Under the pieces are notes generated by a model that saw only the letters and a program-made list of their open reading frames with translations, ran no database searches and was not told the origin of the DNA. A program made the translations under genes and the position numbers. Below, one piece after another: positions 1 through 64,000 of a stretch of 64,000 bases of DNA; the stretch's first letter is position 1; each line of letters starts with the position of its first letter. Source of the stretch: Martelella alba (GTDB lineage Bacteria; Pseudomonadota; Alphaproteobacteria; Rhizobiales; Rhizobiaceae). The stretch covers positions 1 to 64,000 of the forward strand of contig NZ_VHLG01000020.1 of assembly GCF_006516955.1 (NCBI RefSeq). The letters are read 5' to 3'.

Positions 1-150
1 GGCAAGATCAGGGAAGACCTCGCGGAACGGCCTTGCCATGGCAATCTGTTCGTCAGTGATTTCAGGATTATCCGGGTCCGACGCGATCATGCGCTGGATC
101 TCAGCTTCTTCCTTGTCAGTCAGAGGCTGCTTCGAGGAAAATTTAGTCAT
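1..150 (-). CDS. brnA: BrnA-like antitoxin (partial, runs off the left edge)
   Basis: The first 50 residues of a small acidic protein are visible; the gene continues beyond position 1. It begins MTKFSSKQPLTDKEEAEIQ and contains DPDNPEITDEQIAMARPF, the early part typical of BrnA antitoxins, whose C-terminal half is a ribbon-helix-helix DNA-binding domain (outside the window). Its ATG overlaps the stop of the upstream toxin gene (TGATG), so the two are translationally coupled. In this family BrnA neutralises BrnT and represses the shared promoter. The match is by sequence pattern only, but the pairing with BrnT makes it secure. Confidence 0.8.
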   Translation of the reverse strand, partial: MTKFSSKQPLTDKEEAEIQRMIASDPDNPEITDEQIAMARPFREVFPDLA

Positions 151-395
151 CACAGGATCCTTTCCTTTCGACTGGCCGGGCGCATCGAAATAATCGAAAG
201 CGCTTCCGAACCGAGAGGTCTGAACACGACGGCGATGACCATTTCGCCCTTGAACTCCCCGATCGCCAGCCAGCGGCCAAGTTTGGCCGGTGCAACTTTC
301 GAACGATCGAAGAACTCGATATCGAGCTCGGAAAAGTCGAGCCCATGCTTTTCGATATTGGTCAGACGCTTGGCTTCATCATAGATGATCTGTAT
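150..395 (-). CDS. brnT: BrnT-family ribonuclease toxin, no canonical start codon
   Basis: Eighty-one codons encode a BrnT-like protein, with DEAKRLTNIEKHGLDF near the N-terminus and SEALSIISMRPASRKER at the C-terminus. BrnT toxins are small RNases that arrest translation. The frame opens at an ATA codon (395-393), followed by Gln-Ile-Ile-Tyr-Asp-Glu-Ala, exactly where the family normally starts. The only in-frame ATG upstream (413-411) is followed at once by TGA. Either a rare ATA/ATT start is used, or the start codon has mutated and the toxin is silenced. The reading frame is otherwise intact and overlaps brnA. Confidence 0.75.
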   Translation of the reverse strand: MQIIYDEAKRLTNIEKHGLDFSELDIEFFDRSKVAPAKLGRWLAIGEFKGEMVIAVVFRPLGSEALSIISMRPASRKERIL

Positions 396-403
396 TGAAT
401 AAA

Positions 404-459
404 TGTATCACATTAAGTCTCTCGGTCAACCATAGATGTGATACAATAAATCTTGTCAA
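404..459 (-). promoter_or_regulatory. Promoter and palindromic operator of the brnTA operon
   Basis: A perfect 10-bp inverted repeat, TGTATCACAT (404-413) and ATGTGATACA (436-445), lies just upstream of brnT. On the minus strand a consensus -35 hexamer TTGACA (459-454) precedes it; a -10 would fall near 436-429, but is weak (TCTATG or TATGGT). The repeat overlaps the presumed core promoter, as expected of an autorepressor site for the BrnTA complex. The repeat is seen directly; the regulatory role is inferred. Confidence 0.55.
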
Positions 460-500
460 ACTTTGACCTGTTTGCATCCTTGGAGGCAGGCCTGATGCCC

Positions 501-2288
501 TTAGTCTTCAAACTGGGCTGTCGCTGCGGCTTTTGCCTTCGCCAGCCTGTCTTCCTGCGCGTCATGGGCGGATTGAGTGGAAGCGGCAACATCCATCACG
601 ACATAATCTGCTTCCGTGATGGTGTGTGGCGGCAGCGGCAGGGGGGCGGTGAAGTCCTGGCTCTCGAACAGCGGCTTGTATTTGCTGTCCTCGTAATAGA
701 CGATCCGCTTGGCCCGGATCGGCATGTCGGCATCGACAACGATAATGATCTCATCAAGCGGCATGCGGCGGGCTTCGTCCTTTGTCAGGAGCGGGTGTTC
801 TTCTGTGCGCTCCGAAACACTGGTGCCGAACATGCCATCCTTTTGCGATCGGGATTTGCTGACGACGCGCTTGGTCGTTGTTCCCACGGAGGCGGACATT
901 TCCGCGATCGTGTCTTCTTCGCTCGGCGTCAGATAGAGCTTGATACCTGTTCCCGCCTGGATGGTCTTGCGGCCGTTCTCGCCATAATGCCTTTCCAGTT
1001 CTGGAATCGATTGGGTGACAATCGCCAGATTGACGCCGTAGCTGCGTAAAAGCGAGATACTGTCAACGATCTTCGGCATTTTGCCGAGGCGCTGAAACTC
1101 ATCGAGCAGGATCAGAACCGGAAAGGGTTCGTCCTTGCCCGGCTCGTGGTGCTGCATGGTGGCAACCAGGTCGGAGAAGAACAGGCGTGCCAGCGGCGCA
1201 ATCGGCTCGATATCGTCGGTCGGCACATTGAAATAGACCGTCTGCGGCTTTTTGCGGAAGGTCGCGAAATCGAAATCGGTGCTGTTGGTCACGGCGCAGG
1301 TATGCGGGTTCATCCATGTGGACATGCCGGCAGATGAGAGGACCGAGAGATAGGCCGAAAGCGTCTTCTCGGTGGTGTTCGACAGCTTCTGGAACAGAAC
1401 CTTTGCTTCAGGATCTTTGACCTCATCAGCATAGGCGGCGAATTTGGCATTGTTGTTCAGCGCCCCGCCAAAGGCCAGCCGGTAGACCTGGCCGAGGGTG
1501 AGATTGTCCTGTTCATAGGCCAGAATGGCGCAGGCGATAAAGACCTCGCGGCTGTTGGGCAGGAAGCCGGCGGCGCTGCTGTCTTCGGTCTGCAGGAACA
1601 ATGTGGCGATCTTTTCCAGCTCGGCCATGCGCTTGGCGCGATTGGAATAGGTCTTGATCCGGTCGAGCGGATTGTAGCGGAAGCTCGGCTGATCGAAATC
1701 GCGCGGGCAGAAGCGGTAGATCGCATGGCCCATCTTCTTGCGGAAGCGAGCGGTCATTTCGAAGTTCTCGCCCTTCACATCGAGGACAACGGCGCTGCCG
1801 AGATAGGTCAGAAGGTTCGGAATGACGAAACCGACATTCTTGCCGCGCCCGGTCGGTGCAACCAGCAGGCAGTGGGGGAATGCGCCCGAGGCGATGTAGC
1901 CGCCCTTTGCGGCCGGCTTTCCGGTTTTGCCGAGCGTGAAGGCGATGCAGGGATCGGCAAAGAAGTTCTTCTTTGCCAACTCGCTGCCACTCATCCAATG
2001 GGTTGAGCCGAACCGGGTGAGGCGTTCGGTGACGATGCGGGTGGCGAGCAGAAGGCCGGCGAGGAAAAAGCCCCCGATGGTCACGTTGATGATGTTCCAC
2101 ACACGCAGATCGACGGTGCGCAGCTGCCACCAGTGGCGGGCGATCCACAGAAGATCCGGCTCCGGCTGGCCGTACCAGTATTGAACGATGCCGGTTGCCA
2201 CGACATAGCCGATGGCTGCGGCAAAGATGGCGATGATCAGGGCGCCGCCGATCTGGCGGCCCCTGATTTCGGAAAAGCGTGTGCGCAT
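501..2288 (-). CDS. virD4: Type IV secretion coupling protein VirD4/TraG
   Basis: This 595-residue ATPase is the coupling protein that brings substrate (relaxosome DNA or effectors) to the secretion channel at the inner membrane. Two N-terminal membrane segments (about residues 14-34 and 66-84) are followed by Walker A APTGRGKN (144-151) and Walker B LILLDEFQRLGKMP. The length is normal for VirD4/TraG. It is the last gene of the long minus-strand virB operon and lies about 110 bp beyond a small membrane protein gene. A relaxase gene, often next to virD4, is not in the window. Confidence 0.93.
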   Translation of the reverse strand: MRTRFSEIRGRQIGGALIIAIFAAAIGYVVATGIVQYWYGQPEPDLLWIARHWWQLRTVDLRVWNIINVTIGGFFLAGLLLATRIVTERLTRFGSTHWMSGSELAKKNFFADPCIAFTLGKTGKPAAKGGYIASGAFPHCLLVAPTGRGKNVGFVIPNLLTYLGSAVVLDVKGENFEMTARFRKKMGHAIYRFCPRDFDQPSFRYNPLDRIKTYSNRAKRMAELEKIATLFLQTEDSSAAGFLPNSREVFIACAILAYEQDNLTLGQVYRLAFGGALNNNAKFAAYADEVKDPEAKVLFQKLSNTTEKTLSAYLSVLSSAGMSTWMNPHTCAVTNSTDFDFATFRKKPQTVYFNVPTDDIEPIAPLARLFFSDLVATMQHHEPGKDEPFPVLILLDEFQRLGKMPKIVDSISLLRSYGVNLAIVTQSIPELERHYGENGRKTIQAGTGIKLYLTPSEEDTIAEMSASVGTTTKRVVSKSRSQKDGMFGTSVSERTEEHPLLTKDEARRMPLDEIIIVVDADMPIRAKRIVYYEDSKYKPLFESQDFTAPLPLPPHTITEADYVVMDVAASTQSAHDAQEDRLAKAKAAATAQFED

Positions 2289-2396
2289 CGGCGCAACCTT
2301 TCATGACGGGAGGTTTGTTATTCGCTGCGGAGCCGGTGATGTTTCAGGCGCTTCTTTGCGGCACGGTGGCCGAGGCTGGCGGCCGTTTCAGGCCGC

Positions 2397-2633
2397 CTAG
2401 TTGTCATAGGCCGGGTTCCGGCGCAGCAGATAGACGATGCCGATCGGGGCGATGAACAGGGCAAAGCCCCATAGCACCGTATTCACGAGCAGCTTGCACC
2501 AGTAGAGCAGGATTGCCGGCCAGAGTGTCACGGTGTTGCCGGAAAGGATTTCCTTTGCCTTTTCCCAGACGAATTTCGAAAAGGGAAATAGCAGCGTATT
2601 GATCAGGGAAACCCCAACGAGTTGCGCGCGCAT
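2397..2633 (-). CDS. Small membrane protein of the T4SS operon
   Basis: This 78-residue protein has one or two hydrophobic segments (around WPAILLYWCKLLVNTVLWG and FALFIAPIGIVYLL) and a basic C-terminal tail. No family is recognised. Its ATG lies inside the end of the preceding small gene, so translation is probably coupled. It sits between virB6 and virD4, where small inner-membrane accessory proteins occur in several conjugation systems. It could be an accessory subunit or an exclusion protein; I cannot choose between these. Confidence 0.65.
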   Translation of the reverse strand: MRAQLVGVSLINTLLFPFSKFVWEKAKEILSGNTVTLWPAILLYWCKLLVNTVLWGFALFIAPIGIVYLLRRNPAYDN

Positions 2634-2758
2634 AGCGCTTCGTTGTCATAGCCGAATGCGATGACGCAGTTAATGGCGAGGAAGATCAGGCCAATCACGT
2701 AAGCGCGGACCAGATAGTGACGATCAAACGTGGCGAACAGGTATCGGATCTGGTTCAT
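2603..2758 (-). CDS. 51-residue membrane protein downstream of virB6
   Basis: This short gene encodes 51 residues beginning MNQIRYLFATFDRHYLVRAY, followed by one strongly hydrophobic helix (VIGLIFLAINCVIAFGY). Its ATG overlaps the virB6 stop codon (ATGA), and its 3' end overlaps the next small membrane gene by about 30 bp. The tight overlaps on both sides argue that it is translated. No homologue is recognised. It is probably an inner-membrane accessory of the VirB channel. Confidence 0.6.
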   Translation of the reverse strand: MNQIRYLFATFDRHYLVRAYVIGLIFLAINCVIAFGYDNEALCARNSLGFP

Positions 2759-3828
2759 TTCGAATCCTCCCTGTTTTTGTTGTTTCGCCTTTCGGCGTTT
2801 TCTTCCTGTTTTTTCGCCAGCCGTTCGGCTCGTTCATACATTCGAAGCGCCAAGCCCTGATTTGGTGATCGTGTGTTGTTGGGTGGTGCGGCTCCATTCT
2901 CATTCTGCCTGCTTAAGCCTTGTCCGGCTCCCCCGCTAAAATTCTTTGGTATCGGGTTTTCTTTCAGAACCGACTTTCCAAGTGTTGCAAGAGCAAATGC
3001 GGCCGCGATCGGGGAAGCCGCGGCGATAACGCCGGACAGGGCGCTGACGATCGTGGGAATGAAGATCACGCTGATCAGCAGAATGATCAGGCAGGTGAGA
3101 AAGGGGATGAAGTCAGAAATGCTCTGCGAGACGGACGCATCAAGAGTTTTTGAATATCCGATCACGAGACGCAGGACTGATCCGAGCAGGACCGCGATCA
3201 CGAGCGGGTAGAGCATATAATGAATGCAGCTATGCAGCCACTTATAAAAGTAGTCCTTTGTGGCCTCGAACATGCTGAGTGCGATGAAGATCGGCGCAAC
3301 CCCGATAAAGATCGTGACAATGATATTCGCAAAAATGAGCACTATTGCCACAGCCGCGCACAAAAGACCCACCGAGAAGGTGACAAGTGCACCCATGACT
3401 GCCCCGGTCATCCAGCCCATTGGGGCGAGCATCTGGTTGACCTGGGTTTTGTAGGCACTGAGAAAGCTGTCCATAGCGCCTGCCAGACCGCCGTTACTGG
3501 AGACGGTATGTCCGCCGTAGTTTCCCAGCAGTGTGTTGGCGATCGAGTCGATGGTGCCTTGAACCGCCATGGCGACCTTGTTGAACTCCGACCATTGCAG
3601 GCCGATGGTGATGATGGCGATCAGCTTGATGAGATTGACAAGGATCGCGCCCGGCGACATGGGGCGATATTGCAGCAGGATGTTAACGCCCATCAGGACC
3701 ACGGCGAGCGTCGCCGCCGTGGCGAATGTGGTGGACAGCTCGGATACGACCTCGCCAAAGGCAGAGGCTGCCACGTCGTTGAGCTGGTTTTGGGCGCTGT
3801 TTACAAAGCCTGAGATGACACCCATCAC
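2755..3828 (-). CDS. virB6: VirB6/TrbL-family inner-membrane channel protein
   Basis: This 357-residue polytopic protein has about six hydrophobic segments, including FATAATLAVVLMGVNILL and IFANIIVTIFIGVAPIFIAL, and a charged, Asn/Arg-rich C-terminus. VirB6 proteins form the inner-membrane part of the translocation pore. The conserved central Trp-containing motif, here DYFYKWLHSCIHYMLYPL, fits the family. The gene overlaps its neighbours by 4 bp on both sides. In this operon virB6 follows virB11 instead of virB5, a rearranged order compared with the Ti-plasmid virB operon. Confidence 0.9.
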   Translation of the reverse strand: MMGVISGFVNSAQNQLNDVAASAFGEVVSELSTTFATAATLAVVLMGVNILLQYRPMSPGAILVNLIKLIAIITIGLQWSEFNKVAMAVQGTIDSIANTLLGNYGGHTVSSNGGLAGAMDSFLSAYKTQVNQMLAPMGWMTGAVMGALVTFSVGLLCAAVAIVLIFANIIVTIFIGVAPIFIALSMFEATKDYFYKWLHSCIHYMLYPLVIAVLLGSVLRLVIGYSKTLDASVSQSISDFIPFLTCLIILLISVIFIPTIVSALSGVIAAASPIAAAFALATLGKSVLKENPIPKNFSGGAGQGLSRQNENGAAPPNNTRSPNQGLALRMYERAERLAKKQEENAERRNNKNREDSK

Positions 3829-4256
3829 TTGATCCCCTGGCTGCGGCAGTAGTTCGTGAACTGATTCAACATTCTCCCCCCTTCAACGACATAACCGGGG
3901 ATCCAAGGCGCATCGTCGGTGTTGAGGGGAAGGATTTTGGTCTGATATTCAGCCATAGCCGCGTCCCATGTCGGGAAACGTAATTCACAGGTGCATTTGC
4001 CAGCCTTCTTCAGATTTGCGGCAATCTGGCGAAAATGAATGGCCTCCAATATTCGCTCGCCGGGTTGTCCCTGTACCCATTTCTCTGCGATTTGCGGACG
4101 TCTATAGCCAGTGCAGCCGCCCAGCGTCGTATAGGTTTGTGCGTTTTGATCTTCATTCCTGAAGGTGAAAAATCCAGCGTCGGGCTGAGCCTGCTGAGCG
4201 GCGGCGGCGGTTGCAACGAGCGTTGCGGCGAGTGCCAGACATACGGTCCTATTCAT
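3825..4256 (-). CDS. Secreted cysteine-containing protein in the T4SS operon
   Basis: This 143-residue protein has a clear signal peptide (MNRTVCLALAATLVATAAAA) and a mature part with four cysteines (GGCTGY, KCTCEL and YCRSQ), suggesting two disulfides in the periplasm. No family is recognised. It overlaps virB11 upstream and virB6 downstream by 4 bp each, so it is a fixed part of the secretion operon and not a passenger. Possible roles are a periplasmic chaperone or stabiliser of the core complex, or an exclusion factor; these are guesses from position only. Confidence 0.75.
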   Translation of the reverse strand: MNRTVCLALAATLVATAAAAQQAQPDAGFFTFRNEDQNAQTYTTLGGCTGYRRPQIAEKWVQGQPGERILEAIHFRQIAANLKKAGKCTCELRFPTWDAAMAEYQTKILPLNTDDAPWIPGYVVEGGRMLNQFTNYCRSQGIK

Positions 4257-5230
4257 TGGGCTCCCTCCTCTTCGATCTGGTAGATTTCGGCGATGCCCCA
4301 GCGCCCGCCGGTCTTGCCGGACTGGATGATCACGTCGATGGTGCGGCGGATATAGGCAGTAAGGTTGTCGTAACTCATGGGAATGTCGGCGTGGCTTGCG
4401 GCGATGGCGAGACGATCAAGCGCCAGGCGCGGGGTCTCGGCATGGATGGTGGTCATCGAGCCGCCATGGCCGGTATTGATGGTTTCCAGAAAAGTCATGG
4501 CCTCACGGCCGCGCACCTCACCGACAATGATGCGGTCGGGCCTGAGCCGGAGCGTTGCTTCCAGCAGCTGGTTCGTGGTGCGCGACGTGCCGTCCCTGTC
4601 GGCGATCAGCGCCACGGTGTTGGGCTGATCGGGATAAAGCTCGCGGGAATCCTCAATGGTGATGATCCGGTCACTCGCCGGGATCATCGATATGATCTTT
4701 CTGAGCGCCACGGACTTTCCGCTTTCGGTGCCACCCGAGATCAGGATGTTCATCCTGTTCTCGACGGCAAAGCGCAAGGACTCCATCAGATTGCCAGTAG
4801 AGATCAGCTGAGCAAGGGCCTGGTTCTTTTCCCTGCGCTTTTGATCCAGCGACACCGGTTTATCATACAGCCAGTCAAGGGTGATCTGATCGAGTGGCAG
4901 CGCGGCAAACAGGCGGAAAGACAGGGCCGGTTCTCCTCCCGCTGTTGCCGGCGGGAGGACTGCCTGGGCGCGCAAGGGGCGGCCGTTATACGTGACGGAG
5001 GCCGAGATCAGCAGCTTGTTGCGGCCTGTCTGGGTGTGATTGGCGCCGGCAATATGATTGGTCAGCTTCAGGCTGAGGCCCTCGTCAACCATTTCGCCGG
5101 TATCGACCATGGCGTGATCACCGCGTCTGAGCAGCCAGATCCGGCGATCCGGATTGATCGAGAGTTCAATCGTGGCCGGATCATCCAGCCATTGGGCAAA
5201 GCGGCTGAGATAGTGTTCGACGTGATCCAT
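4253..5230 (-). CDS. virB11: VirB11 traffic ATPase
   Basis: This 325-residue hexameric ATPase energises pilus assembly and substrate transfer at the cytoplasmic face. Walker A is GGTESGKS (166-173), with Glu where most family members have Gly. Next come the Asp box (IITIEDSRELY), Walker B (RPDRIIVGEVRG) and the His box (GHGGSMTTIHAE). The length is normal. It overlaps virB10 by one base and the following secreted protein gene by 4 bp. Confidence 0.95.
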   Translation of the reverse strand: MDHVEHYLSRFAQWLDDPATIELSINPDRRIWLLRRGDHAMVDTGEMVDEGLSLKLTNHIAGANHTQTGRNKLLISASVTYNGRPLRAQAVLPPATAGGEPALSFRLFAALPLDQITLDWLYDKPVSLDQKRREKNQALAQLISTGNLMESLRFAVENRMNILISGGTESGKSVALRKIISMIPASDRIITIEDSRELYPDQPNTVALIADRDGTSRTTNQLLEATLRLRPDRIIVGEVRGREAMTFLETINTGHGGSMTTIHAETPRLALDRLAIAASHADIPMSYDNLTAYIRRTIDVIIQSGKTGGRWGIAEIYQIEEEGAQ

Positions 5231-6540
5231 CAGAAGATCTCCAGATCGCGATCGACCATGATTGTGATTTCCGATCCCTGATCGATGCCGAGCGTCGGTT
5301 TGCGGTTGAGATAGGCTGAAAGCGTATTGCCGAGCGCCCCGGAAAGGCTTTGCGACATGGCGGCGGCGATATCCGAACTCTTGTCGTTGTCGCCCTTGTC
5401 TTCAATGAGAAGCGCAGGCGCGAGTGTGATCAGGCTGACAAGAGCGGCGGAGCCGAACCGTTCGGTGAAATGGGTATCGACCTTGCCGCTGGCACCGGAG
5501 CGGCCAATGGCATCCCCGCCATAGGCACCGATATTGACGGTCTGGTTGTCAGGCATGATGATCCGGTGCCAAACGATCATGACGCGGCGCTGGCCGAGTA
5601 CGATATCGTCGGAATAGGCACCGACGACATGAGAGCCGCGCGGAATGAGAACGCGGCTTCCATCGAAGGAATGAACGTCTTCGGTGGTGATGGCGCGGAT
5701 TGCGCCGGGCAGGTCCGTGTTGATGGCGGTCTCAAGTGCCGCCTGGATCATGGTCCCCTGCATCACGGTGTTGGCCGGATTGGCGATGACCTTCGCCTTT
5801 TCGACGGTTGCCGGCTTTGCCTGTTCGCGGGCGAAGAGTTCGTTATTGCTCATCATACGGGCAGCTGCGCTGTCGCCGGTGGCCGTTTCGCTGTTGCCGG
5901 AACGGGCATAGGCGACCATCGGGGAATTGACGCGCTGCTGATAAAGATCTTCGTCGCTATGGTCTGGCGGCGTTTCATTGAGACCGCGCAGGCGGGCGGC
6001 ATCGAGATTGGCCTGCATGATCTTCAGTTGCCGGTCTCGTTCTTCGAGCGCCCTGCGGTTCTCCTTCTGTGCATCGTCAAAGGTGGCCTGCAGCTTTGTC
6101 AGCTGGGCAAGCAATTCTTCGATCTTCTCGTCATTGCCGTTGTCTTCCTGCTGTTCTGCAGCCGGCGGGGCTTCCGCTTTTGGCTGGTTGCGCAGGGCTT
6201 CGAGTTCGGCCTTGAGTGCGGCGATCTGTTCCAGCAATTCCGGATCCGGCTCAGCTGCCGGCGCTGGCTGTTGCTGTGGTCTGGCGAGTAGCCCGAAGGG
6301 GTCGCCATTGTTGGTCTGGAACTGTTCGGCGCTGCCGGTTGCAAGCGTCTTTTCCGGTTTCGGCCAGTAGACGAAGACCAGAAAACCGGCTGCGAGGCCG
6401 ATCATGACGACGGCTGGAAGAAGGCGGCCCTTGAATGCTGCTTTAGGCTGGCCGCCACGGCGTTGCTTCTTTGCCGTATCGATCGCATCGGCCATGCGGG
6501 CGGCATCGGTTTCCGGGCTGGTGTCTTGCTCCTGGGTCAT
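5230..6540 (-). CDS. virB10: VirB10 core-complex protein
   Basis: VirB10 spans both membranes and transmits ATP energy to the outer-membrane pore. This 436-residue version has a cytoplasmic Lys/Arg-rich N-terminus, one membrane helix (LLPAVVMIGLAAGFLVFVYW), a Pro/Glu-rich coiled-coil region (LEQIAALKAELEALRNQ and further heptads) and the C-terminal beta-barrel domain with the conserved RVLIPRGSHVVGAY. I chose the ATG at 6540 (MTQEQDTSPETD), which overlaps the virB9 stop as ATGA; a frame extension upstream lies inside virB9. Confidence 0.95.
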   Translation of the reverse strand: MTQEQDTSPETDAARMADAIDTAKKQRRGGQPKAAFKGRLLPAVVMIGLAAGFLVFVYWPKPEKTLATGSAEQFQTNNGDPFGLLARPQQQPAPAAEPDPELLEQIAALKAELEALRNQPKAEAPPAAEQQEDNGNDEKIEELLAQLTKLQATFDDAQKENRRALEERDRQLKIMQANLDAARLRGLNETPPDHSDEDLYQQRVNSPMVAYARSGNSETATGDSAAARMMSNNELFAREQAKPATVEKAKVIANPANTVMQGTMIQAALETAINTDLPGAIRAITTEDVHSFDGSRVLIPRGSHVVGAYSDDIVLGQRRVMIVWHRIIMPDNQTVNIGAYGGDAIGRSGASGKVDTHFTERFGSAALVSLITLAPALLIEDKGDNDKSSDIAAAMSQSLSGALGNTLSAYLNRKPTLGIDQGSEITIMVDRDLEIF

Positions 6541-7256
6541 TTTGTTGGATCCATCATGGCGACGACGGTCTCGGTGGTTCCGGCACGCAGGACCCAATAT
6601 TGGGAAATCCCGCTGACGCGGACGGTTCCGTCGGCAGTTGTCGTGGAATTGACGGTGCGCTCTGGCCCCGTCTGTGTCTTGAAGATCGCAGGCACGCGGC
6701 CGGCATCGGGAAAGCGGAAATAGGTGAAGGCCCCGTCATCCCAGACCTGAAGCGGGGTGATGTCGTTCAGGACGTTGGCGCCGTATGACGTATAGGGGGC
6801 CGTGCGTTTGACCATCTTGCTGGATGCCGCGCTGCCCGTATTCTTGCTCGAAACCCCGCCATCGAAGCGGACGGCGTAATAGGCGGCATGGCCGGTTTCC
6901 CTGATCTCGAAATAATAGGCGCGGCGATTGGTATAGACGGAGGCGTTGGTCACGGCCCCTTCCGCCACCGGCTTGATGCCAAAGGCCTGTCCACCTGCTG
7001 CCGGCTGCGGCTCCTGAAACCCTGCGGTGTCACCCATCAGGATATTGGTGATGTATTCGCCGGGACCGAACTCGATCATGGTTGTGCGCAGCCGGTTGGT
7101 GTCGATCCTGTAGACTTGGCCGTCCACATAGCGGGCGTTTCTGACGCGGCTGTCATAGCGACCGGCAGCGGGAACGGATTCCGCCATGGCCGGGCTGGTC
7201 AGGACCGGAAGGACAGTCATAAGAACTGCAAGCGGTGCGATAAGAAACCGTCTCAC
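6537..7256 (-). CDS. virB9: VirB9 outer-membrane complex protein
   Basis: This 239-residue protein carries a signal peptide (ending near SPAMA) and the VirB9/CagX fold, including VYRIDTNRLRTTMIEFGPGE and the C-terminal ISQYWVLRAGTTETVVA motif. VirB9 forms the outer-membrane ring with VirB7 and VirB10. It overlaps virB8 upstream and virB10 downstream by 4 bp each. Confidence 0.94.
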   Translation of the reverse strand: MRRFLIAPLAVLMTVLPVLTSPAMAESVPAAGRYDSRVRNARYVDGQVYRIDTNRLRTTMIEFGPGEYITNILMGDTAGFQEPQPAAGGQAFGIKPVAEGAVTNASVYTNRRAYYFEIRETGHAAYYAVRFDGGVSSKNTGSAASSKMVKRTAPYTSYGANVLNDITPLQVWDDGAFTYFRFPDAGRVPAIFKTQTGPERTVNSTTTADGTVRVSGISQYWVLRAGTTETVVAMMDPTK

Positions 7257-7933
7257 TGGCTGGCCTCCTTTGCCTTGAAGCGTTCGGCGACCACCCGGTA
7301 ATCCTTGACCTTGAAGCCGAATGGATTGTTCCAGATATCCTGCAGGTCACGCAGCGTGGATGGCTCAAAATCATAGGCGAGCGTGACAACGAAGGTCCCC
7401 TCGCTGACGCCATCCGGGGAGGTCAGCCGTTTGGTGATGCGCGCTTGCGCCCGCTGATTAGAAATCTGCGTGATCGAGGCAATGGCAACGTCGATACGGG
7501 CGTGACTACCATAGACAGAAGGCGGATAGTTCGGATTGGCCGCGTCCCATAACCCGTTAAGCGAGGTCAGCGCTTCACCGGTCGAACGATCGATGACGCT
7601 TTTGATGCGCAGATCATTGTCGAGCTGGTTATAGGTCTCACGGTCATGCACATAGGCGTGAATCAGAGACTGAAGAACGGCCTCTTTCTCATGCATGCCG
7701 ATGGTACCCACGCGAGCCTGCGGCAAAGCCACGCCCGTGGCCGGATCGAAGGGCACGAGAACGGGCGGTGGCTTGTCGATGACGAGGGCTTCGACACCGG
7801 CAAGGAGGCAACCGGCAGCGCCGAAGGTGAGGCTGACGAGGGCAATTTTGCGCCACCGCGCTTCACGATCGCGCGCGCCGAAGATCAGTTCCTCTTCAAG
7901 AAGGTCTTTTACAGATGCCATGGCGGGCCTCAC
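7253..7933 (-). CDS. virB8: VirB8 inner-membrane assembly factor
   Basis: This 226-residue bitopic protein has a short cytoplasmic tail, one membrane helix (IALVSLTFGAAGCLLAGVEAL) and a periplasmic VirB8 domain with VHDRETYNQLDNDLRIKSV and NPFGFKVKDYRV near the end. VirB8 nucleates assembly of the VirB core. A second in-frame start four codons downstream (MASVKDLLEEE, 7921) is also plausible. Overlaps of 4 bp link it to virB5 and virB9. Confidence 0.93.
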   Translation of the reverse strand: MRPAMASVKDLLEEELIFGARDREARWRKIALVSLTFGAAGCLLAGVEALVIDKPPPVLVPFDPATGVALPQARVGTIGMHEKEAVLQSLIHAYVHDRETYNQLDNDLRIKSVIDRSTGEALTSLNGLWDAANPNYPPSVYGSHARIDVAIASITQISNQRAQARITKRLTSPDGVSEGTFVVTLAYDFEPSTLRDLQDIWNNPFGFKVKDYRVVAERFKAKEASQ

Positions 7934-8733
7934 TCGGTTGAAAACGTCATGTATTTGCGTTCTTCGGCAATCGCCGCTGCCGAGAGCACGCCGGCCTGGC
8001 CGTTATAGACAGCCTCGATCGACTGCAGTTCGAGCGACTTGGCGAGCTGGACGGAAAGCTCGGCCAGCATGCGGGTGTTGAGATCGATGGACTCTTTAAT
8101 GTCGGTGCTGCTCTTCGACATGTTGACGATCTTTTCGACCCGCTGCAGCGACTGACCTGTTTCGGAGTAGGTCTGTTCGGCGGACGCCGCCAGAACCGCG
8201 CCAGCCGAGGCCTGGCTTGCTGCCCGCTGCGCGCCGGGGTCTGCCGACTGCGCCAGTGCCGAGACATTTTCCTGAGACAGTCCGGCGGCGGACAAGGCCT
8301 GTGTGACGCCCTTGCGCATAACAGAGCTCTTGCCATCGGCGAAGCCGGACCAATTGCCGGTCTTGCCGGCATTGATGGTACCGAGCACGTCACCAAGACT
8401 GGATTTGAGAACACCGTCGAGCCTGGGGCCGGCGTCTTCAAGTTTCAGATCATCCATTGCCATGCCGACGATATCGCGCGCGCCGGAAAACTGGCCGTAG
8501 ATCTCTTTCAGTTGGGTAAGTTGCGCCTCAAGCCGCTTGATCTGTGTTTTAGCCTGTTCGAGGATACCCTTCTGAATGTCGGCGTCAGCCTCCATGACGA
8601 GCCATTGTGCATAGGTCTGGGCCAGACTTGCTTCATCGCTGGTCGGGATGCCTGATGGCAGGGACTGTGCATGGGATTGCGATGCGAGAAAGCCGGTCAC
8701 GGCGAGCGAAAGAATGAAGGATGTGCGTTTCAT
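7930..8733 (-). CDS. virB5: VirB5-like minor pilus subunit
   Basis: This 267-residue protein has a signal peptide (MKRTSFILSLAVTGFLASQSHA) and a helical body with heptad-like stretches (ILEQAKTQIKRLEAQLTQLKEIY), as expected for VirB5/TrbJ proteins at the pilus tip. I prefer the ATG at 8733; a GTG three codons upstream (8742) is the alternative. Its C-terminus EERKYMTFSTE resembles the end of the preceding gene product (GERAYMTFSNQ), indicating that the two proteins share a module. Confidence 0.85.
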   Translation of the reverse strand: MKRTSFILSLAVTGFLASQSHAQSLPSGIPTSDEASLAQTYAQWLVMEADADIQKGILEQAKTQIKRLEAQLTQLKEIYGQFSGARDIVGMAMDDLKLEDAGPRLDGVLKSSLGDVLGTINAGKTGNWSGFADGKSSVMRKGVTQALSAAGLSQENVSALAQSADPGAQRAASQASAGAVLAASAEQTYSETGQSLQRVEKIVNMSKSSTDIKESIDLNTRMLAELSVQLAKSLELQSIEAVYNGQAGVLSAAAIAEERKYMTFSTE

Positions 8734-8743
8734 CGGGGTCACT

Positions 8744-9889
8744 TCACTGATTGGAAAAAGTCATGTAGGCGCGTTCCCCGGCGCGGAGGGCGGCCTGTTG
8801 CAGGGCATCGGCACTGACCTGTTTTGTCTGGGCCGCCAGAAGGCGCAGACGCAGCACCATGATCCGTTCCATCTCGGCGCGGGCATAGGTGTTGATCACC
8901 CAGGCCTTGGCCGGATTGGTGTTGTTTTCCATCTGGATCATGATGGCTTTGACCCGGTACGCGATGGCGGCGATCTCGGCATTGAGGTTGGCGCCATAGG
9001 CCATGGCATTGTCGCTCGACATGGAAAAATTGGCTGAAGAGGCCAGCACCGGATCGATGGTGCCGGTTGCGTCAATGCCGCCGATCAGAGCGAGATATTC
9101 ATTGTATTTCTTCGGAATGACCTGGACGTAGTGTTGCGTCTCTTTGAACGGCGGTACGCCATTATGCTTGCGGACATTGCCGGGACCGGCATTATAGGCG
9201 GCAAGGCCATGAACGACGTTGCCGTTGAACATAATCAGCATATTGCCGAGATAGTTGGCACCGCCGCGCACCTGCGCGTTCGGGTCCGTCCTATAGGCGG
9301 GATTGACGCCCATGTCAGAGGCCGTACCCGGCATGAGCTGGGTCAGACCATAGGCGCCGACCGGCGATGTGACATGGGCGTTAAAGCGGCTTTCCTGCCA
9401 GATCAGCGCTTGCAGCAGCGCGCGCCACTGTGCCTGTGACAGGCCGGCCGCACTGACCCCTGCATTGCCATAGGTCGCCTTGGCACCGGCAATGATCACA
9501 TCTTCGACTGTCGGGGCAGCATCGCCGAAGGTCTGTGCGGCGGCTGGGTTGGTGTCGTCCGGATTATAGAGCTGGCTGACGGCCGCCTTGTCCTCGCCGG
9601 CGCCTTTTTCCAGCGTGTCTATCGTCTTTTCGGTACTCTCTGCCGGTACGCTTCCGGCATCGATCAGCCGGTCCAGTTCCTTGATGATATCGGCGTCGAG
9701 ATCGAGCAACTGACCGGCGCGGGAGCGCTTCTGGTCCTGTGTCGTCAGGTCCGCGTTCAAGGCGTCGAGGATATCGCTTTCCTGGTTTACAAGGGCTCTG
9801 TCGAACACGGGTATACCGGCGGCCAGAGCATTACCGGTCCCGGTCATCAGCAGCATGGCGACAGCCGCGATTTTTCGTTTATGGCGCAT
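8744..9889 (-). CDS. Lytic transglycosylase embedded in a VirB5-like protein
   Basis: This 381-residue secreted protein has a signal peptide ending at NALA. The mature start AGIPVFDRALV is typical of VirB5/TrbJ proteins. A central SLT domain follows, with catalytic Glu in QESRFNAH (about residue 166), PVGAYGLTQLMPGTA and AAYNAGPGNV. A helical C-terminus ends in GERAYMTFSNQ, matching the neighbouring VirB5. The protein therefore looks like a peptidoglycan-cleaving domain set within a VirB5-type scaffold. I chose the ATG at 9889, which overlaps the lipoprotein stop; upstream codons lie inside other genes. A separate VirB1-like enzyme is encoded at 13144-13818. Confidence 0.85.
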   Translation of the reverse strand: MRHKRKIAAVAMLLMTGTGNALAAGIPVFDRALVNQESDILDALNADLTTQDQKRSRAGQLLDLDADIIKELDRLIDAGSVPAESTEKTIDTLEKGAGEDKAAVSQLYNPDDTNPAAAQTFGDAAPTVEDVIIAGAKATYGNAGVSAAGLSQAQWRALLQALIWQESRFNAHVTSPVGAYGLTQLMPGTASDMGVNPAYRTDPNAQVRGGANYLGNMLIMFNGNVVHGLAAYNAGPGNVRKHNGVPPFKETQHYVQVIPKKYNEYLALIGGIDATGTIDPVLASSANFSMSSDNAMAYGANLNAEIAAIAYRVKAIMIQMENNTNPAKAWVINTYARAEMERIMVLRLRLLAAQTKQVSADALQQAALRAGERAYMTFSNQ

Positions 9890-10029
9890 CACTGCCCCCA
9901 CAGTTCCGGCAGTAGCGTGAAAGTGCAGCTTGCCTTGCCGTGCCGGAAGCAGTCGGAGCTTGCCGGATTGGTCGTGGCACAGGCAGAGACGGAAAGAACA
10001 AGGATCAGAAGAGAGATCAGCCGGATCAT
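9889..10029 (-). CDS. Small lipoprotein, VirB7 or entry-exclusion type
   Basis: This 46-residue protein starts MIRLISLLILVLSVSACATT. The lipobox SAC places the lipid on Cys17, followed by a short tail with two more Cys. Such lipoproteins after virB4 act either as VirB7, stabilising VirB9 in the outer membrane, or as entry-exclusion proteins; the sequence alone does not decide. It overlaps virB4 (4 bp) and the transglycosylase gene (TGATG). Confidence 0.8.
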   Translation of the reverse strand: MIRLISLLILVLSVSACATTNPASSDCFRHGKASCTFTLLPELWGQ

Positions 10030-12461
10030 GCAACATCCTCCTGGCTGGTGTTTGACTTGAGACGGCGGGAAAGAGCCGCGCGGCCGGCCGGGCCGCCGCC
10101 GAGGATTTTGAGGTCTTCGCCGAGGGCCGAGAGATCGACATTCAGCATCACCGAAGCTGCCTGATTGCGGACAAGGGCGAGGCGGGCATTGCCGTTTCCG
10201 TTCAGCAGGTTCGAGAGTTCCTGTTGGTTCAGATCGAGCGCCGCATAGTGTTCCGGCCTGGCATTGGCATTCGGAATGAGAATCTGGTTCGAGATCGCCT
10301 GAAGCATGGAAAGCCCTGCCCGGCTCTGTTCCAGCTGGGAGGGAAACTGTGTGACCATCAGCACCACGGCATTGAGCTTGCGCGCGGTCACTAGCCAGTT
10401 CTGAAGCTTTTCGGCGAAATAGTCGGTCGCCAGTGCCTTCCACACCTCGTCAATTATAATCACTGTTGGCCGGCGATCCTGCAACTTGCGCTCCAGGCGC
10501 TGGAACAGATAGCCGAGAATGGCTGTGCGTTCCTTGTCCTGCCCGGAATCAAGAAGTGCTGTCAGATCGAAGCCCATGACGGGCTCATCAAGCGCGAAAC
10601 TGTCTGTCTTGTTATCACCGAAAACCCAGCCGAAACGGCCGCCCGTTGTCCATTCGCGCACACGGCTTTCCAGATCGCCGTCATCATCGACATGGCGGAA
10701 GGAGCCAACCAGATGTTCAAAGGTGCGCAGGTGTTCAGGCAGGCTGGCATTTTCGGCAACAGCATCATGGATGGCCTGGATCTGGACCGGCGAAAACGGG
10801 TGGTCCGGCCGGTTCAGAAGCGCTGACAGCCAGTCACCAAGCCACATCTGGCCGATGGCATCGGTCTCGGCAAAGAGCGGGTTGAGGCCGGTCGGCCTGT
10901 CTGCCGTTATCGTGGAATAGGTTCCGCCCAGCGCCTCGATCTGGACTTCCAGCCCGCGCCGGTAGTCAAAGGCAAAGACCCGCGCATTGACGCGGGCAAG
11001 CTGGGCGGCGAGAAAGGCGACCAGCAGCGACTTGCCGCCACCGGTCGGCCCGAAGACAAGCCCGTGTCCGGCTGGCGGTTCGGCATCGGGCTTTCCTTCC
11101 GGATGAAACGAGAACTGAAAGCCGCTCCGGCCTGGCGTTGGAAAGATGCTGACGGGCGTTTGCCATGGCAGGCTCGCCCCGGCAAGGCCGGCCGGGGTCC
11201 GGTGCAGCGAGGCCATGCAGGCAAAGGCGCGATTGCTGATCAGCCCGGTTCTTGCACGATAGGTGGCGTTGCCAGGCCATTGGGCAAAATAGTGGCTCTG
11301 CCCGGAAAAGGCCTCGGTCACGATTTTCGTACCGCCTTCCTGGCTGATCTGGGAAAGTTCCGCCGAGGCGTTTTCGAGGTCTGTCTCATTGTCGGCATAG
11401 ACCGCGACCGTCATGTGATGGGTTCCGAACGTCTCAATCCCGCTTGCCAGCCGGTCAAGGCCGACACCAAGGGTCTCGCTTTCGGTGCGTGCGGCATCGC
11501 CAAGCCCGCTGCGCTGACGCATGGTGCGCTGGAATCGTTCGGTAACAATGTCCTCGGAGGCCGGTACGAATGAATGGGTGACGACCAGATCGGCGGGTAG
11601 ATTCAGCTCATCGAACATTCCGGCATTCGCCTGTCGCGGATAGGTCTTGACCGCAAAGATCCGCCCGAGCCGGTTCGGGACCGATCCGCCTGAGATAATG
11701 ACCTTCGTGCCCCGGAAGGTCGGACGATAATTGGCGACACTGCGCGACAGGACGGCGATTTCCGGGCTCGGCCAGGCTACGGTTTCTGTACCCGTGCCGA
11801 TGGCTTCGAGAAAGCCGACCAGCTCGCCGCTTTCACCGGTCAGAACCCGGCCATTCATCCCGGCCGTTGCCGACAGCACAATCCGCATGAGGTCATTGAG
11901 TGTCTGGATGCGGTCGCCCCTGTCATCAGTATAATGCGACCAGCCTGTTTCGCCATTGCCGGACAGCGCCGCACGGATGCGCTCGAAGCCCTGCAGTGTC
12001 TGTTGCAGCTTTTTGGGGCGGTTCAATATGGTGATCGTCAACGTAATATCGCGCAGGTGACGGTTTTGGAGATGCCGGCGCCATGTGCGATCGATATCCT
12101 GCGCGAAGCCAGTTTGGGTGACTTCAGCGAGTTCCGGTTTGAAGGGTTTGCTGATCTTGTGGACATAGAAGCTGTGTCCGGTACCCGCATGCGCGATGAT
12201 CTCGGCAATCCGGTTCTTCAGACCATCAATGTTCTCATCCGTTGCCGTGAGTGCATTCAGGCCGTCCACCCGAATGCACTGCATCAGCTCACCGCCGCGT
12301 GTCAGAACGGTTCGATCATCATCCTGAAGGGTGACGAAGGGCAGATCATCCTCGAACTGCAATTCATGTTTCATGGCACGCGGATAGATCCGTTTGCCAT
12401 TGGTGGAATTGAACAGCCTCTTGAAACCCTGCGAAAATTCCTTTCGGCTTTTACGGCTCAT
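10026..12461 (-). CDS. virB4: VirB4/CagE-family ATPase
   Basis: This is the largest T4SS ATPase (811 residues), required for pilus biogenesis and docked at the inner-membrane complex. It has an N-terminal CagE domain, Walker A GPTGGGKS (about residue 470) and Walker B TVIIIDEVWKAL (about 665). I chose the ATG at 12461 (MSRKSRKEFSQ) because a GGGGGGAT ribosome site lies eight bases upstream. It overlaps virB3 by about 11 bp and the lipoprotein gene by 4 bp. Confidence 0.95.
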   Translation of the reverse strand: MSRKSRKEFSQGFKRLFNSTNGKRIYPRAMKHELQFEDDLPFVTLQDDDRTVLTRGGELMQCIRVDGLNALTATDENIDGLKNRIAEIIAHAGTGHSFYVHKISKPFKPELAEVTQTGFAQDIDRTWRRHLQNRHLRDITLTITILNRPKKLQQTLQGFERIRAALSGNGETGWSHYTDDRGDRIQTLNDLMRIVLSATAGMNGRVLTGESGELVGFLEAIGTGTETVAWPSPEIAVLSRSVANYRPTFRGTKVIISGGSVPNRLGRIFAVKTYPRQANAGMFDELNLPADLVVTHSFVPASEDIVTERFQRTMRQRSGLGDAARTESETLGVGLDRLASGIETFGTHHMTVAVYADNETDLENASAELSQISQEGGTKIVTEAFSGQSHYFAQWPGNATYRARTGLISNRAFACMASLHRTPAGLAGASLPWQTPVSIFPTPGRSGFQFSFHPEGKPDAEPPAGHGLVFGPTGGGKSLLVAFLAAQLARVNARVFAFDYRRGLEVQIEALGGTYSTITADRPTGLNPLFAETDAIGQMWLGDWLSALLNRPDHPFSPVQIQAIHDAVAENASLPEHLRTFEHLVGSFRHVDDDGDLESRVREWTTGGRFGWVFGDNKTDSFALDEPVMGFDLTALLDSGQDKERTAILGYLFQRLERKLQDRRPTVIIIDEVWKALATDYFAEKLQNWLVTARKLNAVVLMVTQFPSQLEQSRAGLSMLQAISNQILIPNANARPEHYAALDLNQQELSNLLNGNGNARLALVRNQAASVMLNVDLSALGEDLKILGGGPAGRAALSRRLKSNTSQEDVA

Positions 12462-12732
12462 AGGAATATCCCCCCCAGATCCTGCGATTGCGGCAGACGC
12501 CAAAGTTCCGCGTCGTGACGGAAATGACGGTAAAAAAGTGCGGATCCCACTGGGTCAGGCCGTAGAGAACGGCGTAGCCTGGGATTGCGAAGGCGAGGCT
12601 CAGAAAGCTCTCGCTCCACATGAAGGCCAGCAGGCTTGTGACCATCAGCACGGCGAAGGCACCGGTCGGCAAGCCGAACACCTTTGTCGGCCGCAGCAGG
12701 CCGGTGTAAATTGTTTCGGTTTGAAGCGTCAT
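12451..12732 (-). CDS. virB3: VirB3 inner-membrane protein
   Basis: This 93-residue protein has two closely spaced hydrophobic segments (TGAFAVLMVTSLLAFMW and LAFAIPGYAVLYGL) and the family ending with aromatic and Arg residues (NRRIWGGYSYEP). The start MTLQTETIYTGLLRPTK fits VirB3. It directly precedes virB4, the standard VirB2-B3-B4 order. Confidence 0.9.
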   Translation of the reverse strand: MTLQTETIYTGLLRPTKVFGLPTGAFAVLMVTSLLAFMWSESFLSLAFAIPGYAVLYGLTQWDPHFFTVISVTTRNFGVCRNRRIWGGYSYEP

Positions 12733-12757
12733 GGTGCCCCCTTTGTCGTGGTTCAGA

Positions 12758-13063
12758 TCAGGAACTACTGCCCCAGAGGCTGTTGACGACGGTCGGAGCG
12801 GCGCCGACAAAGACGATGGCGACGACGATCCACATGGCCTGGCGGAAATCGATCACGCCGAAAAACCAGCTGATGAATACGCCCACAAGCGCCAGCGTGG
12901 CGGCGGTCTTGCCGAGCGTTCCGGTCAGGGCATCTACGAGCGACTGAAGAAAGTTCTGGATCGCATTTGTATTGACCGACTGGGCGAAGGCGGGTTCGCT
13001 GAAGATGAGCAGCGCCAGAAGAGCAGCACCCAGGATGCAGATTGCCCTAATAAGTAGATTCAT
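12758..13063 (-). CDS. virB2: VirB2-like major pilin
   Basis: This 101-residue pilin precursor has a long signal sequence (MNLLIRAICILGAALLALLI, ending at FAQS) and two hydrophobic helices separated by a short loop (GKTAATLALVGVFISWFFG and AMWIVVAIVFVGAAPTVV), as in VirB2/TrbC. I chose the internal ATG at 13063; the frame opens further upstream but those residues do not resemble a pilin. It lies between the VirB1-like enzyme and virB3. Confidence 0.9.
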   Translation of the reverse strand: MNLLIRAICILGAALLALLIFSEPAFAQSVNTNAIQNFLQSLVDALTGTLGKTAATLALVGVFISWFFGVIDFRQAMWIVVAIVFVGAAPTVVNSLWGSSS

Positions 13064-13143
13064 ATTATGTATACTAAATTTAAGATTGTGTTTGGAGGCG
13101 TGCGAAAACGGCACTGTGTCGAAAGCGGTGACAGCGGTCATGC

Positions 13144-13818
13144 TTATTTCCTGTCTGTGGTTTCAGAAGTTTTGAGACGGTGATAGATGGCCATGACCTT
13201 GCGGACGTGGCCTTGTGTTTCCGTATAGGGCGGAATTCCGCCATGCTGGGTGACCGCATCGGGTCCGGCATTATAGGCCGCCAGCGCCAGCTCCTTGGAG
13301 CCGAAGCGATCAAGCTGCATCAGCAGATAACGGGCCGAGCCGTCGAGGTTCTGTTTGGGATCATGGGGATCAACACCAAGATGGGCCGCCGTTTCCGGCA
13401 TCAGTTGGCCGAGGCCAATGGCACCCACGTGACTGATGCTCGATTGCCGGTAATTGCTTTCAATAGCAATATTGGCAGAAAACAAAGCCATCCAGTCGGT
13501 CACTGACAGGCCCGTCTTGCGCAAACCGGTGTTTCCGGCATAGCGCAACGCCGTTTCTTCAATTGCGGTCTGAACGTCTGCCGTCGGGATAGACGTTTTG
13601 ATCGTGACGGATTGTTCCGGCGCTTGCGTTTCCACCTTTGCCTGAAGCTTTGAGCACAGTGGCACGCCGCCAGGACCGTAGCTGAAAGAAAACGCCCCCT
13701 GCCCTTGTGCGCAGGCGTGAGATGTGCGAACCCCGCCAGGACCGTAGTTAAATGCAAAGTCGGCAGCGATAGCTGGGACGCCAGCTGAAACGGCCAGCAC
13801 CAGACCAGCAAGGGTCAG
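13144..13818 (-). CDS. virB1: VirB1-like lytic transglycosylase (start uncertain)
   Basis: The secreted SLT-domain enzyme opens the peptidoglycan for the channel. Catalytic Glu lies in NIAIESNYRQS, followed by VGAIGLGQLMPETA and AAYNAGPDAV. The mature N-terminus has two copies of a FxYGPGGV motif, each followed by a Cys. The start is unclear: a signal peptide (LTLAGLVLAVSAGVPAIAAD) begins at CTG 13818, a GTG lies at 13800, and no ATG is close. The frame stays open to 14211, but that part overlaps another gene and does not look like protein. I give the CTG position as the outer limit. Confidence 0.75.
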   Translation of the reverse strand: MTLAGLVLAVSAGVPAIAADFAFNYGPGGVRTSHACAQGQGAFSFSYGPGGVPLCSKLQAKVETQAPEQSVTIKTSIPTADVQTAIEETALRYAGNTGLRKTGLSVTDWMALFSANIAIESNYRQSSISHVGAIGLGQLMPETAAHLGVDPHDPKQNLDGSARYLLMQLDRFGSKELALAAYNAGPDAVTQHGGIPPYTETQGHVRKVMAIYHRLKTSETTDRK

Positions 13819-14180
13819 TCGGTATTGATTTCCTCTACGGGGGGCAAGGGGACGGGCAGGATGGTCTCGCCCGGCATCATTTCCCGATAATAGCGAAACA
13901 GCGCGGCGAAGGTCCTGAAGTAGCGAATTTCTGCAGTGTGGTAGACGACGACACGATAGATTGTCGGGTCGTCCGGCAACCGAACATGGGCCCGCCAAGC
14001 GAGTTTCGCGTTCAAGAGGACAGTTTCGACTTCCAGTCTTCCGCTTTTCCGTCTGATGAGATGCCTGATGGCAAAGGTATTGGCTGGTTGGACGACAACA
14101 CGGGTTGTGGACACGCCACCTCCATAAAGCATGAGCGACACGTCCGAAGCATTTGCTTCGGATCGAGCCGTGTTTTTCAT
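13815..14180 (-). CDS. Hypothetical protein at the head of the T4SS operon
   Basis: This 121-residue, Arg-rich protein lacks a signal peptide and ends VPLPPVEEINTD. No family is recognised. It is the first gene of the minus-strand virB operon, and its stop overlaps the presumed start region of the VirB1-like gene. Cytoplasmic location and first position would allow a regulatory role, but there is no motif to support one. The competing frame on the same strand (13819-14211) looks less protein-like. Confidence 0.55.
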   Translation of the reverse strand: MKNTARSEANASDVSLMLYGGGVSTTRVVVQPANTFAIRHLIRRKSGRLEVETVLLNAKLAWRAHVRLPDDPTIYRVVVYHTAEIRYFRTFAALFRYYREMMPGETILPVPLPPVEEINTD

Positions 14181-14384
14181 GTTCTAAGAAATATATCAAT
14201 ACACCGGTCATTTTTATGCTTTGAGCACTAAGTCATAAAATGATCAATATTGAGTATATGATAATAATTACAAAATATTAATTAAATTTCAAGATGTATT
14301 GCTAGAAGAGTCCGCAATTGATTCTTGCGGCGTTCCAATGCAGCGAGCTCCCGCTACATTCGAAATTTTCCAAAGAGGTGCGAT

Positions 14385-14969
14385 GTGAAGGGATCCGACA
14401 AGACGATTGGACGATGGCTATCGCTCATGGCCGCATCATTTGCGGCTGCTTTTGCTGTCCAAACGCCGGCCTTTGCTGAAGGGGACTACGACCTCGACTG
14501 CGCCGTGATCCTGTGCCTGGCGGGTGGTTTCCCGGAGGGCTGCGATAAGGCGTACGTTTATATGCTGGATCGGATCACCCACATTCCCCCAAAGCCGCCA
14601 TTCGGGTTCTGTGCCATGTCTGATGGTTCCGAATATACCGACTATACTGCGCCCCATAGGCGCTTGCGCAGTGAGGACGAAGACGGCTGGTACTGCCCGG
14701 ACGGACTGAAGCTTCACCACGAGGTCACCCGTGATGACAATGGCAGGCGCCAGGTTGAGGCCTTCTGCTACGAAAGCGTTTCATATCGATGGAAAGGCTA
14801 CGGCGAAGACCGCCGCAAGGTCCCTGTCTACAGGAACAGGCAGGCGGCAACGCCGCTGGATCTCGAGATGCAGATCACCATCGCGCCGGGAACGGCTGAT
14901 GAGTACCGGTCATCTGTGTTTCGCATCAATACCGGCACGGGTTTCAGGGTAGAGTTGTCCGACGAATGA
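14385..14969 (+). CDS. TrbM-like secreted conjugal transfer protein
   Basis: This 194-residue protein is transcribed divergently from the virB operon. I chose the GTG at 14385, which has an AGAGGT ribosome site five bases upstream and gives a signal peptide (VKGSDKTIGRW, a hydrophobic stretch, then PAFA). The mature part begins with a Cys pattern (DCAVILCLAGGFPEGC, then GFC) like that of TrbM/KikA proteins, which assist pilus assembly in IncP-type transfer. The C-terminal half is longer and unlike TrbM, so the family assignment is moderate. Confidence 0.6.
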   Translation: MKGSDKTIGRWLSLMAASFAAAFAVQTPAFAEGDYDLDCAVILCLAGGFPEGCDKAYVYMLDRITHIPPKPPFGFCAMSDGSEYTDYTAPHRRLRSEDEDGWYCPDGLKLHHEVTRDDNGRRQVEAFCYESVSYRWKGYGEDRRKVPVYRNRQAATPLDLEMQITIAPGTADEYRSSVFRINTGTGFRVELSDE

Positions 14970-15059
14970 GGGTGGCAGGGCTTCGATGACGCCCTGTCCG
15001 TCTGAAGGCCCGCCGATTCCGATATGGGACAAAACTTGATGATATAAACAGAGGGCACG

Positions 15060-15136
15060 AAAAAAGCCCGTCAGCTACCAACTGAACGGGCTTTTTTGGA
15101 CGAAACCAAATTCTGATTTGGAACCACCAAAGCTTG
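15060..15136 (-). ncRNA. Probable repABC-type antisense RNA (ctRNA) upstream of repC
   Basis: On the minus strand, TTGCAG (15171-15166), a 17-bp spacer and TAATTT (15148-15143) form a good sigma-70 promoter. A transcript from about 15136 would contain two short inverted repeats (CCAAATTCTGATTTGG and ACCAAGCTTTGGT) and end at a perfect 12-bp terminator stem with a U-run (15098-15061), giving about 75 nt. In repABC plasmids an antisense RNA of this size, encoded just upstream of repC, represses RepC. Position, promoter and terminator all fit; transcription itself is inferred. Confidence 0.6.
15061..15098 (-). terminator. Intrinsic terminator, symmetrical
   Basis: AAAAAAGCCCGT (15061-15072) is an exact inverted repeat of ACGGGCTTTTTT (15087-15098) around a 14-base loop. 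It has an A-run on one side and a T-run on the other, so it can stop transcription in both directions. On the minus strand it would end the antisense RNA; on the plus strand it would act in the repC leader or end the TrbM-like gene. Confidence 0.85.
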
Positions 15137-15243
15137 GTTTCCAAATTAGTCTGATCACCACCGGCCTGCAAGAGATATTCTTGCCGGAGCGTGATATATT
15201 TGGATTCTGTCCGCCCTCCTCTTGAACTGAGGGGGAGTTAATA

Positions 15244-15888
15244 ATGAATAGCAGCCAGGGGCGGAATCCCACCGGGTGGCGAAAGCAGACAATCGCGCGG
15301 TTGCAGTATGCACAAATGGCTAAGGCGGCCGCGTTCGGACGGCATAGCCGCGCTGAAATCCGGCACCTGCTCAACCGGATCCGTCCGGCGCTCGGGCTCG
15401 GTACGACGCAAACCTTCCTGCTCAACATTCTTTTTGATGCGACCTATGAGCAGGACTGGCAGGTGGGCAGAGCGCCGATTGTCTGGCCGTCCAATGAAAC
15501 GCTGGCGCGCCAACTCAGCATCAGTGTCAACGCCACCCGCGATGCGCTGCGCTTTCTCGCCGACGAAGGCCTGATCGCCTATCAGAACAGCGCCAATTGC
15601 CGGCGTGCTGGACAGCGCGATAGAAACGGCAGGATCATTTATGCCTATGGCATCAACCTTGCCCTTCTAGAAGCCCGCTATGATGAACTGAAGGCGCAGG
15701 CCGATCATCACGACGATGAGACAGCGCGGCGCCGGGTTCTGCGCAACGATATCACGTCGCTGCGCCGGACGATCGAGGCAACGATTGAGATGGCTCGTGA
15801 CCGGGTCCCGGCCGAACGGCTGAAGACGTTTGAGCGCCAGCTTGGTCTGATCGGTCCTGCCTGGGACGGATCGGCCGGGCCAGCATAA
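15244..15888 (+). CDS. repC: RepC-like replication initiator, short version
   Basis: The 214-residue product matches the N-terminal winged-helix half of RepC, the initiator of repABC plasmids: GRHSRAEIRHLLNRIRP, PIVWPSNETLARQLS, FLADEGLIAYQNS and GRIIYAYGINLALL. Full RepC is about 400 residues, so the C-terminal half is absent; other frames after the stop do not restore it before the IS remnant at 16022. RepA and RepB are also absent here. It is either a decayed plasmid initiator or a short RepC-related protein. The antisense RNA upstream supports descent from a true repC. Confidence 0.8.
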   Translation: MNSSQGRNPTGWRKQTIARLQYAQMAKAAAFGRHSRAEIRHLLNRIRPALGLGTTQTFLLNILFDATYEQDWQVGRAPIVWPSNETLARQLSISVNATRDALRFLADEGLIAYQNSANCRRAGQRDRNGRIIYAYGINLALLEARYDELKAQADHHDDETARRRVLRNDITSLRRTIEATIEMARDRVPAERLKTFERQLGLIGPAWDGSAGPA

Positions 15889-15926
15889 CCCTGCTCAGCC
15901 GCGTCTATAGCGCGTTGAGCCACCTA

Positions 15927-15960
15927 TGGGTGGGGATAACCAGTGGGTGGGGATAACCAG
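15927..15960 (+). repeat. Tandem 17-bp direct repeat downstream of repC
   Basis: TGGGTGGGGATAACCAG occurs twice back to back without mismatch (15927-15943 and 15944-15960). It lies between the repC-like gene and the IS5 remnant. Two copies are few for an iteron array, but position after a replication gene makes an origin-associated role possible. It could equally be a replication-slippage duplication. Confidence 0.8.
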
Positions 15961-15989
15961 GCTTGAATTTATGCAATTGCCAGCAAAAA

Positions 15990-16007
15990 CCGACACCATG
16001 GTGTCGG
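15990..16007. repeat. Perfect 18-bp palindrome
   Basis: CCGACACCATGGTGTCGG is its own reverse complement over 18 bp. It lies 30 bp after the tandem repeat and just before the IS5-family remnant. It could be a protein-binding site of the former replicon or part of the IS end; neither can be decided here. Confidence 0.75.
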
Positions 16008-16021
16008 CCAACCGACGGCTA

Positions 16022-16817
16022 TTACAACCTACAACGCATCCTGATACTGTAGGCGGTAGCCTCATAATGCTTAAGCCAGATGCGTGCTGAGAAGAGCTTT
16101 ATGGCTGCAAGGTAGTTGTCAGCACGCTTGTCGTGGCGCGTAGCGATGCATCGCGCTTCTTTGAGGCGATTGAAAAAGCGTTCCACCAGATTTCGGTAAC
16201 GGTAGAGAAACCGGCTGAAAGCAAAGGTCTTTCTCCGGTTCCGTTTGGTCGGAATGTTTGCGAAGGCCTTATGTCTCGCTGCTGCATCCCGGATTGCATC
16301 GGTATCGTAGCCGCGATCGGCAAGAAGTGTTATGCCCGCGTGGAGTTAGGTCAGCAGCCCCTCGGCGTAGCTGCAATCGGCGTGCTGACCTTCTGACAGA
16401 CACAGGTCTATTGGTAGCCCGTCGGCATCGACAACGGCATGGATTTTTGTCGTCAGGCCACCTCTGGAACGTCCCATGCTTCGATTGGAGCCCCCTTTTT
16501 ACCGGTGGCACCATGCTGGTGGACGTGGACACAAGAGGAGTCGATCATCTGGATATCGCCGTCAAAGGCAGCGGAAATGGAAGCAAGAAGCCGGTCCCAG
16601 ACGCCCGCCTTCCGCCAGCGGACAAACCGGTTATAGCAGGTGGTGTATGGCCCATAACGCTCCGGCACATCGGCCCAAGGACTGCCGGTGCGAAAGCGCC
16701 ACAGGATGCCTTGATGATCCGACGATCGTTGACCCTCGGCACGCCGCGGCTGTTGTTGGGAAGAAGCGGCTCGATAACCGCCCACTCGAAATCCGTCAGA
16801 TCAAAACGTCGTCTCAT
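16022..16817 (-). pseudogene. IS5-family (IS427-like) transposase remnant
   Basis: The minus strand encodes, in pieces, a DDE transposase starting MRRRFDLTDFEWAVIEPLLP. After NDRRIIK one base is lost and the protein continues in another frame (ILWRFRTGSPWADVPERYG). A second frame change occurs at an AAAAAGGGGG run (this one could be the programmed frameshift of the group). A TAA interrupts the last part before HAGITLLADRGYD. The end RNLVERFFNRLKEARCIATR is preserved. The first break and the nonsense codon make it inactive. It separates the repC region from the luxI operon. Confidence 0.85.
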
Positions 16818-16983
16818 CAAGGGCTCCTTTCGGGAAACCATTGAATCAAAACGAATACTCGTCGTGAACCCATCAATTTATGAGTTTACGCCATAGTGCA
16901 GGTGTCCCGTTAGGCCCACAAAATGGTCGAGACCGTTGCGGTGGCGAAACGCTGCCCACCGCCGCAACGAACGATGCATTTTT

Positions 16984-17808
16984 TTAGGCGGAAGAACACA
17001 ACCGCAAGACGTTGCGTTCTTCCGTCCGTTCGGGGCGTTGAGGGTTTGCCTGGCGGTTCGCCTTGCCTCGTTTCATCAATCGGGCCAGCAGTGACAATCT
17101 CTTGCGCGTGGCATCATCACGAAGAAGTTCCATGAAGATTTCATTCTCTAGCGCAATTCTGTCATCTTCTCTGTTCCTCTGGTGAAGCAGCCACCGCGTT
17201 TGTCTCAATGATTGACGCGGGAGCTTTGCCATGCGAGACGCAATAAGACAGGCTTCTCGTTCAAGGTTTACCTGATCCACGATCTCTGTGACAATTCCGG
17301 TTGATCTGGCGTCTCCGACCGACAGCGACTTCCCTAGAACGAAAATACTGAAAGCATTCCTGAGTCCAGTCAGTTCGGGCAGAAGTTGGCTCGATGCTGA
17401 TTCTGGCGCCAGCCCCCATTGAACAAAAGGCGATCGAAACGTGCTTTCGGGTGATGCAAGAACAACATCGAAGTGAAGAAGCATGGTCATGCCGATCCCA
17501 ACGGCAGGACCATCAACTGCCGCAATCAAAGGAATGTGTGAACTGATCAGCGCGCTAAAAAAACGTTTTGATGATCGGTTCAGATTACCTAGATCCTCTT
17601 TGTTCATGAAAGATGTTACGTCACTGCCTTCGCAAAATGATCGACTGCTGCTGGTAAACAAGACGCAGGCGATTTCCGGGTTTCGATTTGCCGCCTCCAG
17701 GAGTTTGGCAAGTCTTTCAAAGGTAGATGCTCGAAATCCTGGTTCCACAATCGTCCACTGAAAGCGAACAATCAGGAAACCATCCGCTCTTTCGATTTTT
17801 AGTGGCAT
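16984..17808 (-). CDS. Crotonase-family enzyme (enoyl-CoA hydratase/isomerase) in the luxI operon
   Basis: This 274-residue protein has the crotonase fold: oxyanion-hole motifs in SFCEGSDV (about 57-64) and DGPAVGIGMTMLLHFD (99-114), and GLAPESASS (132-140). The last motif resembles enoyl-CoA isomerases, with Glu136 as the likely catalytic acid. It would act on acyl-CoA or acyl-ACP double bonds. It is the third gene of an operon: its ATG overlaps the 71-residue gene by 10 bp, which overlaps luxI. This suggests that it shapes the acyl chain of the signal. The basic last 30 residues are unlike the family and may be run-on toward the IS junction. Confidence 0.85.
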   Translation of the reverse strand: MPLKIERADGFLIVRFQWTIVEPGFRASTFERLAKLLEAANRNPEIACVLFTSSSRSFCEGSDVTSFMNKEDLGNLNRSSKRFFSALISSHIPLIAAVDGPAVGIGMTMLLHFDVVLASPESTFRSPFVQWGLAPESASSQLLPELTGLRNAFSIFVLGKSLSVGDARSTGIVTEIVDQVNLEREACLIASRMAKLPRQSLRQTRWLLHQRNREDDRIALENEIFMELLRDDATRKRLSLLARLMKRGKANRQANPQRPERTEERNVLRLCSSA

Positions 17809-18014
17809 AGGTCGTCTCCCACGCTTGCTGAATGACGGGTGCCAGCTTGAAGGGTGTCGTAGGCGCGGTAGATATACATTGCGGTCTCCGCGTGACCTAG
17901 TTTCATCGAAACCTGCAGGGCAAAGTCCAGGAGATCTGTCAAATATCCTTTGTCAATTTGACGGACCGCCAGTTGGTCGCCTGTACGTTCCTTTAGTTCA
18001 GAGCGCGGCTTCAT
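17799..18014 (-). CDS. 71-residue protein between luxI and the crotonase
   Basis: The product starts MKPRSELKERTGDQLAVRQ and is probably a small helical cytoplasmic protein (GYLTDLLDFALQVSMKLGHAETAMYIYRAYD in two pieces of helix). No family is recognised. It overlaps luxI by 17 bp and the crotonase gene by 10 bp, strong evidence for coupled translation. Small proteins encoded directly after luxI genes occur in rhizobia (CinS after CinI, for example), but I see no clear similarity to CinS. It may regulate or assist signal synthesis. Confidence 0.7.
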   Translation of the reverse strand: MKPRSELKERTGDQLAVRQIDKGYLTDLLDFALQVSMKLGHAETAMYIYRAYDTLQAGTRHSASVGDDLCH

Positions 18015-18645
18015 AATGACCTCCGATCTTAGCCAGAGAGCCGAGAAATTGCACGACCGGCTCGTCAGTACCACGATAGCGGCGAACGGTTTGCAAGGTG
18101 GCCTCATCAAAATTTGCCAGGCTTGCGACGATTTTTTGATTTCCAATTTGTGTTTCCAACCCCAGAGGCTGGACGAAGAAGCCGAGTTGAATCGCACGAA
18201 GAACCCAGATCGTCTCAAACTCGATGATCACTTTGCGTATGCCAGACGCTAGCCCCCATTCTATGAAGCCAACCATCAATTCGCTTCCGACCGAGCCGAC
18301 TTCCCTGCGGCTTTGCCGATATGGACGATCAACGCAATAGCGCGTCAGTTCGTAGATGTCGGGTCCCTTTGGAGAGTCAATCTTGCACAGCTGCGGGAAT
18401 AGATCAGTCAAAAGGTGCGGCTTGTCTGAAGGAAGCATTCGTTGATAGCCAACGACCCGACCATCACGAACCGAAAGATGATGAATAGCATCGTCTGTGT
18501 CGAATTGATCAATCTCAAATTTCGCATCAGCCCGCGGCATGTCCCATTTGAGTTCTTCTATAAATATCCTGCGTCTAAGTTCGAATGCTTGTTCTATTAA
18601 CTCAGGATAGTATTGCGCATCGCGCCCGGAAATAACGTACATCAT
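17998..18645 (-). CDS. LuxI-family acyl-homoserine lactone synthase
   Basis: The 215-residue protein has the residues conserved in AHL synthases: Arg24-26, Phe28, Trp34, Asp46 and Asp49 in EIDQFDTDD, Arg69 (GYQRML), Phe83, Glu99 and Arg102 (YELTRYCVD). It would join an acyl chain from acyl-ACP or acyl-CoA to S-adenosylmethionine. I chose the ATG at 18645 because GGGGGA lies seven bases upstream; an adjacent ATG (18642) is equivalent. A TATAAT hexamer on the minus strand (18753-18748), about 100 bp upstream, may be the -10 box. No LuxR partner is in the window. The operon lies between two IS5 remnants. Confidence 0.93.
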   Translation of the reverse strand: MMYVISGRDAQYYPELIEQAFELRRRIFIEELKWDMPRADAKFEIDQFDTDDAIHHLSVRDGRVVGYQRMLPSDKPHLLTDLFPQLCKIDSPKGPDIYELTRYCVDRPYRQSRREVGSVGSELMVGFIEWGLASGIRKVIIEFETIWVLRAIQLGFFVQPLGLETQIGNQKIVASLANFDEATLQTVRRYRGTDEPVVQFLGSLAKIGGHYEAAL

Positions 18646-18850
18646 AACATAATCCCCCATTCAGATTGTGTTGCGATTTAATATTCTTGGGATTTTGAGT
18701 CGTGTGTGCGGGTGCGATCGCGGGAATTGCATTAACCATAAAAACTAATTATAGTTCAAATGAAATGTTAATATATACTTACAGAATCAGATTATTTTAG
18801 ATAATTGTAATTTAATATCAGAGGCAGATTCGAATTTATTCGGTTTAATT

Positions 18851-19450
18851 TCATAGTCTTGCGATGCGTCTTGTGAAGAGCTGTATGGAGGCGATGATGA
18901 GCCCTGCGGCTGCCGATGCGATGGTTTGTTCGAAATCCTTGGCAGGGCGGCGGTTGCGATTGAGCCATGTCAGGGTTCTCTCGACGACCCAGCGCCGGGG
19001 CAGCACCTCGAAACCTTGCGCCGTGTCGGAGCGTTTCATGATTTTGTCCGTCCACTTGCCAATCTGGCGCAGCGCCAGCCTGAGCTTGTCGCTCGCATAG
19101 CCGCCTTCGGCAAAAATGTGCCGCAGCCATGGAAAGCGCCTGATGATTTCTCGCAGCACCAGCGATGCGCCGTCACGATACTGGATATTGGCCGTGTGGA
19201 TCACGGCGTGAACGAGATTGCCATCCGTATCTGTGAGAATGTGGCACTTGCGCCCCTTGACCTTCTTGCCCGCATCATATCCGCAAGGCCCACCGCTTTC
19301 GGTGGTTTTTACGCTCTGGCGTCGATTACGCCAGCGCTTGGCGACGCCTCTCGGCCTTTCGCTTCGCGTCCGATCAGCAACAGCGCATGATTGAGCAGGC
19401 GTCACAGCCCATTGTCGCGCCACAGATAGAACCAGAGCGCCGTATGGTGA
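18851..19450 (-). pseudogene. IS5-family (IS1031-like) transposase remnant
   Basis: The intact stretch SVKTTESGGPCGYDAGKK, FAEGGYASDKLRLALRQIG and RWVVERTLTWLNRNRR is the C-terminal catalytic half of an IS5-family transposase. Upstream, similarity continues in another frame (WFYLWRDNGL, then a TGA where Trp is expected), with a one-base loss before SVKTTES. The N-terminal third is missing, cut off near the IS3 end at about 19506. The gene is dead and different in sequence from the IS5 remnant at 16022-16817. Confidence 0.85.
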
Positions 19451-19554
19451 AATGACCTGCCACTGAATTTTCATCCGGCTGCGATTAGAGCCTGGGCGGT
19501 TTTGCAGTGCGCCCATTTATTGGACCGCCGGCTGTTAGATTTTTCCGGCTCTGA

Positions 19555-19845
19555 TCACGATGGCGGGCTGGTCGCGCCACCGGGATTATGCAACGCGATC
19601 GGGACGTTGTATCCGATCGCCGAATGAGGACGATCCTCATTGTAGTGTCTACGCCAATCTTCCAACTTTTCGCGCGCATCCGTAAGGGTCATGAACCAGT
19701 TCGCATTCAGGCATTCCGAACGCAACTTGCTGTTAAAGGCTTCGATGAAGCCGTTGTCAGTCGGTTTGCCAGGCCGCGAGAAGTCCAGCGTAACCTTGTT
19801 CACATAGGCCCAGAGATCGAGGTCACGGGAGATAAATTCGCTGCC
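19555..19845 (-). pseudogene. IS3-family orfB, 3' part
   Basis: This fragment encodes the end of an rve-type integrase: GSEFISRDLDLWAYVNKV, DFSRPGKPTDNGFIEAFNSK and WRRHYNEDRPHSAIGYN. It includes the last catalytic Glu region. It joins in frame to the 5' part at 21479-22000 once the IS110-type element is removed (VDN followed by GSEF). Confidence 0.85.
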
Positions 19846-21478
19846 ATAGCACGTCGGGAAACAGTGCTGTCGATAGGTTGTGGCCACCCGCGGAGCCCAA
19901 AATAGCGTAGTGGGTGGCCATAACCGGTCCCAGGTCTCAACAGTGGTTTTGCTTAACCACACCGCTGAGGGTGCGTAGCACGGCTATGACCATCCATCAC
20001 ACTAATCCCGCGACCTTGCTGGTTGCTATCGATATCTCCAAGCATCGCCACGAAGTCTTGATTGGAATTCCAGGCAAGCAACGCCATCGTCGTATGACGG
20101 TCACCAATACGCTTGAGGACTTCAGAAGACTGTCTGCGGCCCTAGCCAGCTACGATCTGCCGGTGCGGATCGGGTTCGAGGCGACCGGTAACTATCACCG
20201 GCCGCTGGCGCACCATCTCGGCCAGTACGGGTTTGAGCTGAAGCTCGTCTCTTCTGTCGGCCTCGCCCGGACGCGGGAGGCCCTGCACAATAGCTGGGAC
20301 AAGAATGACCCGAAGGATGCTCAGGTTATCCTGCACATGCTCGAGATCGGAGCAGTGCAGTTTTTCCATGATCCCCTGGTCGTCGGAACAGCAGACATTC
20401 AGGAGCTCTCGAAGACCCACGAGATCGTCTCACGCTCCAAGACCGAGCTTTGGCACCGCATCCTGACGCATTACCTGCCACTCTACTTCCCCGAGGCTGA
20501 GCGGTTTCATCGAAGCTCTCGGACCGACTGGTTCCTGGCGTTTCTCGAGAAGTATCCGACACCGACGATGATTACGACCATGAACCGGGACGCCCTCATC
20601 GCAGATGCCTGGCAGGTGGTTGGCAAGAAGGTCTCCAAAGAGCGCTTGCTTTCAGACATTTACGCCACCCCTGTCGGCTCCGTGGGACTGCCTGTGCATC
20701 CGGATTCCGACGCTGTTCGCATGTTCCGCCTTGTCCTTGCCGAAGGCAGAAGCCTTGTTCGCCAACGCAACGAGATCGAGTCCAGGGCAGTCGAGCTGCT
20801 CTCCGAGTTGCCGGACTATCAGTTGCTGACAACCATTCCCGGTATCGGTCCGATCAACGCCATGACCATTCTGGCCGAGGCAGGTGACCTGCGCCGGTTC
20901 CGACATCACCGGCAATTCCTGAAGTTCTGCGGCATGGACCTCGCCACTGTGCAGTCTGGCATGTTCCGCGGTCAAAGCCGGATATCGAAGTACGGCAACG
21001 CCCGCTTGCGTCGTACGCTCTGGATGGCCGGCCAGACTGCCGTTCTCAAGCGGACCAACAGCTTTCGTGACAAGTTCGAACGCTACATCTCGAAAGACCG
21101 ACACAACGCTCATCTGCGTCGCAAGGCTTACACCGCGATCGCGGCAAAGATGGCGCGCACCGTACACGCCGTAGTTAAACACGACGAACCCTATCGCACC
21201 TTCTTCGAGGGGGTGAGCCCAGGCGGAAGGACCTCTCTCTGACACGAGCCGTGGAGGCAGGCATCTGACCTCGTAGACAATGTTCGGGCCTTCTGCTTGG
21301 GAATTGGGATCTCGTATTAAGGACGGTGAGGGCCGCCATCGCGCGTACCCTGTGTTTGCTATGGAAGAGATCATTTCTTGACGGCAGAGCCCGTCTGGGC
21401 AATCTTGACAAGGCACCCGGGACACCGGATGCCCTATGACCTGCTGACCTAAGCAGCCAGATTTTCTCGACATAGGAC
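19846..21478 (+). mobile_element. IS110-family (IS1111-like) element inside IS3 orfB
   Basis: Comparing the two halves of the interrupted orfB gives sharp boundaries: the host reads VDN up to 21479 and resumes GSEF at 19845, leaving an insert of about 1.63 kb. The insert has one intact plus-strand transposase. Short subterminal inverted repeats are present (TGGTTTTGCTTA near 19942 and TAAGCAGCCA near 21449), as found in the IS1111 group, and no target duplication is evident. It looks like the youngest insertion in this cluster. Confidence 0.75.
19986..21242 (+). CDS. IS110/IS1111-family transposase (DEDD type)
   Basis: The 418-residue protein has the N-terminal RuvC-like DEDD domain (LLVAIDISKHRHEVLIG, GFEATGNYHRPLAHHL, NDPKDAQVILHML) and the C-terminal IS116/IS110/IS902 domain (LLTTIPGIGPINAMTILAEAG, FCGMDLATVQSGMFRG). 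The length is normal and the frame intact. I chose the ATG at 19986 (MTIHHTNPATLL); an upstream in-frame start (19914) adds 24 unrelated residues. Confidence 0.92.
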   Translation: MTIHHTNPATLLVAIDISKHRHEVLIGIPGKQRHRRMTVTNTLEDFRRLSAALASYDLPVRIGFEATGNYHRPLAHHLGQYGFELKLVSSVGLARTREALHNSWDKNDPKDAQVILHMLEIGAVQFFHDPLVVGTADIQELSKTHEIVSRSKTELWHRILTHYLPLYFPEAERFHRSSRTDWFLAFLEKYPTPTMITTMNRDALIADAWQVVGKKVSKERLLSDIYATPVGSVGLPVHPDSDAVRMFRLVLAEGRSLVRQRNEIESRAVELLSELPDYQLLTTIPGIGPINAMTILAEAGDLRRFRHHRQFLKFCGMDLATVQSGMFRGQSRISKYGNARLRRTLWMAGQTAVLKRTNSFRDKFERYISKDRHNAHLRRKAYTAIAAKMARTVHAVVKHDEPYRTFFEGVSPGGRTSL

Positions 21479-22000
21479 GTTGTCGACCCGTATCGTCTTC
21501 GGGTAGCCGCCTTTCCTGCAAATCCGTTCCAGCGTTTGCACCACATCCTCACCGCGATAGGTAAAGCGCGGGTCGGTGGCCGGGCTGAAGCGGGAATGGA
21601 TATCCACAATGGTCAGGATTCGCAGCTTCTTGCCTGCCGCGAGCTGATCATGAACGAAGTCCATCGCCCAGATATCGTTCGGCCCTACGGCCTCCTGGCG
21701 ATCCTCGCGCAGCTTTGCCTTCACCCGGCGTTTCGGGTGCTTGTTCCTGAGCTGAAGCCCTAACGCCTTGTAAATCCTGCGGGTCTTCTTGATATTGACT
21801 GTCCAGCCTTCTCGTCGAAGGAGCACGTGAACACGCCGATAGCCAAACCGGACGCGTGTCTCGCATATCTCCTTGATCCGTCTTTCAAGAGCGGCCTGAC
21901 CGATGCGGCGGGACTTGTAATGGTAGGTCGAGGTGTCGAACGTCAGAACCTTGCAGGCTCGCCTGATCGACCCCCCCCATTCTACCAGCATCCCATCCAC
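21479..22000 (-). pseudogene. IS3-family orfB, 5' part
   Basis: The N-terminal half of an IS3-type transposase: an HTH_21-like region (RRIKEICETRVRFGYRRVH), then the start of the rve core (NDIWAMDFVHDQLAAGKK, ILTIVDIHSRFSPA) up to IRVDN. Here the IS110-type insertion breaks the gene, and the frame then reads a few IS110 codons to a stop. Confidence 0.85.
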
Positions 22001-22023
22001 AAGCTTGCGCGTTCGGGCAGGCC

Positions 22024-22289
22024 TCAGAGCTTTCGGCGGATGACATCCTGAAGCATCTCGCGGTCCAGCGTCAGATCCGCTACGATCCGTTTCAGTTTCG
22101 CATTTTCATCTTCCAAAGCCTTCAGCCGGCGCATCTCGTCAGGCAGAAGACCTGCATATTTTTTCTTCCAGTTGAAGTAGGTCGCCTGGCTGATCCCAGC
22201 CTTGCGGCAAATCTCCGCCACAGGCACACCGTCATCCCCTGCTTCAGAATAAACGCCTTCTGGGCGTCCGAAAACTTCGATGCCTTCAT
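22024..22289 (-). pseudogene. IS3-family orfA with a frameshift
   Basis: orfA starts MKASKFSDAQKAFILKQG and then, after loss of one base at the GGGG run, continues in another frame as DDGVPVAEICRKAGISQATY, NWKKKYAGLLPDEMRRL and DREMLQDVIRRKL. This is the HTH plus leucine-zipper protein of IS407-like elements. The frameshift removes the DNA-binding protein, so the element is inactive even without the IS110-type insertion. Confidence 0.85.
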
Positions 22290-22374
22290 CTCTTCCACTC
22301 CTTCTCCCAGCCAGAAAAATACCGCGGAAAACTCCAACATCAAACGATCTAGTTTTCAGGGGGCAGAGCACAGG

Positions 22375-22584
22375 TCAGGTGGACGAAAATTCCTGCGCGA
22401 CGCCCTCTACATGCTCGCCCTCGTCGCCATGCGCTTCAACAAACAGATGAAGGCGAAATACGAGGCGCTGAAAGGCGCAGGAAAACCCGGCAAAGTCGCT
22501 CTGACAGCGATCATGCGAAAGCTTATCGAACGCGCAAATGTACTCATCCGCGATGAGCGAAAATGGGCGCAAAATGCTGCTTGA
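22375..22584 (+). pseudogene. IS110-family transposase, 3' fragment
   Basis: About 69 codons encode the C-terminal end of an IS116/IS110/IS902 transposase: GGRKFLRDALYMLALVAMRF, KYEALKGAGKPGKVALTAIM and RKLIERANVLIRDERKW. It is not from the intact copy at 19986-21242, whose C-terminus is different. The rest of the gene was lost at the IS3 junction immediately upstream. Confidence 0.85.
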
Positions 22585-22669
22585 TCAAAACGGATACTCT
22601 AAACGTCGGAAACAAGCAACGAGCGGAAAATATTCAATACTCATTACGGAATGAAATATTAATTTGAAG

Positions 22670-22831
22670 TTATTTTAATTTGTTATTAAATTTAGCGAAT
22701 GTAAATGAAAATCCAAAAAAACCAAACAATATAAAATAAATGTAGAAAAAGTAATTACCGGTAATAAACAAAAATATTGCACCAAAAAAGAACATTGATG
22801 CAGCGAAAATGCGAAACAATATTAAAAGCAT
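22670..22831 (-). CDS. Small hydrophobic membrane protein (53 residues)
   Basis: A short minus-strand gene encodes MLLILFRIFAASMFFFG followed by two Phe/Ile-rich hydrophobic stretches and a basic end (KFNNKLK). A ribosome site, GAGGGA, lies seven bases before the ATG. The predicted topology is two membrane helices. No homologue is recognised. The local base composition is AT-rich compared with the surroundings, so the gene may be imported, or it may be a chance frame in AT-rich DNA; the ribosome site favours a gene. Confidence 0.45.
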   Translation of the reverse strand: MLLILFRIFAASMFFFGAIFLFITGNYFFYIYFILFGFFGFSFTFAKFNNKLK

Positions 22832-23337
22832 TTAGATTCCCTCTTCATATCGGTCGTTACATGAGATTAAATTTCGTTGAGTTCTCATGAGCTGGAGCGG
22901 GTGTCCGGCATTCATTGGCACAGAAGTTCGGCAGTGTTTGCTAGCCTGCTATGGCATTAATAGTGCGCTACGGTTGACGAAACTTCAATTGGAACCTCAA
23001 ATTCAGTTGAGTTCTTGATAGCTACGGCATTGCCGTCCTTACTTCATGCTCCTTGTGCAAATCAAGCAGGTCGCATTGAAATCTAAAAATCAAGGGAACC
23101 GCAATTCGAGGTTTTCCAATCGATCACTCAATCCAAAGCGGTATTGTCAATGTGTGCTGCTCCGTTTGATTGATTGGCGGATATTCGGGGACTAAATTTA
23201 CGCATTTCGAACTGACAGGCATGCTGGTGATGTAAAATTAAGCTGAGGAAGAGATTTCTGGCCTCCAGAGAGAGAGTGTCTTTGCCGTTTCAAATCGGTG
23301 TTTGCTGTGCCAGAAAGGGGTAATACAGGAGTGCCCC
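22832..23337. other. Gene-free intergenic region
   Basis: I see no convincing gene in these 506 bases. Two imperfect direct repeats around GTTGAGTTCT occur at about 22875 and 23005. The region presumably holds the promoter of the downstream plus-strand gene, for which I could not define -35 and -10 boxes. Confidence 0.5.
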
Positions 23338-24453
23338 ATGACTGACATTACCCTTGACTGGGCCGCCCGGCACATGCCGCGCGTCGCCCGTGCCGTTGCC
23401 AATCTTCCCGATCTTTCCGCCGTCCGGCTTTCCATGAGCATGCATCTCGACATGAAGATGCTGCCGCTGGTCGACGGACTTTGCAGGCGGGGTGCCAGCC
23501 TCTACATCACCACCTGCAACCCATCCACGGTTCGTGATGACGTGGTTGCTCATATGCGGGCGTCAGGTGCGCGGGTTGCGGCCTGGAAGGACATGCCGGC
23601 GGAGGCCTGGGCGGATGCGATTGCTGGCGGCATCGAATTCGGCCCGACCCATCTGTCGGAGATGGGGGCGGATTACACGCATTATCTGATGGAAACCGGT
23701 GTCGCCCTTCCTGACGTGAAGTGCGGCCTAGAGGCGACGGGCTCCGGTATCAACCGGCTGAAGGGCAAGCTGCCGCCTTGGCCGATCTTCAACTGGGATG
23801 ACGTGCCTGTGAAGGAGGGGCTTCACAATCGCCATATGGTCGGGCTGACAACCTGGAACGCTTTTTTTGCCCGCACGCTTTTAAGTCTGCATGAAAAGAA
23901 TGTTCTGGTGGTCGGTTACGGGTCTGTGGGGCAGGGACTGGCGGCCTCGGCACGCGCCTTTGGCGGCACGGTCATGGTCGCCGAGATCGATCCGGGCAGG
24001 CTCTTGCAGGCGCGCTATGATGGTTGGCAGACCGGGTCAGTCGAGGAACTGGCGCCGCGCGCCGATGTGATTGTCACCGGTACCGGCGGGCACCATGTTC
24101 TACCGTTCAAGGTTATAGAGACGCTGAGAGATGGGTGTTTCCTGCTCAATTCCGGCCACCGGATCGATGAGATCGAGCTCGAGCCGCTGCTGGCCCTGAC
24201 AGGTGAGGCGCCGGTGCCCTATGTCACCAGCCACCATTTGCCCTCCGGCCGGACAGTGCATCTGCTGGCCAATGGGGCCATGGCCAATCTGACGGCGGGT
24301 GAGGGCGACAGCCTCAATTCTTTCGATATCACGCTTGCGGTGATGGCCGAAGGGATCGGCCATATTGTCGGTGACGGCGAGACGGCCAAAGCGGGTGTCC
24401 ATCTTCTGCCCGATCCCGTCTGGGGCAGGGCCTGCGCCGACATTGGATCGTGA
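23338..24453 (+). CDS. Short S-adenosylhomocysteine-hydrolase-like protein
   Basis: This 371-residue protein follows the SAHH layout. The N-terminal substrate domain has SMHLDMKMLPLVDGLCRRGA and TTCNPSTVRDD in place of the usual HMT and NIFSTQD motifs. Next come GLTTWNAFF, a Rossmann motif VVGYGSVGQGLAA (SAHH: GYGDVGKG), VTGTGGHH, LNSGHRIDEIE (SAHH: NIGHFDNEI) and a final NAD/substrate region (HLLANGAMANLTAGEG). It is about 60-100 residues shorter than true SAHH and lacks the C-terminal KPDHYRY tail that binds NAD of the partner subunit. An AGGAG site six bases before the ATG fixes the start. Its substrate is uncertain. Confidence 0.8.
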   Translation: MTDITLDWAARHMPRVARAVANLPDLSAVRLSMSMHLDMKMLPLVDGLCRRGASLYITTCNPSTVRDDVVAHMRASGARVAAWKDMPAEAWADAIAGGIEFGPTHLSEMGADYTHYLMETGVALPDVKCGLEATGSGINRLKGKLPPWPIFNWDDVPVKEGLHNRHMVGLTTWNAFFARTLLSLHEKNVLVVGYGSVGQGLAASARAFGGTVMVAEIDPGRLLQARYDGWQTGSVEELAPRADVIVTGTGGHHVLPFKVIETLRDGCFLLNSGHRIDEIELEPLLALTGEAPVPYVTSHHLPSGRTVHLLANGAMANLTAGEGDSLNSFDITLAVMAEGIGHIVGDGETAKAGVHLLPDPVWGRACADIGS

Positions 24454-24459
24454 ACGCGG

Positions 24460-24482
24460 GCCCGGCAAGCCGGGCTCTGTTT
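24460..24482 (+). terminator. Hairpin terminator after the SAHH-like gene
   Basis: GCCCGGC-AA-GCCGGGC (24460-24475) followed by TCTGTTT lies seven bases after the stop codon at 24453. The stem is perfect over 7 bp. A near-identical hairpin lies at 24649-24670 on the other side of the convergent gap. Confidence 0.6.
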
Positions 24483-24536
24483 GCTGACAAAGCCATTCAG
24501 ATTGCATGTTTGAGGCGGAATAGCGCCTCCCTCCGT

Positions 24537-24567
24537 CGTCATTCCCGTGCTTGTCACGGGGATCCAG
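24537..24567. repeat. Palindromic intergenic element of alphaproteobacterial type
   Basis: CGTCATTCCCGTGCTTGTC followed by ACGGGGATCCAG has an inner inverted repeat CCCGTG/CACGGG. It resembles the small dispersed palindromes found in intergenic regions of rhizobia and Brucella relatives. Only one copy was noticed in this window, so the assignment rests on recollection of the family. Confidence 0.45.
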
Positions 24568-24648
24568 ATTCATAACGCATTGAATAGACAAGGTCTTTCG
24601 CGGCGCGACCGCGCTCAGGCTGAAAGGGGGCAGGGTTTGCCCGCAGTC

Positions 24649-24670
24649 AGAGCCCGGCTTGCCGGGCTCT
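24649..24670 (-). terminator. Hairpin after the ketoglutarate semialdehyde dehydrogenase gene
   Basis: AGAGCCCGGC-TT-GCCGGGCTCT forms a perfect 10-bp stem about 20 bp beyond the end of the minus-strand dehydrogenase gene. No strong T-run follows on the minus strand, so it may work with the facing hairpin at 24460-24482 as the boundary between convergent operons. Confidence 0.5.
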
Positions 24671-24689
24671 GTCAGTTTTGCACAACGCT

Positions 24690-26210
24690 TCAGGCAAGCA
24701 CGGCGGGCAGCAGTTCAGCCGGCATATCCTGGTAGCAGACGGGGCGCAGGAAACGGTCGATGGCAAGCGTGCCAACCGAGGTGGTGCGGACGTCAGAGGT
24801 TGAGGGGTAGGGGCCGCCGTGAACCATGGCCGGCGAGACCTCAACACCGGTGCCAAAGCCGTTGACCAGAAGGCGCCCGGCAATCGCTTCAAGCTTCGGC
24901 ATCAGCATTTTGGCCGCCGGATAGTCGGCTTCGTCAATGTGAAGCGCTGCAGTGAGCTGACCTTCGGTGCCTTCAAGCACGGTTTCGAGTTCGGCCATGT
25001 CATCGCAGGTGACGATCAACCCGGCGGCGCCGAACACCTCATCCTGCAGATGCGGCTCTGCCAGATAGGTTTTTGCATCGGTTTCAAACAGGGCCGCTCT
25101 ACCCTGCTGTGGCGAACCGGAAAGGCCTTCGGCCAGCTGGGTAACGCCGGGATGGGCCTGAAGCTTGGTGACGCCCTCGCGATAGGCGTTGCAGATGCCA
25201 GGCGTCAGCATCGTCTGGGCGGCGATCTCAACAAGGGCGGTTGCAGCTGCCGCCTTGAAGGCGTCGAGGCCTTCGCTTCTGACGGCAAGGATCAGGCCGG
25301 GATTGGTGCAGAACTGGCCCGCGCCCAGCGTCAGCGAACCGGCAAAGGCCTTGCCGATGGCCTCGCCACGGCTGGCAAGGGCTGCCGGGAACAAAAGTAC
25401 CGGATTGATAGCGCTCATCTCCGCATAGACCGCGATCGGCACTTTGCGTTCGGATGCGATCTTCATCAGCGCCATGCCGCCGCGCCGCGAGCCGGTAAAG
25501 CCAACCGCCTTGATGCGCGGATCTGCCACTAGTGCCGCGCCGATTTCGTAGCCTGCATCATGCAGCATGGAGAAAGTGCCCTCAGGCATGGCGCAATCGG
25601 CTACCGCCTTCTGCAGTGCCATGCCGATGAGCTCCGATGTGCCGGGATGGGCCGGATGGGCCTTGACGATGACCGGGCAACCGGCTGCCAGCGCCGAGGC
25701 AGTGTCTCCACCGGCAACTGAAAATGCGAGCGGAAAATTGGAGGCGCCGAAGACGGCGACCGGCCCGATCGCCATTTTGCGAAGCCGCAGATCCGGCTTT
25801 GGCGGCGTGCGGGCAGGATCGGCGGCATCAAAACGCAGGCCCAGATATTTGCCTTCCCGCAGAACGGAGGCAAAGAGACGCAACTGATTGACGGTGCGCA
25901 TGCGCTCGCCTTCGAGGCGTCCGCGCGGCAGGCCGCTTTCGGCCATGGCGCGGACGATCAGTTCGTCACCAATGGCAAGAATGTTTTCACCAGCCTTTTC
26001 GAGAAAGCGGGCGCGGTCTTCTTCTGCGGTTTCGCAATAAAGCGGGAAGGCTGCAGCGGCAAGCGCTGCGGCATCATCTAGGTCTTTCAGCGATGCGCCG
26101 CCAAACGTCTCTGGCAATGCCATGCCGGTCGCGGCCTCGATCGCGGTGAGTGTGCCGTTTTTTCCGGTTCTCGTTTCAGCGCCGATCAGCAGTTTTCCGG
26201 TAAGCGTCAT
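24690..26210 (-). CDS. 2-ketoglutarate semialdehyde dehydrogenase
   Basis: The 506-residue aldehyde dehydrogenase belongs to the KGSADH (2,5-dioxovalerate dehydrogenase) type, oxidising 2-ketoglutarate semialdehyde to 2-ketoglutarate with NAD(P)+. It has [31 protein letters not shown], the Glu motif [10 protein letters not shown] and the catalytic Cys in [11 protein letters not shown] chose the ATG at 26210 ([12 protein letters not shown]) after a GAGGAT site; an upstream ATG (26231) is possible. It catalyses the last step of trans-4-hydroxyproline breakdown (HypH in Sinorhizobium), fitting its neighbours. Confidence 0.9.
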
Positions 26211-26250
26211 AATATCCTCGTCAGTTGTCATGTCTGCGGAGCGAAAGTGC

Positions 26251-26284
26251 GCCGGCCGGGCAAATGTGGGGGTGTCCGGCCGGC
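26251..26284 (-). terminator. GC-rich hairpin between epimerase and dehydrogenase genes
   Basis: GCCGGCCGG (26251-26259) pairs perfectly with CCGGCCGGC (26276-26284). It lies just after the epimerase stop and before the dehydrogenase start on the same strand. Without a T-run it may be a partial terminator or an mRNA-stabilising hairpin that adjusts expression between the two genes. Confidence 0.4.
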
Positions 26285-26292
26285 TGGCAAGG

Positions 26293-27288
26293 TTATTTGA
26301 CCTGAAAACCCTGCCAGAATGTGTCTTCGCGATCGATCCAGATGGTGTTGAAGCCGGTGGAAATGGCTGACCCCTCAATGGAAGGGATGATGGCCGCCGT
26401 TCCGTTCAGTTCGGTTGCCTTTTCGACCCTGCCGATGAATTTGCTGCCAATATAGCTCTCATGAACGAATGTATCACCGGGTTTCAGCACGCCCTTGGCG
26501 GTCAGATGCGCCATGCGGGCAGATGTGCCCGTACCGCAGGGCGAGCGGTCGATGGCACGTTCGCCGTAGAAGACGGCATTGCGGCCGTCACCGCCATGTT
26601 TTGGCTTGTCGGTCCACATAACGTGGGAGACGCCGGCAATGGTCGGGTCGAGTGGGTGGACGGGCGTAACCTTCTCTCGCATGGCGATGCGGACCTTTGA
26701 GGACAGCTCGACAATTTTCGACGCTCCGAGATCATCAAGGCCGGTGTAATTGCCCTGTGGCTCAATGATGGCGTAGTAATTGCCACCATAGGAGACATCG
26801 ACGGTGAGCGGGCCGATGCCGTCAATATCGATTGCGATACCGCTTGCAGCCAGATAGGCCGGTACATTGGTGATCTTCACCGAAGTGACCTTGTTGCCGT
26901 CGGCCTTGTAATCGATATCGATGATGCCCGCCGGCACTTCGATCTTCAGTTTTCCAGGCGTGCGCGGCGTGATCAGACCGTTTTCGAGACCGAAGGTGAC
27001 AAGGCCGATCGTGCCATGGCCGCACATGGGCAGGCAGCCTGAGGTTTCGATGAACAATATGCCGAGATCGGTATCGGGCAGGGTTGGCGGAAACAGGAAG
27101 CCGCCGGACATCATGTCATGGCCGCGTGGCTCATAGCAGAGCCCGGTGCGGATCCAGTCGAAACGGGTCAGAAAGTCCTGCCGGCGTTCCGACATGGTGG
27201 TGCCGGAAAGAAGCGGCGCACCACCAGCGACAAGGCGGACCGGATTGCCGGCCGTGTGGCCGTCGATGCAGAAAAATGTATTGCGCAT
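26293..27288 (-). CDS. hypE: 4-hydroxyproline 2-epimerase
   Basis: This 331-residue protein of the proline racemase family interconverts trans-4-hydroxy-L-proline and cis-4-hydroxy-D-proline. Both catalytic cysteines are present, in MCGHGTIG and [11 protein letters not shown]; the two-Cys pattern separates epimerases from dehydratases of the family, which have Thr in the second place. I chose the ATG at 27288 ([16 protein letters not shown]); the frame extends upstream but without similarity. A copy of the TTGTCGACA site lies 65 bp upstream. Confidence 0.92.
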
Positions 27289-27352
27289 GGGTGTTGTCCA
27301 AAACCTCGGGCCCGGATCTTGCGTCAGATCCGTCCCAAAAGACGTATGCAAC

Positions 27353-27362
27353 TTGTCGACAG
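27353..27362. promoter_or_regulatory. Predicted GntR operator upstream of the epimerase
   Basis: TTGTCGACAG contains the 8-bp palindrome TGTCGACA. The same motif occurs upstream of the GntR regulator gene (30649-30658) and, with one change, upstream of the peptidase gene (28533-28542). Repetition in front of three units of one pathway suggests binding by the GntR protein encoded at 29882-30595. Confidence 0.55.
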
Positions 27363-27375
27363 AATACAAGCCCCT

Positions 27376-28506
27376 TTATGAAAAGGGCTCGGTCGGGCTC
27401 TTTGCCGGGGTGGTGAACCATTCGGCTCCGGTATCGGTGATGCGGATGAAATCCTCCAGCCGGACACCGAATTGACCGGGGACAACGATCATCGGTTCGT
27501 CGGAAAAGACATTGCCGGGGGCAAGCGGAACCGTGTTGCCGCGCACGATAAAGGGTGCTTCGTGAATATCGAGGCCGAGACCGTGGCCAGCGCGATGCGG
27601 CAGGCCGGGCAGGTGATAGTCAGGGCCGAGGCCGTGGGCAATCATCACCTTGCGGGCAGCCTCGTCCAGCGTTTCAGGCAGCACGCCGGGGGCTGCCGCA
27701 TCGAAAACGGCCTGCTCCGCTTCGCGTTCAATGGCCCAGATCCGGGCAAATTCCTTTGTCGGCTCCGATTTCACATAGGTGCGGGTCAGGTCTGACTGGT
27801 ACCCCATGACCTGCGTACCGGTGTCGATCAGGATCACGTCGCCTTCGGCATAGGTCTGATCGCCGTCAGCGCCATGGGGCAGCGAACTCGCCGTGCCGAA
27901 CGAGGCGATGGCGAAGGTATTGCCAGCGCCGCAGAGTTCGCGATGGGTTCTGTCGATGAATGAGACGACCTCGGAGGCACGGATGCCGGGTTCGATCAGC
28001 TGGTGAACACGTTTCTGCACTTCCAGCGTGACATTCATCGCATATTGGATGATGGCGATCTCGTCGGCGGATTTCGATGCACGGATCGCCGAAATCATCG
28101 CGCTGCCATCGGCAAGCCGCGCGGGTCCCATGGCTTTGGCCAGCGGATAATAGACAAAAAGCGGCAGATCGGGATCAAGCGCGAGCCTGCCTTCATTGCC
28201 GAACAGGCGGGCAATCAATTCGGCCGGGCTTTCTTCTTCTTCCCAGATCGCGATATCAGCGTCGATGCGCGGCAGTGTCTCGACCCGCGATTTTTCGAAA
28301 CCGGGCACGATGTAGATCAGCCGGTCGGCGGTAACGAGGGCGCCGACAAGACGCTCGCTCTGATGCCATTCCAGCCCGGTGAAATAGCGAAGGCTCGAGG
28401 TCGAGCCCAGGAGAACGCCGGAGCAGGGGCTGTTGTCGAGGCTTGCGCGCAAGCGGGCAAGATGCGCCTTGTGATCAATGGTGATGGCGGGCAGTGCAAA
28501 ACCCAT
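27376..28506 (-). CDS. M24-family Xaa-Pro peptidase
   Basis: This 376-residue protein has a creatinase-like N-terminal domain and a pita-bread metallopeptidase domain. Metal ligands are in LIDTGTQVMGYQSDLTRTY (two Asp), GLPHRAGHGLGLDIHE (His), VFSDEPMI (Glu) and FGVRLED (Glu). It would cleave dipeptides or peptides with proline or hydroxyproline in the second position, and so could release hydroxyproline from collagen- or cell-wall-derived peptides. Its place between the epimerase and oxidase genes supports that role. Confidence 0.85.
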   Translation of the reverse strand: MGFALPAITIDHKAHLARLRASLDNSPCSGVLLGSTSSLRYFTGLEWHQSERLVGALVTADRLIYIVPGFEKSRVETLPRIDADIAIWEEEESPAELIARLFGNEGRLALDPDLPLFVYYPLAKAMGPARLADGSAMISAIRASKSADEIAIIQYAMNVTLEVQKRVHQLIEPGIRASEVVSFIDRTHRELCGAGNTFAIASFGTASSLPHGADGDQTYAEGDVILIDTGTQVMGYQSDLTRTYVKSEPTKEFARIWAIEREAEQAVFDAAAPGVLPETLDEAARKVMIAHGLGPDYHLPGLPHRAGHGLGLDIHEAPFIVRGNTVPLAPGNVFSDEPMIVVPGQFGVRLEDFIRITDTGAEWFTTPAKSPTEPFS

Positions 28507-28532
28507 GATGGCGTCCTTCTTCTCTCATACGA

Positions 28533-28542
28533 TTGTCGGCAA
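28533..28542. promoter_or_regulatory. Predicted GntR operator upstream of the peptidase
   Basis: TTGTCGGCAA differs by one base from the perfect palindrome TTGTCGACAA at 30649-30658. It lies 27 bp upstream of the peptidase start. This is the weakest of the three sites because the symmetry is broken at the centre. Confidence 0.45.
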
Positions 28543-28560
28543 TTCGTTCCGGTTATCAGC

Positions 28561-29820
28561 TCAAAGAAAGCGGAACCGGTCGACACGCAGATTGGTGATG
28601 TCGATTTCGGGCGCGCGACCGGCGGCAAGGGCTGAAACCAGCCGGCCGGTTGCGGCGGCCTGTGTCAGTCCCAGATGGCCGTGGCCAAAAGCATAGATGA
28701 CTGCTGGCGCCTTTTTCGAGCGGTCGATCACCGGCAGATAGTCCGGCATGGAGGGGCGGAAGCCCATCCATTCGACCCCGCCTTCGGTTTTCAGATCCGG
28801 CAGGAAGCGGGTGGCGAGCTTCAGCAACGCCTTGGAGCGGGCAAAATTTTCGGGAAGATCAAGGCCGCCGAATTCGACTGCGCCGCCAACTCGGATGCCG
28901 GACGAAAGCGGCGTGACGACAAAGGAGTGATCATTGAAATAGAGTTGCCGCTTCAAGGTGAAATCCTGCAGCGGCAGTGTCGTGTTATAGCCGCGCTCGG
29001 TATCGAGCGGCACGCTCTCGCCAAGGCTTGCAGCCAGATGTTTCGACCAGGCACCGGCAGCAACAACCGCATTGGCCGCCGCAATCGTGGTGCCGTCCTC
29101 AAGCAGGATATCGACGCCATTTTCGCGCGGGGCAAGCGATTTTGCAGCCGCCTGACGGAAGCTGGCGCCCCTTGCCTGACAAAGTGCACCGACGGCGCGG
29201 GTGAAATCACCGGGATCGGAAATCTGTTGGCCGTCTTCCGACCAGATCGCATGTTTGAAGCGTGGATCGAGACCCGGCTGCAGGGTTTCGATATCCGCCC
29301 GGCTCACGCGTTCAAAGGCAAAGCCGGCGGCCTTTTTGCGGGCCCAGTCGGAGGCCGCGGCATTGAAGCTTTTTTCGCTGTCGTAAAGATCGAGCGTGCC
29401 GGACGTAACAAAGAAAGGTGACAGGCTCTCTTCGGTGCTGACGGCCTCATAGGCCAGCATGGCCAGCTTCATCAGATCGGTCTGGGTGCCGATGCCGCGC
29501 TCATAATTCTTGCGGAAACTCGCTTTCCAGAAGTGCCAGAACCACGGCACCAGCTTGGGTGCATAGGGCCAGCGGATTGACAGCGGCCCGAGCGGGTCCA
29601 TCAGCCAGGCCGGCGCTTTCCAGGTGACGCCGGGCGCGGCGATCGGTGTGATTTCCGGAAAGGCGAGGATCCCGGCATTGCCCTGACTGGCACCGGCGGC
29701 AAAGCCTTCCTTATCCAGTATGGTGACGCTGCGGCCGTCCTTTATGAGTTGCAATGCGCATAGCGCACCGATGATCCCGCCGCCAATGACGACACAATCA
29801 AGCTGTTGTTTTTCTGACAT
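28561..29820 (-). CDS. FAD-dependent D-amino acid (D-hydroxyproline) oxidase/dehydrogenase
   Basis: The 419-residue DadA-like flavoprotein has an N-terminal Rossmann motif (VVIGGGIIGALCALQLI), GNAGILAFPEITP, a C-terminal FAD-binding region (GFRPSMPDYLPVIDRS) and GHGHLGLTQAAATGRLV. In this context it should oxidise cis-4-hydroxy-D-proline to pyrroline-4-hydroxy-2-carboxylate (HypO role). The ATG at 29820 (MSEKQQLD) is chosen; a few upstream codons are also open. It is the third catabolic gene downstream of the regulator. Confidence 0.87.
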   Translation of the reverse strand: MSEKQQLDCVVIGGGIIGALCALQLIKDGRSVTILDKEGFAAGASQGNAGILAFPEITPIAAPGVTWKAPAWLMDPLGPLSIRWPYAPKLVPWFWHFWKASFRKNYERGIGTQTDLMKLAMLAYEAVSTEESLSPFFVTSGTLDLYDSEKSFNAAASDWARKKAAGFAFERVSRADIETLQPGLDPRFKHAIWSEDGQQISDPGDFTRAVGALCQARGASFRQAAAKSLAPRENGVDILLEDGTTIAAANAVVAAGAWSKHLAASLGESVPLDTERGYNTTLPLQDFTLKRQLYFNDHSFVVTPLSSGIRVGGAVEFGGLDLPENFARSKALLKLATRFLPDLKTEGGVEWMGFRPSMPDYLPVIDRSKKAPAVIYAFGHGHLGLTQAAATGRLVSALAAGRAPEIDITNLRVDRFRFL

Positions 29821-29881
29821 GGTCTGGTTCCCCGGAGGCGCGGTCCGGCGGGCCACGCAAGGTGCTATTGTTGTTGCGGCA

Positions 29882-30595
29882 TCAGCCGAGTTTCATCCCG
29901 CGGGCCTGACCGGTATCGCGGGCGAGATATTCCTGAATCTGACGGACGATCTGATCGGCATGGGCAATTGCCAGCCGGTCAGCCTCTTCGATATCACCGT
30001 TCTCGATCACGGCGATCATCGCCTCATGCTCGTCAACATATTGGCGCGGCAGACGGTCGTCGAAGGTCTGGTAATAGAGCCTGAGAATGCGCCTCCCCTC
30101 ATCGAGAAGTCTGGCGAAAAAGGCTGTGTAATAAGGGTTCCCGGCGCATTCGGCTGTCGCGACGTGGAATTCGCGATTGGCCTCGATCATGGCGAAAGCA
30201 TCCTGTGCTTCGACAGCAGCGATGAAATCATTCTGGCAAGCCCGCATCTTTTCCATGGCCGCCTTGTCGCGTCTGGTGGCCGCGCCGCGCATGGAAAGGC
30301 GATACATCAGCGTCAGCGCATCAAAATAGGGTGGCAGATCGGCGAAATTGATTGCCGAGACGATGGTATTGCGGTTGGGAAGCGTCGTTACCAGGCCTTC
30401 ACCGGCCAGCCTGAGCAGGGCTTCGCGCACCGGGGTGCGCGACATGCCGAAACGATCAGAAAGACGAACTTCGTCCAGTGGAGAACTCGGAGCGAGCTTC
30501 ATCGACAGGATCTCGTGGCGCAGTGCCTCATAAACCTTCTGCGTGCCTGAGCCGCGCGTCTTGACCTTCTCGGCCGGATGTTCTTCTGCCGTCAT
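29882..30595 (-). CDS. GntR-family (FCD-type) regulator of the hydroxyproline cluster
   Basis: The 237-residue protein has an N-terminal winged helix (VYEALRHEILSMKLAP, LSDRFGMSRTPVREALLRLAGEGLV) and a C-terminal FCD effector domain with the metal-binding Asp/His pattern (EANREFHVATAECAGN, VDEHEAMIAVIENGD). It is the first gene of the minus-strand cluster and has a perfect TTGTCGACAA palindrome 54 bp upstream. It is likely the local repressor, relieved by hydroxyproline or a pathway intermediate, equivalent to HypR of Sinorhizobium. Confidence 0.88.
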   Translation of the reverse strand: MTAEEHPAEKVKTRGSGTQKVYEALRHEILSMKLAPSSPLDEVRLSDRFGMSRTPVREALLRLAGEGLVTTLPNRNTIVSAINFADLPPYFDALTLMYRLSMRGAATRRDKAAMEKMRACQNDFIAAVEAQDAFAMIEANREFHVATAECAGNPYYTAFFARLLDEGRRILRLYYQTFDDRLPRQYVDEHEAMIAVIENGDIEEADRLAIAHADQIVRQIQEYLARDTGQARGMKLG

Positions 30596-30648
30596 GTTTT
30601 CCCCTGCACGCTAACGTGTCTCACTCTTCATAAAATTCTGAACACAAA

Positions 30649-30658
30649 TTGTCGACAA
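30649..30658. promoter_or_regulatory. Predicted GntR operator in the divergent control region
   Basis: TTGTCGACAA is a perfect 10-bp palindrome 54 bp upstream of the GntR gene and about 150 bp upstream of the divergent MDR reductase gene. GntR-type repressors bind short palindromes of this kind. It is the best of three copies in the cluster. Confidence 0.6.
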
Positions 30659-30805
30659 AAATCGACATTGATCTTTCCTGTCAAAAACGGGAAAGACGCG
30701 GTTTGATCCGCCGCAAGCGCCGCCTTAAATAAGGGATGGCTATTGTTGGCATCACGCCGACGGGCAAATCCATTGCCCATCGTCAACCCAAAGGAGCACG
30801 AAGAG

Positions 30806-31783
30806 ATGAAGGCTGCAATCCATGATGTTTTCGGCGATCCGGCCGAAGTACTGAAATGCGGAACGGCCGCGCGTCCTCAGGCGGCTCCCGGTGAGGTGGT
30901 GCTGAAGGTCCTGCTGTCACCGATCCATAATCACGATCTGTGGACGGTCCGGGGCAGCTATGGCGTCAAGCCTGCCCTGCCGGCGATTGGCGGATCTGAA
31001 GCTGTCGGCATTATCGCCGACGTCGGGGAAGGGGTTGACCCCGGTCTGACTGGCAAGCGTGTTGCCGCTGCTGGTCTTGCCGGAAGCTGGGCGGAATATG
31101 TCACGGCCAGCGCTGCCTCGCTCATTCCGCTGCCGGACGGCGTGTCTGATGAAATCGGCGCGCAGCTGGTTGCTATGCCCTTCAGTGCGATCACGCTGCT
31201 TGATTTTGTTGATGTTGCGCCGGGCGATTGCGTGGTGCAAACGGCGGCCAATGGTGCTGTCGGCAAGGTGTTTGCCGCCCTTGCCAGCGCGCGCGGCGTC
31301 AAAACCGTCAATCTGGTGCGCCGCCAGGAGGCTGTTGCCGAGCTGGAAAAGCTCGGCGTTGAAAATGTCATTGCCACCGATCAGGCTGACTGGCTGGAAA
31401 AGGCGCAGGCACTTGTTGGTGAAAAGGGGGCACGGGCAGCCGTTGATTCCGTTGGTGGTAAGATGGCAATGGCGCTTTGTGATCTCATCGGTGAAGACGG
31501 GCTTCTGGTCACTTTCGGCACGGCCACCGGCGCGCCGCTTGCGCTTAGTTCCGGCACGATCATCTTCAAGCAGCTGACGGTGAAAGGGTTCTGGGGCAAG
31601 AAGGTCAGCGACGACATGGCCCTGGAGAAGAAGACTACCCTGTTTGGTGAATTGCTGCGGCTGGCGGTTTCCGGCGCTTTGCCGCTGCCGGTCGGCGGGA
31701 TTTTTTCGCTTGATGAGGTCGCCGATGCCGCAAGGGCAGCACTTGTTCCCGGCCGCGCTGGCAAGATCCTGCTGAAGCCTTAG
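30806..31783 (+). CDS. Zinc-free MDR oxidoreductase (quinone reductase type)
   Basis: The 325-residue protein belongs to the medium-chain dehydrogenase family. It has the N-terminal GroES-like domain (GSYGVKPALPAIGGSEAVGII), a nucleotide-binding fold (VVQTAANGAVGKVFAALASA) and a late AAVDSVGGKMA segment. The zinc-binding Cys and His residues of alcohol dehydrogenases are absent, so NADPH:quinone or enone reduction is more likely. Start at 30806 after an AAAGGAG site. It is divergent from the GntR operon and may share its control region. Confidence 0.8.
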   Translation: MKAAIHDVFGDPAEVLKCGTAARPQAAPGEVVLKVLLSPIHNHDLWTVRGSYGVKPALPAIGGSEAVGIIADVGEGVDPGLTGKRVAAAGLAGSWAEYVTASAASLIPLPDGVSDEIGAQLVAMPFSAITLLDFVDVAPGDCVVQTAANGAVGKVFAALASARGVKTVNLVRRQEAVAELEKLGVENVIATDQADWLEKAQALVGEKGARAAVDSVGGKMAMALCDLIGEDGLLVTFGTATGAPLALSSGTIIFKQLTVKGFWGKKVSDDMALEKKTTLFGELLRLAVSGALPLPVGGIFSLDEVADAARAALVPGRAGKILLKP

Positions 31784-31923
31784 CCAAGGCCGCGCCCATT
31801 CGGATCCATGACGCCGGCGCGTCAAATCGCGCCCGACGGGAGCCCCGCTTTGGGCTTCCGTCATCCGGGTAAACTGTATAGCGTCAGCCTCAAGCAACGA
31901 AATAGTTTGAGGAGGCTGAGCGC

Positions 31924-32901
31924 ATGTGCACGCGAATATTCTATGAGACCGGGAACGCTACCTATATTACTGGCCGCAACATGGACTGGAGCGATGTCCA
32001 TATGCAGACGGATTTCTGGGTCTTTCCGCGCGGTCTGAAGCGCGATGGCGGGCTTGGCGATGGCTCGGCTGAATGGACATCACGCTATGGTTCGGCAATT
32101 GTCAGCATCTATAATCTGGCGACCTCCGATGGCCTCAACGAGGCGGGGCTGGCCGGTAATATGCTTTATCTCGCCGAGTCGGACTTCGGCGATCCTGCCG
32201 CGCGCGGAAAACCGCTGATTTCTGCGGGGGCCTGGCTGCAATATATGCTTGATAACTTCGCGACTGTCGAAGAGGCCGTGGCGGCAATGGCGGATGACCC
32301 GCTGACGGTTGTCAGTGCCGATGCGCCGAATGGCAAGCCTGCAACGGTTCATCTGGCGCTGTCCGATGCATCCGGCGATTCGGCGATCCTCGAATTTGTC
32401 GGCGGCAGGCTGACAATCCATCACGGACGCGACTTCAAGGTGATGACCAATTCGCCGGTCTATGACCAGCAGCTGGCAATCAACAGCTATTGGGATCTGG
32501 TTGGCGGCAAGAACTTCCTGCCCGGAACCATCGCTGCAGCCGACCGGTTCGCGCGTGCCAGCTATAATCTGAAATCGACGCCGCAATTTGCCGACCAGAG
32601 GGCAGCCCTTGCATCCGTCTTTTCGCAGATGCGTGCTGTCAGTACACCGCTTGGCATGGCAGACCCTGAAAAGCCCAACATCGCCTCGACGCTGTGGCGC
32701 ACGGTGATTGACCATGAGGCGCGGCGCTATTTCTTCGATTCCGTGATCAACCCGTCGGTGTTCTGGATCGCGCTTGGCGACTTCAATCTTGAAGCCGGTG
32801 CCCCGGCCCTGAAGCTTGACCTTGGGGATCCTGCGACGCCCGGCGGCGATGTTGCCGGTCTGTTTCAGGCCCATGAGCCCTTTAGCTTTCTGATACCCTG
32901 A
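31924..32901 (+). CDS. Choloylglycine hydrolase-family (C59) amidohydrolase
   Basis: The 325-residue Ntn hydrolase has the nucleophile Cys at position 2 (MCTRIFYET), exposed after Met removal. GRNMDWSDVHMQTDFWVFPRG and GLNEAGLAGNMLYL correspond to the substrate pocket, and NSPVYDQQL contains the conserved Asn. The family includes bile salt hydrolases, penicillin V acylases and N-acyl homoserine lactone acylases. No signal peptide is seen, so it is cytoplasmic. The substrate is unknown; an AHL-degrading role is possible given the luxI gene in the window, but unproven. A GC hairpin at 31835-31863 lies upstream. Confidence 0.85.
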   Translation: MCTRIFYETGNATYITGRNMDWSDVHMQTDFWVFPRGLKRDGGLGDGSAEWTSRYGSAIVSIYNLATSDGLNEAGLAGNMLYLAESDFGDPAARGKPLISAGAWLQYMLDNFATVEEAVAAMADDPLTVVSADAPNGKPATVHLALSDASGDSAILEFVGGRLTIHHGRDFKVMTNSPVYDQQLAINSYWDLVGGKNFLPGTIAAADRFARASYNLKSTPQFADQRAALASVFSQMRAVSTPLGMADPEKPNIASTLWRTVIDHEARRYFFDSVINPSVFWIALGDFNLEAGAPALKLDLGDPATPGGDVAGLFQAHEPFSFLIP

Positions 32902-32910
32902 GCCACGCGC

Positions 32911-32951
32911 TACGCTTCAGCCGGCAGGAAGATCCGGCCGGCTGAAGCGTA
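32911..32951 (+). terminator. Strong intrinsic terminator after the amidohydrolase
   Basis: TACGCTTCAGCCGGC (32911-32925) pairs over 15 bp without mismatch with GCCGGCTGAAGCGTA (32937-32951), with an 11-base loop. A T-rich stretch (TTTTCTATTTTTTT) follows within about ten bases. It separates the amidohydrolase from the paralogous gene pair. Confidence 0.88.
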
Positions 32952-33102
32952 AGTTCAGTATTTTCTATTTTTTTATCACAATGTCTCGCGATTGAATTGC
33001 ATGTAAGGCGCTCTGCAGAGCGGTGTGGCTGCGTTTCGATGGCAAGGGCGTTCAGACAGTTTCCACCCTCTCCAGCGCCTTATCTGAGGAGGAGACTGAT
33101 AT

Positions 33103-34203
33103 ATGCTGAAGCCCGTTGGCAGTCATGCCGGTACGTCCCGCATATCGGGAGCCGCGCGCGCGGAACCATCGCAAAGCCACGCCAAGTCCCGCCGCGCAGC
33201 GGCCGCTGGCCAGCAAGGCGGGGTTTCTGGCCTTATCGGTTCGGCCTGGCGCAAATTGTATTCCGGCGCCGAGATCGCTGCGGCCTCGGCCTGTCTGGAA
33301 CGGGTACAGGCCGCCATGCGCTTCGAAGCAGCGCTCAAGATAACCCGTTTCACGTCGGGCGAGCACGCCCGTGCGCAAGCGATCACGACGTTCCTTGTGC
33401 CTGCCGCCAGAGCTGTTTCGGCGACATCCGGCAGCGAAATGCCGTTGCGTACGGTCCTGCAACAGGTTTCGAGGATCATGGATGAACAGTGCCGCCATGA
33501 GACCTTGGAGAAATTCTGCCATGACTGGTTTGATGGCCGCACGATCTCACCGGATCAATTCATTCGCGATATGCGTTTTATGAAGGATTTTCTTGTGCTG
33601 ATGCCCCGCGGGAGTGCCAGTCCGGCGCTTGTCGGTCTGGCGCATATGTTCGGGGCTTCGCCGCTCAGCGCCGAGGGCAACAAGGCGGAGCTGGCTGAGA
33701 TACTGGCGGCGTATCGGCACTTAAGCGAGGGCGAGCCCTTGCGGGCAGAAGAGACCGATGCGCGCTTCGTCGCAGCCCTTGCTGCCAGCGCATGCAAACT
33801 GGACATGCGGACACAGAAACAGGTTGCCGGAGCGCTGCTTGATCGTCTGCCGGTGGCACGGGAGCGGAACCTGTCGAAAGACGGGGTCAGCGAGAGTGTG
33901 CTTGTAAAAGCCGGCGCCTATGCGGCCGTCGCAAGGCTGATCGACAGTTGCGAAGGTTTCCAGCGGGAATCGCGTTTTTCCGTCGCAGCCAGTCCGTTGA
34001 CCGTAGCATTTCAGAGCAAGCTGAAATCACAATGCAGCGGCGATGTCAGGACTGAGTGCGGGAATCTTCTGACCATGCTGAGAGGCGAGGGAGCGGTTTT
34101 CAGCCCGACACTGCGAGAGCGAGCCGTCACCCGGCGTCACCGGCCTCTGGCCGAGATGGTGCCGGAAAAAGCCAGATCATTCGATAGTGTTGCAACGATC
34201 TGA
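33103..34203 (+). CDS. Protein of unknown function, first of a paralogous pair
   Basis: This 366-residue protein has a Ser/Ala/Gly/Arg-rich, probably disordered N-terminus (about residues 1-45), a mostly helical body and a basic C-terminal tail. No family is recognised, and there is no signal peptide or membrane segment. A strong GAGGAG site precedes the ATG. The body aligns along its length with the next gene product: FEAALKITRF with FDITAALVRS, AGALLDRLP with AGVLLDLLP, and VARLIDSCE with LSRLIDSVE. The disordered N-terminus would fit a secreted effector, but nothing confirms export. Confidence 0.75.
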   Translation: MLKPVGSHAGTSRISGAARAEPSQSHAKSRRAAAAGQQGGVSGLIGSAWRKLYSGAEIAAASACLERVQAAMRFEAALKITRFTSGEHARAQAITTFLVPAARAVSATSGSEMPLRTVLQQVSRIMDEQCRHETLEKFCHDWFDGRTISPDQFIRDMRFMKDFLVLMPRGSASPALVGLAHMFGASPLSAEGNKAELAEILAAYRHLSEGEPLRAEETDARFVAALAASACKLDMRTQKQVAGALLDRLPVARERNLSKDGVSESVLVKAGAYAAVARLIDSCEGFQRESRFSVAASPLTVAFQSKLKSQCSGDVRTECGNLLTMLRGEGAVFSPTLRERAVTRRHRPLAEMVPEKARSFDSVATI

Positions 34204-34239
34204 TTGGCCGTGGCCGTCAGACGAGAGGAGGTGGGGCAT

Positions 34240-35421
34240 GTGGCGCACATCAGCCGAACTGCGAAACCCGCACAGACAGACGTCATTGTATCCGGACGCC
34301 CCGTCGACGTCGGATCGGCAGCCGCTTTTGCCGAAACCTTCGAAAAAACTGCGGCGGGAGGAGGGCTGGCGGGTCTCTATAACAGGCTGCGCGGCAAGAC
34401 GCGGCCCCGTGCCGATGAGGCGCACGGCGCAGCGCAGCAGGATGCCGCGGCTCCAGGCTCCGGGCCCGCGGGCCGGGCGGGGAGCAGCACGCAGCCGGTG
34501 CGGAGATATTATGTACCGCGGGGCCGGCCGTTTCTTCTGGTCGAGCAGGTCAGCGAGCCTGCGGGCCGGGGCCGTGCGAACCGGGGCAGTGTCGCCGGCG
34601 ATCTTTTCGATATCACCGCTGCGCTGGTCAGATCCGAGCCGGATGAGCGTCGCCGGGCCATGGCTGTTGTCAATGATTTTTTGCCGAAGGCGAAGGCATA
34701 TCAGCCGTCCCACAGCATTGAGCCGCTGGCCAAACTGTTGCGGCAGGTGACCGAGATTTCGGATCCTGGTCTTCGCAACCATGTCTTTACCATGGTTTGC
34801 GACAGCTGGCCGGAAGACCGGAAGGTTTCTGAGTCCCGTTTTTATGCGGAAATGCGCTGTTTCGTTGATGCCGTTCGCAAGCTGCCAAGTGATGAGATCG
34901 ATGACGAACTTGAAAGCCTTGCCCGTCTGATGGCCGCTTCGAAATCGAGTGCAAGCGGCAATCGTATTCTGGTGTCGGATATCATGCTTGCTTACGTTCA
35001 TGTTCGCGAAGGCAAGAGCGATCCGGTGGCGGTGGATGAGGCAAAGTCCAATTTTCTCGCGACACTGGCTGAAAGCGCGATGGAGCTTGACCGGGCCAGC
35101 CGGCACGATCTCGCCGGTGTGCTGCTCGATCTTCTGCCGGATATTACCGACCAGATGGTGCGGGAAGACAACTCAGCCAGCCAGGAATGCGCCTATCTTT
35201 CGCTCAGCCGTCTGATCGACAGTGTCGAGCCGCCGAGAAGGACGCTTCCGTCGCGACCTCTGGGCGAAACGTTTCTGGATATTCTGGGCGAAAAATGCGG
35301 GGCGATGGCATGGTCCGAAATCGCGCCGCATGTGTCCGCCCTGCGCAGTCTTTCCGGCGCGCGCGACAGTTTGCGCCGGGGACGGATCGAAGGCAGCTCG
35401 GATAGTGAGGCTGTTTGCTGA
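34240..35421 (+). CDS. Protein of unknown function, second of a paralogous pair
   Basis: This 393-residue protein is a diverged copy of the upstream gene product, sharing the helical body and the AGVLLDLLP and RLIDS motifs. Its N-terminus (about 85 residues) is again low-complexity, rich in Ala, Gly, Arg and Pro. I chose the GTG at 34240 because AGGAGGT lies seven bases upstream; a TTG at 34204 directly after the first gene's stop would add 12 residues. The two genes are 36 bp apart and surely co-transcribed. Function unknown. Confidence 0.75.
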   Translation: MAHISRTAKPAQTDVIVSGRPVDVGSAAAFAETFEKTAAGGGLAGLYNRLRGKTRPRADEAHGAAQQDAAAPGSGPAGRAGSSTQPVRRYYVPRGRPFLLVEQVSEPAGRGRANRGSVAGDLFDITAALVRSEPDERRRAMAVVNDFLPKAKAYQPSHSIEPLAKLLRQVTEISDPGLRNHVFTMVCDSWPEDRKVSESRFYAEMRCFVDAVRKLPSDEIDDELESLARLMAASKSSASGNRILVSDIMLAYVHVREGKSDPVAVDEAKSNFLATLAESAMELDRASRHDLAGVLLDLLPDITDQMVREDNSASQECAYLSLSRLIDSVEPPRRTLPSRPLGETFLDILGEKCGAMAWSEIAPHVSALRSLSGARDSLRRGRIEGSSDSEAVC

Positions 35422-35523
35422 GGAGCGGCAAGAGGTCGGGCGGCGCGCCCTGTCCGTCTGCCATCCCCAAGGAGAGAGATGGCATTTCGGTCAAAGGCGG
35501 CGCCGCCCTTCAGCCTTGGGAGG

Positions 35524-36219
35524 CTATTGCTTGAGGTCGAAGAGCAGCGCCCTGCCGCCCGTGACCCATTCAATCGGTCCGATCTCTTCCGTGCCGATCT
35601 GAAGACCGGTTCCCGCATTGAGCCGTTCGCCTTCCAGCGTTGCCAGCCCTTCGACAATCTGAACGAAGTGCTGGCGGCCGAGCTTTGGCGTGACCGCCAG
35701 ACGGTCACCCTCAAGCGGAGAAGCGACGGCGATCTTTGTGTCGGAGATCAGTTTCAAAATGCCCTCTCCGCCATTCCGGTCAGCAAAGCGGGTCCAGCCG
35801 CGAGCCGCCTCAGGCAGCGTTATCTGCTGATAGGTTGGCTTGCCGTCAAATTCCTCCGGGATGATCCATATCTGAAGAAAATGGGTTGTTCCGTCGACAG
35901 ACGCATTCATCTCCTCGTGGCGAATGCCGGAACCGGCCGACATTAGCTGTGCTTCGCCCGGTCTGATCACTGTGCTGTTGCCGAGCGTATCGGCATGGCG
36001 TAACGCGCCGGTGAGCGGCAGCGTCAGAATGTCCATATTGTCATGGCCATGGGCGGAAAAGCCGGAACCGGGAATGATCCGGTCTTCGTTGATGACGCGC
36101 AGTGCGCCATAACCCATACGGGTCGGATCGGAAAATCCGCCGAAGGAGAAGGTATGAAAACTGTCGAGCCAGCCCTGGCGGGTATGGCCTCGATGCATGC
36201 TGTCATGAATGAGTACCAT
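35524..36219 (-). CDS. Pirin-family protein (YhhW-like)
   Basis: The 231-residue bicupin protein has the pirin motifs FHTFSFGGFSDP, FSAHGHDNMDILT and SAGSGIRHEEMN, which supply the metal-binding His and Glu residues of the N-terminal cupin. YhhW-type pirins can cleave flavonols such as quercetin. It neighbours genes for quinone handling. A perfect hairpin (ACCCGTCCCC/GGGGACGGGT, 36234-36258) lies between this gene and the esterase gene upstream of it on the same strand. Confidence 0.9.
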   Translation of the reverse strand: MVLIHDSMHRGHTRQGWLDSFHTFSFGGFSDPTRMGYGALRVINEDRIIPGSGFSAHGHDNMDILTLPLTGALRHADTLGNSTVIRPGEAQLMSAGSGIRHEEMNASVDGTTHFLQIWIIPEEFDGKPTYQQITLPEAARGWTRFADRNGGEGILKLISDTKIAVASPLEGDRLAVTPKLGRQHFVQIVEGLATLEGERLNAGTGLQIGTEEIGPIEWVTGGRALLFDLKQ

Positions 36220-36276
36220 TATCTGTCTCCTGAACCCGTCCCCGATCAGGGGACGGGTGATTTGAGAGGCTTTTGC

Positions 36277-36885
36277 TTAAGCCTTCAGAAATTCGGCAAC
36301 CGCCGTGATTTCCTGAGGCCTGATTTCGTGGCCACCGTCATGAATACTGCTGGTGACGATTGCGCCCTGACGATCGAGGAACGCGGTCAGGCGTTCGGTC
36401 AGCGGCAGCGGGCATATCGGATCATGCGTCCCGGCCGTCACCAGAATTTGCGTGTCGGCCAGGCCGGAATTGTTTTCCGGTTCGAACGGAATCAGCGGAT
36501 GGAGCAATGCGGCGCGGTCGAACAGGCCCGGATGTTTGAACAATACCGAAGCCAGAATATTGGCGCCGTTGGAATAGCCGATGCCATAGATCGGCCGCCC
36601 CTTGTTGGCGGTGCGATGAAGGGCGATGAAACGGGCCATCTTCTCCGTGCGCTGGTTCAGATCGTCCATGTCATAGACGCCTTCGCCGGTCCGGCGGAAG
36701 AAACGGGCCGCACCGAATTCCGATACATCGCCGCGCGGTGAGACGATCGCCGCTTCGGGCAGGATCTGACCGATCAGGCCGGAAAACTGCATCTCGTTGC
36801 CGCCCGTTCCATGAAAGGTGAAGACGAGCGGTGCGTCACGCGTCGCCGCAGGCTTCTCATAGATCTGATAGGTTTCGTTGATCAT
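36277..36885 (-). CDS. MhqD-like carboxylesterase/phospholipase
   Basis: The 202-residue alpha/beta hydrolase has the oxyanion motif FTFHGTGGNE, nucleophile Ser in GIGYSNGANIL, catalytic Asp in THDPICPL and His in HDGGHEI. In other bacteria esterases of this type (MhqD) are co-encoded with the ring-cleaving dioxygenase MhqO for quinone and hydroquinone detoxification, and the same pairing occurs here. I chose the ATG at 36885 (MINETYQIYE); the upstream extension is not conserved-looking. Confidence 0.85.
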   Translation of the reverse strand: MINETYQIYEKPAATRDAPLVFTFHGTGGNEMQFSGLIGQILPEAAIVSPRGDVSEFGAARFFRRTGEGVYDMDDLNQRTEKMARFIALHRTANKGRPIYGIGYSNGANILASVLFKHPGLFDRAALLHPLIPFEPENNSGLADTQILVTAGTHDPICPLPLTERLTAFLDRQGAIVTSSIHDGGHEIRPQEITAVAEFLKA

Positions 36886-36940
36886 TGTCGTCTCCTTCTG
36901 CCGGAAGGCGGGGATGCCCCCGTCTTCCACAGCCGTTTCG

Positions 36941-37873
36941 TCAGTCGGCGATCGGGGTCAGAATTTCCTCGATCTTGGCGCGATAGGCTTCATACTGGCC
37001 GGGCAGTTTCAGTGCCTCGCCGAGATGAGCGGTATCTTCGTCATGGTCGAAGCCGGGCTCGTTGGTGGCAATTTCGAACAGAACGCCACCCGGCGTGCGG
37101 AAATAGATCGCCCAGAAATAGTTGCGGTCGATCACCGGAGTGACCTGATAGCCGGTATCCATCAGCGCTTTGCGCACTTCGAGCTGGGCGGCGCGATCCT
37201 CAACCGCAAAGGCGATGTGGTGAACCGAGCCGGCACCCTGACGGGCGCGCTCGCCTGCTGGCAATGCCTGAAGATCGATGAAATCGGCGCCGTTGCCGCC
37301 GGGAATGGCAAAACGGGTCCAGTCATCCTTGTGGTCGATCTTTTCATAACCCATGAAGCCGAGCAGTTCGGCTGTCGCGCCGTCATCCTTCAACCGCATG
37401 GTGGCACCATGAAAACCGCGAATGGCCTCGGCCGCGCCGATATCGCTTTTCAGCCAGCCCTCGCGGTGGTCATTGTCAACCTCGACCAGGGCGAAGCCGT
37501 CGCTGTCTGGACCGGCGATCCGAAGTCGCTTTTCGCCAAAAACCTCTTCCTCGCCGAGGATGGTTATCCCGCCCTTTTCAAAGCGTTCGCGCCAGAAGGG
37601 GATTGAGCCCTTCGGAACGGCAAACAGCGTTTCGCCGACCTCGCCCGTGCCGGGTTTGCCAGCGGCAATGTGCGGGAAGGGGAAATAGGTCATGACAGAG
37701 CCGGGTGTGCCGACTTCGTCGCCGTAATAAAGGTGGTAGACATCCGGTGCGTCGAAATTCACCGTTTTCTTGACGCGGCGCAGGCCGAGCGAACGGGTGA
37801 AGAAGTCATTGTTTTCCTGGGCGTCCTTCGCCATGGAGGTGACGTGATGCAGGCCCTTGATCTCAGTAAGCAT
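36941..37873 (-). CDS. MhqO-like ring-cleaving dioxygenase (VOC family)
   Basis: The 310-residue protein has two glyoxalase/VOC domains. Likely metal ligands are His in KGLHHVTSM and in GSVHHIAFAV, and Glu in GGVLFEIATNEPGF. Members open hydroquinone or catechol-type rings. It is transcribed with the esterase and divergently from a LysR-type regulator, the standard layout for an inducible quinone-stress unit. Confidence 0.88.
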   Translation of the reverse strand: MLTEIKGLHHVTSMAKDAQENNDFFTRSLGLRRVKKTVNFDAPDVYHLYYGDEVGTPGSVMTYFPFPHIAAGKPGTGEVGETLFAVPKGSIPFWRERFEKGGITILGEEEVFGEKRLRIAGPDSDGFALVEVDNDHREGWLKSDIGAAEAIRGFHGATMRLKDDGATAELLGFMGYEKIDHKDDWTRFAIPGGNGADFIDLQALPAGERARQGAGSVHHIAFAVEDRAAQLEVRKALMDTGYQVTPVIDRNYFWAIYFRTPGGVLFEIATNEPGFDHDEDTAHLGEALKLPGQYEAYRAKIEEILTPIAD

Positions 37874-37963
37874 GTTCCTGTCCTTGTCTGTGGCGGGGCA
37901 TGTGCCGCCGCGCTGTTGGTGACAAGATGGTGCGGTTGGGACATAAAGAGAATGGCAATAAAA

Positions 37964-37993
37964 TTGACAATATTATTGCAAAAAACGTAATAA
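37964..37993 (+). promoter_or_regulatory. Predicted promoter of the LysR gene, possibly leaderless
   Basis: TTGACA (37964-37969), an 18-bp spacer and TAATAA (37988-37993) form a near-consensus promoter. The ATG of the LysR gene begins only eight bases after the -10 box, so the transcript may have almost no leader. The imperfect palindrome TTGACAATATTATTGCAA overlaps the -35 box and could bind the LysR protein to control both directions. Confidence 0.5.
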
Positions 37994-38001
37994 TAGGCGT
38001 T

Positions 38002-38901
38002 ATGAAAGATCTGAACGATATCCGCGTTTTCCTCGCCGTTGCCGCGCATGGCTCCTTTGCCGCAGCCGCGCGTGAACTCGCCATGACGGCACCAAGCGTG
38101 ACGCGGGCTGTCTCGGCGCTTGAAGGGCGGCTCGGGGTGCAATTGTTCCTGCGCACCACGCGTTCGGTCTCGCTCACTTCGGCGGGTGCCGTCTATGTGG
38201 CGCGCATGCGGCCGCTGGTGGAAGCCATGGATGCGGCGGCCGAGGCGGTGCGGGCGGAAGCGGGAGCTGCCGCTGGCCTTATCCGGCTGAACGGGCCGTT
38301 GTCTTTCGGTCAGCGGATCCTGCCCGATGTCGTGTCGGGATTTCGGGCCGAAAATCCCGCGATCACGCTTTCCGTTTCGCTGACCGACAGCTTTGTCGAC
38401 ATCATGACGGCACCTTTTGACCTGGCGATCCGCATTTCCGGTCCGCCCGATGACAAGTCCTCGATCTGGCGCAAGATCTGCCCGGTGCGGCGCGTGCTGG
38501 TGGCCTCCCCCGGTTTTATCGCCGCCAATGGCCGGCCCGAAACGCCTGAAGCACTCGACCGGATGCCCTGTCTTGCCTTTGATGCCGATGCGGTTTCCGA
38601 GACCTGGGAGCTGGCCAGTGCCGGGCGAAAGCGAAAGGTCCGCGCCGGTCATTTCATCGCCACCAATAATGGTGATCTCATCGCAGGCCTTGCCGAAAAC
38701 GGCGCAGGCGTTGCCATGCTGCCGCTCTTTATCGTTGAAGAGGCATTGGAGGCGGGGCGGCTGGTGCAGATTCTGGATGAATGGCTGCCGCCAGAACTCT
38801 GGCTGACGCTTTACTATCCATCCTATGATCGCCTGCCGATGCGCGTCGCCCGCTTTTCGGATTTTTTCGAAAGCTATGTGACGCGCATCAGGCCGCTTTG
38901 A
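38002..38901 (+). CDS. LysR-family transcriptional regulator
   Basis: The 299-residue regulator has an N-terminal winged helix (DIRVFLAVAAHGSFAAAARE, APSVTRAVSALEGRLGVQLF) and a LysR substrate domain (GLIRLNGPLSFGQRILPDVV, DLAIRISGPPDD). It is divergent from the dioxygenase-esterase pair and probably controls it in response to a quinone or phenolic compound. The start at 38002 is preferred; the frame is open upstream through the promoter region. It is convergent with the flavin oxidoreductase gene. Confidence 0.9.
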   Translation: MKDLNDIRVFLAVAAHGSFAAAARELAMTAPSVTRAVSALEGRLGVQLFLRTTRSVSLTSAGAVYVARMRPLVEAMDAAAEAVRAEAGAAAGLIRLNGPLSFGQRILPDVVSGFRAENPAITLSVSLTDSFVDIMTAPFDLAIRISGPPDDKSSIWRKICPVRRVLVASPGFIAANGRPETPEALDRMPCLAFDADAVSETWELASAGRKRKVRAGHFIATNNGDLIAGLAENGAGVAMLPLFIVEEALEAGRLVQILDEWLPPELWLTLYYPSYDRLPMRVARFSDFFESYVTRIRPL

Positions 38902-38907
38902 GTTTGC

Positions 38908-40011
38908 TCAGCGCCTGGTGAAGAGGTGGGCGAATGCGCGCGGCTGGCACCTGAGATACTGGCCTGCCACTGTAATGGTCTCGCCGAAATGGGCAGCCGC
39001 GTGCCAGGGCCAGCGCGGATCGTAGAGGATCCCGCGGGCAATCGCGATCATATCGGCATCGCCGCTCTGCAAGATGGCCTCGGCCTGATCAAATTCGGTG
39101 ATGAGACCGACAGCGACGACGGGGATGGAGACCGCATTGCGCACCTTGCGCGAAAAGGGCACCTGATAGCCGGGGCCGACCGCGATCTTTTGTTGAGGGG
39201 AAAGCCCGCCGCTGGAGATATGGATCGCTGCAGCACCTGCGTCTTCGAGCATTTTTGAAAAGACGACCGTGTCGTCGATTGTCCAGCCGTTCTCCACCCA
39301 GTCGGTCGCCGACAGTCTTACCGTTACGGGGCGATCTGCCGGAAAGACCTCGCGCACCGCATGAAACACTTCGAGCGGAAACCGCATCCGGTTTTCAGCC
39401 GATCCGCCATAATCATCCGTTCGCTGATTGGAAAGCGGTGAGAGAAACTGATGCAGCAGATAGCCATGGGCGCCGTGAAGCTGGATCGCATCAATGCCAA
39501 GCCGGGCCGCGCGCCGGGCGGTTGCGGCAAAGGCCTGCCTGATTCGGGCAAGCGCCTCCCGGTCCAGCATGTGCGGGGCTTCATCGTTGTTCTGATAGGC
39601 AAGCGGTGAGGGTGCGACGGTCGGCCAGCCATGCTCTGAGGCACTGGCGATCTGGCCGCCGCCATCCCACGGACGGGCGCTGGAGGCCTTGCGGCCGGCA
39701 TGCGAGATCTGAATGGCGACTGGCATATCGGACCAGCGGCGGATCGATTGCAGGACGTCTCCCATGGCTGCCTCGGTCGCGTCATCATAGAGCCCGACAT
39801 CGGCATAGGAAATCCGTCCTTCGGGCAAAATAGCGGTGGCCTCAATGGTCAAAATGCCAGCGCCGGACTGGGCCAGATTGCCGTAATGCATCATGTGCCA
39901 ATCGGTCATTTTGCCGTTGTCCGCTGAATATTGGCACATGGGTGCGATGACGATCCGGTTCTGCATCTGAAGCGTATCAAGTGCGATCGGGGTGAAAAGC
40001 CTGGATGGCAT
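38908..40011 (-). CDS. Old yellow enzyme, YqjM-type NADPH:flavin oxidoreductase
   Basis: The 367-residue FMN enzyme has the thermophilic-like OYE signature: Cys in VIAPMCQYSADNG, the His pair in QLHGAHGYLLHQFLSP, SNQRTDDYGGSAENR and the C-terminal phosphate-binding AVGLITEFDQAE. It reduces activated C=C bonds of enones, quinones or nitro compounds. It lies convergent to the LysR gene and belongs functionally with the neighbouring electrophile-defence genes. Confidence 0.92.
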   Translation of the reverse strand: MPSRLFTPIALDTLQMQNRIVIAPMCQYSADNGKMTDWHMMHYGNLAQSGAGILTIEATAILPEGRISYADVGLYDDATEAAMGDVLQSIRRWSDMPVAIQISHAGRKASSARPWDGGGQIASASEHGWPTVAPSPLAYQNNDEAPHMLDREALARIRQAFAATARRAARLGIDAIQLHGAHGYLLHQFLSPLSNQRTDDYGGSAENRMRFPLEVFHAVREVFPADRPVTVRLSATDWVENGWTIDDTVVFSKMLEDAGAAAIHISSGGLSPQQKIAVGPGYQVPFSRKVRNAVSIPVVAVGLITEFDQAEAILQSGDADMIAIARGILYDPRWPWHAAAHFGETITVAGQYLRCQPRAFAHLFTRR

Positions 40012-40410
40012 ATGGGGCTCCGGCGTTATGGCAGGATTTTCGAAAGGGTCACTTCACGATTTTCCGTGCATCAGGTCAATTGGTCGCGGAAAATGTCTGG
40101 ATTTATGCTAAAATACGGTATTGTCGCGTTAAATTAAGTCCAGACTTTCCGGCGTGCATGCGTTGATGAATGTAAAAATATCGCTTTTCTGTGGCGACTT
40201 TTTACGAATGTTGCGCCTTGTGTCAGCCTAACGGTCATTTCATGTCAAATCTGTGGTTTTACTCGTTTTTCCTTGCATGGAATTGGACGCTACGCCTATG
40301 ACTTGCTTTCTGCCTGCTCGATAATGATCGGCAGGAACAGACTATTCAGATATGGCTGCGTAAACCTGAACTGGCCTATCTGCGCTACATCAACAGGGGA
40401 GACATGGAAT
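40012..40410. other. Intergenic region upstream of the peptide transporter
   Basis: No convincing gene is present. An inverted repeat, GTCTGGATTT (40095-40104) and AAGTCCAGAC (40136-40145), matches at 9 of 10 positions around a 31-base spacer and may be an operator for one of the flanking divergent genes. The remainder is probably the promoter and leader of the oppA-like gene. Confidence 0.5.
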
Positions 40411-42018
40411 ATGAAAAAGAAGCTGTTGCTTTCCGCATGCCTTGCGCTGGTGCTTGCCGCTCCGGCCCTTGCCGCCAGCCCGCAGCCGGGCGAAAAACTG
40501 TCCGACAATCAGAAACTGACCTATTGGCTGCTGGATGCCAACAAGACCAAGGATCCGCAGAAGAACAGTGATGTTGAAGGCTCTGCCGTTATCCGGCAGC
40601 TCTTCGAAGGGCTCTATAATCAGGATAATGCCGGCAATCTCGTGCCGGGTGTCGCCACCAGCTATGATCTCTCCCCCGACAAGCTGACCTATACCTTCCA
40701 TCTGCGCCCTGAAGCGAAATGGTCCAACGGCGATCCCGTCACGGCTGGCGACTTTGTCTATGCCTGGCAGCGCCTTGTCGACCCGGCAACCGCCTCGACC
40801 TATGCCTGGTATGCCGAACTCATGAACATCAAGAACGCCTCGAAGGTCGTGGCTGGCGATATGCCGCCTGCCGATCTCGGCGTTAAGGCTGTCGATGACA
40901 ACACATTTCAGGTGACGCTCGAAAGCCCGATCCCCTATTTTGTCAAGATGACCACCCACGCCTCGACCTTCCCGACGCTTAAATCGGTGGTCGAGAAATA
41001 TGGTGACCAGTGGACCCAGCCCGGCAATCTTGTCGGCAACGGTGCCTATGTGCTGACCGACGACAAGATCGGACAGGATATCACGCTGAAGCGGAACCCG
41101 AACTACTGGGATGACAAGGACACGATCATCGATGAAGTCGAATTCCTCGTGGTCAACGACAAGAATGCAGCGCTCAACCGCTTCCTCGCCGGCGAGTTTG
41201 ATTACATCGAAATGCCCGGTGGCCAGTATCCGCGCCTGAAGGAAGAGCATCCCGACGAGGCCTTCGCCGTTCCGCATTCCTGCACCTATGCCTATCTCTT
41301 CAACCTGTCCGACAAGGGGCCTGAGGCACTGAAGGATGTCCGTGTCAGGAAGGCACTCTCCTATGCGATGGATCGCGATGTTGTTGTGAACAATATCCTG
41401 CGCGGTGGCCAGAAGCCGGCCTATAGCTGGACCTATTATGCAACGGCCGATTTCACGCCGCCCGTCACTGAATATTCGACCTGGACCCAGGACGAGCGCC
41501 TCGCAAAGGCCAAGGATCTGCTGAAGGAGGCCGGCTACGGCCCCGACCATCCGCTGAAGCTGACCCTGTCCTATAATACCTCCGACGATCACAAGAAGAT
41601 CGCCATTGCCGCCCAGCAGTTCTGGAAGAAGCTCGGTGTCGAGATCACGCTCGATAACATGGAATGGAAGGTCTACCTCGACAAGCTGCACAATGGCGAC
41701 TACCAGATGGGCCGTTATGCCTGGTGCGGCGATTATGATGAAGCATCGACTTATCTCGATTATTTCCGCTCGGGCGGCATGAATTACGGCAAGTTCTCCA
41801 ATGCCGATTACGACGCTGCGCTCGCCCACTCGCTGACTGCGGAAGATCCTCAGGCCGATTACAACAAGGCTGAGGAAATTCTGGCTGATCAGATGCCGCT
41901 GATCCCGATCTACTTCTATATGACTGATGTCATGGTCCCGAAGGATATCAAGGGCTTGCCGGTCGATAACGTTCTGCAGAACTGGTATGCAAAGGACGTT
42001 TACCGCGTCGCCGAGTGA
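40411..42018 (+). CDS. oppA: Oligopeptide ABC transporter, substrate-binding protein
   Basis: The 535-residue periplasmic binding protein has a signal peptide (MKKKLLLSACLALVLAAPALAA) and the SBP family 5 signature (KLTYTFHLRPEAKWSNGDPV, TAGDFVYAWQRLVDP, RVRKALSYAMDRDVVV). This resembles OppA/MppA of enteric bacteria. The ATG at 40411 is chosen, with GGGGAG upstream. It is the first gene of a complete five-gene uptake operon. Confidence 0.93.
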   Translation: MKKKLLLSACLALVLAAPALAASPQPGEKLSDNQKLTYWLLDANKTKDPQKNSDVEGSAVIRQLFEGLYNQDNAGNLVPGVATSYDLSPDKLTYTFHLRPEAKWSNGDPVTAGDFVYAWQRLVDPATASTYAWYAELMNIKNASKVVAGDMPPADLGVKAVDDNTFQVTLESPIPYFVKMTTHASTFPTLKSVVEKYGDQWTQPGNLVGNGAYVLTDDKIGQDITLKRNPNYWDDKDTIIDEVEFLVVNDKNAALNRFLAGEFDYIEMPGGQYPRLKEEHPDEAFAVPHSCTYAYLFNLSDKGPEALKDVRVRKALSYAMDRDVVVNNILRGGQKPAYSWTYYATADFTPPVTEYSTWTQDERLAKAKDLLKEAGYGPDHPLKLTLSYNTSDDHKKIAIAAQQFWKKLGVEITLDNMEWKVYLDKLHNGDYQMGRYAWCGDYDEASTYLDYFRSGGMNYGKFSNADYDAALAHSLTAEDPQADYNKAEEILADQMPLIPIYFYMTDVMVPKDIKGLPVDNVLQNWYAKDVYRVAE

Positions 42019-42158
42019 TCCTTTCTGTCATCGGGTGCCGGCGTTTTCGCCGTCACCCGCACGGCATGGATCGACCTTGTAATCCAGCATGTCCCGCCAA
42101 TGACGCCGTCCTGATCGGCAGACAGGAAGAGCGGGTCTGCCCAGCCTGGGTCCAGCCC

Positions 42159-43085
42159 ATGATTGCTTACATCATCAAACGCCTTTTGGTGGCGATACCG
42201 ACGATCCTTCTGCTGATCGTCTTTTCTTTCCTGCTCATGCATATGGCACCGGGTGGCCCGTTCACGTCTGAGCGGGAACTGCCGGCCCAGGTGCTTGCCA
42301 ATATCAATGCGAAATATGGCCTTGATCAGCCGCTGTGGAAGCAGCTTGTCGACTATATCTGGGGGATCTTGACCCGCTTCGATTTCGGCCCGTCCTTCGT
42401 CTATCAGGACCAGACGGTCAATTCGATCATCGCCCAGGGCTTTCCGGTCACGCTCACCTATGGCTCGATTTCGTTCATTGTCGCCGTACTGGTCGGCGTC
42501 ACCCTTGGTGTCGTCGCTGCGGTGAAGCATAATTCCTGGCTCGACAGCCTTGCCGTCGGCGTGTCCGTCGGCGCGCAGGTTCTGCCCAATTTCGTCATGG
42601 CGCCGATCCTGGTGCTTGTCTTCACGCTTTGGCTTGGCTGGTTGCCCGGCGGCGGCTGGAAGGGGATTGGACATCCGGTCTATATGATCATGCCGGTGAT
42701 CGCGCTTTCCACCTCATTCATGGCTTCGATTGCGCGGCTGACGCGCTCTTCCATGCTGGAAACGCTGAATTCCAACCATATCCGCACGGCCAAGGCCAAG
42801 GGCCTGCCGATGCATCGCGTCGTGCTGAAACATGCGCTGAAGCCTGCGCTTTTACCGGTGATTTCCTATCTCGGACCAACCTTCGTGGTGATGATCACCG
42901 GTTCGGTCGTTATCGACATGTATTTCTCCACCGGCGGTATCGGCATTTTCTTTGTCGATTCAGCGCTGAACCGCGACTATGCCGTGATGATGGGGATTAC
43001 CATCCTGCTCGGCTCGCTCACCATTCTGTTCAATCTCGTGGTCGACATCCTTTATGCCTGGATCGATCCGAAGATCAGGTACTGA
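42159..43085 (+). CDS. oppB: Oligopeptide ABC transporter permease OppB
   Basis: The 308-residue permease has six membrane helices, beginning MIAYIIKRLLVAIPTILLL, and the EAA-type loop contacting the ATPase (NHIRTAKAKGLPMHRVVLKH). The frame is open upstream to 42015, overlapping oppA, but the ATG at 42159 gives the normal N-terminus. The 140-bp gap after oppA may allow the usual surplus of binding protein. Confidence 0.92.
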   Translation: MIAYIIKRLLVAIPTILLLIVFSFLLMHMAPGGPFTSERELPAQVLANINAKYGLDQPLWKQLVDYIWGILTRFDFGPSFVYQDQTVNSIIAQGFPVTLTYGSISFIVAVLVGVTLGVVAAVKHNSWLDSLAVGVSVGAQVLPNFVMAPILVLVFTLWLGWLPGGGWKGIGHPVYMIMPVIALSTSFMASIARLTRSSMLETLNSNHIRTAKAKGLPMHRVVLKHALKPALLPVISYLGPTFVVMITGSVVIDMYFSTGGIGIFFVDSALNRDYAVMMGITILLGSLTILFNLVVDILYAWIDPKIRY

Positions 43086-43088
43086 CCG

Positions 43089-44015
43089 ATGATGATCGAA
43101 AAGACCAAGATGGCAAGCCTGGCATCTGCCATGACGGAAACGGCCGTCAAGGGCCGCTCGCCATGGGCTGATGCAAGGCTTCGTTTCTTCCGCAACCGTC
43201 AGGGCGTTATCGGCCTCTGTCTTCTGGCCTTCGTGTTGGCCTTTGCCGCCTTTGGCCCCCTGATTGCTCGTTTCCCGATCGATGAGATCGACTTCATGGT
43301 CATGGGCGATATTGCCCGTGATGGCGGGCCTTCGCTTGCCAACGGCCATTTTTTCGGGACCGATGATCTCGGCCGCGATCTCTTCGCCCGCACCGTGCTT
43401 GGAACCCAGATCTCGCTGGCTGTCGGTCTGATCGGCGCTGGCATCGCCGTGCTCGTCGGCACGGTCTATGGCGCGGTCTCGGGCTTCTTTGGCGGCCGGA
43501 TCGATAACGTCATGATGCGTACCGTCGATATCCTGCTGGCCATCCCCTATATGTTCGTGCTGATCCTGCTGCTCGTGATGTTCGGACGATCGCTGGTCCT
43601 GCTGTTTGTCGGCATCGGCCTGTTATCCTGGCTCGAGATGAGCCGTATTGTGCGCGGCCAGACGCTGAGCCTCAAGGGGCGTGAATATATCGAAGCGGCG
43701 CGGGCAACCGGTGTTCCCTCGCGGCTCATCATCCGCCGGCATATCGTGCCGAACCTGATTGGTGTCGTCATCGTTTATGCGACCTTGCTGGTTCCCAATA
43801 TGATCCTGCAGGAAAGCTTCATCTCCTTCCTCGGACTGGGCGTGCAGGAGCCGCTGACGAGCCTTGGTGCGCTGATTTCCGAAGGTGCTTCGACCATGAG
43901 TTACGGCACGTTGTGGCAGCTTGTCTTCCCGCTCTTCTTCTTCATCGTCACGCTGTTTTCCTTCTTCTTTATCGGAGACGGATTGCGTGATGCGCTCGAT
44001 CCGAAGGACCGATGA
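43089..44015 (+). CDS. oppC: Oligopeptide ABC transporter permease OppC
   Basis: The 308-residue second permease has the N-terminal OppC region (FRNRQGVIGLCLLAFVL), the periplasmic segment FGTDDLGRDLFARTV and the EAA loop (GREYIEAARATGVPSRLI). It starts three bases after oppB. Confidence 0.93.
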   Translation: MMIEKTKMASLASAMTETAVKGRSPWADARLRFFRNRQGVIGLCLLAFVLAFAAFGPLIARFPIDEIDFMVMGDIARDGGPSLANGHFFGTDDLGRDLFARTVLGTQISLAVGLIGAGIAVLVGTVYGAVSGFFGGRIDNVMMRTVDILLAIPYMFVLILLLVMFGRSLVLLFVGIGLLSWLEMSRIVRGQTLSLKGREYIEAARATGVPSRLIIRRHIVPNLIGVVIVYATLLVPNMILQESFISFLGLGVQEPLTSLGALISEGASTMSYGTLWQLVFPLFFFIVTLFSFFFIGDGLRDALDPKDR

Positions 44016-44016
44016 C

Positions 44017-44988
44017 ATGGCGCTTGTTGACGTATCCAATCTATCGGTCGACTTCATGACCAATTCCGGCCCGGTTCATGCCGTGCGCGGGGTGAATTTC
44101 GAACTTAGTCGCGGTGAGACACTCGCCATCGTCGGTGAAAGCGGTTCCGGCAAGAGCCAGACTGTCTTCGCCATGATGGGACTGCTCGCCGCCAACGGGA
44201 AGGCAAGCGGCTCGGTTCGCTTCGACGGGACAGAGATCCTCAATGCGCCGCCGAAGGTGATCAACCCGATCCGGGCCAACAAGATGGCGATCATCTTTCA
44301 GGACCCGATGACCTCGCTCAACCCGTATATGCGGGTGTCCGAACAGATGGCCGAGGTGCTGATGCTGCACCGGGGGCTTTCGAAAAAGGCGGCGATTGCC
44401 GAATGTGTGCGTATGCTGGATGCGGTGCGCATTCCCGATGCAGCATCGCGTGTGAACCTCTATCCGCATGAGTTTTCCGGTGGCATGCGCCAGCGGGTGA
44501 TGATCGCCATGGCGCTTCTATGCAGGCCAGATGTGTTGATTGCCGATGAGCCGACAACCGCGCTCGATGTGACGGTGCAGGCGCAGATCATGAAGCTGCT
44601 GTCCGATCTGCAACGCGATTTCGGCATGGCGCTGATCCTGATCACCCATGATCTCGGTGTCGTTGCAGGGGCGGCTGAACGGCTGATCGTCATGTATGGT
44701 GGCCAGATCATGGAAAAGGGGTCTGTTTCCGACGTTTTTGCCAATGCAAGCCATCCCTATACGCGCGGATTGATCGCTTCCATCCCGCGTGTCGACCGTG
44801 AGGATGCCGAACTGGTTTCCATCCCTGGCAATCCGCCGAATATGGCCGAAACGCCGAAGGGCTGTCCCTTCGCGCCACGCTGTGACTTCGCCGGTGAAGA
44901 CTGTCTCGACCATCTTGACCCGCTCACCGAATTTGCACCGGGCAGGTTGCGCGCCTGCAATCGCGCTCTTGAGGAGGTTCAGGCATGA
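44017..44988 (+). CDS. oppD: Oligopeptide ABC transporter ATPase OppD
   Basis: The 323-residue ATPase has Walker A GESGSGKS, the Q-loop, the signature [15 protein letters not shown], Walker [12 protein letters not shown] and the C-terminal oligopeptide-transporter extension with Cys-rich [17 protein letters not shown], which can hold an iron-sulfur cluster. The ATG at 44017 follows the oppC stop directly. Confidence 0.94.
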
Positions 44989-46007
44989 CGACGCTGATTA
45001 AAGCCGAGGACATCCGTGTCACCTTCGAGATCCGCAGGCCAGGCATGATGCCCTGGTCGAAGCCGGTCGGGCTGCATGCGGTCAACGGCGTCGATTTTGA
45101 GCTGAAGCCTGGCGAAACGCTCGGTGTCGTCGGTGAATCGGGATGTGGAAAGTCAACGCTGGCGCGCGCCATCATCCGCATGGTGCCCGCTACCGGAAAG
45201 GCGGTCTGGGATGACGGGACCGATCTGCTGTCGCTGACGCCGGAGGCGATGATGAAATATCGCTCCGACATCCAGATGATCTTTCAGGATCCGCTGGCAA
45301 GCCTCAATCCGCGCATGCAGGTCGGCGATATCATCGCCGAACCGTTGAAGACGCATCAAAAGGGGCTCTCAAAGGCTGAAATCCGCGAGCGCGTGCAGGA
45401 GATGATGGGCCGGGTCGGGCTGCTGCCCAACCAGATCAACCGTTATCCGCACGAATTTTCCGGCGGGCAGTGCCAGCGCATCGGCATTGCCCGCGCGCTG
45501 ATCGTGCGACCGAAGCTGATCATCTGTGATGAACCGGTTTCCGCGCTTGATGTGTCGATCCAGGCGCAAGTCATCAATCTCTTGATGGAGCTGCAGCGCG
45601 AGCTTGGTCTGGCGCTGATGTTCATCGCCCATGACCTGTCGGTGGTGAAACATATCTCGACACGGGTCATGGTGCTTTATCTCGGCCGGGTGATGGAGAT
45701 CGCACCGAGCGAGGCGCTTTATGCGCGTCCGCAGCATCCCTATACGCAGGCGCTGCTGTCGGCCGTTCCAATCCCGGATCCCGAAATCGAACGGAACAAG
45801 GCGATCATTCCGCTGGAAGGTGATCTGCCGAGCCCGCTGAACCCGCCATCGGGTTGTGTTTTCCGCACCCGCTGCCCGCGCGCGACAAGCCTTTGCGCGG
45901 AGAAAGCACCGGAACTTGGCGTTGCGCCCGGCGAGGCGGCGGACCATCGCATTGCCTGCCACTATCCGGGACCGGCAAGGGTGGAGGAAACGGTTTCCGC
46001 CTTCTGA
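44985..46007 (+). CDS. oppF: Oligopeptide ABC transporter ATPase OppF
   Basis: The 340-residue partner ATPase has GESGCGKSTLARAI, FSGGQCQRIGIARAL, IICDEPVSALDVS and the Cys motif SGCVFRTRCPRA. It overlaps oppD by 4 bp. After the stop, an 8-bp hairpin (CGGCAGGC/GCCTGCCG, 46017-46044) may end the operon, although no T-run follows. Confidence 0.94.
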   Translation: MTTLIKAEDIRVTFEIRRPGMMPWSKPVGLHAVNGVDFELKPGETLGVVGESGCGKSTLARAIIRMVPATGKAVWDDGTDLLSLTPEAMMKYRSDIQMIFQDPLASLNPRMQVGDIIAEPLKTHQKGLSKAEIRERVQEMMGRVGLLPNQINRYPHEFSGGQCQRIGIARALIVRPKLIICDEPVSALDVSIQAQVINLLMELQRELGLALMFIAHDLSVVKHISTRVMVLYLGRVMEIAPSEALYARPQHPYTQALLSAVPIPDPEIERNKAIIPLEGDLPSPLNPPSGCVFRTRCPRATSLCAEKAPELGVAPGEAADHRIACHYPGPARVEETVSAF

Positions 46008-46147
46008 TGCGCGAATCGGCAGGCGGCCCGGCGGTCGCCTGCCGTCCTGGCGGGGAACGACTTTCCGGTTTGACGCAGTAGCGTCGCAGAGAACACTTAT
46101 GCTAAGAGGCCTCGTCTCGAGCGCATTCTTGCATGTCTGGAAAAATC

Positions 46148-47314
46148 ATGAAAATCGCGGTCGCCGGTCTCGGCTATGTTGGTCTCTCAAATGCGGTCTT
46201 GCTGGCGCAGAACCATGAGGTTGTCGCTTTTGATATCGATGTGCACCGTGTACAGCTGACCATGGCGAAGAAAAGCGCCATTCTCGACCCGGTGCTTTCC
46301 GATTACCTCGAAAACGGCAATCTTCATCTTACCGCCACCACCGATGGTAAGTCCGCCTGCCGGGATGCCGATTTCGTTGTGATCGCGACGCCGACCAATT
46401 ATGACAGCGCGACCAATGGCTTCGACACAAGCACTGTCGAAGCGGTGATTGATGATGTCCGGTCGGTAAACCGCAAGGCTGCGATTGTGATCCGCTCGAC
46501 GATTCCCGTGGGGTTCGTTGCTGACATGCGAAAGCGCTTTGCGACCGAGCAGATCTTCTTCGCGCCCGAATTCCTGCGTGAGGGGCGTGCTTTGCATGAC
46601 AATCTGCATCCCTCGCGTATCATTGTCGGCGATCAGGGTGAACAGGCGAAAGCCTTCGCGGCACTGATGGTGGAAGGGGCAATCGACAAGGACGTGCCGG
46701 TTCTTTTCACCGATCCGAGCGAAGCTGAGGCGATCAAGCTTTTCGCCAATACCTATCTTGCCATGCGGGTGGCCTATTTCAACGAGCTGGACAGCTATGC
46801 CATGGCCAATGGCATGGACAGCCGCCAGATCATCATGGGTGTGGGGCTCGATCCGAGGATTGGCGACCATTACAACAATCCCTCCTTTGGTTATGGCGGC
46901 TATTGCCTGCCAAAGGATACGCGGCAGCTGCTCGCCAATTATTCCGAAGTGCCGCAAAACCTTATCCGCGCCATCGTTGATGCCAACACGACCCGCAAGG
47001 ACTTTATTGCCGAGCAGATCATTGCCAGAAACCCGCAGACCGTCGGGGTCTATCGTCTGGTGATGAAGACCGGATCGGACAATTTCCGCCATTCCTCAGT
47101 TCAGGGCATCATGAAGCGGATCAAGGCCAAGGGTATTTCGGTTATCGTCTATGAGCCAGCGCTTGAAGCGCCGGATTTCTTCCGTTCACCGGTAATTAAC
47201 GATCTGGCCGTCTTCAAGGAAAGGGCCGATGTGATCATCGCTAACCGGATGACCGATGATTTGAGCGACGTCGCGGAAAAAGTGTTTACCCGCGACCTGT
47301 TCGGTGCGGATTGA
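46148..47314 (+). CDS. ugd: UDP-glucose 6-dehydrogenase
   Basis: The 388-residue enzyme oxidises UDP-glucose to UDP-glucuronate for polysaccharide synthesis. The NAD fold is [20 protein letters not shown]; conserved motifs include [21 protein letters not shown] and the catalytic Cys in [13 protein letters not shown]. It is of the short (about 390-residue) type. The start at 46148 is preferred to 46133. It opens the surface-polysaccharide region. Confidence 0.94.
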
Positions 47315-47425
47315 AACACGTCCGGAATTCCTGCCACAAGGCCCTGTTCATCTGGCGTCGCTACTCTCGACAGGTGGGATAGAGGGTATTAAAGCATATT
47401 GCGGTTCAGATTGAGGGGAATTGTA

Positions 47426-47983
47426 TTGGAAATTGAACAGACCGCCATATCCGGGCTTGTGCTGCTGACGCCGAAGCGGTTCGGGGACAGCCGCGGCTTC
47501 TTCGAAGAAACGTGGAACCGCAAGACCATGTCCGATCTCGGTGTTGAGATCGACTTCGTGCAGGATAATCATTCGCTGTCATCGACTGTCGGCACGGTGC
47601 GCGGCCTTCATTTTCAGGCGCCACCGAATGCGCAGGCGAAGCTGGTGCGTTGCGGCCGCGGGCGGCTTTTCGATGTGGCTGTGGATGTGCGGAAAGGATC
47701 ACCGACCTATGGTCAGTGGTTCGGCGTTGAGCTTTCGTTCGAAAACGGCAAGCAGCTTTTGATCCCGGAAGGTTTTCTGCATGGGTTCATGACGCTGGAG
47801 CCGGAAACCGAGATCGTCTACAAATGTTCCGACTATTATGCGCCCGCCAGCGACGGGGGGATTCGCTACAACGATCCCGATATCGGCATCGTCTGGCCAC
47901 TTAACGGGATTGAGCCGGTACTTTCGGCCAAAGATGCTGCCGCTCCTTTTTTGAGCGATTTCAACAGTCCTTTCGTATTTTAA
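47426..47983 (+). CDS. rfbC: dTDP-4-dehydrorhamnose 3,5-epimerase
   Basis: The 185-residue cupin enzyme has the RmlC motifs [29 protein letters not shown] (catalytic His) and [14 protein letters not shown]. It makes dTDP-4-dehydro-L-rhamnose. The most likely start is TTG at 47426, with GAGGGG upstream; a TTG at 47399 would add nine residues. First of the rmlCBDA operon. Confidence 0.92.
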
Positions 47984-47993
47984 GGAGCGGGCG

Positions 47994-49037
47994 ATGAAGA
48001 TTCTCGTTACCGGTGGCGCCGGTTTCATCGGGTCCGCCGTCGTGCGGTTGGCGATTGCGCGCGGACATGCCGTCGTCAATCTTGACGCGCTGACTTATGC
48101 GGCCTGTCTTGATAATGTGGCAAGTGTCGCCGATAGCCCGCTTTATGGCTTCGTTCATGCCGACATCCGTGATCGCGCGGCACTTGACACCGCTTTCGAA
48201 GTGCATGCGCCGGACGCGGTGATGCATCTGGCGGCGGAAAGTCATGTGGACCGCTCGATTGATGGTCCCGGTGATTTCATTGAGACGAATATCAATGGGA
48301 CCTACAATATGCTGGAGGCGGCTCGCTCCTATTGGACAGCCAGGGGCAAGCCGGATGCATTCCGCTTTCATCATATTTCGACGGACGAGGTATTTGGATC
48401 TCTTGGCGCAACGGGGCAGTTTACCGAAGAAACACCTTATGATCCGCGCTCGCCCTATTCGTCGTCGAAAGCCGCATCAGACCATCTGGTTCGAGCTTGG
48501 CACGAGACTTACGGCTTGCCGGTGGTGCTGACCAATTGTTCGAACAATTATGGTCCGTTTCACTTTCCCGAAAAGCTTATTCCCGTTGTCATTCTTAATG
48601 CACTTGCAGGCAAGCCGATCCCGATTTACGGCAAGGGCGAGAATATTCGCGACTGGCTCTATGTCGAGGACCATGCTGACGCGCTGCTGACAGTGCTGGA
48701 GCGTGGCATGAGCGGGCGCAGCTACAATATCGGCGGCGAAAACGAGCGCACCAATCTTGAGCTGGTTCGAACGATCTGCGCCATTCTGGACAGCAAACGG
48801 CCGAAGGCATCGGGGTCCTATGCCGATCAAATTACATTTGTGACCGACAGGCCCGGCCATGACATGCGTTATGCGATCGATCCGACCCGCATTCGCACCG
48901 AGCTTGGCTGGCGGCCTTCCGTAACGGTCGAAGAGGGGCTTGGGCGCACCGTTCAGTGGTATCTCGACAATGAGGCTTGGTGGCAGGCGCTGCAAGACCG
49001 GCATGGTGTCGGCGAGCGGCTTGGGGTGAAGGCATGA
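47994..49037 (+). CDS. rfbB: dTDP-glucose 4,6-dehydratase
   Basis: The 347-residue SDR enzyme has [35 protein letters not shown] and [15 protein letters not shown] (catalytic Tyr-Lys). It performs the second step of dTDP-L-rhamnose synthesis. It follows rfbC by 10 bp after a strong AAGGAG site. Confidence 0.95.
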
Positions 49038-49882
49038 TGCTGGTTTTCGGAAAAAGCGGTCAGGTTGCCTCCGAGCTCCAGCTTCTGCTGCCAGAGGCGC
49101 GTTTTTTGGGCCGCGATACGGCCGATCTGACGGATCCTGCCGCCTGCGCAAGGGCGATTGAAGCAATGCAGCCGCAGGCCGTGATCAACGCGGCGGCCTA
49201 TACCGCCGTTGACAAGGCGGAAAGCGATGAGGACATGGCAACAAGGGTGAACGGTGCAGCGCCGGGCGCCATGGCTAAGGCCTGCGCCAGGCTGTCGATC
49301 CCTTTTGTCCATATCTCCACGGATTATGTTTTCGACGGTCTTGGTGATACGGCCTATGGAACCGGCCATCCGACAGGCCCGATCGGCGCCTATGGCCGCA
49401 GCAAGCTTGCAGGCGAGAAAGCGGTGGCCGCGAGTGGCGCGGTCCATGCCATCCTCAGGACGAGCTGGGTTTTCTCGGCGTATGGCGGCAACTTCGTCAA
49501 GACTATGCTGCGATTGGCAGAGACCCGTGACACGCTGAATGTGGTTGCAGATCAGGTCGGTGGTCCGACATCGGCAGCCTCGATTGCCACCGCCTGCAAA
49601 ATGATTGCCGAGCAGTTGATCATTTCAAAGGAAAAATCCGGCATTTATCATTTTTCCGGTGCGCCGGATGTTAGCTGGGCAGATTTTGCCAGGGAAATTT
49701 TCCGCCAGGCAGGCAGGGGCGTCACGGTCAACGACATCGCGACATCGGACTATCCGACGCCGGCGCGCCGTCCGTCCAACTCCCGGATGGATTGTTCTTC
49801 GCTTAAGGCCTTCGGCCTCTCGCGGCCGGACTGGAAATCCGATCTTTCGATTGTGCTGGAAAAACTTGGGGGCGTTTCATGA
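49034..49882 (+). CDS. rfbD: dTDP-4-dehydrorhamnose reductase
   Basis: The 282-residue SDR enzyme has [38 protein letters not shown] and [10 protein letters not shown]. It reduces the keto sugar to dTDP-L-rhamnose. Its ATG overlaps the rfbB stop (ATGATG); upstream codons of the open frame lie inside rfbB. Confidence 0.94.
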
Positions 49883-50757
49883 CTGCACGCAAGGGTATTA
49901 TCCTGGCGGGAGGCTCGGGTACGCGCCTTTACCCGCTGACCATGGCCGTTTCGAAGCAGCTGATGCCTGTCTATGACAAGCCGATGATCTATTATCCGCT
50001 CTCGGTCCTGATGCTGAGCGGGATCAGGGAAATTGCGATCATCACGACGCCTTCGGATCAGGACCAGTTTCGCAAACTGCTCGGCGATGGCAGCCAGTGG
50101 GGAATCGCGCTGACCTATATCACACAGCCTTCGCCGGACGGTCTGGCCCAGGCCTATATTCTGGCAGAAGATTTTCTTGCCGGTGCGCCATCGGCCATGG
50201 TGCTCGGCGACAATATCTTTTTTGGCCACGGCCTGCCGGAAATGCTGCAGAGTGCAGATTCCAGGGCGAGCGGTGGAACCGTTTTCGGGTATCATGTGGT
50301 TGACCCCGAACGCTATGGCGTGGTCGCTTTTGACAGTGAAGGGACGGTGAAGGAAATCATCGAAAAGCCAGCGAGGCCACCATCAAATTATGCCGTGACC
50401 GGGCTTTATTTCCTGGACGGCGAGGCGAGCGCCAGGGCGCGGGAGGTCAGGCCGTCACCGCGTGGAGAACTGGAAATCGTCACTTTGCTGGAAAGCTATC
50501 TCAAGGATGGTACGCTTGCGGTAGAAACCATGGGGCGCGGCTTTGCCTGGCTCGATACCGGCACACACGGCAGTCTGCTGGATGCCGGGAATTTTGTCCG
50601 GACATTGTCGGAACGTCAGGGCATGCAGACGGGCTGTCCTGAAGAAATTGCATATCGCGCTGGTTGGGTCGACGATGACAAACTGCGCGAACTGGCCATG
50701 AAATTTGGCAAGACTGAATACGGGAAATACCTCGCCCGCCTGTTGCCAAAGCAATAG
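49879..50757 (+). CDS. rfbA: Glucose-1-phosphate thymidylyltransferase
   Basis: The 292-residue nucleotidyltransferase has [32 protein letters not shown] and [11 protein letters not shown], typical of RmlA. It makes dTDP-glucose, the entry step to dTDP-rhamnose. It overlaps rfbD by 4 bp and is the last gene of the operon; a convergent transporter remnant follows. Confidence 0.95.
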
Positions 50758-50876
50758 TTCCCTTTGCCAGAACCCTGCCATTTCAGGTCATCGGGCGATC
50801 ATGCTTTACCGCCCGGTGATGCCGTCGTGCATTGAGATGTCGGCCCCGATATCAACGGGCTGTTCGGAGCCGAGCT

Positions 50877-51512
50877 CTACAAATGATAATGCCATGGCGC
50901 GAGCAATGCGAAAAAGAGTGTCAGTATGATCGTCAGGGGCAACCCGGCCTTGACGAAATCGCTGAAACTGTAATGGCCGGGCCCCATGACAAGCATGTTC
51001 GTCTGATAGGCGATCGGCGTGGCGAAGGAACAGTTGGCAGCAAAAATCACCGCTGAGGCAAAGGCGAGAGGCGGGTGGCCAGGTCCAGCGCAATCGTCAT
51101 GAAAAGGGCAGTGGCGGCGTTGTTCGACAGGACGGTGGTCAACAGGGCGACGGTGATGGGATAGCAGGCTGATGGCCCCAGCGGCTCCCGTAGCGCCGGA
51201 AAGGCGGCTTGCCGCCGTAGGTCCGGCAGATTCTGCTGGTAAACCCCTCCAGTGCATCGGTTGCAACAGGCCATTTCCGACAACGAGCAGCGCCAGAATG
51301 GTGACAAGGGCCGGGCTGGAGACGCCGGCAAAGAGTTCGCCAACGGTGAGGTCTGCCCCGGAAGATCCGCTGCCGGGAAACAGGCAAAAAATGACAAGGA
51401 GTGCGCCGAGAACGCCGAGAGCGACCCCTTCCGTGGGAAACCGGTCGAGTGCAAATAGGAAGATCGCGCCAATCACGATGGCGAAAGTCGGTATGAGATG
51501 GACGTAATCCAT
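50877..51512 (-). pseudogene. SLC13/DASS-type permease remnant
   Basis: The start (MDYVHLIPTFAIVIGAIFLF, FPTEGVALGVLGALL) and end (FAANCSFATPIAYQTNMLVMG, FSDFVKAGLPLTIILTLFFA) are those of a large sodium/anion or CitT-like transporter. In between, the coding sequence jumps frames several times: TDALEGFTSRI, then PITVALLTTVLSNNAATA, in different frames. Most of the middle (several hundred residues) is deleted. It is a clear decayed gene lying between rfbA and the sulfate activation genes. Confidence 0.85.
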
Positions 51513-52043
51513 TCTACAGAATGTCCCGAAAATAAAAGATTTTTTTCAATATCTGCGCGCAATTGCGGTTATGATTTATATCTGCCTAACCGTCATCGAA
51601 GCTTGTTTTTGCTGCTTTTCTGACCGGGTCCGGGGAGGGCGCCGAGATGCGGTCTTTGGCAGACGCTGAAGCGGGCCTGGAAGACGGGGAACGCGCAATG
51701 AACCGTTGATTAACGGTGGTGGGAGGCAAATTGGCTAATAGCACTTGTGCAACGCGCGAAAAAGTTAGAAAATCGAATCTGAACTTAGGACGTTATCTAT
51801 TTATTCAAATGATTTCATGTCGGGCGCGACAAGGACGCATGGCCTCGCGGGTGCCCTGGAAAAATGGGGATGTCATTCAGTTTGTGCATTTATTGGTCGA
51901 AGGTTTAGAGCCGTATTGTCGAGAAACGTAAAGGTTGAGAAAACTATAGCTCGCCCTTGACATTGGCGCTTCAATTCTTGAAGACGTTAATGAGTATTTT
52001 TCGATGATTTTTAAGTTTTGTCTTGTCCAAATCGGGTTTTGAA
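51513..52043. other. Intergenic region before the sulfate activation operon
   Basis: No convincing gene is present; short open frames in it do not resemble proteins. It is AT-richer than its surroundings, especially 51700-52040, and presumably carries the promoter of cysD. No clear -35/-10 pair or riboswitch-like structure was identified. Confidence 0.5.
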
Positions 52044-52943
52044 ATGTCCCTAACTCATCTTCAGCGCCTTGAAGCTGAATCTATCCATATTTTTCGTGAA
52101 GTTGCTGCCAGTTTTTCCAAGCCGGTTATGCTTTATTCGATTGGCAAAGACTCGTCAGTCATGATGCATCTGGCGATGAAAGCTTTTTATCCGGCCAAGC
52201 CGCCCTTTCCCTTTCTTCATGTCGATACGACCTGGAAGTTCAAGGAAATGTACGAGTTCAGAAGCCGGATGGCGCGTGAGCTTGGCATTGATCTGCTGGT
52301 GCATATCAATCCGGAAGGCGTCGAGGGCAATATCAATCCCTTCGATCACGGATCCAACACGCATACCCATATCTGGAAGACGGTTGGTCTGAGGCAGGCA
52401 CTCGACAAATATGGCTTTGATGCCGCCTTTGGCGGTGCGCGGCGCGATGAGGAGAAATCCCGCGCCAAAGAGCGCATCTTCTCTTTCCGCAACGCCCAGC
52501 ACGCCTGGGATCCGAAGCACCAGCGTCCGGAAATGTGGAAGACCTACAATACCCGCGTTGGGCCGGGTGAATCGATCCGCGTCTTCCCGCTGTCCAACTG
52601 GACCGAGCTTGATATCTGGCAGTACATCATGAAGGAAGAAATTCCGATCGTGCCGCTGTATTTTGCCAAGAAGAGGCCCGTCGTTGAGAAGGACGGCATG
52701 CTGATCATGGTCGATGACGAGCGCATGCCTCTCGGTCCCGACGACAAGGTTGAAGAAAAGATGGTGCGTTTCCGCACGCTTGGCTGCTACCCGCTGACGG
52801 GTGCCGTCGAATCCGAAGCGGCGACCCTTCAGGATATTGTTCGCGAAATGCTCACCGCCCGGACGTCGGAGCGGCAGGGACGTCTCATCGACAAGGATGA
52901 AGCCGGTTCCATGGAGAAGAAGAAGCGCGAGGGGTATTTCTGA
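52044..52943 (+). CDS. cysD: Sulfate adenylyltransferase subunit 2
   Basis: The 299-residue PP-loop ATPase (CysD/NodP) has [47 protein letters not shown] and [13 protein letters not shown]. With CysN it makes adenosine phosphosulfate from sulfate and ATP. The ATG at 52044 is chosen over a TTG at 52023. It overlaps cysNC by one base. Confidence 0.95.
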
Positions 52944-54841
52944 TGAACGACATGATCGACGTTTCCGGCGATATGATCGAATATCTTGCCGAACAGGAAC
53001 GCAAGTCGCTGCTTCGCTTCCTGACCTGCGGCTCGGTGGATGACGGCAAATCTACGCTGATCGGCCGTCTGCTCTATGATACAAAGCTGATTTTCGAAGA
53101 CCAGCTGGCTTCACTCGAGCGTGACAGCGCCAAGCATGGTACGACGGGCGAGGATATCGATTTCGCCCTTCTGGTGGACGGTCTGGAATCCGAGCGCGAA
53201 CAGGGCATCACCATTGATGTTGCCTACCGCTTCTTTGCCACATCCAAGCGCAAATTCATCGTTGCCGATACGCCCGGCCATGAGGAATATACCCGCAATA
53301 TGGCAACCGGCGCCTCGACGGCCGATCTGGCTGTTGTTCTGGTCGACAGCCGGCAAGGCATTCTGCGTCAAACCCGCCGCCACTCCTACATTGCCTCGCT
53401 GCTCGGCATCCGCCATATCGTTGTCGCGATCAACAAGATCGACCTGATGGATTATTCTCAGGAGGTCTATGACAAGATCGTTGCCGATTATCTGGAGTTC
53501 GCCAAGGACCTTGGCTTTGAGACGATCGTGCCGATCCCGATGTCGGCCCGCTTCGGTGACAATGTCACCATGCGTTCGGAAAATATGCCCTGGTATACGG
53601 GCCCGGCGCTGCTTGAACATCTCGAAGTCGTTCCGATTGAATCCGATCTGGTCGAGCGTCCGGTGCGCTTCCCGGTGCAGCTGGTCACCCGCCCGAACCT
53701 GAACTTCCGTGGCTTTTCCGGCCAGCTTGCCTCCGGCAAAGTGGCAATCGGCGACACGATCACGGTTGCGAAATCCGGTCAGGCCTCGAAGATCAAGGAC
53801 ATCGTCACCATGGATGGCAGTCTGCCCTCGGCAGAGGCCGGGCAGGCGGTGACGCTGGTGTTAGAAGATGAAATCGAAGTGTCGCGTGGCAATATTCTAG
53901 TCGCGCCCGAGGCTCGCCCGAATGTTGCCGATCAGTTCCAGGCCAAGCTGATCTGGTTTGACGCCAACCCGATGATCCCGGGACGTTCCTATATCCTGCG
54001 CACCGAAGTCGACAGCACGTCGGCGACGATCACGGCGCTGAAGTATCATGTCAACGTCAATACCTTTGCCCATGAGGCTGCCAAGGCGCTGAACATGAAC
54101 GAGGTCGGCGTCTGCAACATCTCGACCCAGGCACCGATTGTCTTTGATGCTTATAAGGATAACCGCACCACCGGCAATTTCGTCATCATTGATCGTATCA
54201 CAAACGCCACTGTCGGGGCTGGCATGATCGATTTCCCGTTGCGCCGCGCCCAGAATGTTCACTGGCAGGCGACCGAGGTCAACAAGGGTGCGCGTTCGGA
54301 AATCAAGGCCCAAAAGCCGGCAGTTCTCTGGTTTACTGGCCTTTCCGGCTCTGGCAAGTCCACCGTCGCCAACACACTGGAAAAGATCCTCCACGCAAAG
54401 GGCAAGCACACCTACATGCTTGACGGTGACAATATCCGCCATGGTCTTAACCGCGATCTCGGCTTTACCGCCGAAGACCGCGTCGAGAACATCCGGCGCG
54501 TGGCTGAAGTCGCCAAGCTGATGGCTGACGCCGGACTTGTCGTACTGGTCTCCTTCATCTCGCCCTTCCGTTCTGAACGCCGTCTCGCGCGTGACCTGAT
54601 GGATAAGGGTGAATTTGTCGAGGTTTTCATCGACACGCCGATTGAAGTCTGCGCCCAGCGTGATCCCAAGGGGCTCTATAAGCGGGCCCAGGCTGGTGAG
54701 ATCGACAACTTCACCGGTATTTCCTCGCCCTATGAGACGCCGGAAAATCCAGAACTCCATCTCCATACGGTCGGTCATGAGCCCTTTGAGTTGGCCAGCC
54801 GCATTGAGGACTATCTGACCAACCTTGAGAAGAAGGATTGA
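52943..54841 (+). CDS. cysNC: Bifunctional sulfate adenylyltransferase GTPase and APS kinase
   Basis: The 632-residue fusion has an EF-Tu-like GTPase (G1 [10 protein letters not shown] near residue 35, [20 protein letters not shown]) and a C-terminal APS kinase ([17 protein letters not shown] from about 464, [17 protein letters not shown]). This is the NodQ/CysNC arrangement of rhizobia, which makes PAPS, the donor for sulfotransferases. Linked to three sulfotransferase genes and surface-sugar genes, it likely supplies polysaccharide sulfation in addition to, or instead of, cysteine synthesis. Confidence 0.95.
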
Positions 54842-54843
54842 TC

Positions 54844-55626
54844 ATGCTTCAGGACGTGTTTCTCAAGGCGGCTCTCGAGGCCGGTGTCGTCATCATGGAG
54901 GTTTACAAGGGCGGCATTGATGTTTCCTACAAGTCTGATGCCTCGCCAGTAACCGTGGCAGACGAGAAAGCTGAGGCAATCATCCTCGGCCATCTCGAAA
55001 AGGCCTTCCCGGATATACCGATTATTGCCGAGGAATCGGTCGCTGCTGGCAGGGTGCCGGATGTTTCGGGCAGGGCTTTCTTTCTCGTTGATCCGCTCGA
55101 TGGCACCAAGGAGTTCATCAACAAGCGCGAGGACTTCACGGTTAATATTGCGCTGATCGAGGGCGGCATCCCGGTAGCCGGTATTGTTTACGCGCCTGCC
55201 AAGGGGGTCGCCTACCGGACATCCGGCGATGGTGCGGAAAAGCTTGCCATCGAAGATGGCGCCATTACGGCCACCACGCCGATCTGCGCGCGCGAAAAGG
55301 GAACAGCGTTGATTGCGGTTGCAAGCCGATCACATAACAGTCCAGAGACGGAGGCCTTTATGCAAGAGATCGGCGTAACCGATTTCACGTCGGTCGGGTC
55401 TTCACTGAAATTCTGCATCGTCGCCGAAGGTCTGGCGGATGTCTATCCGCGCTTTGGTCGGACAATGGAGTGGGATACGGCTGCTGGTGATGCGGTTTTG
55501 CGGGCTGCTGGTGGCGTGACGGTGGGACTGGACAAAAATCCCCTGCCATATGGCAAGACGCATCAGGCATCGGATAGTGACTTCGCCAATCCATTTTTTA
55601 TTGGTTGGGGAGCACGGGCGATATAG
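54844..55626 (+). CDS. cysQ: 3'(2'),5'-bisphosphate nucleotidase
   Basis: The 260-residue inositol-monophosphatase-like enzyme has IIAEESV, the metal motif VDPLDGTKEFI and MEWDTAAGDAVLRAAGG. CysQ hydrolyses PAP, the product left after sulfotransferases use PAPS, and so keeps sulfation running. The gene starts two bases after the cysNC stop. Confidence 0.93.
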   Translation: MLQDVFLKAALEAGVVIMEVYKGGIDVSYKSDASPVTVADEKAEAIILGHLEKAFPDIPIIAEESVAAGRVPDVSGRAFFLVDPLDGTKEFINKREDFTVNIALIEGGIPVAGIVYAPAKGVAYRTSGDGAEKLAIEDGAITATTPICAREKGTALIAVASRSHNSPETEAFMQEIGVTDFTSVGSSLKFCIVAEGLADVYPRFGRTMEWDTAAGDAVLRAAGGVTVGLDKNPLPYGKTHQASDSDFANPFFIGWGARAI

Positions 55627-55700
55627 ATTGCCTCATGGTTACATTATTTAAATGAATTTCAATTTTCGCGATAACAACCGTTGCGATCCGAGGATTATAT

Positions 55701-56819
55701 ATGAAAAAGGCACTCATTACAGGCATAACCGGGCAGGATGGTTCCTATCTTACCGAATTCCTGTTGGAAAAGGGATATGAAGTACACGGCATCAAGCGTC
55801 GTGCCTCGCTTTTCAATACGCAGCGTGTTGACCATCTTTATGAGGATCCTCATAGCGGTTCCTCGCGGATGAAGTTGCATTACGGCGATCTTTCGGATAC
55901 GTCGAACCTTACGCGTCTGCTCCGCGATATTCAACCTGATGAGGTTTATAATCTCGGCGCTCAATCGCATGTTGCCGTGTCCTTTGAGGCGCCGGAATAT
56001 ACGGCCGATGTCGATGCAATTGGTGCCCTTCGTCTTCTCGAAGCGATCCGTTTTCTCGGGCTTGAGAATAAGACCCGCTTTTATCAGGCCTCGACATCGG
56101 AACTCTACGGGCTTGTGCAGGAAATACCGCAGCGCGAGACAACGCCATTTTACCCGCGTTCACCCTACGCAGCAGCGAAACTATATGCGTATTGGATCAC
56201 GGTGAACTATCGTGAATCCTATGGAATGTATGCCTGTAACGGCATTTTGTTCAATCATGAAAGCCCGCGGCGTGGCGAAACCTTTGTCACGCGAAAGATC
56301 ACTCGAGGCCTCGCAAATATTGCGCTGGGTCTGGAGCATTGCCTTTATATGGGCAATATCGACAGCCTGCGCGACTGGGGACACGCCAAAGACTATGTCC
56401 GCATGCAGTGGATGATGCTGCAGCAAGATCAGGCTGATGACTTCGTGATTGCAACCGGCAAACAGTATTCGGTCCGTGAATTCATCACCTGGGCAGCGGA
56501 AGATCTTGGCATTGTGCTGGAATTTTCCGGTAGAGGCGTTGACGAGATTGCAACTGTTGCGGCGGTGACGGGCGACATGGCGCCGAAGGTGAAGGTTGGT
56601 GACGTTATCGTGCGCATCGATCCGCGTTATTTCCGCCCCGCTGAGGTTGACACCCTTCTCGGTGATCCCTCCAAGGCGAAGGAAAAGCTTGGCTGGGTCC
56701 CGGAAATCACGGCTCGCGAAATGTGCGCTGAAATGGTGAGCAACGACCACAAGGCTGCACGTCGCTTTGCACTGCTGAAAGAGCATGGACTCGAGCTGCC
56801 GGTCAGTCTCGAAGGCTGA
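55701..56819 (+). CDS. gmd: GDP-mannose 4,6-dehydratase
   Basis: The 372-residue SDR enzyme has [50 protein letters not shown] and [19 protein letters not shown]. It converts GDP-mannose to GDP-4-keto-6-deoxymannose, the first step to GDP-L-fucose (or to GDP-rhamnose or perosamine). The next gene makes fucose the likely product. Confidence 0.96.
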
Positions 56820-56920
56820 ATGCTTGAACGGCCCGCATCGCTCAGTCGGTGACGGGCCATTAAATCATCACGTCTTGGAAGGCTCCTGCCGGACTGCCGG
56901 CAAGGAGGGTGAGAGAAAAT

Positions 56921-57874
56921 ATGGTTTATGATCTCAAAGGCAAGAAGATCTGGGTTGCCGGTCATCGCGGCATGGTTGGTGGAGCGGTCGCGCGACGGCT
57001 GGCGGAGGAAGACTGCGAAGTCATAACGGCTGGTCGCGATGTGGTCGATCTTGTGCGACAAAACGAAGTCGAAGCCTTCATGGCGAAAACCAAGCCGGAC
57101 GCCATCGTCATGGCGGCAGCGAAGGTTGGTGGCATTCTCGCCAACAACACCTATCCGGTCGATTTTCTCTATAACAATCTGATGATTGAAGCGAATATAT
57201 TCGACGCGGCGCATCGCAATGATGTCGATCGCTTCGTCTTTCTCGGGTCGAGTTGCATCTATCCGAAAATGGCACCGCAGCCGATCCCGGAAGATGCGCT
57301 GCTGACCGGCCCTCTGGAGCCGACAAATGAATGGTATGCGATTGCCAAGATCGCGGGAATCAAGCTGGCGCAGGCTTATCGCAAGCAATATGGACGCGAC
57401 TACATCTCTGCCATGCCCACCAATCTCTACGGCGTTGGCGATAATTTCGACCTAAATTCGAGCCATGTGCTACCAGCGCTGATCCGCAAGGCCCATGAAG
57501 CAAAAATCAGCGGTGCGAAAGAGATCATCATGTGGGGCACCGGATCGCCGCGCCGCGAGTTTCTGAACGCTGACGATTGCGCGGATGCCGTAGTCTTCCT
57601 GCTGAAGAACTATTCCGGCGACGAGCATGTCAATGTCGGTTCCGGCACGGATATTACCATCCTCGAACTCACCCAGCTCGTTTGCAAAGTTGTCGGGTTT
57701 ACGGGCGAAATTGTCCATGATCTTTCCAAGCCAAATGGCACGCCGCGAAAGCTGATGGATACCGAGAAACTACGTTCCATGGGATGGGCACCGCAGATTT
57801 CGCTCGAAGATGGCATCCGCGATGCTTATCAGGCATTTTGCGATGGCGAACGCGGGTCTGGAAACCCTGCTTAA
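56921..57874 (+). CDS. fcl: GDP-L-fucose synthase
   Basis: The 317-residue epimerase/reductase has VAGHRGMVGGAVARRL, KVGGILANNTYPVDFLYNN, FLGSSCIYPKMAPQPI and NEWYAIAKIAGIKL, all characteristic of Fcl/WcaG. It completes GDP-L-fucose. The ATG at 56921 is chosen. The preceding 100-bp gap contains a hairpin with arms GGCCCG and CGGGCC. Confidence 0.95.
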   Translation: MVYDLKGKKIWVAGHRGMVGGAVARRLAEEDCEVITAGRDVVDLVRQNEVEAFMAKTKPDAIVMAAAKVGGILANNTYPVDFLYNNLMIEANIFDAAHRNDVDRFVFLGSSCIYPKMAPQPIPEDALLTGPLEPTNEWYAIAKIAGIKLAQAYRKQYGRDYISAMPTNLYGVGDNFDLNSSHVLPALIRKAHEAKISGAKEIIMWGTGSPRREFLNADDCADAVVFLLKNYSGDEHVNVGSGTDITILELTQLVCKVVGFTGEIVHDLSKPNGTPRKLMDTEKLRSMGWAPQISLEDGIRDAYQAFCDGERGSGNPA

Positions 57875-57894
57875 CCGGCGTAGGAGTGCGGTCG

Positions 57895-58647
57895 ATGAAC
57901 GCTGCGTTTACAAGCTATGACGTTCTTGGGGTTCCGATTTCGGCACTCACCCTGGACAGCGCTTGCTCTACAATTGAAACTTGGGGAAGCGACAAAGTTG
58001 GGCGTTTTGTCTGTGTTCGAGACGTGGCGAGCCTTATGGCCATCATCAGCGATCCGGATCTTTCTGGTGTTCACGACGATGCCGCGATGATTACTCCAGA
58101 CGGGATGCCGCTGGTGATGCTGGGGAAGCTGAAAGGCTTCAAGGTTGAACGCACTTGCGGACCTGATTTAATGGATCATGTCATTGCTCGGTCATTAAAA
58201 AGTGGTCTCAGGCACTACTTTTATGGCGGCAAGGAAGGCGTTCCGGAGACACTGGCCAAAGTCTTCGAGCAGAAGTATCCGAGAATACGCGTTGTGGGTG
58301 TCGAGAGCCCGCCTTTCAGACCTCTTACGAAAGAGGAGGACGACGATGCCGTGCAGCGAATTTTGGCCAGCGGGGCTGATGTCGTTTGGGTCGGGATTTC
58401 CTCGCCTAAGCAGGAGATCTGGATGCGGGACCACTATAAGAGATTAACCCAGACTCTCATTGGCGTTGGGGCCGCGTTCGATTTTCATAGCGGCGCTGTC
58501 ACACGGGCTCCCCGGTGGATGCAGCGATGCAGTCTCGAATGGTTGCACAGGCTCATTTCAGAACCGAAGCGGCTTTGGCGGCGTTATCTTATTTTGGCGC
58601 CCAAATTTGTCTTCCTGATCATTTTTGATAGTATTCGGACCAAATAA
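57895..58647 (+). CDS. WecG/TagA/CpsF-family glycosyltransferase
   Basis: The 250-residue GT26 enzyme has DAAMITPDGMPLVMLG, RTCGPDLMDHVIA, YFYGGKEGVPETLA and WVGISSPKQEIWM, then GVGAAFDFHSGAVTRAPRWM. Such enzymes transfer a sugar, often ManNAc or a uronic acid form, to lipid-linked intermediates. The ATG at 57895 is chosen. A short frame after it (58660-58797) could be a remnant of another gene. Confidence 0.9.
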   Translation: MNAAFTSYDVLGVPISALTLDSACSTIETWGSDKVGRFVCVRDVASLMAIISDPDLSGVHDDAAMITPDGMPLVMLGKLKGFKVERTCGPDLMDHVIARSLKSGLRHYFYGGKEGVPETLAKVFEQKYPRIRVVGVESPPFRPLTKEEDDDAVQRILASGADVVWVGISSPKQEIWMRDHYKRLTQTLIGVGAAFDFHSGAVTRAPRWMQRCSLEWLHRLISEPKRLWRRYLILAPKFVFLIIFDSIRTK

Positions 58648-58870
58648 GGCAAAAATCCCTATGCGCAGATGGGCAAAACGTCGGGATTTGGGCTGGCAAA
58701 AATATATACAATGGCGTGATCCCTTGTGGCTATGGATCGTCAGGCTGAAACAAGTGGCTCATCTCTCGCAGGCTTTATTTTTAATATCAAAGCTTTGATT
58801 GATGAATTTTCAGGCGGACGTAGTGTAGGTTTTATGTATTTTGATTGCTGACGACGCATGGGGACCGTGA

Positions 58871-60031
58871 ATGAAGATAGTCTATGCGACAAACGGGTTA
58901 CCACAGGAAAAGCTGAATGGTGGTGAGATCGCATCGATGAATTTCATCGATGCGCTTGCCAGTGCCGGACATGACGTCCACGTTGTCGGCTATCAGCGGA
59001 TTGACAGACCTGCCATAGAAGGGGAACGAATTTATTCAGCCGGGCCTTGGCCGATCGAGATGTCTGACGCCGGGATGCTCCGGTACAAATGGGTCTTGCA
59101 GTCGCTGTTAACCGGCCGTCCGGTTGTCAATACGAAGTTTGTCAGCGGAAAATACTTGAAGGCGCTGCGCCGGGCGCTTGCAGAGAAGGCTGATCTTCTC
59201 GTCATTGACCACGCACATATGGGCTGGCTGGCCAGTCTGTCCTGGGTGCCGCGAGACCGGATCTTTGTCGCGCACAATGTTGAAGCCGATTTGTATCGCA
59301 GCGCTGGTCTGAAGGCGAGCGGATATCTCAGATGGCTTTACCAGCGCGATGCTGTGCTGTTGTCAAAACTGGAGCGGTTTTTGATCGCTGACAGCGTTGA
59401 AACGTGGTGCCTTTCAGATGGTGACCGGTTAGCCTTGGCAGAGATGAGTGGGATGTCCGACCGCATCCATGTTTTCGACCTGCCAGGTCAGTCACTTCGT
59501 GATCCCGGGTCAGTTCTGAATGGCGACAAAGAGTATGATATTGGTCTGATCGGAAGTTGGAACTGGGAGATTAATCGCCAGGGCGTCATCTGGTTCCTCG
59601 AAAACGTCCTGCCGGTTTTGCCGCGTGATGTCAGCGTTGCTATTGCTGGCGCCGGTTCGGAGACTTTGCAATGCAGCGATTCACGGCTCACAAAGCTGGG
59701 ACGGGTGCCTGATGCTGCCCGGTTCATGCAAGGATGCCGCGCTCTGGCCGTGCCGACGACGGTCGGGTCGGGGATCCAACTGAAAACCATTGAGGGGATC
59801 GCTCAGGGGATTCCGTTGGTGGCCACATCCCTTGCCATGCGCGGTATCGTAGATGCTCCAGAGCATGTCAGGGTTGCCGATTCTGCTGAGGGTTTCGCTC
59901 GTGAACTGAGTGTCGCGAGAGGCAGCGATCGTCCAGATCCCGCGACCGGCCGGAACTGGGCGAATGCGCGTAAACTGAATTTTGAAAACGATATTTCGAT
60001 TTTGATCAATAATCTTAAATTAAGCGGCTGA
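58871..60031 (+). CDS. GT4-type glycosyltransferase
   Basis: The 386-residue GT-B enzyme has an N-terminal acceptor domain (LNGGEIASMNFIDALASAGHDV, FVAHNVEADLYR) and a C-terminal donor domain (IGLIGSWNWEINRQG, VPTTVGSGIQLKTIEGIAQGIPLVAT). The late Glu in KTIEGIAQG is the conserved GT4 residue. Linkage and sugar are unknown. Sulfotransferase and flippase genes follow closely. Confidence 0.88.
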   Translation: MKIVYATNGLPQEKLNGGEIASMNFIDALASAGHDVHVVGYQRIDRPAIEGERIYSAGPWPIEMSDAGMLRYKWVLQSLLTGRPVVNTKFVSGKYLKALRRALAEKADLLVIDHAHMGWLASLSWVPRDRIFVAHNVEADLYRSAGLKASGYLRWLYQRDAVLLSKLERFLIADSVETWCLSDGDRLALAEMSGMSDRIHVFDLPGQSLRDPGSVLNGDKEYDIGLIGSWNWEINRQGVIWFLENVLPVLPRDVSVAIAGAGSETLQCSDSRLTKLGRVPDAARFMQGCRALAVPTTVGSGIQLKTIEGIAQGIPLVATSLAMRGIVDAPEHVRVADSAEGFARELSVARGSDRPDPATGRNWANARKLNFENDISILINNLKLSG

Positions 60032-60041
60032 GGCTCAGAAA

Positions 60042-60938
60042 ATGTCTGTAGTAAATTCTGCTGGCTATATTCTTGTTAATTCACTTCCGAAAAGTGGAAC
60101 CCATTTATTAGAGCGGGCTTTAATGGTTCTCGGCATCGAAAACCGTGAAAGCAATCGCCCGTTACATCGCCGCCTGACAGACCGTTTGGGACTCACTTCG
60201 CCGTCATTTATCGAACATCGTTCGGCAAGTCGTTGGTCCAGAGTCCATTTCGACGGTCAGAACTATGTTCCCGATGGCCTCCACACCATTCCTGTCGGGG
60301 TGTTTTCTCCGCTTTATGTCTCGGAAGATACCATGCTTCGCTGGCTGGAGCCGATGGCGGAAAGCTCTTTCATCAAAGGGCACCTGCCGTTTGACCCGGC
60401 GCTCGACGGTTTGCTGAAGCGCCGGTCTGTGCGGGCGATAACGATCCTGCGGGACCCGAGAGCTGTGGTGGCGTCGATGGTGCCCTACGTCTTGAACGCA
60501 GGAAACTTCAAACATGGGCTGCAGAAGACGTTTGCATCGATGTCGCCCGAAGAGCGCATTGACTTCGTCATTCAAGGCGGTGTCACGGGATCGGGGCAGT
60601 CGGTCATTTCGCTCGCCGATGCATTTACGAGCGTTCTGAACTGGGAAAATTCTGAGCATTGCCTGGTCGTTCGCTTTGAGGATCTGGTTGGGATGCGCGG
60701 TGGCGGTTCTGCTGAAGCTCAGAATGAAGCATTGAACGCCATAGCGGGGCACCTTGGCATTGAGATGTCCGATCAGCTCAGACAGAAGTTTGACAAAATT
60801 TTCGATCCGTCGTCACCGACCTTTCGTGGTGGCAAGATTGACGGATGGCGGGAGCGGTTGACGCCGGGGCAGAGCAGTCGGATTGTTGAAGCGATCGGTA
60901 GGGAGCTTTTTACCCGCGCAGGCTACGTTGTCGCATGA
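60042..60938 (+). CDS. Sulfotransferase
   Basis: The 298-residue protein has the PAPS-binding signatures: 5'-phosphosulfate loop NSLPKSGTHLLERAL near the N-terminus, 3'-phosphate motif TILRDPRAVVASMVPYV in the middle and the C-terminal FRGGKIDGWRERLT. It would sulfate a sugar of the repeat unit or a lipid-linked precursor in the cytoplasm. It overlaps the flippase gene by 4 bp, tying sulfation to export of the unit. Confidence 0.9.
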   Translation: MSVVNSAGYILVNSLPKSGTHLLERALMVLGIENRESNRPLHRRLTDRLGLTSPSFIEHRSASRWSRVHFDGQNYVPDGLHTIPVGVFSPLYVSEDTMLRWLEPMAESSFIKGHLPFDPALDGLLKRRSVRAITILRDPRAVVASMVPYVLNAGNFKHGLQKTFASMSPEERIDFVIQGGVTGSGQSVISLADAFTSVLNWENSEHCLVVRFEDLVGMRGGGSAEAQNEALNAIAGHLGIEMSDQLRQKFDKIFDPSSPTFRGGKIDGWRERLTPGQSSRIVEAIGRELFTRAGYVVA

Positions 60939-62242
60939 AACTCTGGAAATTTGCTGCTAATCAACAGGTCCGGGGAAGCGCCATATTAAGCGTGGCACGT
61001 ATCATGACGATGGTCTTCGGGTTGGGCGCGAACATGTTTCTTGCCCGAATCTTGCCGTTGAATTTACTTGGTGAATATTTTCTGGTGGCAAGTGTCGTTC
61101 AGGTCGGCGCTCTGGTTGCGATGGGCGGCGTATCGCAAAGTGCGGTACCGCTTCTCTCTGGCGCAGCGTCTGACAGCATGCGGCCTATCTTGCGGGGCAT
61201 TGGCATCTATGCCGGGCTGACGATCGTTGGATCCGGCTTGTTGGTCTATTTTTTGTTCAACACTCTGGCGTTGCTGATTGGCGTGACCGCGCAGGGGAGC
61301 GGGTTTGCCGCCTTGGTTGCCGTCTGGTTGTTCGCCCGCGCGCTAGCGCAGGTGATTGCCCATATTTTGCGTGCTTTCGGCATGATGACGCTTTTCGGGC
61401 TGTTCGAAACCTTGCTGTTCAACGGATTGTTTCTGGTCGTGGTCGCAGCTTATTTTCTTCTCGATCTGCATCCGGATCTGAACACCGTGCTGGTGGCGAC
61501 GACGCTGACGGCTCTGGTCGTCATCCCGCCTTCCCTGATCCCGCTCTGGCGCCTCATTCGCTCTATTCCGCTTTCAGGCGGTGTGTTTCTCCGGGATGCT
61601 GTTCATATCAGTCTGCCACTCTGGGTGATGATCGTTGCCAACACGGCTTTGGCGGATGCCCATCTGTGGATTGTCGGAGCGCTCGGCTCGTCTAACAACG
61701 CGGCTCTTTTTGGCGCTGCGATCCGGGTTGTCCGTCTGATCGGCCTCCCTCTGCTTGCCGTTAACATGGCAATAGGGCCGAGAGTGGCCGGATTATGGCG
61801 GCAGGGCAAGATTGCAGAGCTTCAATATCTGTTGCGGATGACGGCCACATTTGTAATGCTTATCTCTGTCGCTGTGTCATGCCTGTTTTTGCTGTTAGGG
61901 CCTGAAACCCTTCAGATCATGTTCGGTGCGTCTTTCACTGCTGCCTGGCCGGCGTTTCTTATCCTTCTGGGTGGACGCGTGCTGAATGCGATAACCGGAT
62001 CTCCGATACTGCTTATGACTGTCAGCTCGGCGCAGCGCCCTGCTATGATTTTTTCTATAGTCTCTGGGGCGGTCGGTGTCGGTCTGTCGATTTTCCTCGG
62101 ACGCATCAATCCGCTCATCGGTGTTTCGATCGGTTCCGCTGCTACCGTCATTGTGCAGAATGTACTGGCTGTAACATATTGCTGGCGCCGCCTCGGAATT
62201 CAGACCCTGCCTTTGCTGTGGGTTGAGCGTCAAAAGAAATAG
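60935..62242 (+). CDS. Wzx-type polysaccharide flippase
   Basis: The 435-residue membrane protein has about 12 hydrophobic helices and the MATE/PST-like start GSAILSVARIMTMVFGLGANMFLARILP. It would flip the lipid-linked oligosaccharide across the inner membrane. It is flanked by sulfotransferase genes, so the substrate may already be sulfated. No polymerase (Wzy) or ligase is seen in the window. Confidence 0.85.
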   Translation: MKLWKFAANQQVRGSAILSVARIMTMVFGLGANMFLARILPLNLLGEYFLVASVVQVGALVAMGGVSQSAVPLLSGAASDSMRPILRGIGIYAGLTIVGSGLLVYFLFNTLALLIGVTAQGSGFAALVAVWLFARALAQVIAHILRAFGMMTLFGLFETLLFNGLFLVVVAAYFLLDLHPDLNTVLVATTLTALVVIPPSLIPLWRLIRSIPLSGGVFLRDAVHISLPLWVMIVANTALADAHLWIVGALGSSNNAALFGAAIRVVRLIGLPLLAVNMAIGPRVAGLWRQGKIAELQYLLRMTATFVMLISVAVSCLFLLLGPETLQIMFGASFTAAWPAFLILLGGRVLNAITGSPILLMTVSSAQRPAMIFSIVSGAVGVGLSIFLGRINPLIGVSIGSAATVIVQNVLAVTYCWRRLGIQTLPLLWVERQKK

Positions 62243-62255
62243 AAAGAAGTGTCGC

Positions 62256-63017
62256 ATGGATTTTTTTAAGAAATTTCTTCCGGGCTTTAAACGTCCTGCG
62301 GTGAACTGTTTTATGCTTTTTCACAAATGCGGGAATAATTATTCAATTGATCTGCATAAGCATACAAAAAATATATGCTATGTTTCAAATGTTACAATTG
62401 ATACGGCAGATAAAATAAACGGACTTCACCGGCGTGATATCGCGAATGCCCGGTGTCGGAATTTTGACGTGGAAACGCTGCGCAGGCATGGGATCCTCAC
62501 GCGTGAGGATGCGCGATTTCTGGTATTTACGAGGCATCCGGCGAGCTTTGTTTTGAGTGCGACCAAATATCATCTTCGCGGCGACGAGAAATGGGCCCGC
62601 ACGACGCCGCAGCCGCATCTCGGCGGACGTAGTCTTACTGATGCCCTGCGCGCCGCTGGCGACGAGGGCGAACGTCAGATCATAACGATGACCCACTTTG
62701 CGTGGCTTTTCGAGCGCATGGTTTCGTTCGTTCCCTATTTCGACGACCCCCGCTTCAAACGTCTCAAAGTGGAAGATCTGTTCACGACGAAGGATGTTTC
62801 CTATTATCAGGACATCGCCAGTTTTCTTCGGCTGGAGGGACATTCAGGGTTTCTCGATGCATTGAAGAATGCCTCGCCAGCCTTCAAGACAGACCTGCCC
62901 CGCCATTCGACAGGCACTTTCCGACGGGAAGGCGATCCCCTGGAGAAACTGGAGGCAGTTGCCCGGGATCATTATATGATGAACTGGCAAACATATTCAG
63001 ATCGACTTGGATATTGA
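62256..63017 (+). CDS. Sulfotransferase-like protein, divergent
   Basis: The 253-residue protein resembles sulfotransferases in layout. An N-terminal loop NCFMLFHKCGNNYSIDLH stands where the PAPS 5' loop should be, but the usual (P)KxGT is replaced by HKCGNN. LVFTRHPASFVLSATKYHLR matches the 3'-phosphate motif, and FRREGDPLEK lies near the end. It may act on a different acceptor, or be only related to the family. The ATG at 62256 is chosen after an AAAGAAG site. Confidence 0.65.
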   Translation: MDFFKKFLPGFKRPAVNCFMLFHKCGNNYSIDLHKHTKNICYVSNVTIDTADKINGLHRRDIANARCRNFDVETLRRHGILTREDARFLVFTRHPASFVLSATKYHLRGDEKWARTTPQPHLGGRSLTDALRAAGDEGERQIITMTHFAWLFERMVSFVPYFDDPRFKRLKVEDLFTTKDVSYYQDIASFLRLEGHSGFLDALKNASPAFKTDLPRHSTGTFRREGDPLEKLEAVARDHYMMNWQTYSDRLGY

Positions 63018-63061
63018 TCGGAATGAAACTCCTCATTTAGTTTTCATGGTTGTATTTTGAT

Positions 63062-64000
63062 ATGGTTGAGCCAGTCTTTATTTTTTCACTACCGAGGTCA
63101 GGATCAACGATGCTTCAGCGCGAGCTGGCATCCCACCCTGAGATCGCGACTGTCTCTGAGCCATGGTTTTTGCTTGGTCTGCTTCTGCCAGCGTCTGACG
63201 ACCTCGCTGGCGCGACCTATAATTATAATACCTACCGGATGGGGCTTGAAGATCTGGTAGCGGCCTTGCCTGCTGGCGAAGAGGATTGGAACGACGCCAT
63301 GCGTGGCGCTGCACAGAAAATATACGACAAGCTCGCCGCCGCCCATGGCGGTAAGCCGCGCTATTTTCTGGACAAGACCCCCCGCTATTCTCTTGCGCCG
63401 GCTGAGATCCGCAAGATCTTTCCCGAGGCGCCGGTCATCGTGGTCTGGCGCAACCCATTGGCGGTGGCTGCTTCAATGATGTCGACTTACAGTGCCGGAC
63501 GGTGGAATCTCTACCGTTTTGTGCAGGACTTTGAGATTGCCTTGCCGCGGCTTGTGGAATTTGCAATGTCTGACCCTGAGGATACGGTTTTCGTCCGTTA
63601 TGAAGATATTGTCGGCGGAGATGGCAGTCAGCTCGCCGAGATCTATTCGTTTCTATCTTTAGAGAACGATGATTGCGGTGATGAAACGGGGGACCGGCGT
63701 GAGGCTGTGCAGTTTCAGGGACGTCTCGGTGACCCTACCGGGGGCCTTAATCGTGAGGCCGCCGCGCTCGGCGATGATCGTTGGAAGGTCCAGTTCTGTA
63801 ATCCATTGCGGCGTTTTTGGGCCCGACGTTACCTGAAACGGCTGGGAAAAGAAAGACTTGGCGTGATGGGGTATGAACTCAATGTTCTGGAGCGGCAGCT
63901 GGCCGCTTGCGCGGGGTGGGCACCCCATCTGATCTCAGATACAGTGTTGATGACGCGCGGCGTCTGTCGGCGGATGTTTCTGACGTCGATGATTTCATTG
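63062..64000 (+). CDS. Sulfotransferase (partial, runs off the right edge)
   Basis: The visible 313 residues begin MVEPVFIFSLPRSGSTMLQR, a clear 5'-phosphosulfate loop. DKTPRYSLAPAEIRKIFPEAP and VIVVWRNPLAVAASMMSTY give the 3'-phosphate motif of the Sulfotransfer_3 type, and VFVRYEDIVGG follows. No stop codon occurs before position 64000. It is the third sulfotransferase-type gene within 4 kb and the least similar to the first in its middle region. The ribosome site is weak. Confidence 0.88.
   Translation, partial: MVEPVFIFSLPRSGSTMLQRELASHPEIATVSEPWFLLGLLLPASDDLAGATYNYNTYRMGLEDLVAALPAGEEDWNDAMRGAAQKIYDKLAAAHGGKPRYFLDKTPRYSLAPAEIRKIFPEAPVIVVWRNPLAVAASMMSTYSAGRWNLYRFVQDFEIALPRLVEFAMSDPEDTVFVRYEDIVGGDGSQLAEIYSFLSLENDDCGDETGDRREAVQFQGRLGDPTGGLNREAAALGDDRWKVQFCNPLRRFWARRYLKRLGKERLGVMGYELNVLERQLAACAGWAPHLISDTVLMTRGVCRRMFLTSMISL

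Follow-up and report, generated by a model that had tools for sequence, protein, structure and literature searches.

A luxI, small-protein and crotonase gene unit in Martelella alba, probably a sister variant of the R1-I1-crotonase quorum-sensing circuit

A conserved three-gene unit

A luxI-type gene, a gene for a small protein of 71 residues and a crotonase gene form a conserved, overlapping unit in Martelella alba. It lies in a stretch of 64,000 nucleotides (the window), part of contig 8 (C8) of a 4.99-Mb genome in 55 contigs. To judge from sequence and gene order, the unit is a version of the R1-I1-crotonase circuit that has an additional small component, another residue at the catalytic-acid position and its receptor gene elsewhere in the genome, and the trio probably makes an unusual cell-to-cell signal. 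The combination of LuxI with a crotonase is already known; new are the sister branch, the small gene, residue Glu136 of the crotonase, the displaced luxR and the test of a family of luxI-linked small proteins.

The R1-I1-crotonase circuit (mlr5637-mlr5638-mlr5639) was described in Mesorhizobium japonicum by Suo et al. 2023 (PMC10470506). According to that paper, I1 makes 2E,4E-C12:2-HSL, R1 senses this compound very selectively, and deletion of the adjacent crotonase gene leaves little of it. The luxI and crotonase genes are separated by 8 bp, and the same arrangement is reported in two other genera. The LuxI-crotonase pairing in mesorhizobia that a first-pass annotation of the window had mentioned is thus published (PMC10470506). 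Among the literature matches listed, as titles and abstract openings with subscription journals mostly outside, there was no other paper on the circuit; nor did the titles and abstract openings of these matches name a small protein in it.

The genes of the unit and the putative operator in front of it are as follows.

16984-17808, minus strand: crotonase gene (PF00378, 1e-29)
17799-18014, minus strand: gene for the 71-residue small protein (open reading frame overlapping both neighbours)
17998-18645, minus strand: luxI-type acyl-homoserine lactone synthase gene, acyl-CoA type (PF00765, 6.6e-23)
18713-18722, minus strand: lux-box-like palindrome CGCGATCGCA, with its centre about 72 bp before the start of luxI

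The trio spans 16984-18645 on the minus strand in the order luxI, small gene, crotonase, with luxI starting at the ATG at 18645 (an alternative upstream ATG is at 18660). luxI and the small gene overlap by 17 nt, and the small gene and the crotonase gene by 10 nt, which agrees with the overlaps first described. Both are identical in Martelella HB161492 (locus L003), where the luxI stop is at 5648 and the small gene start at 5632, and the small gene stop at 5847 and the crotonase start at 5838. The overlap of 17 nt makes co-transcription likely, and we infer that the gene overlaps may couple translation of the three genes.

Between the two Martelella loci, dN/dS is about 0.08 for luxR, about 0.11 for luxI, 0.09-0.14 for the crotonase gene and about 0.15 for the small gene, the last value being from YN00 (NG86 gave no dS) for one pair and for a gene that overlaps its neighbours. 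Such low ratios in all four genes make purifying selection likely. The small reading frame is taken as a real gene because its product is 63% identical in L003 and because of its dN/dS of about 0.15; a chance reading frame is ruled out by this identity and by the identical overlaps.

Distribution and descent

A scan of 84,980 species genomes, limited to close relatives, gave three loci with a LuxI relative. In L003 luxR, luxI, the small gene and the crotonase gene stand in a row, and in L004 (Hyphomicrobiales MAG BM303) the order is luxR, luxI, a 72-residue open reading frame and crotonase. The third, L005 (Sphingomonas), has no crotonase match at 1e-10. Identity to the window LuxI is 81% in L003, 58-59% in L004 and 33% in L005; for the crotonase it is 70-72% in L003 and 46% in L004, and for the L004 counterpart of the small protein 24%. 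The neighbourhood search that had been proposed as a check thus recovers the trio in two further loci, L003 and L004.

Within the same family, a LuxI match (E<=1e-20) was found in 96 of 394 sampled genomes, and loci were obtained for 30 places including the window. Among the other 29 loci, 23 (L009-L031) have a crotonase gene directly after luxI, and six (L032-L037) have none directly after luxI within flanks of about 1.5 kb. In 22 of the 23 crotonase-only loci luxR precedes luxI; the remaining one, L010, is cut short there. No crotonase match accompanied 20 lower-scoring LuxI matches from genomes of the same family. At class level, six of 385 genomes including the window's own match LuxI at 1e-30, and the other five (six loci) have no crotonase match nearby. 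Within the genus, this luxI is present in two of 13 genomes, own included. LuxI matches 711 of 72,556 plasmid records, every one below 60% identity, and the DNA of the unit matches none of them (E<=1e-5).

A small gene between luxI and crotonase is present in the window, L003 and L004, and absent from all 23 crotonase-only loci. That it was overlooked there is unlikely, since the gap between the luxI stop and the crotonase start (implied from alignment with the window crotonase) is 17-89 bp in all 23 and leaves no room for it. None of the six best background matches to the small-protein profile described below falls in a crotonase-only locus, and a weak background match in L024, obtained with an earlier profile, is on the strand opposite to luxI.

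In a LuxI tree of 50 rows, all crotonase-linked LuxIs form one clade (100/99), which is divided into the three with small gene and crotonase (94/84, slightly short of the 95/80 threshold of the tree program; recovered in 96% of 200 bootstrap trees) and the 23 crotonase-only members (99/97). The crotonase tree (45 rows, including 19 paralogues from five genomes) has a luxI-linked clade (99/92) and repeats the split, with 100/97 for the small-gene loci and 100/99 for the crotonase-only loci; its deeper part is unsure, as the paralogue branches are long. Since the two trees match, luxI and crotonase have most likely travelled together from one ancestor. Independent recruitment of two crotonase types is rejected by the tree with paralogues, several of whose branches are long. 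By sequence, the window together with L003 and L004 most likely represents a sister branch of the crotonase-only type, the latter being identified with the Mesorhizobium type by the published gene order and family membership and not through mlr5638 itself.

Synthase and crotonase

The best solved relatives of the window LuxI are 5w8a ('autoinducer synthase') and 6wn0 (4-coumaroyl-HSL synthase), with E of about 1e-27. We take 5w8a to be BjaI, and both to be synthases of the acyl-CoA type. R24, F28, W34, D46, D49, R69, F83, E99 and R102, presumably the LuxI signature residues, are invariant in a 3-row LuxI alignment, in line with the earlier statement that all expected catalytic residues are present.

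The best solved match of the crotonase is 5ve2 (2e-34), which is annotated as enoyl-CoA hydratase, and the ECI2 structures 2f6q, 4u19, 4u18 and 4u1a match with E of 7.5e-27 (2f6q) to 1.8e-26. Glu136, described from the outset as isomerase-like, aligns with the Glu of the PE motif in the three solved relatives aligned. The protein thus resembles ECI2 in belonging to the crotonase family by sequence and in carrying the PE-motif Glu, an ECI feature that is presumably the residue used by ECI2. It has no hydratase Glu pair, with T108 and F128 at what are presumably those sites. It differs from ECI2 in being encoded in a quorum-sensing operon and in having a best solved match annotated as a hydratase. 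The window protein therefore appears to be a member of the crotonase superfamily that is enoyl-CoA isomerase-like, with Glu136 as the candidate catalytic acid.

The catalytic-acid position is Glu in the three small-gene loci (3/3) and Asp in the crotonase-only loci (23/23). The three nearest crotonase paralogues carry Glu as well, and Asp thus looks derived. T108, F128 and P135 are common to all 26 crotonases of luxI loci. A change of acyl-chain unsaturation by the crotonase, as originally proposed, is well supported by homology, because deletion of the sister crotonase leaves little of the unusual signal (PMC10470506). The window enzyme has Glu against Asp in that characterised branch, and its product may therefore differ.

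The small protein

With a limit of E 1, neither Pfam nor NCBIfam gave a match to the small protein, which bears out the earlier remark that it has no recognised family. A PDB profile search gave one match, at E 1.7, and no solved relative better than chance. The AlphaFold2 model from a 3-row alignment is a helical hairpin (H14-39 and H42-62, mean pLDDT 71.6); the L004 protein, modelled without an alignment, gave a poor model of three helices (pLDDT 60.4). No match was found in the 72,556 plasmid records (E<=0.1). Among 397 genomes of the order two have a match, the own genome and G308, the G308 match (L007, contig 55, 15170-15373; E 4.3e-4, 30%) lying inside an open frame of 559 residues.

Small open reading frames of about 50-80 residues directly 3' of luxI recur in Alphaproteobacteria, with a core like YLLxMALxE, among 152 surveyed loci (some places twice) and 30 more, which are not a random sample. 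In L032, L033, L035, L055, L066, L070 and L074 such a frame follows luxI, and about 1.5-2.5 kb of surrounding sequence gives no crotonase match. The survey suggests that small proteins directly after luxI are more widespread than the two studied cases known to us, CinS and MmaP.

A family profile was trained on 16 of these proteins. In held-out tests 15 of them ranked 1-5 and L192 ranked 18, ranks that are partly circular because the members were picked by eye for their position after luxI and their shared core; three doubtful proteins outside the training set ranked 4, 13 and 13. The background consisted of 4639 open reading frames, mostly from luxI neighbourhoods, with one likely real member (L042) among them. 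The small protein of BM303 (L004) ranked 1 of 3318 (E 4.8e-4); with a smaller profile made earlier it ranked 5 of 3387. For the proteins of the window and L003 the ranks were 119 and 381 of 3319; with L004 added to the training set they were 107 and 290 of 3314, and with earlier profiles 157 and 143 of 3286, and 230 and 37 of 2996. hhalign of the window protein against the luxI-linked family gave a probability of 1%. Membership of the window protein in this family thus finds no support from phmmer, held-out profiles or hhalign, and only the analogy is kept. To judge from its position, the window protein occupies the slot that a luxI-linked small protein has in the sister operon, and may either have diverged beyond recognition or have replaced one.

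CinS of Rhizobium leguminosarum (PMC4149787) and MmaP of Methylobacterium fujisawaense (PMC10790750) are encoded after luxI and produced together with the synthase, and both have PraR, an XRE regulator, as a binding partner. PraR is marked in the relevant passage of PMC10790750 by downstream genes for SAM synthetase and a tRNA methyltransferase. In the own genome, an XRE gene at G000:C50:183666 encodes a protein with 53% identity over 83 residues to the XRE protein of L054; the latter was judged PraR-like, and the frame after the C50 gene recognised as metK-like, by eye; this frame would supply the SAM-synthetase mark, the first of the two. The window small gene resembles those of CinS and MmaP in standing directly after luxI (with the 17-nt overlap, which is kept in L003), and the XRE gene on C50 is a candidate for PraR. 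It differs in being followed by a crotonase gene, and its product has no detectable kinship to the collected luxI-linked family, in which the membership of CinS and MmaP is itself assumed. Our best guess, by analogy of position, size and predicted helices, is that the small protein may be CinS/MmaP-like and bind a PraR-type regulator.

Further cases were seen in the course of the survey. The own genome's other luxI (L001/L169, contig 22, about 321130-321990) has a 57-residue family protein encoded 22 bp downstream. On contig 6 (L042, about 45481-46026) a luxR-type gene is followed by a likely family member, with no luxI in that stretch; this reading frame scores 17.1 bits (E 0.0011) against the family profile. 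In L036 and L054 luxI is followed at a short distance by a gene for an XRE regulator that looks like PraR by eye, a placement that would tie regulators of the PraR type to quorum sensing.

Receptor, operator and flanking elements

The surroundings of the unit contain the following features.

501-14211, minus strand: type IV secretion/conjugation cluster (PF02534 coupling protein, TrbL, T2SSE, TrbI, CagX)
15244-15888, plus strand: open reading frame of 214 residues with a RepC N-terminal domain (PF03428, 9.8e-39)
16453-16841, minus strand: IS4/5-family transposase remnant in the downstream flank (PF13340, two overlapping open reading frames)
18851-19516, minus strand: IS4/5-family transposase open reading frame in the upstream flank (PF01609, 7.8e-24)

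These features agree with the IS remnants on both sides, and the conjugation and RepC region nearby, that had been noted from the sequence. PF13340 matches the two remnant frames with E of 4.9e-18 and 3.5e-5, one of them below the family cut-off. The cluster at 501-14211 also includes T4SS, CagE/TrbE, TrbC and SLT matches, and the 214-residue frame is, we presume, short for a RepC. Upstream of the unit, at 19555-22371, is a pile of IS110-family and other transposase/integrase-core frames, the latter presumably IS3-like.

The first-pass annotation had found no LuxR nearby. This holds for contig C8, where one LuxR query gave no match (E<=1), but not for the genome, in which an intact cognate luxR is present at C20:8617-9348 (243 residues, 88% identical to the L003 luxR). 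C20 is a 10.1-kb contig with a relaxase gene at 6424-7818 (PF03432). Its homology to L003 comprises luxR plus about 160 bp of preceding sequence and ends at the luxR stop codon, and the homology between the window and L003 begins at the luxI start region; the ancestral luxR-luxI neighbourhood has thus probably been split. The upstream IS4/5-family frame stands about at the luxR position of L003, and the place before luxI in the window is now taken by it. The 452 bp after the C20 luxR are found nowhere else in the genome, and the only match shared by C20 and the window is 51 bp inside the IS remnant.

The palindrome before luxI has the form YGCGATCGCA at about -72 in both the window and L003, and the exact pattern CGnGATCnCG is absent from both; the 64-kb window contains just two copies of GCGATCGC. 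CGnGATCnCG is found 59-67 bp before the luxI start in 19 of the 26 crotonase loci (L004 plus 18 crotonase-only ones), loci that are related by descent, and L019 has a second copy at -82. The pattern occurs in 0.4% of letter-shuffled 200-bp stretches, a figure to be read with the pattern having been chosen after looking. In M. japonicum an inverted repeat is centred 61.5 bp before I1, according to Suo et al. 2023 (PMC10470506).

The window thus shares with R1-I1-crotonase an acyl-CoA-type LuxI, a crotonase gene downstream, a LuxR partner and a palindrome before luxI; its LuxI falls in one clade with the 23 crotonase-only loci, though in a separate sister branch, and its crotonase is co-descended with luxI (clade 99/92). 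It differs in the extra small gene between luxI and crotonase, in a catalytic-acid position occupied by Glu and not by Asp, and in a luxR that is on contig C20 and not directly upstream of luxI.

Proposed function

We consider it moderately probable that the trio forms the signal-producing part of a LuxR/LuxI circuit sister to R1-I1-crotonase, with a dienoyl-HSL as signal, a displaced LuxR and a small protein that acts on another regulator. The ECI-like crotonase would move a double bond on a medium-chain unsaturated acyl-CoA. In the most economical route, expected from standard beta-oxidation, three rounds would convert cis-vaccenate to 5Z-C12:1-CoA, dehydrogenation would give 2E,5Z-C12:2-CoA, and isomerisation into conjugation would give 2E,4E-C12:2-CoA. 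LuxI would then join the acyl group to S-adenosylmethionine, producing a 2,4-dienoyl-HSL or a close isomer, which the displaced LuxR would sense so as to activate the operon through the palindrome at -72. The small, probably helical protein would be made in step with the synthase and, as a regulator that binds proteins, relay the quorum signal to another transcription factor, in the way that CinS and MmaP act on PraR. A Roseobacter paper reports 2E,5Z- and 3E,5Z-C12:2-HSL and notes that 2E,4E-C12:2-HSL would result if the double bond moved into conjugation in the course of biosynthesis.

It is possible, if somewhat doubtful, that the crotonase carries out only the ECI-type step and that the signal is a mono-unsaturated or a 2,5- or 3,5-dienoyl HSL instead of 2E,4E-C12:2-HSL. 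This would fit the occurrence of Glu in the window branch (3/3) and the three nearest paralogues, against Asp in the Mesorhizobium-type branch (23/23), but Glu and Asp can both carry out this type of proton transfer, the other motif residues (T108, F128, P135) are common to all 26 crotonases, and the LuxIs form one clade.

The small protein could also be a helper of signal synthesis and no regulator, binding LuxI and/or the crotonase and channelling a labile dienoyl-CoA or setting substrate choice, which we think unlikely. Its location between the enzyme genes, with overlaps that are constant across the Martelella pair, favours matched amounts; by profile it is unlike the luxI-linked family; and among the 26 crotonase loci the Glu form occurs in exactly the three that have a small gene. 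However, 23 crotonase loci do without it, the published system has an 8-bp spacer in its place, and the L004 counterpart fits a family that is also found after luxI with no crotonase nearby. A more far-reaching version, likewise rather unlikely in our judgement, would make the window branch a distinct four-part circuit of LuxR, a CoA-type LuxI, a small-protein family of its own and a Glu-type crotonase, which would produce a dienoyl-HSL isomer other than 2E,4E-C12:2-HSL; the small protein would then be a new component that hands dienoyl-CoA from the crotonase to LuxI or inactivates a non-PraR regulator.

Decay of the unit, with IS insertions having cut off luxR so that luxI and luxR are no longer a working circuit, is suggested by the IS remnants on both sides, by a luxR on another contig whose homology to the intact Martelella locus stops at the luxR stop codon, and by the presence of luxI in only two of 13 genus genomes (own included), but is improbable in view of four intact reading frames with low dN/dS and a palindrome kept in both Martelella loci.

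How the crotonase helps to make the dienoyl-HSL is posed as a question in PMC10470506. At the catalytic position the sister branch supplies a naturally occurring Glu/Asp comparison, and its operon has an additional component; product structure and the enzyme step thus become testable by simple gene swaps. The operon also joins two lines of work, on signal-modifying enzymes and on luxI-linked small proteins.

Other luxI neighbourhoods

Other genes were seen 3' of luxI. In L005, L073 and the plasmid matches H21, H23, H25 and H29, luxI is overlapped or followed by a phytanoyl-CoA dioxygenase-like gene, identified by annotation in the four plasmid records and by eye in L005 and L073; its product is perhaps another luxI-coupled modifying enzyme. 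In L069 a reading frame that is polyketide-synthase/ketoacyl-synthase-like by eye lies 3' of luxI, and a second luxI is present about 2 kb away on the same contig.
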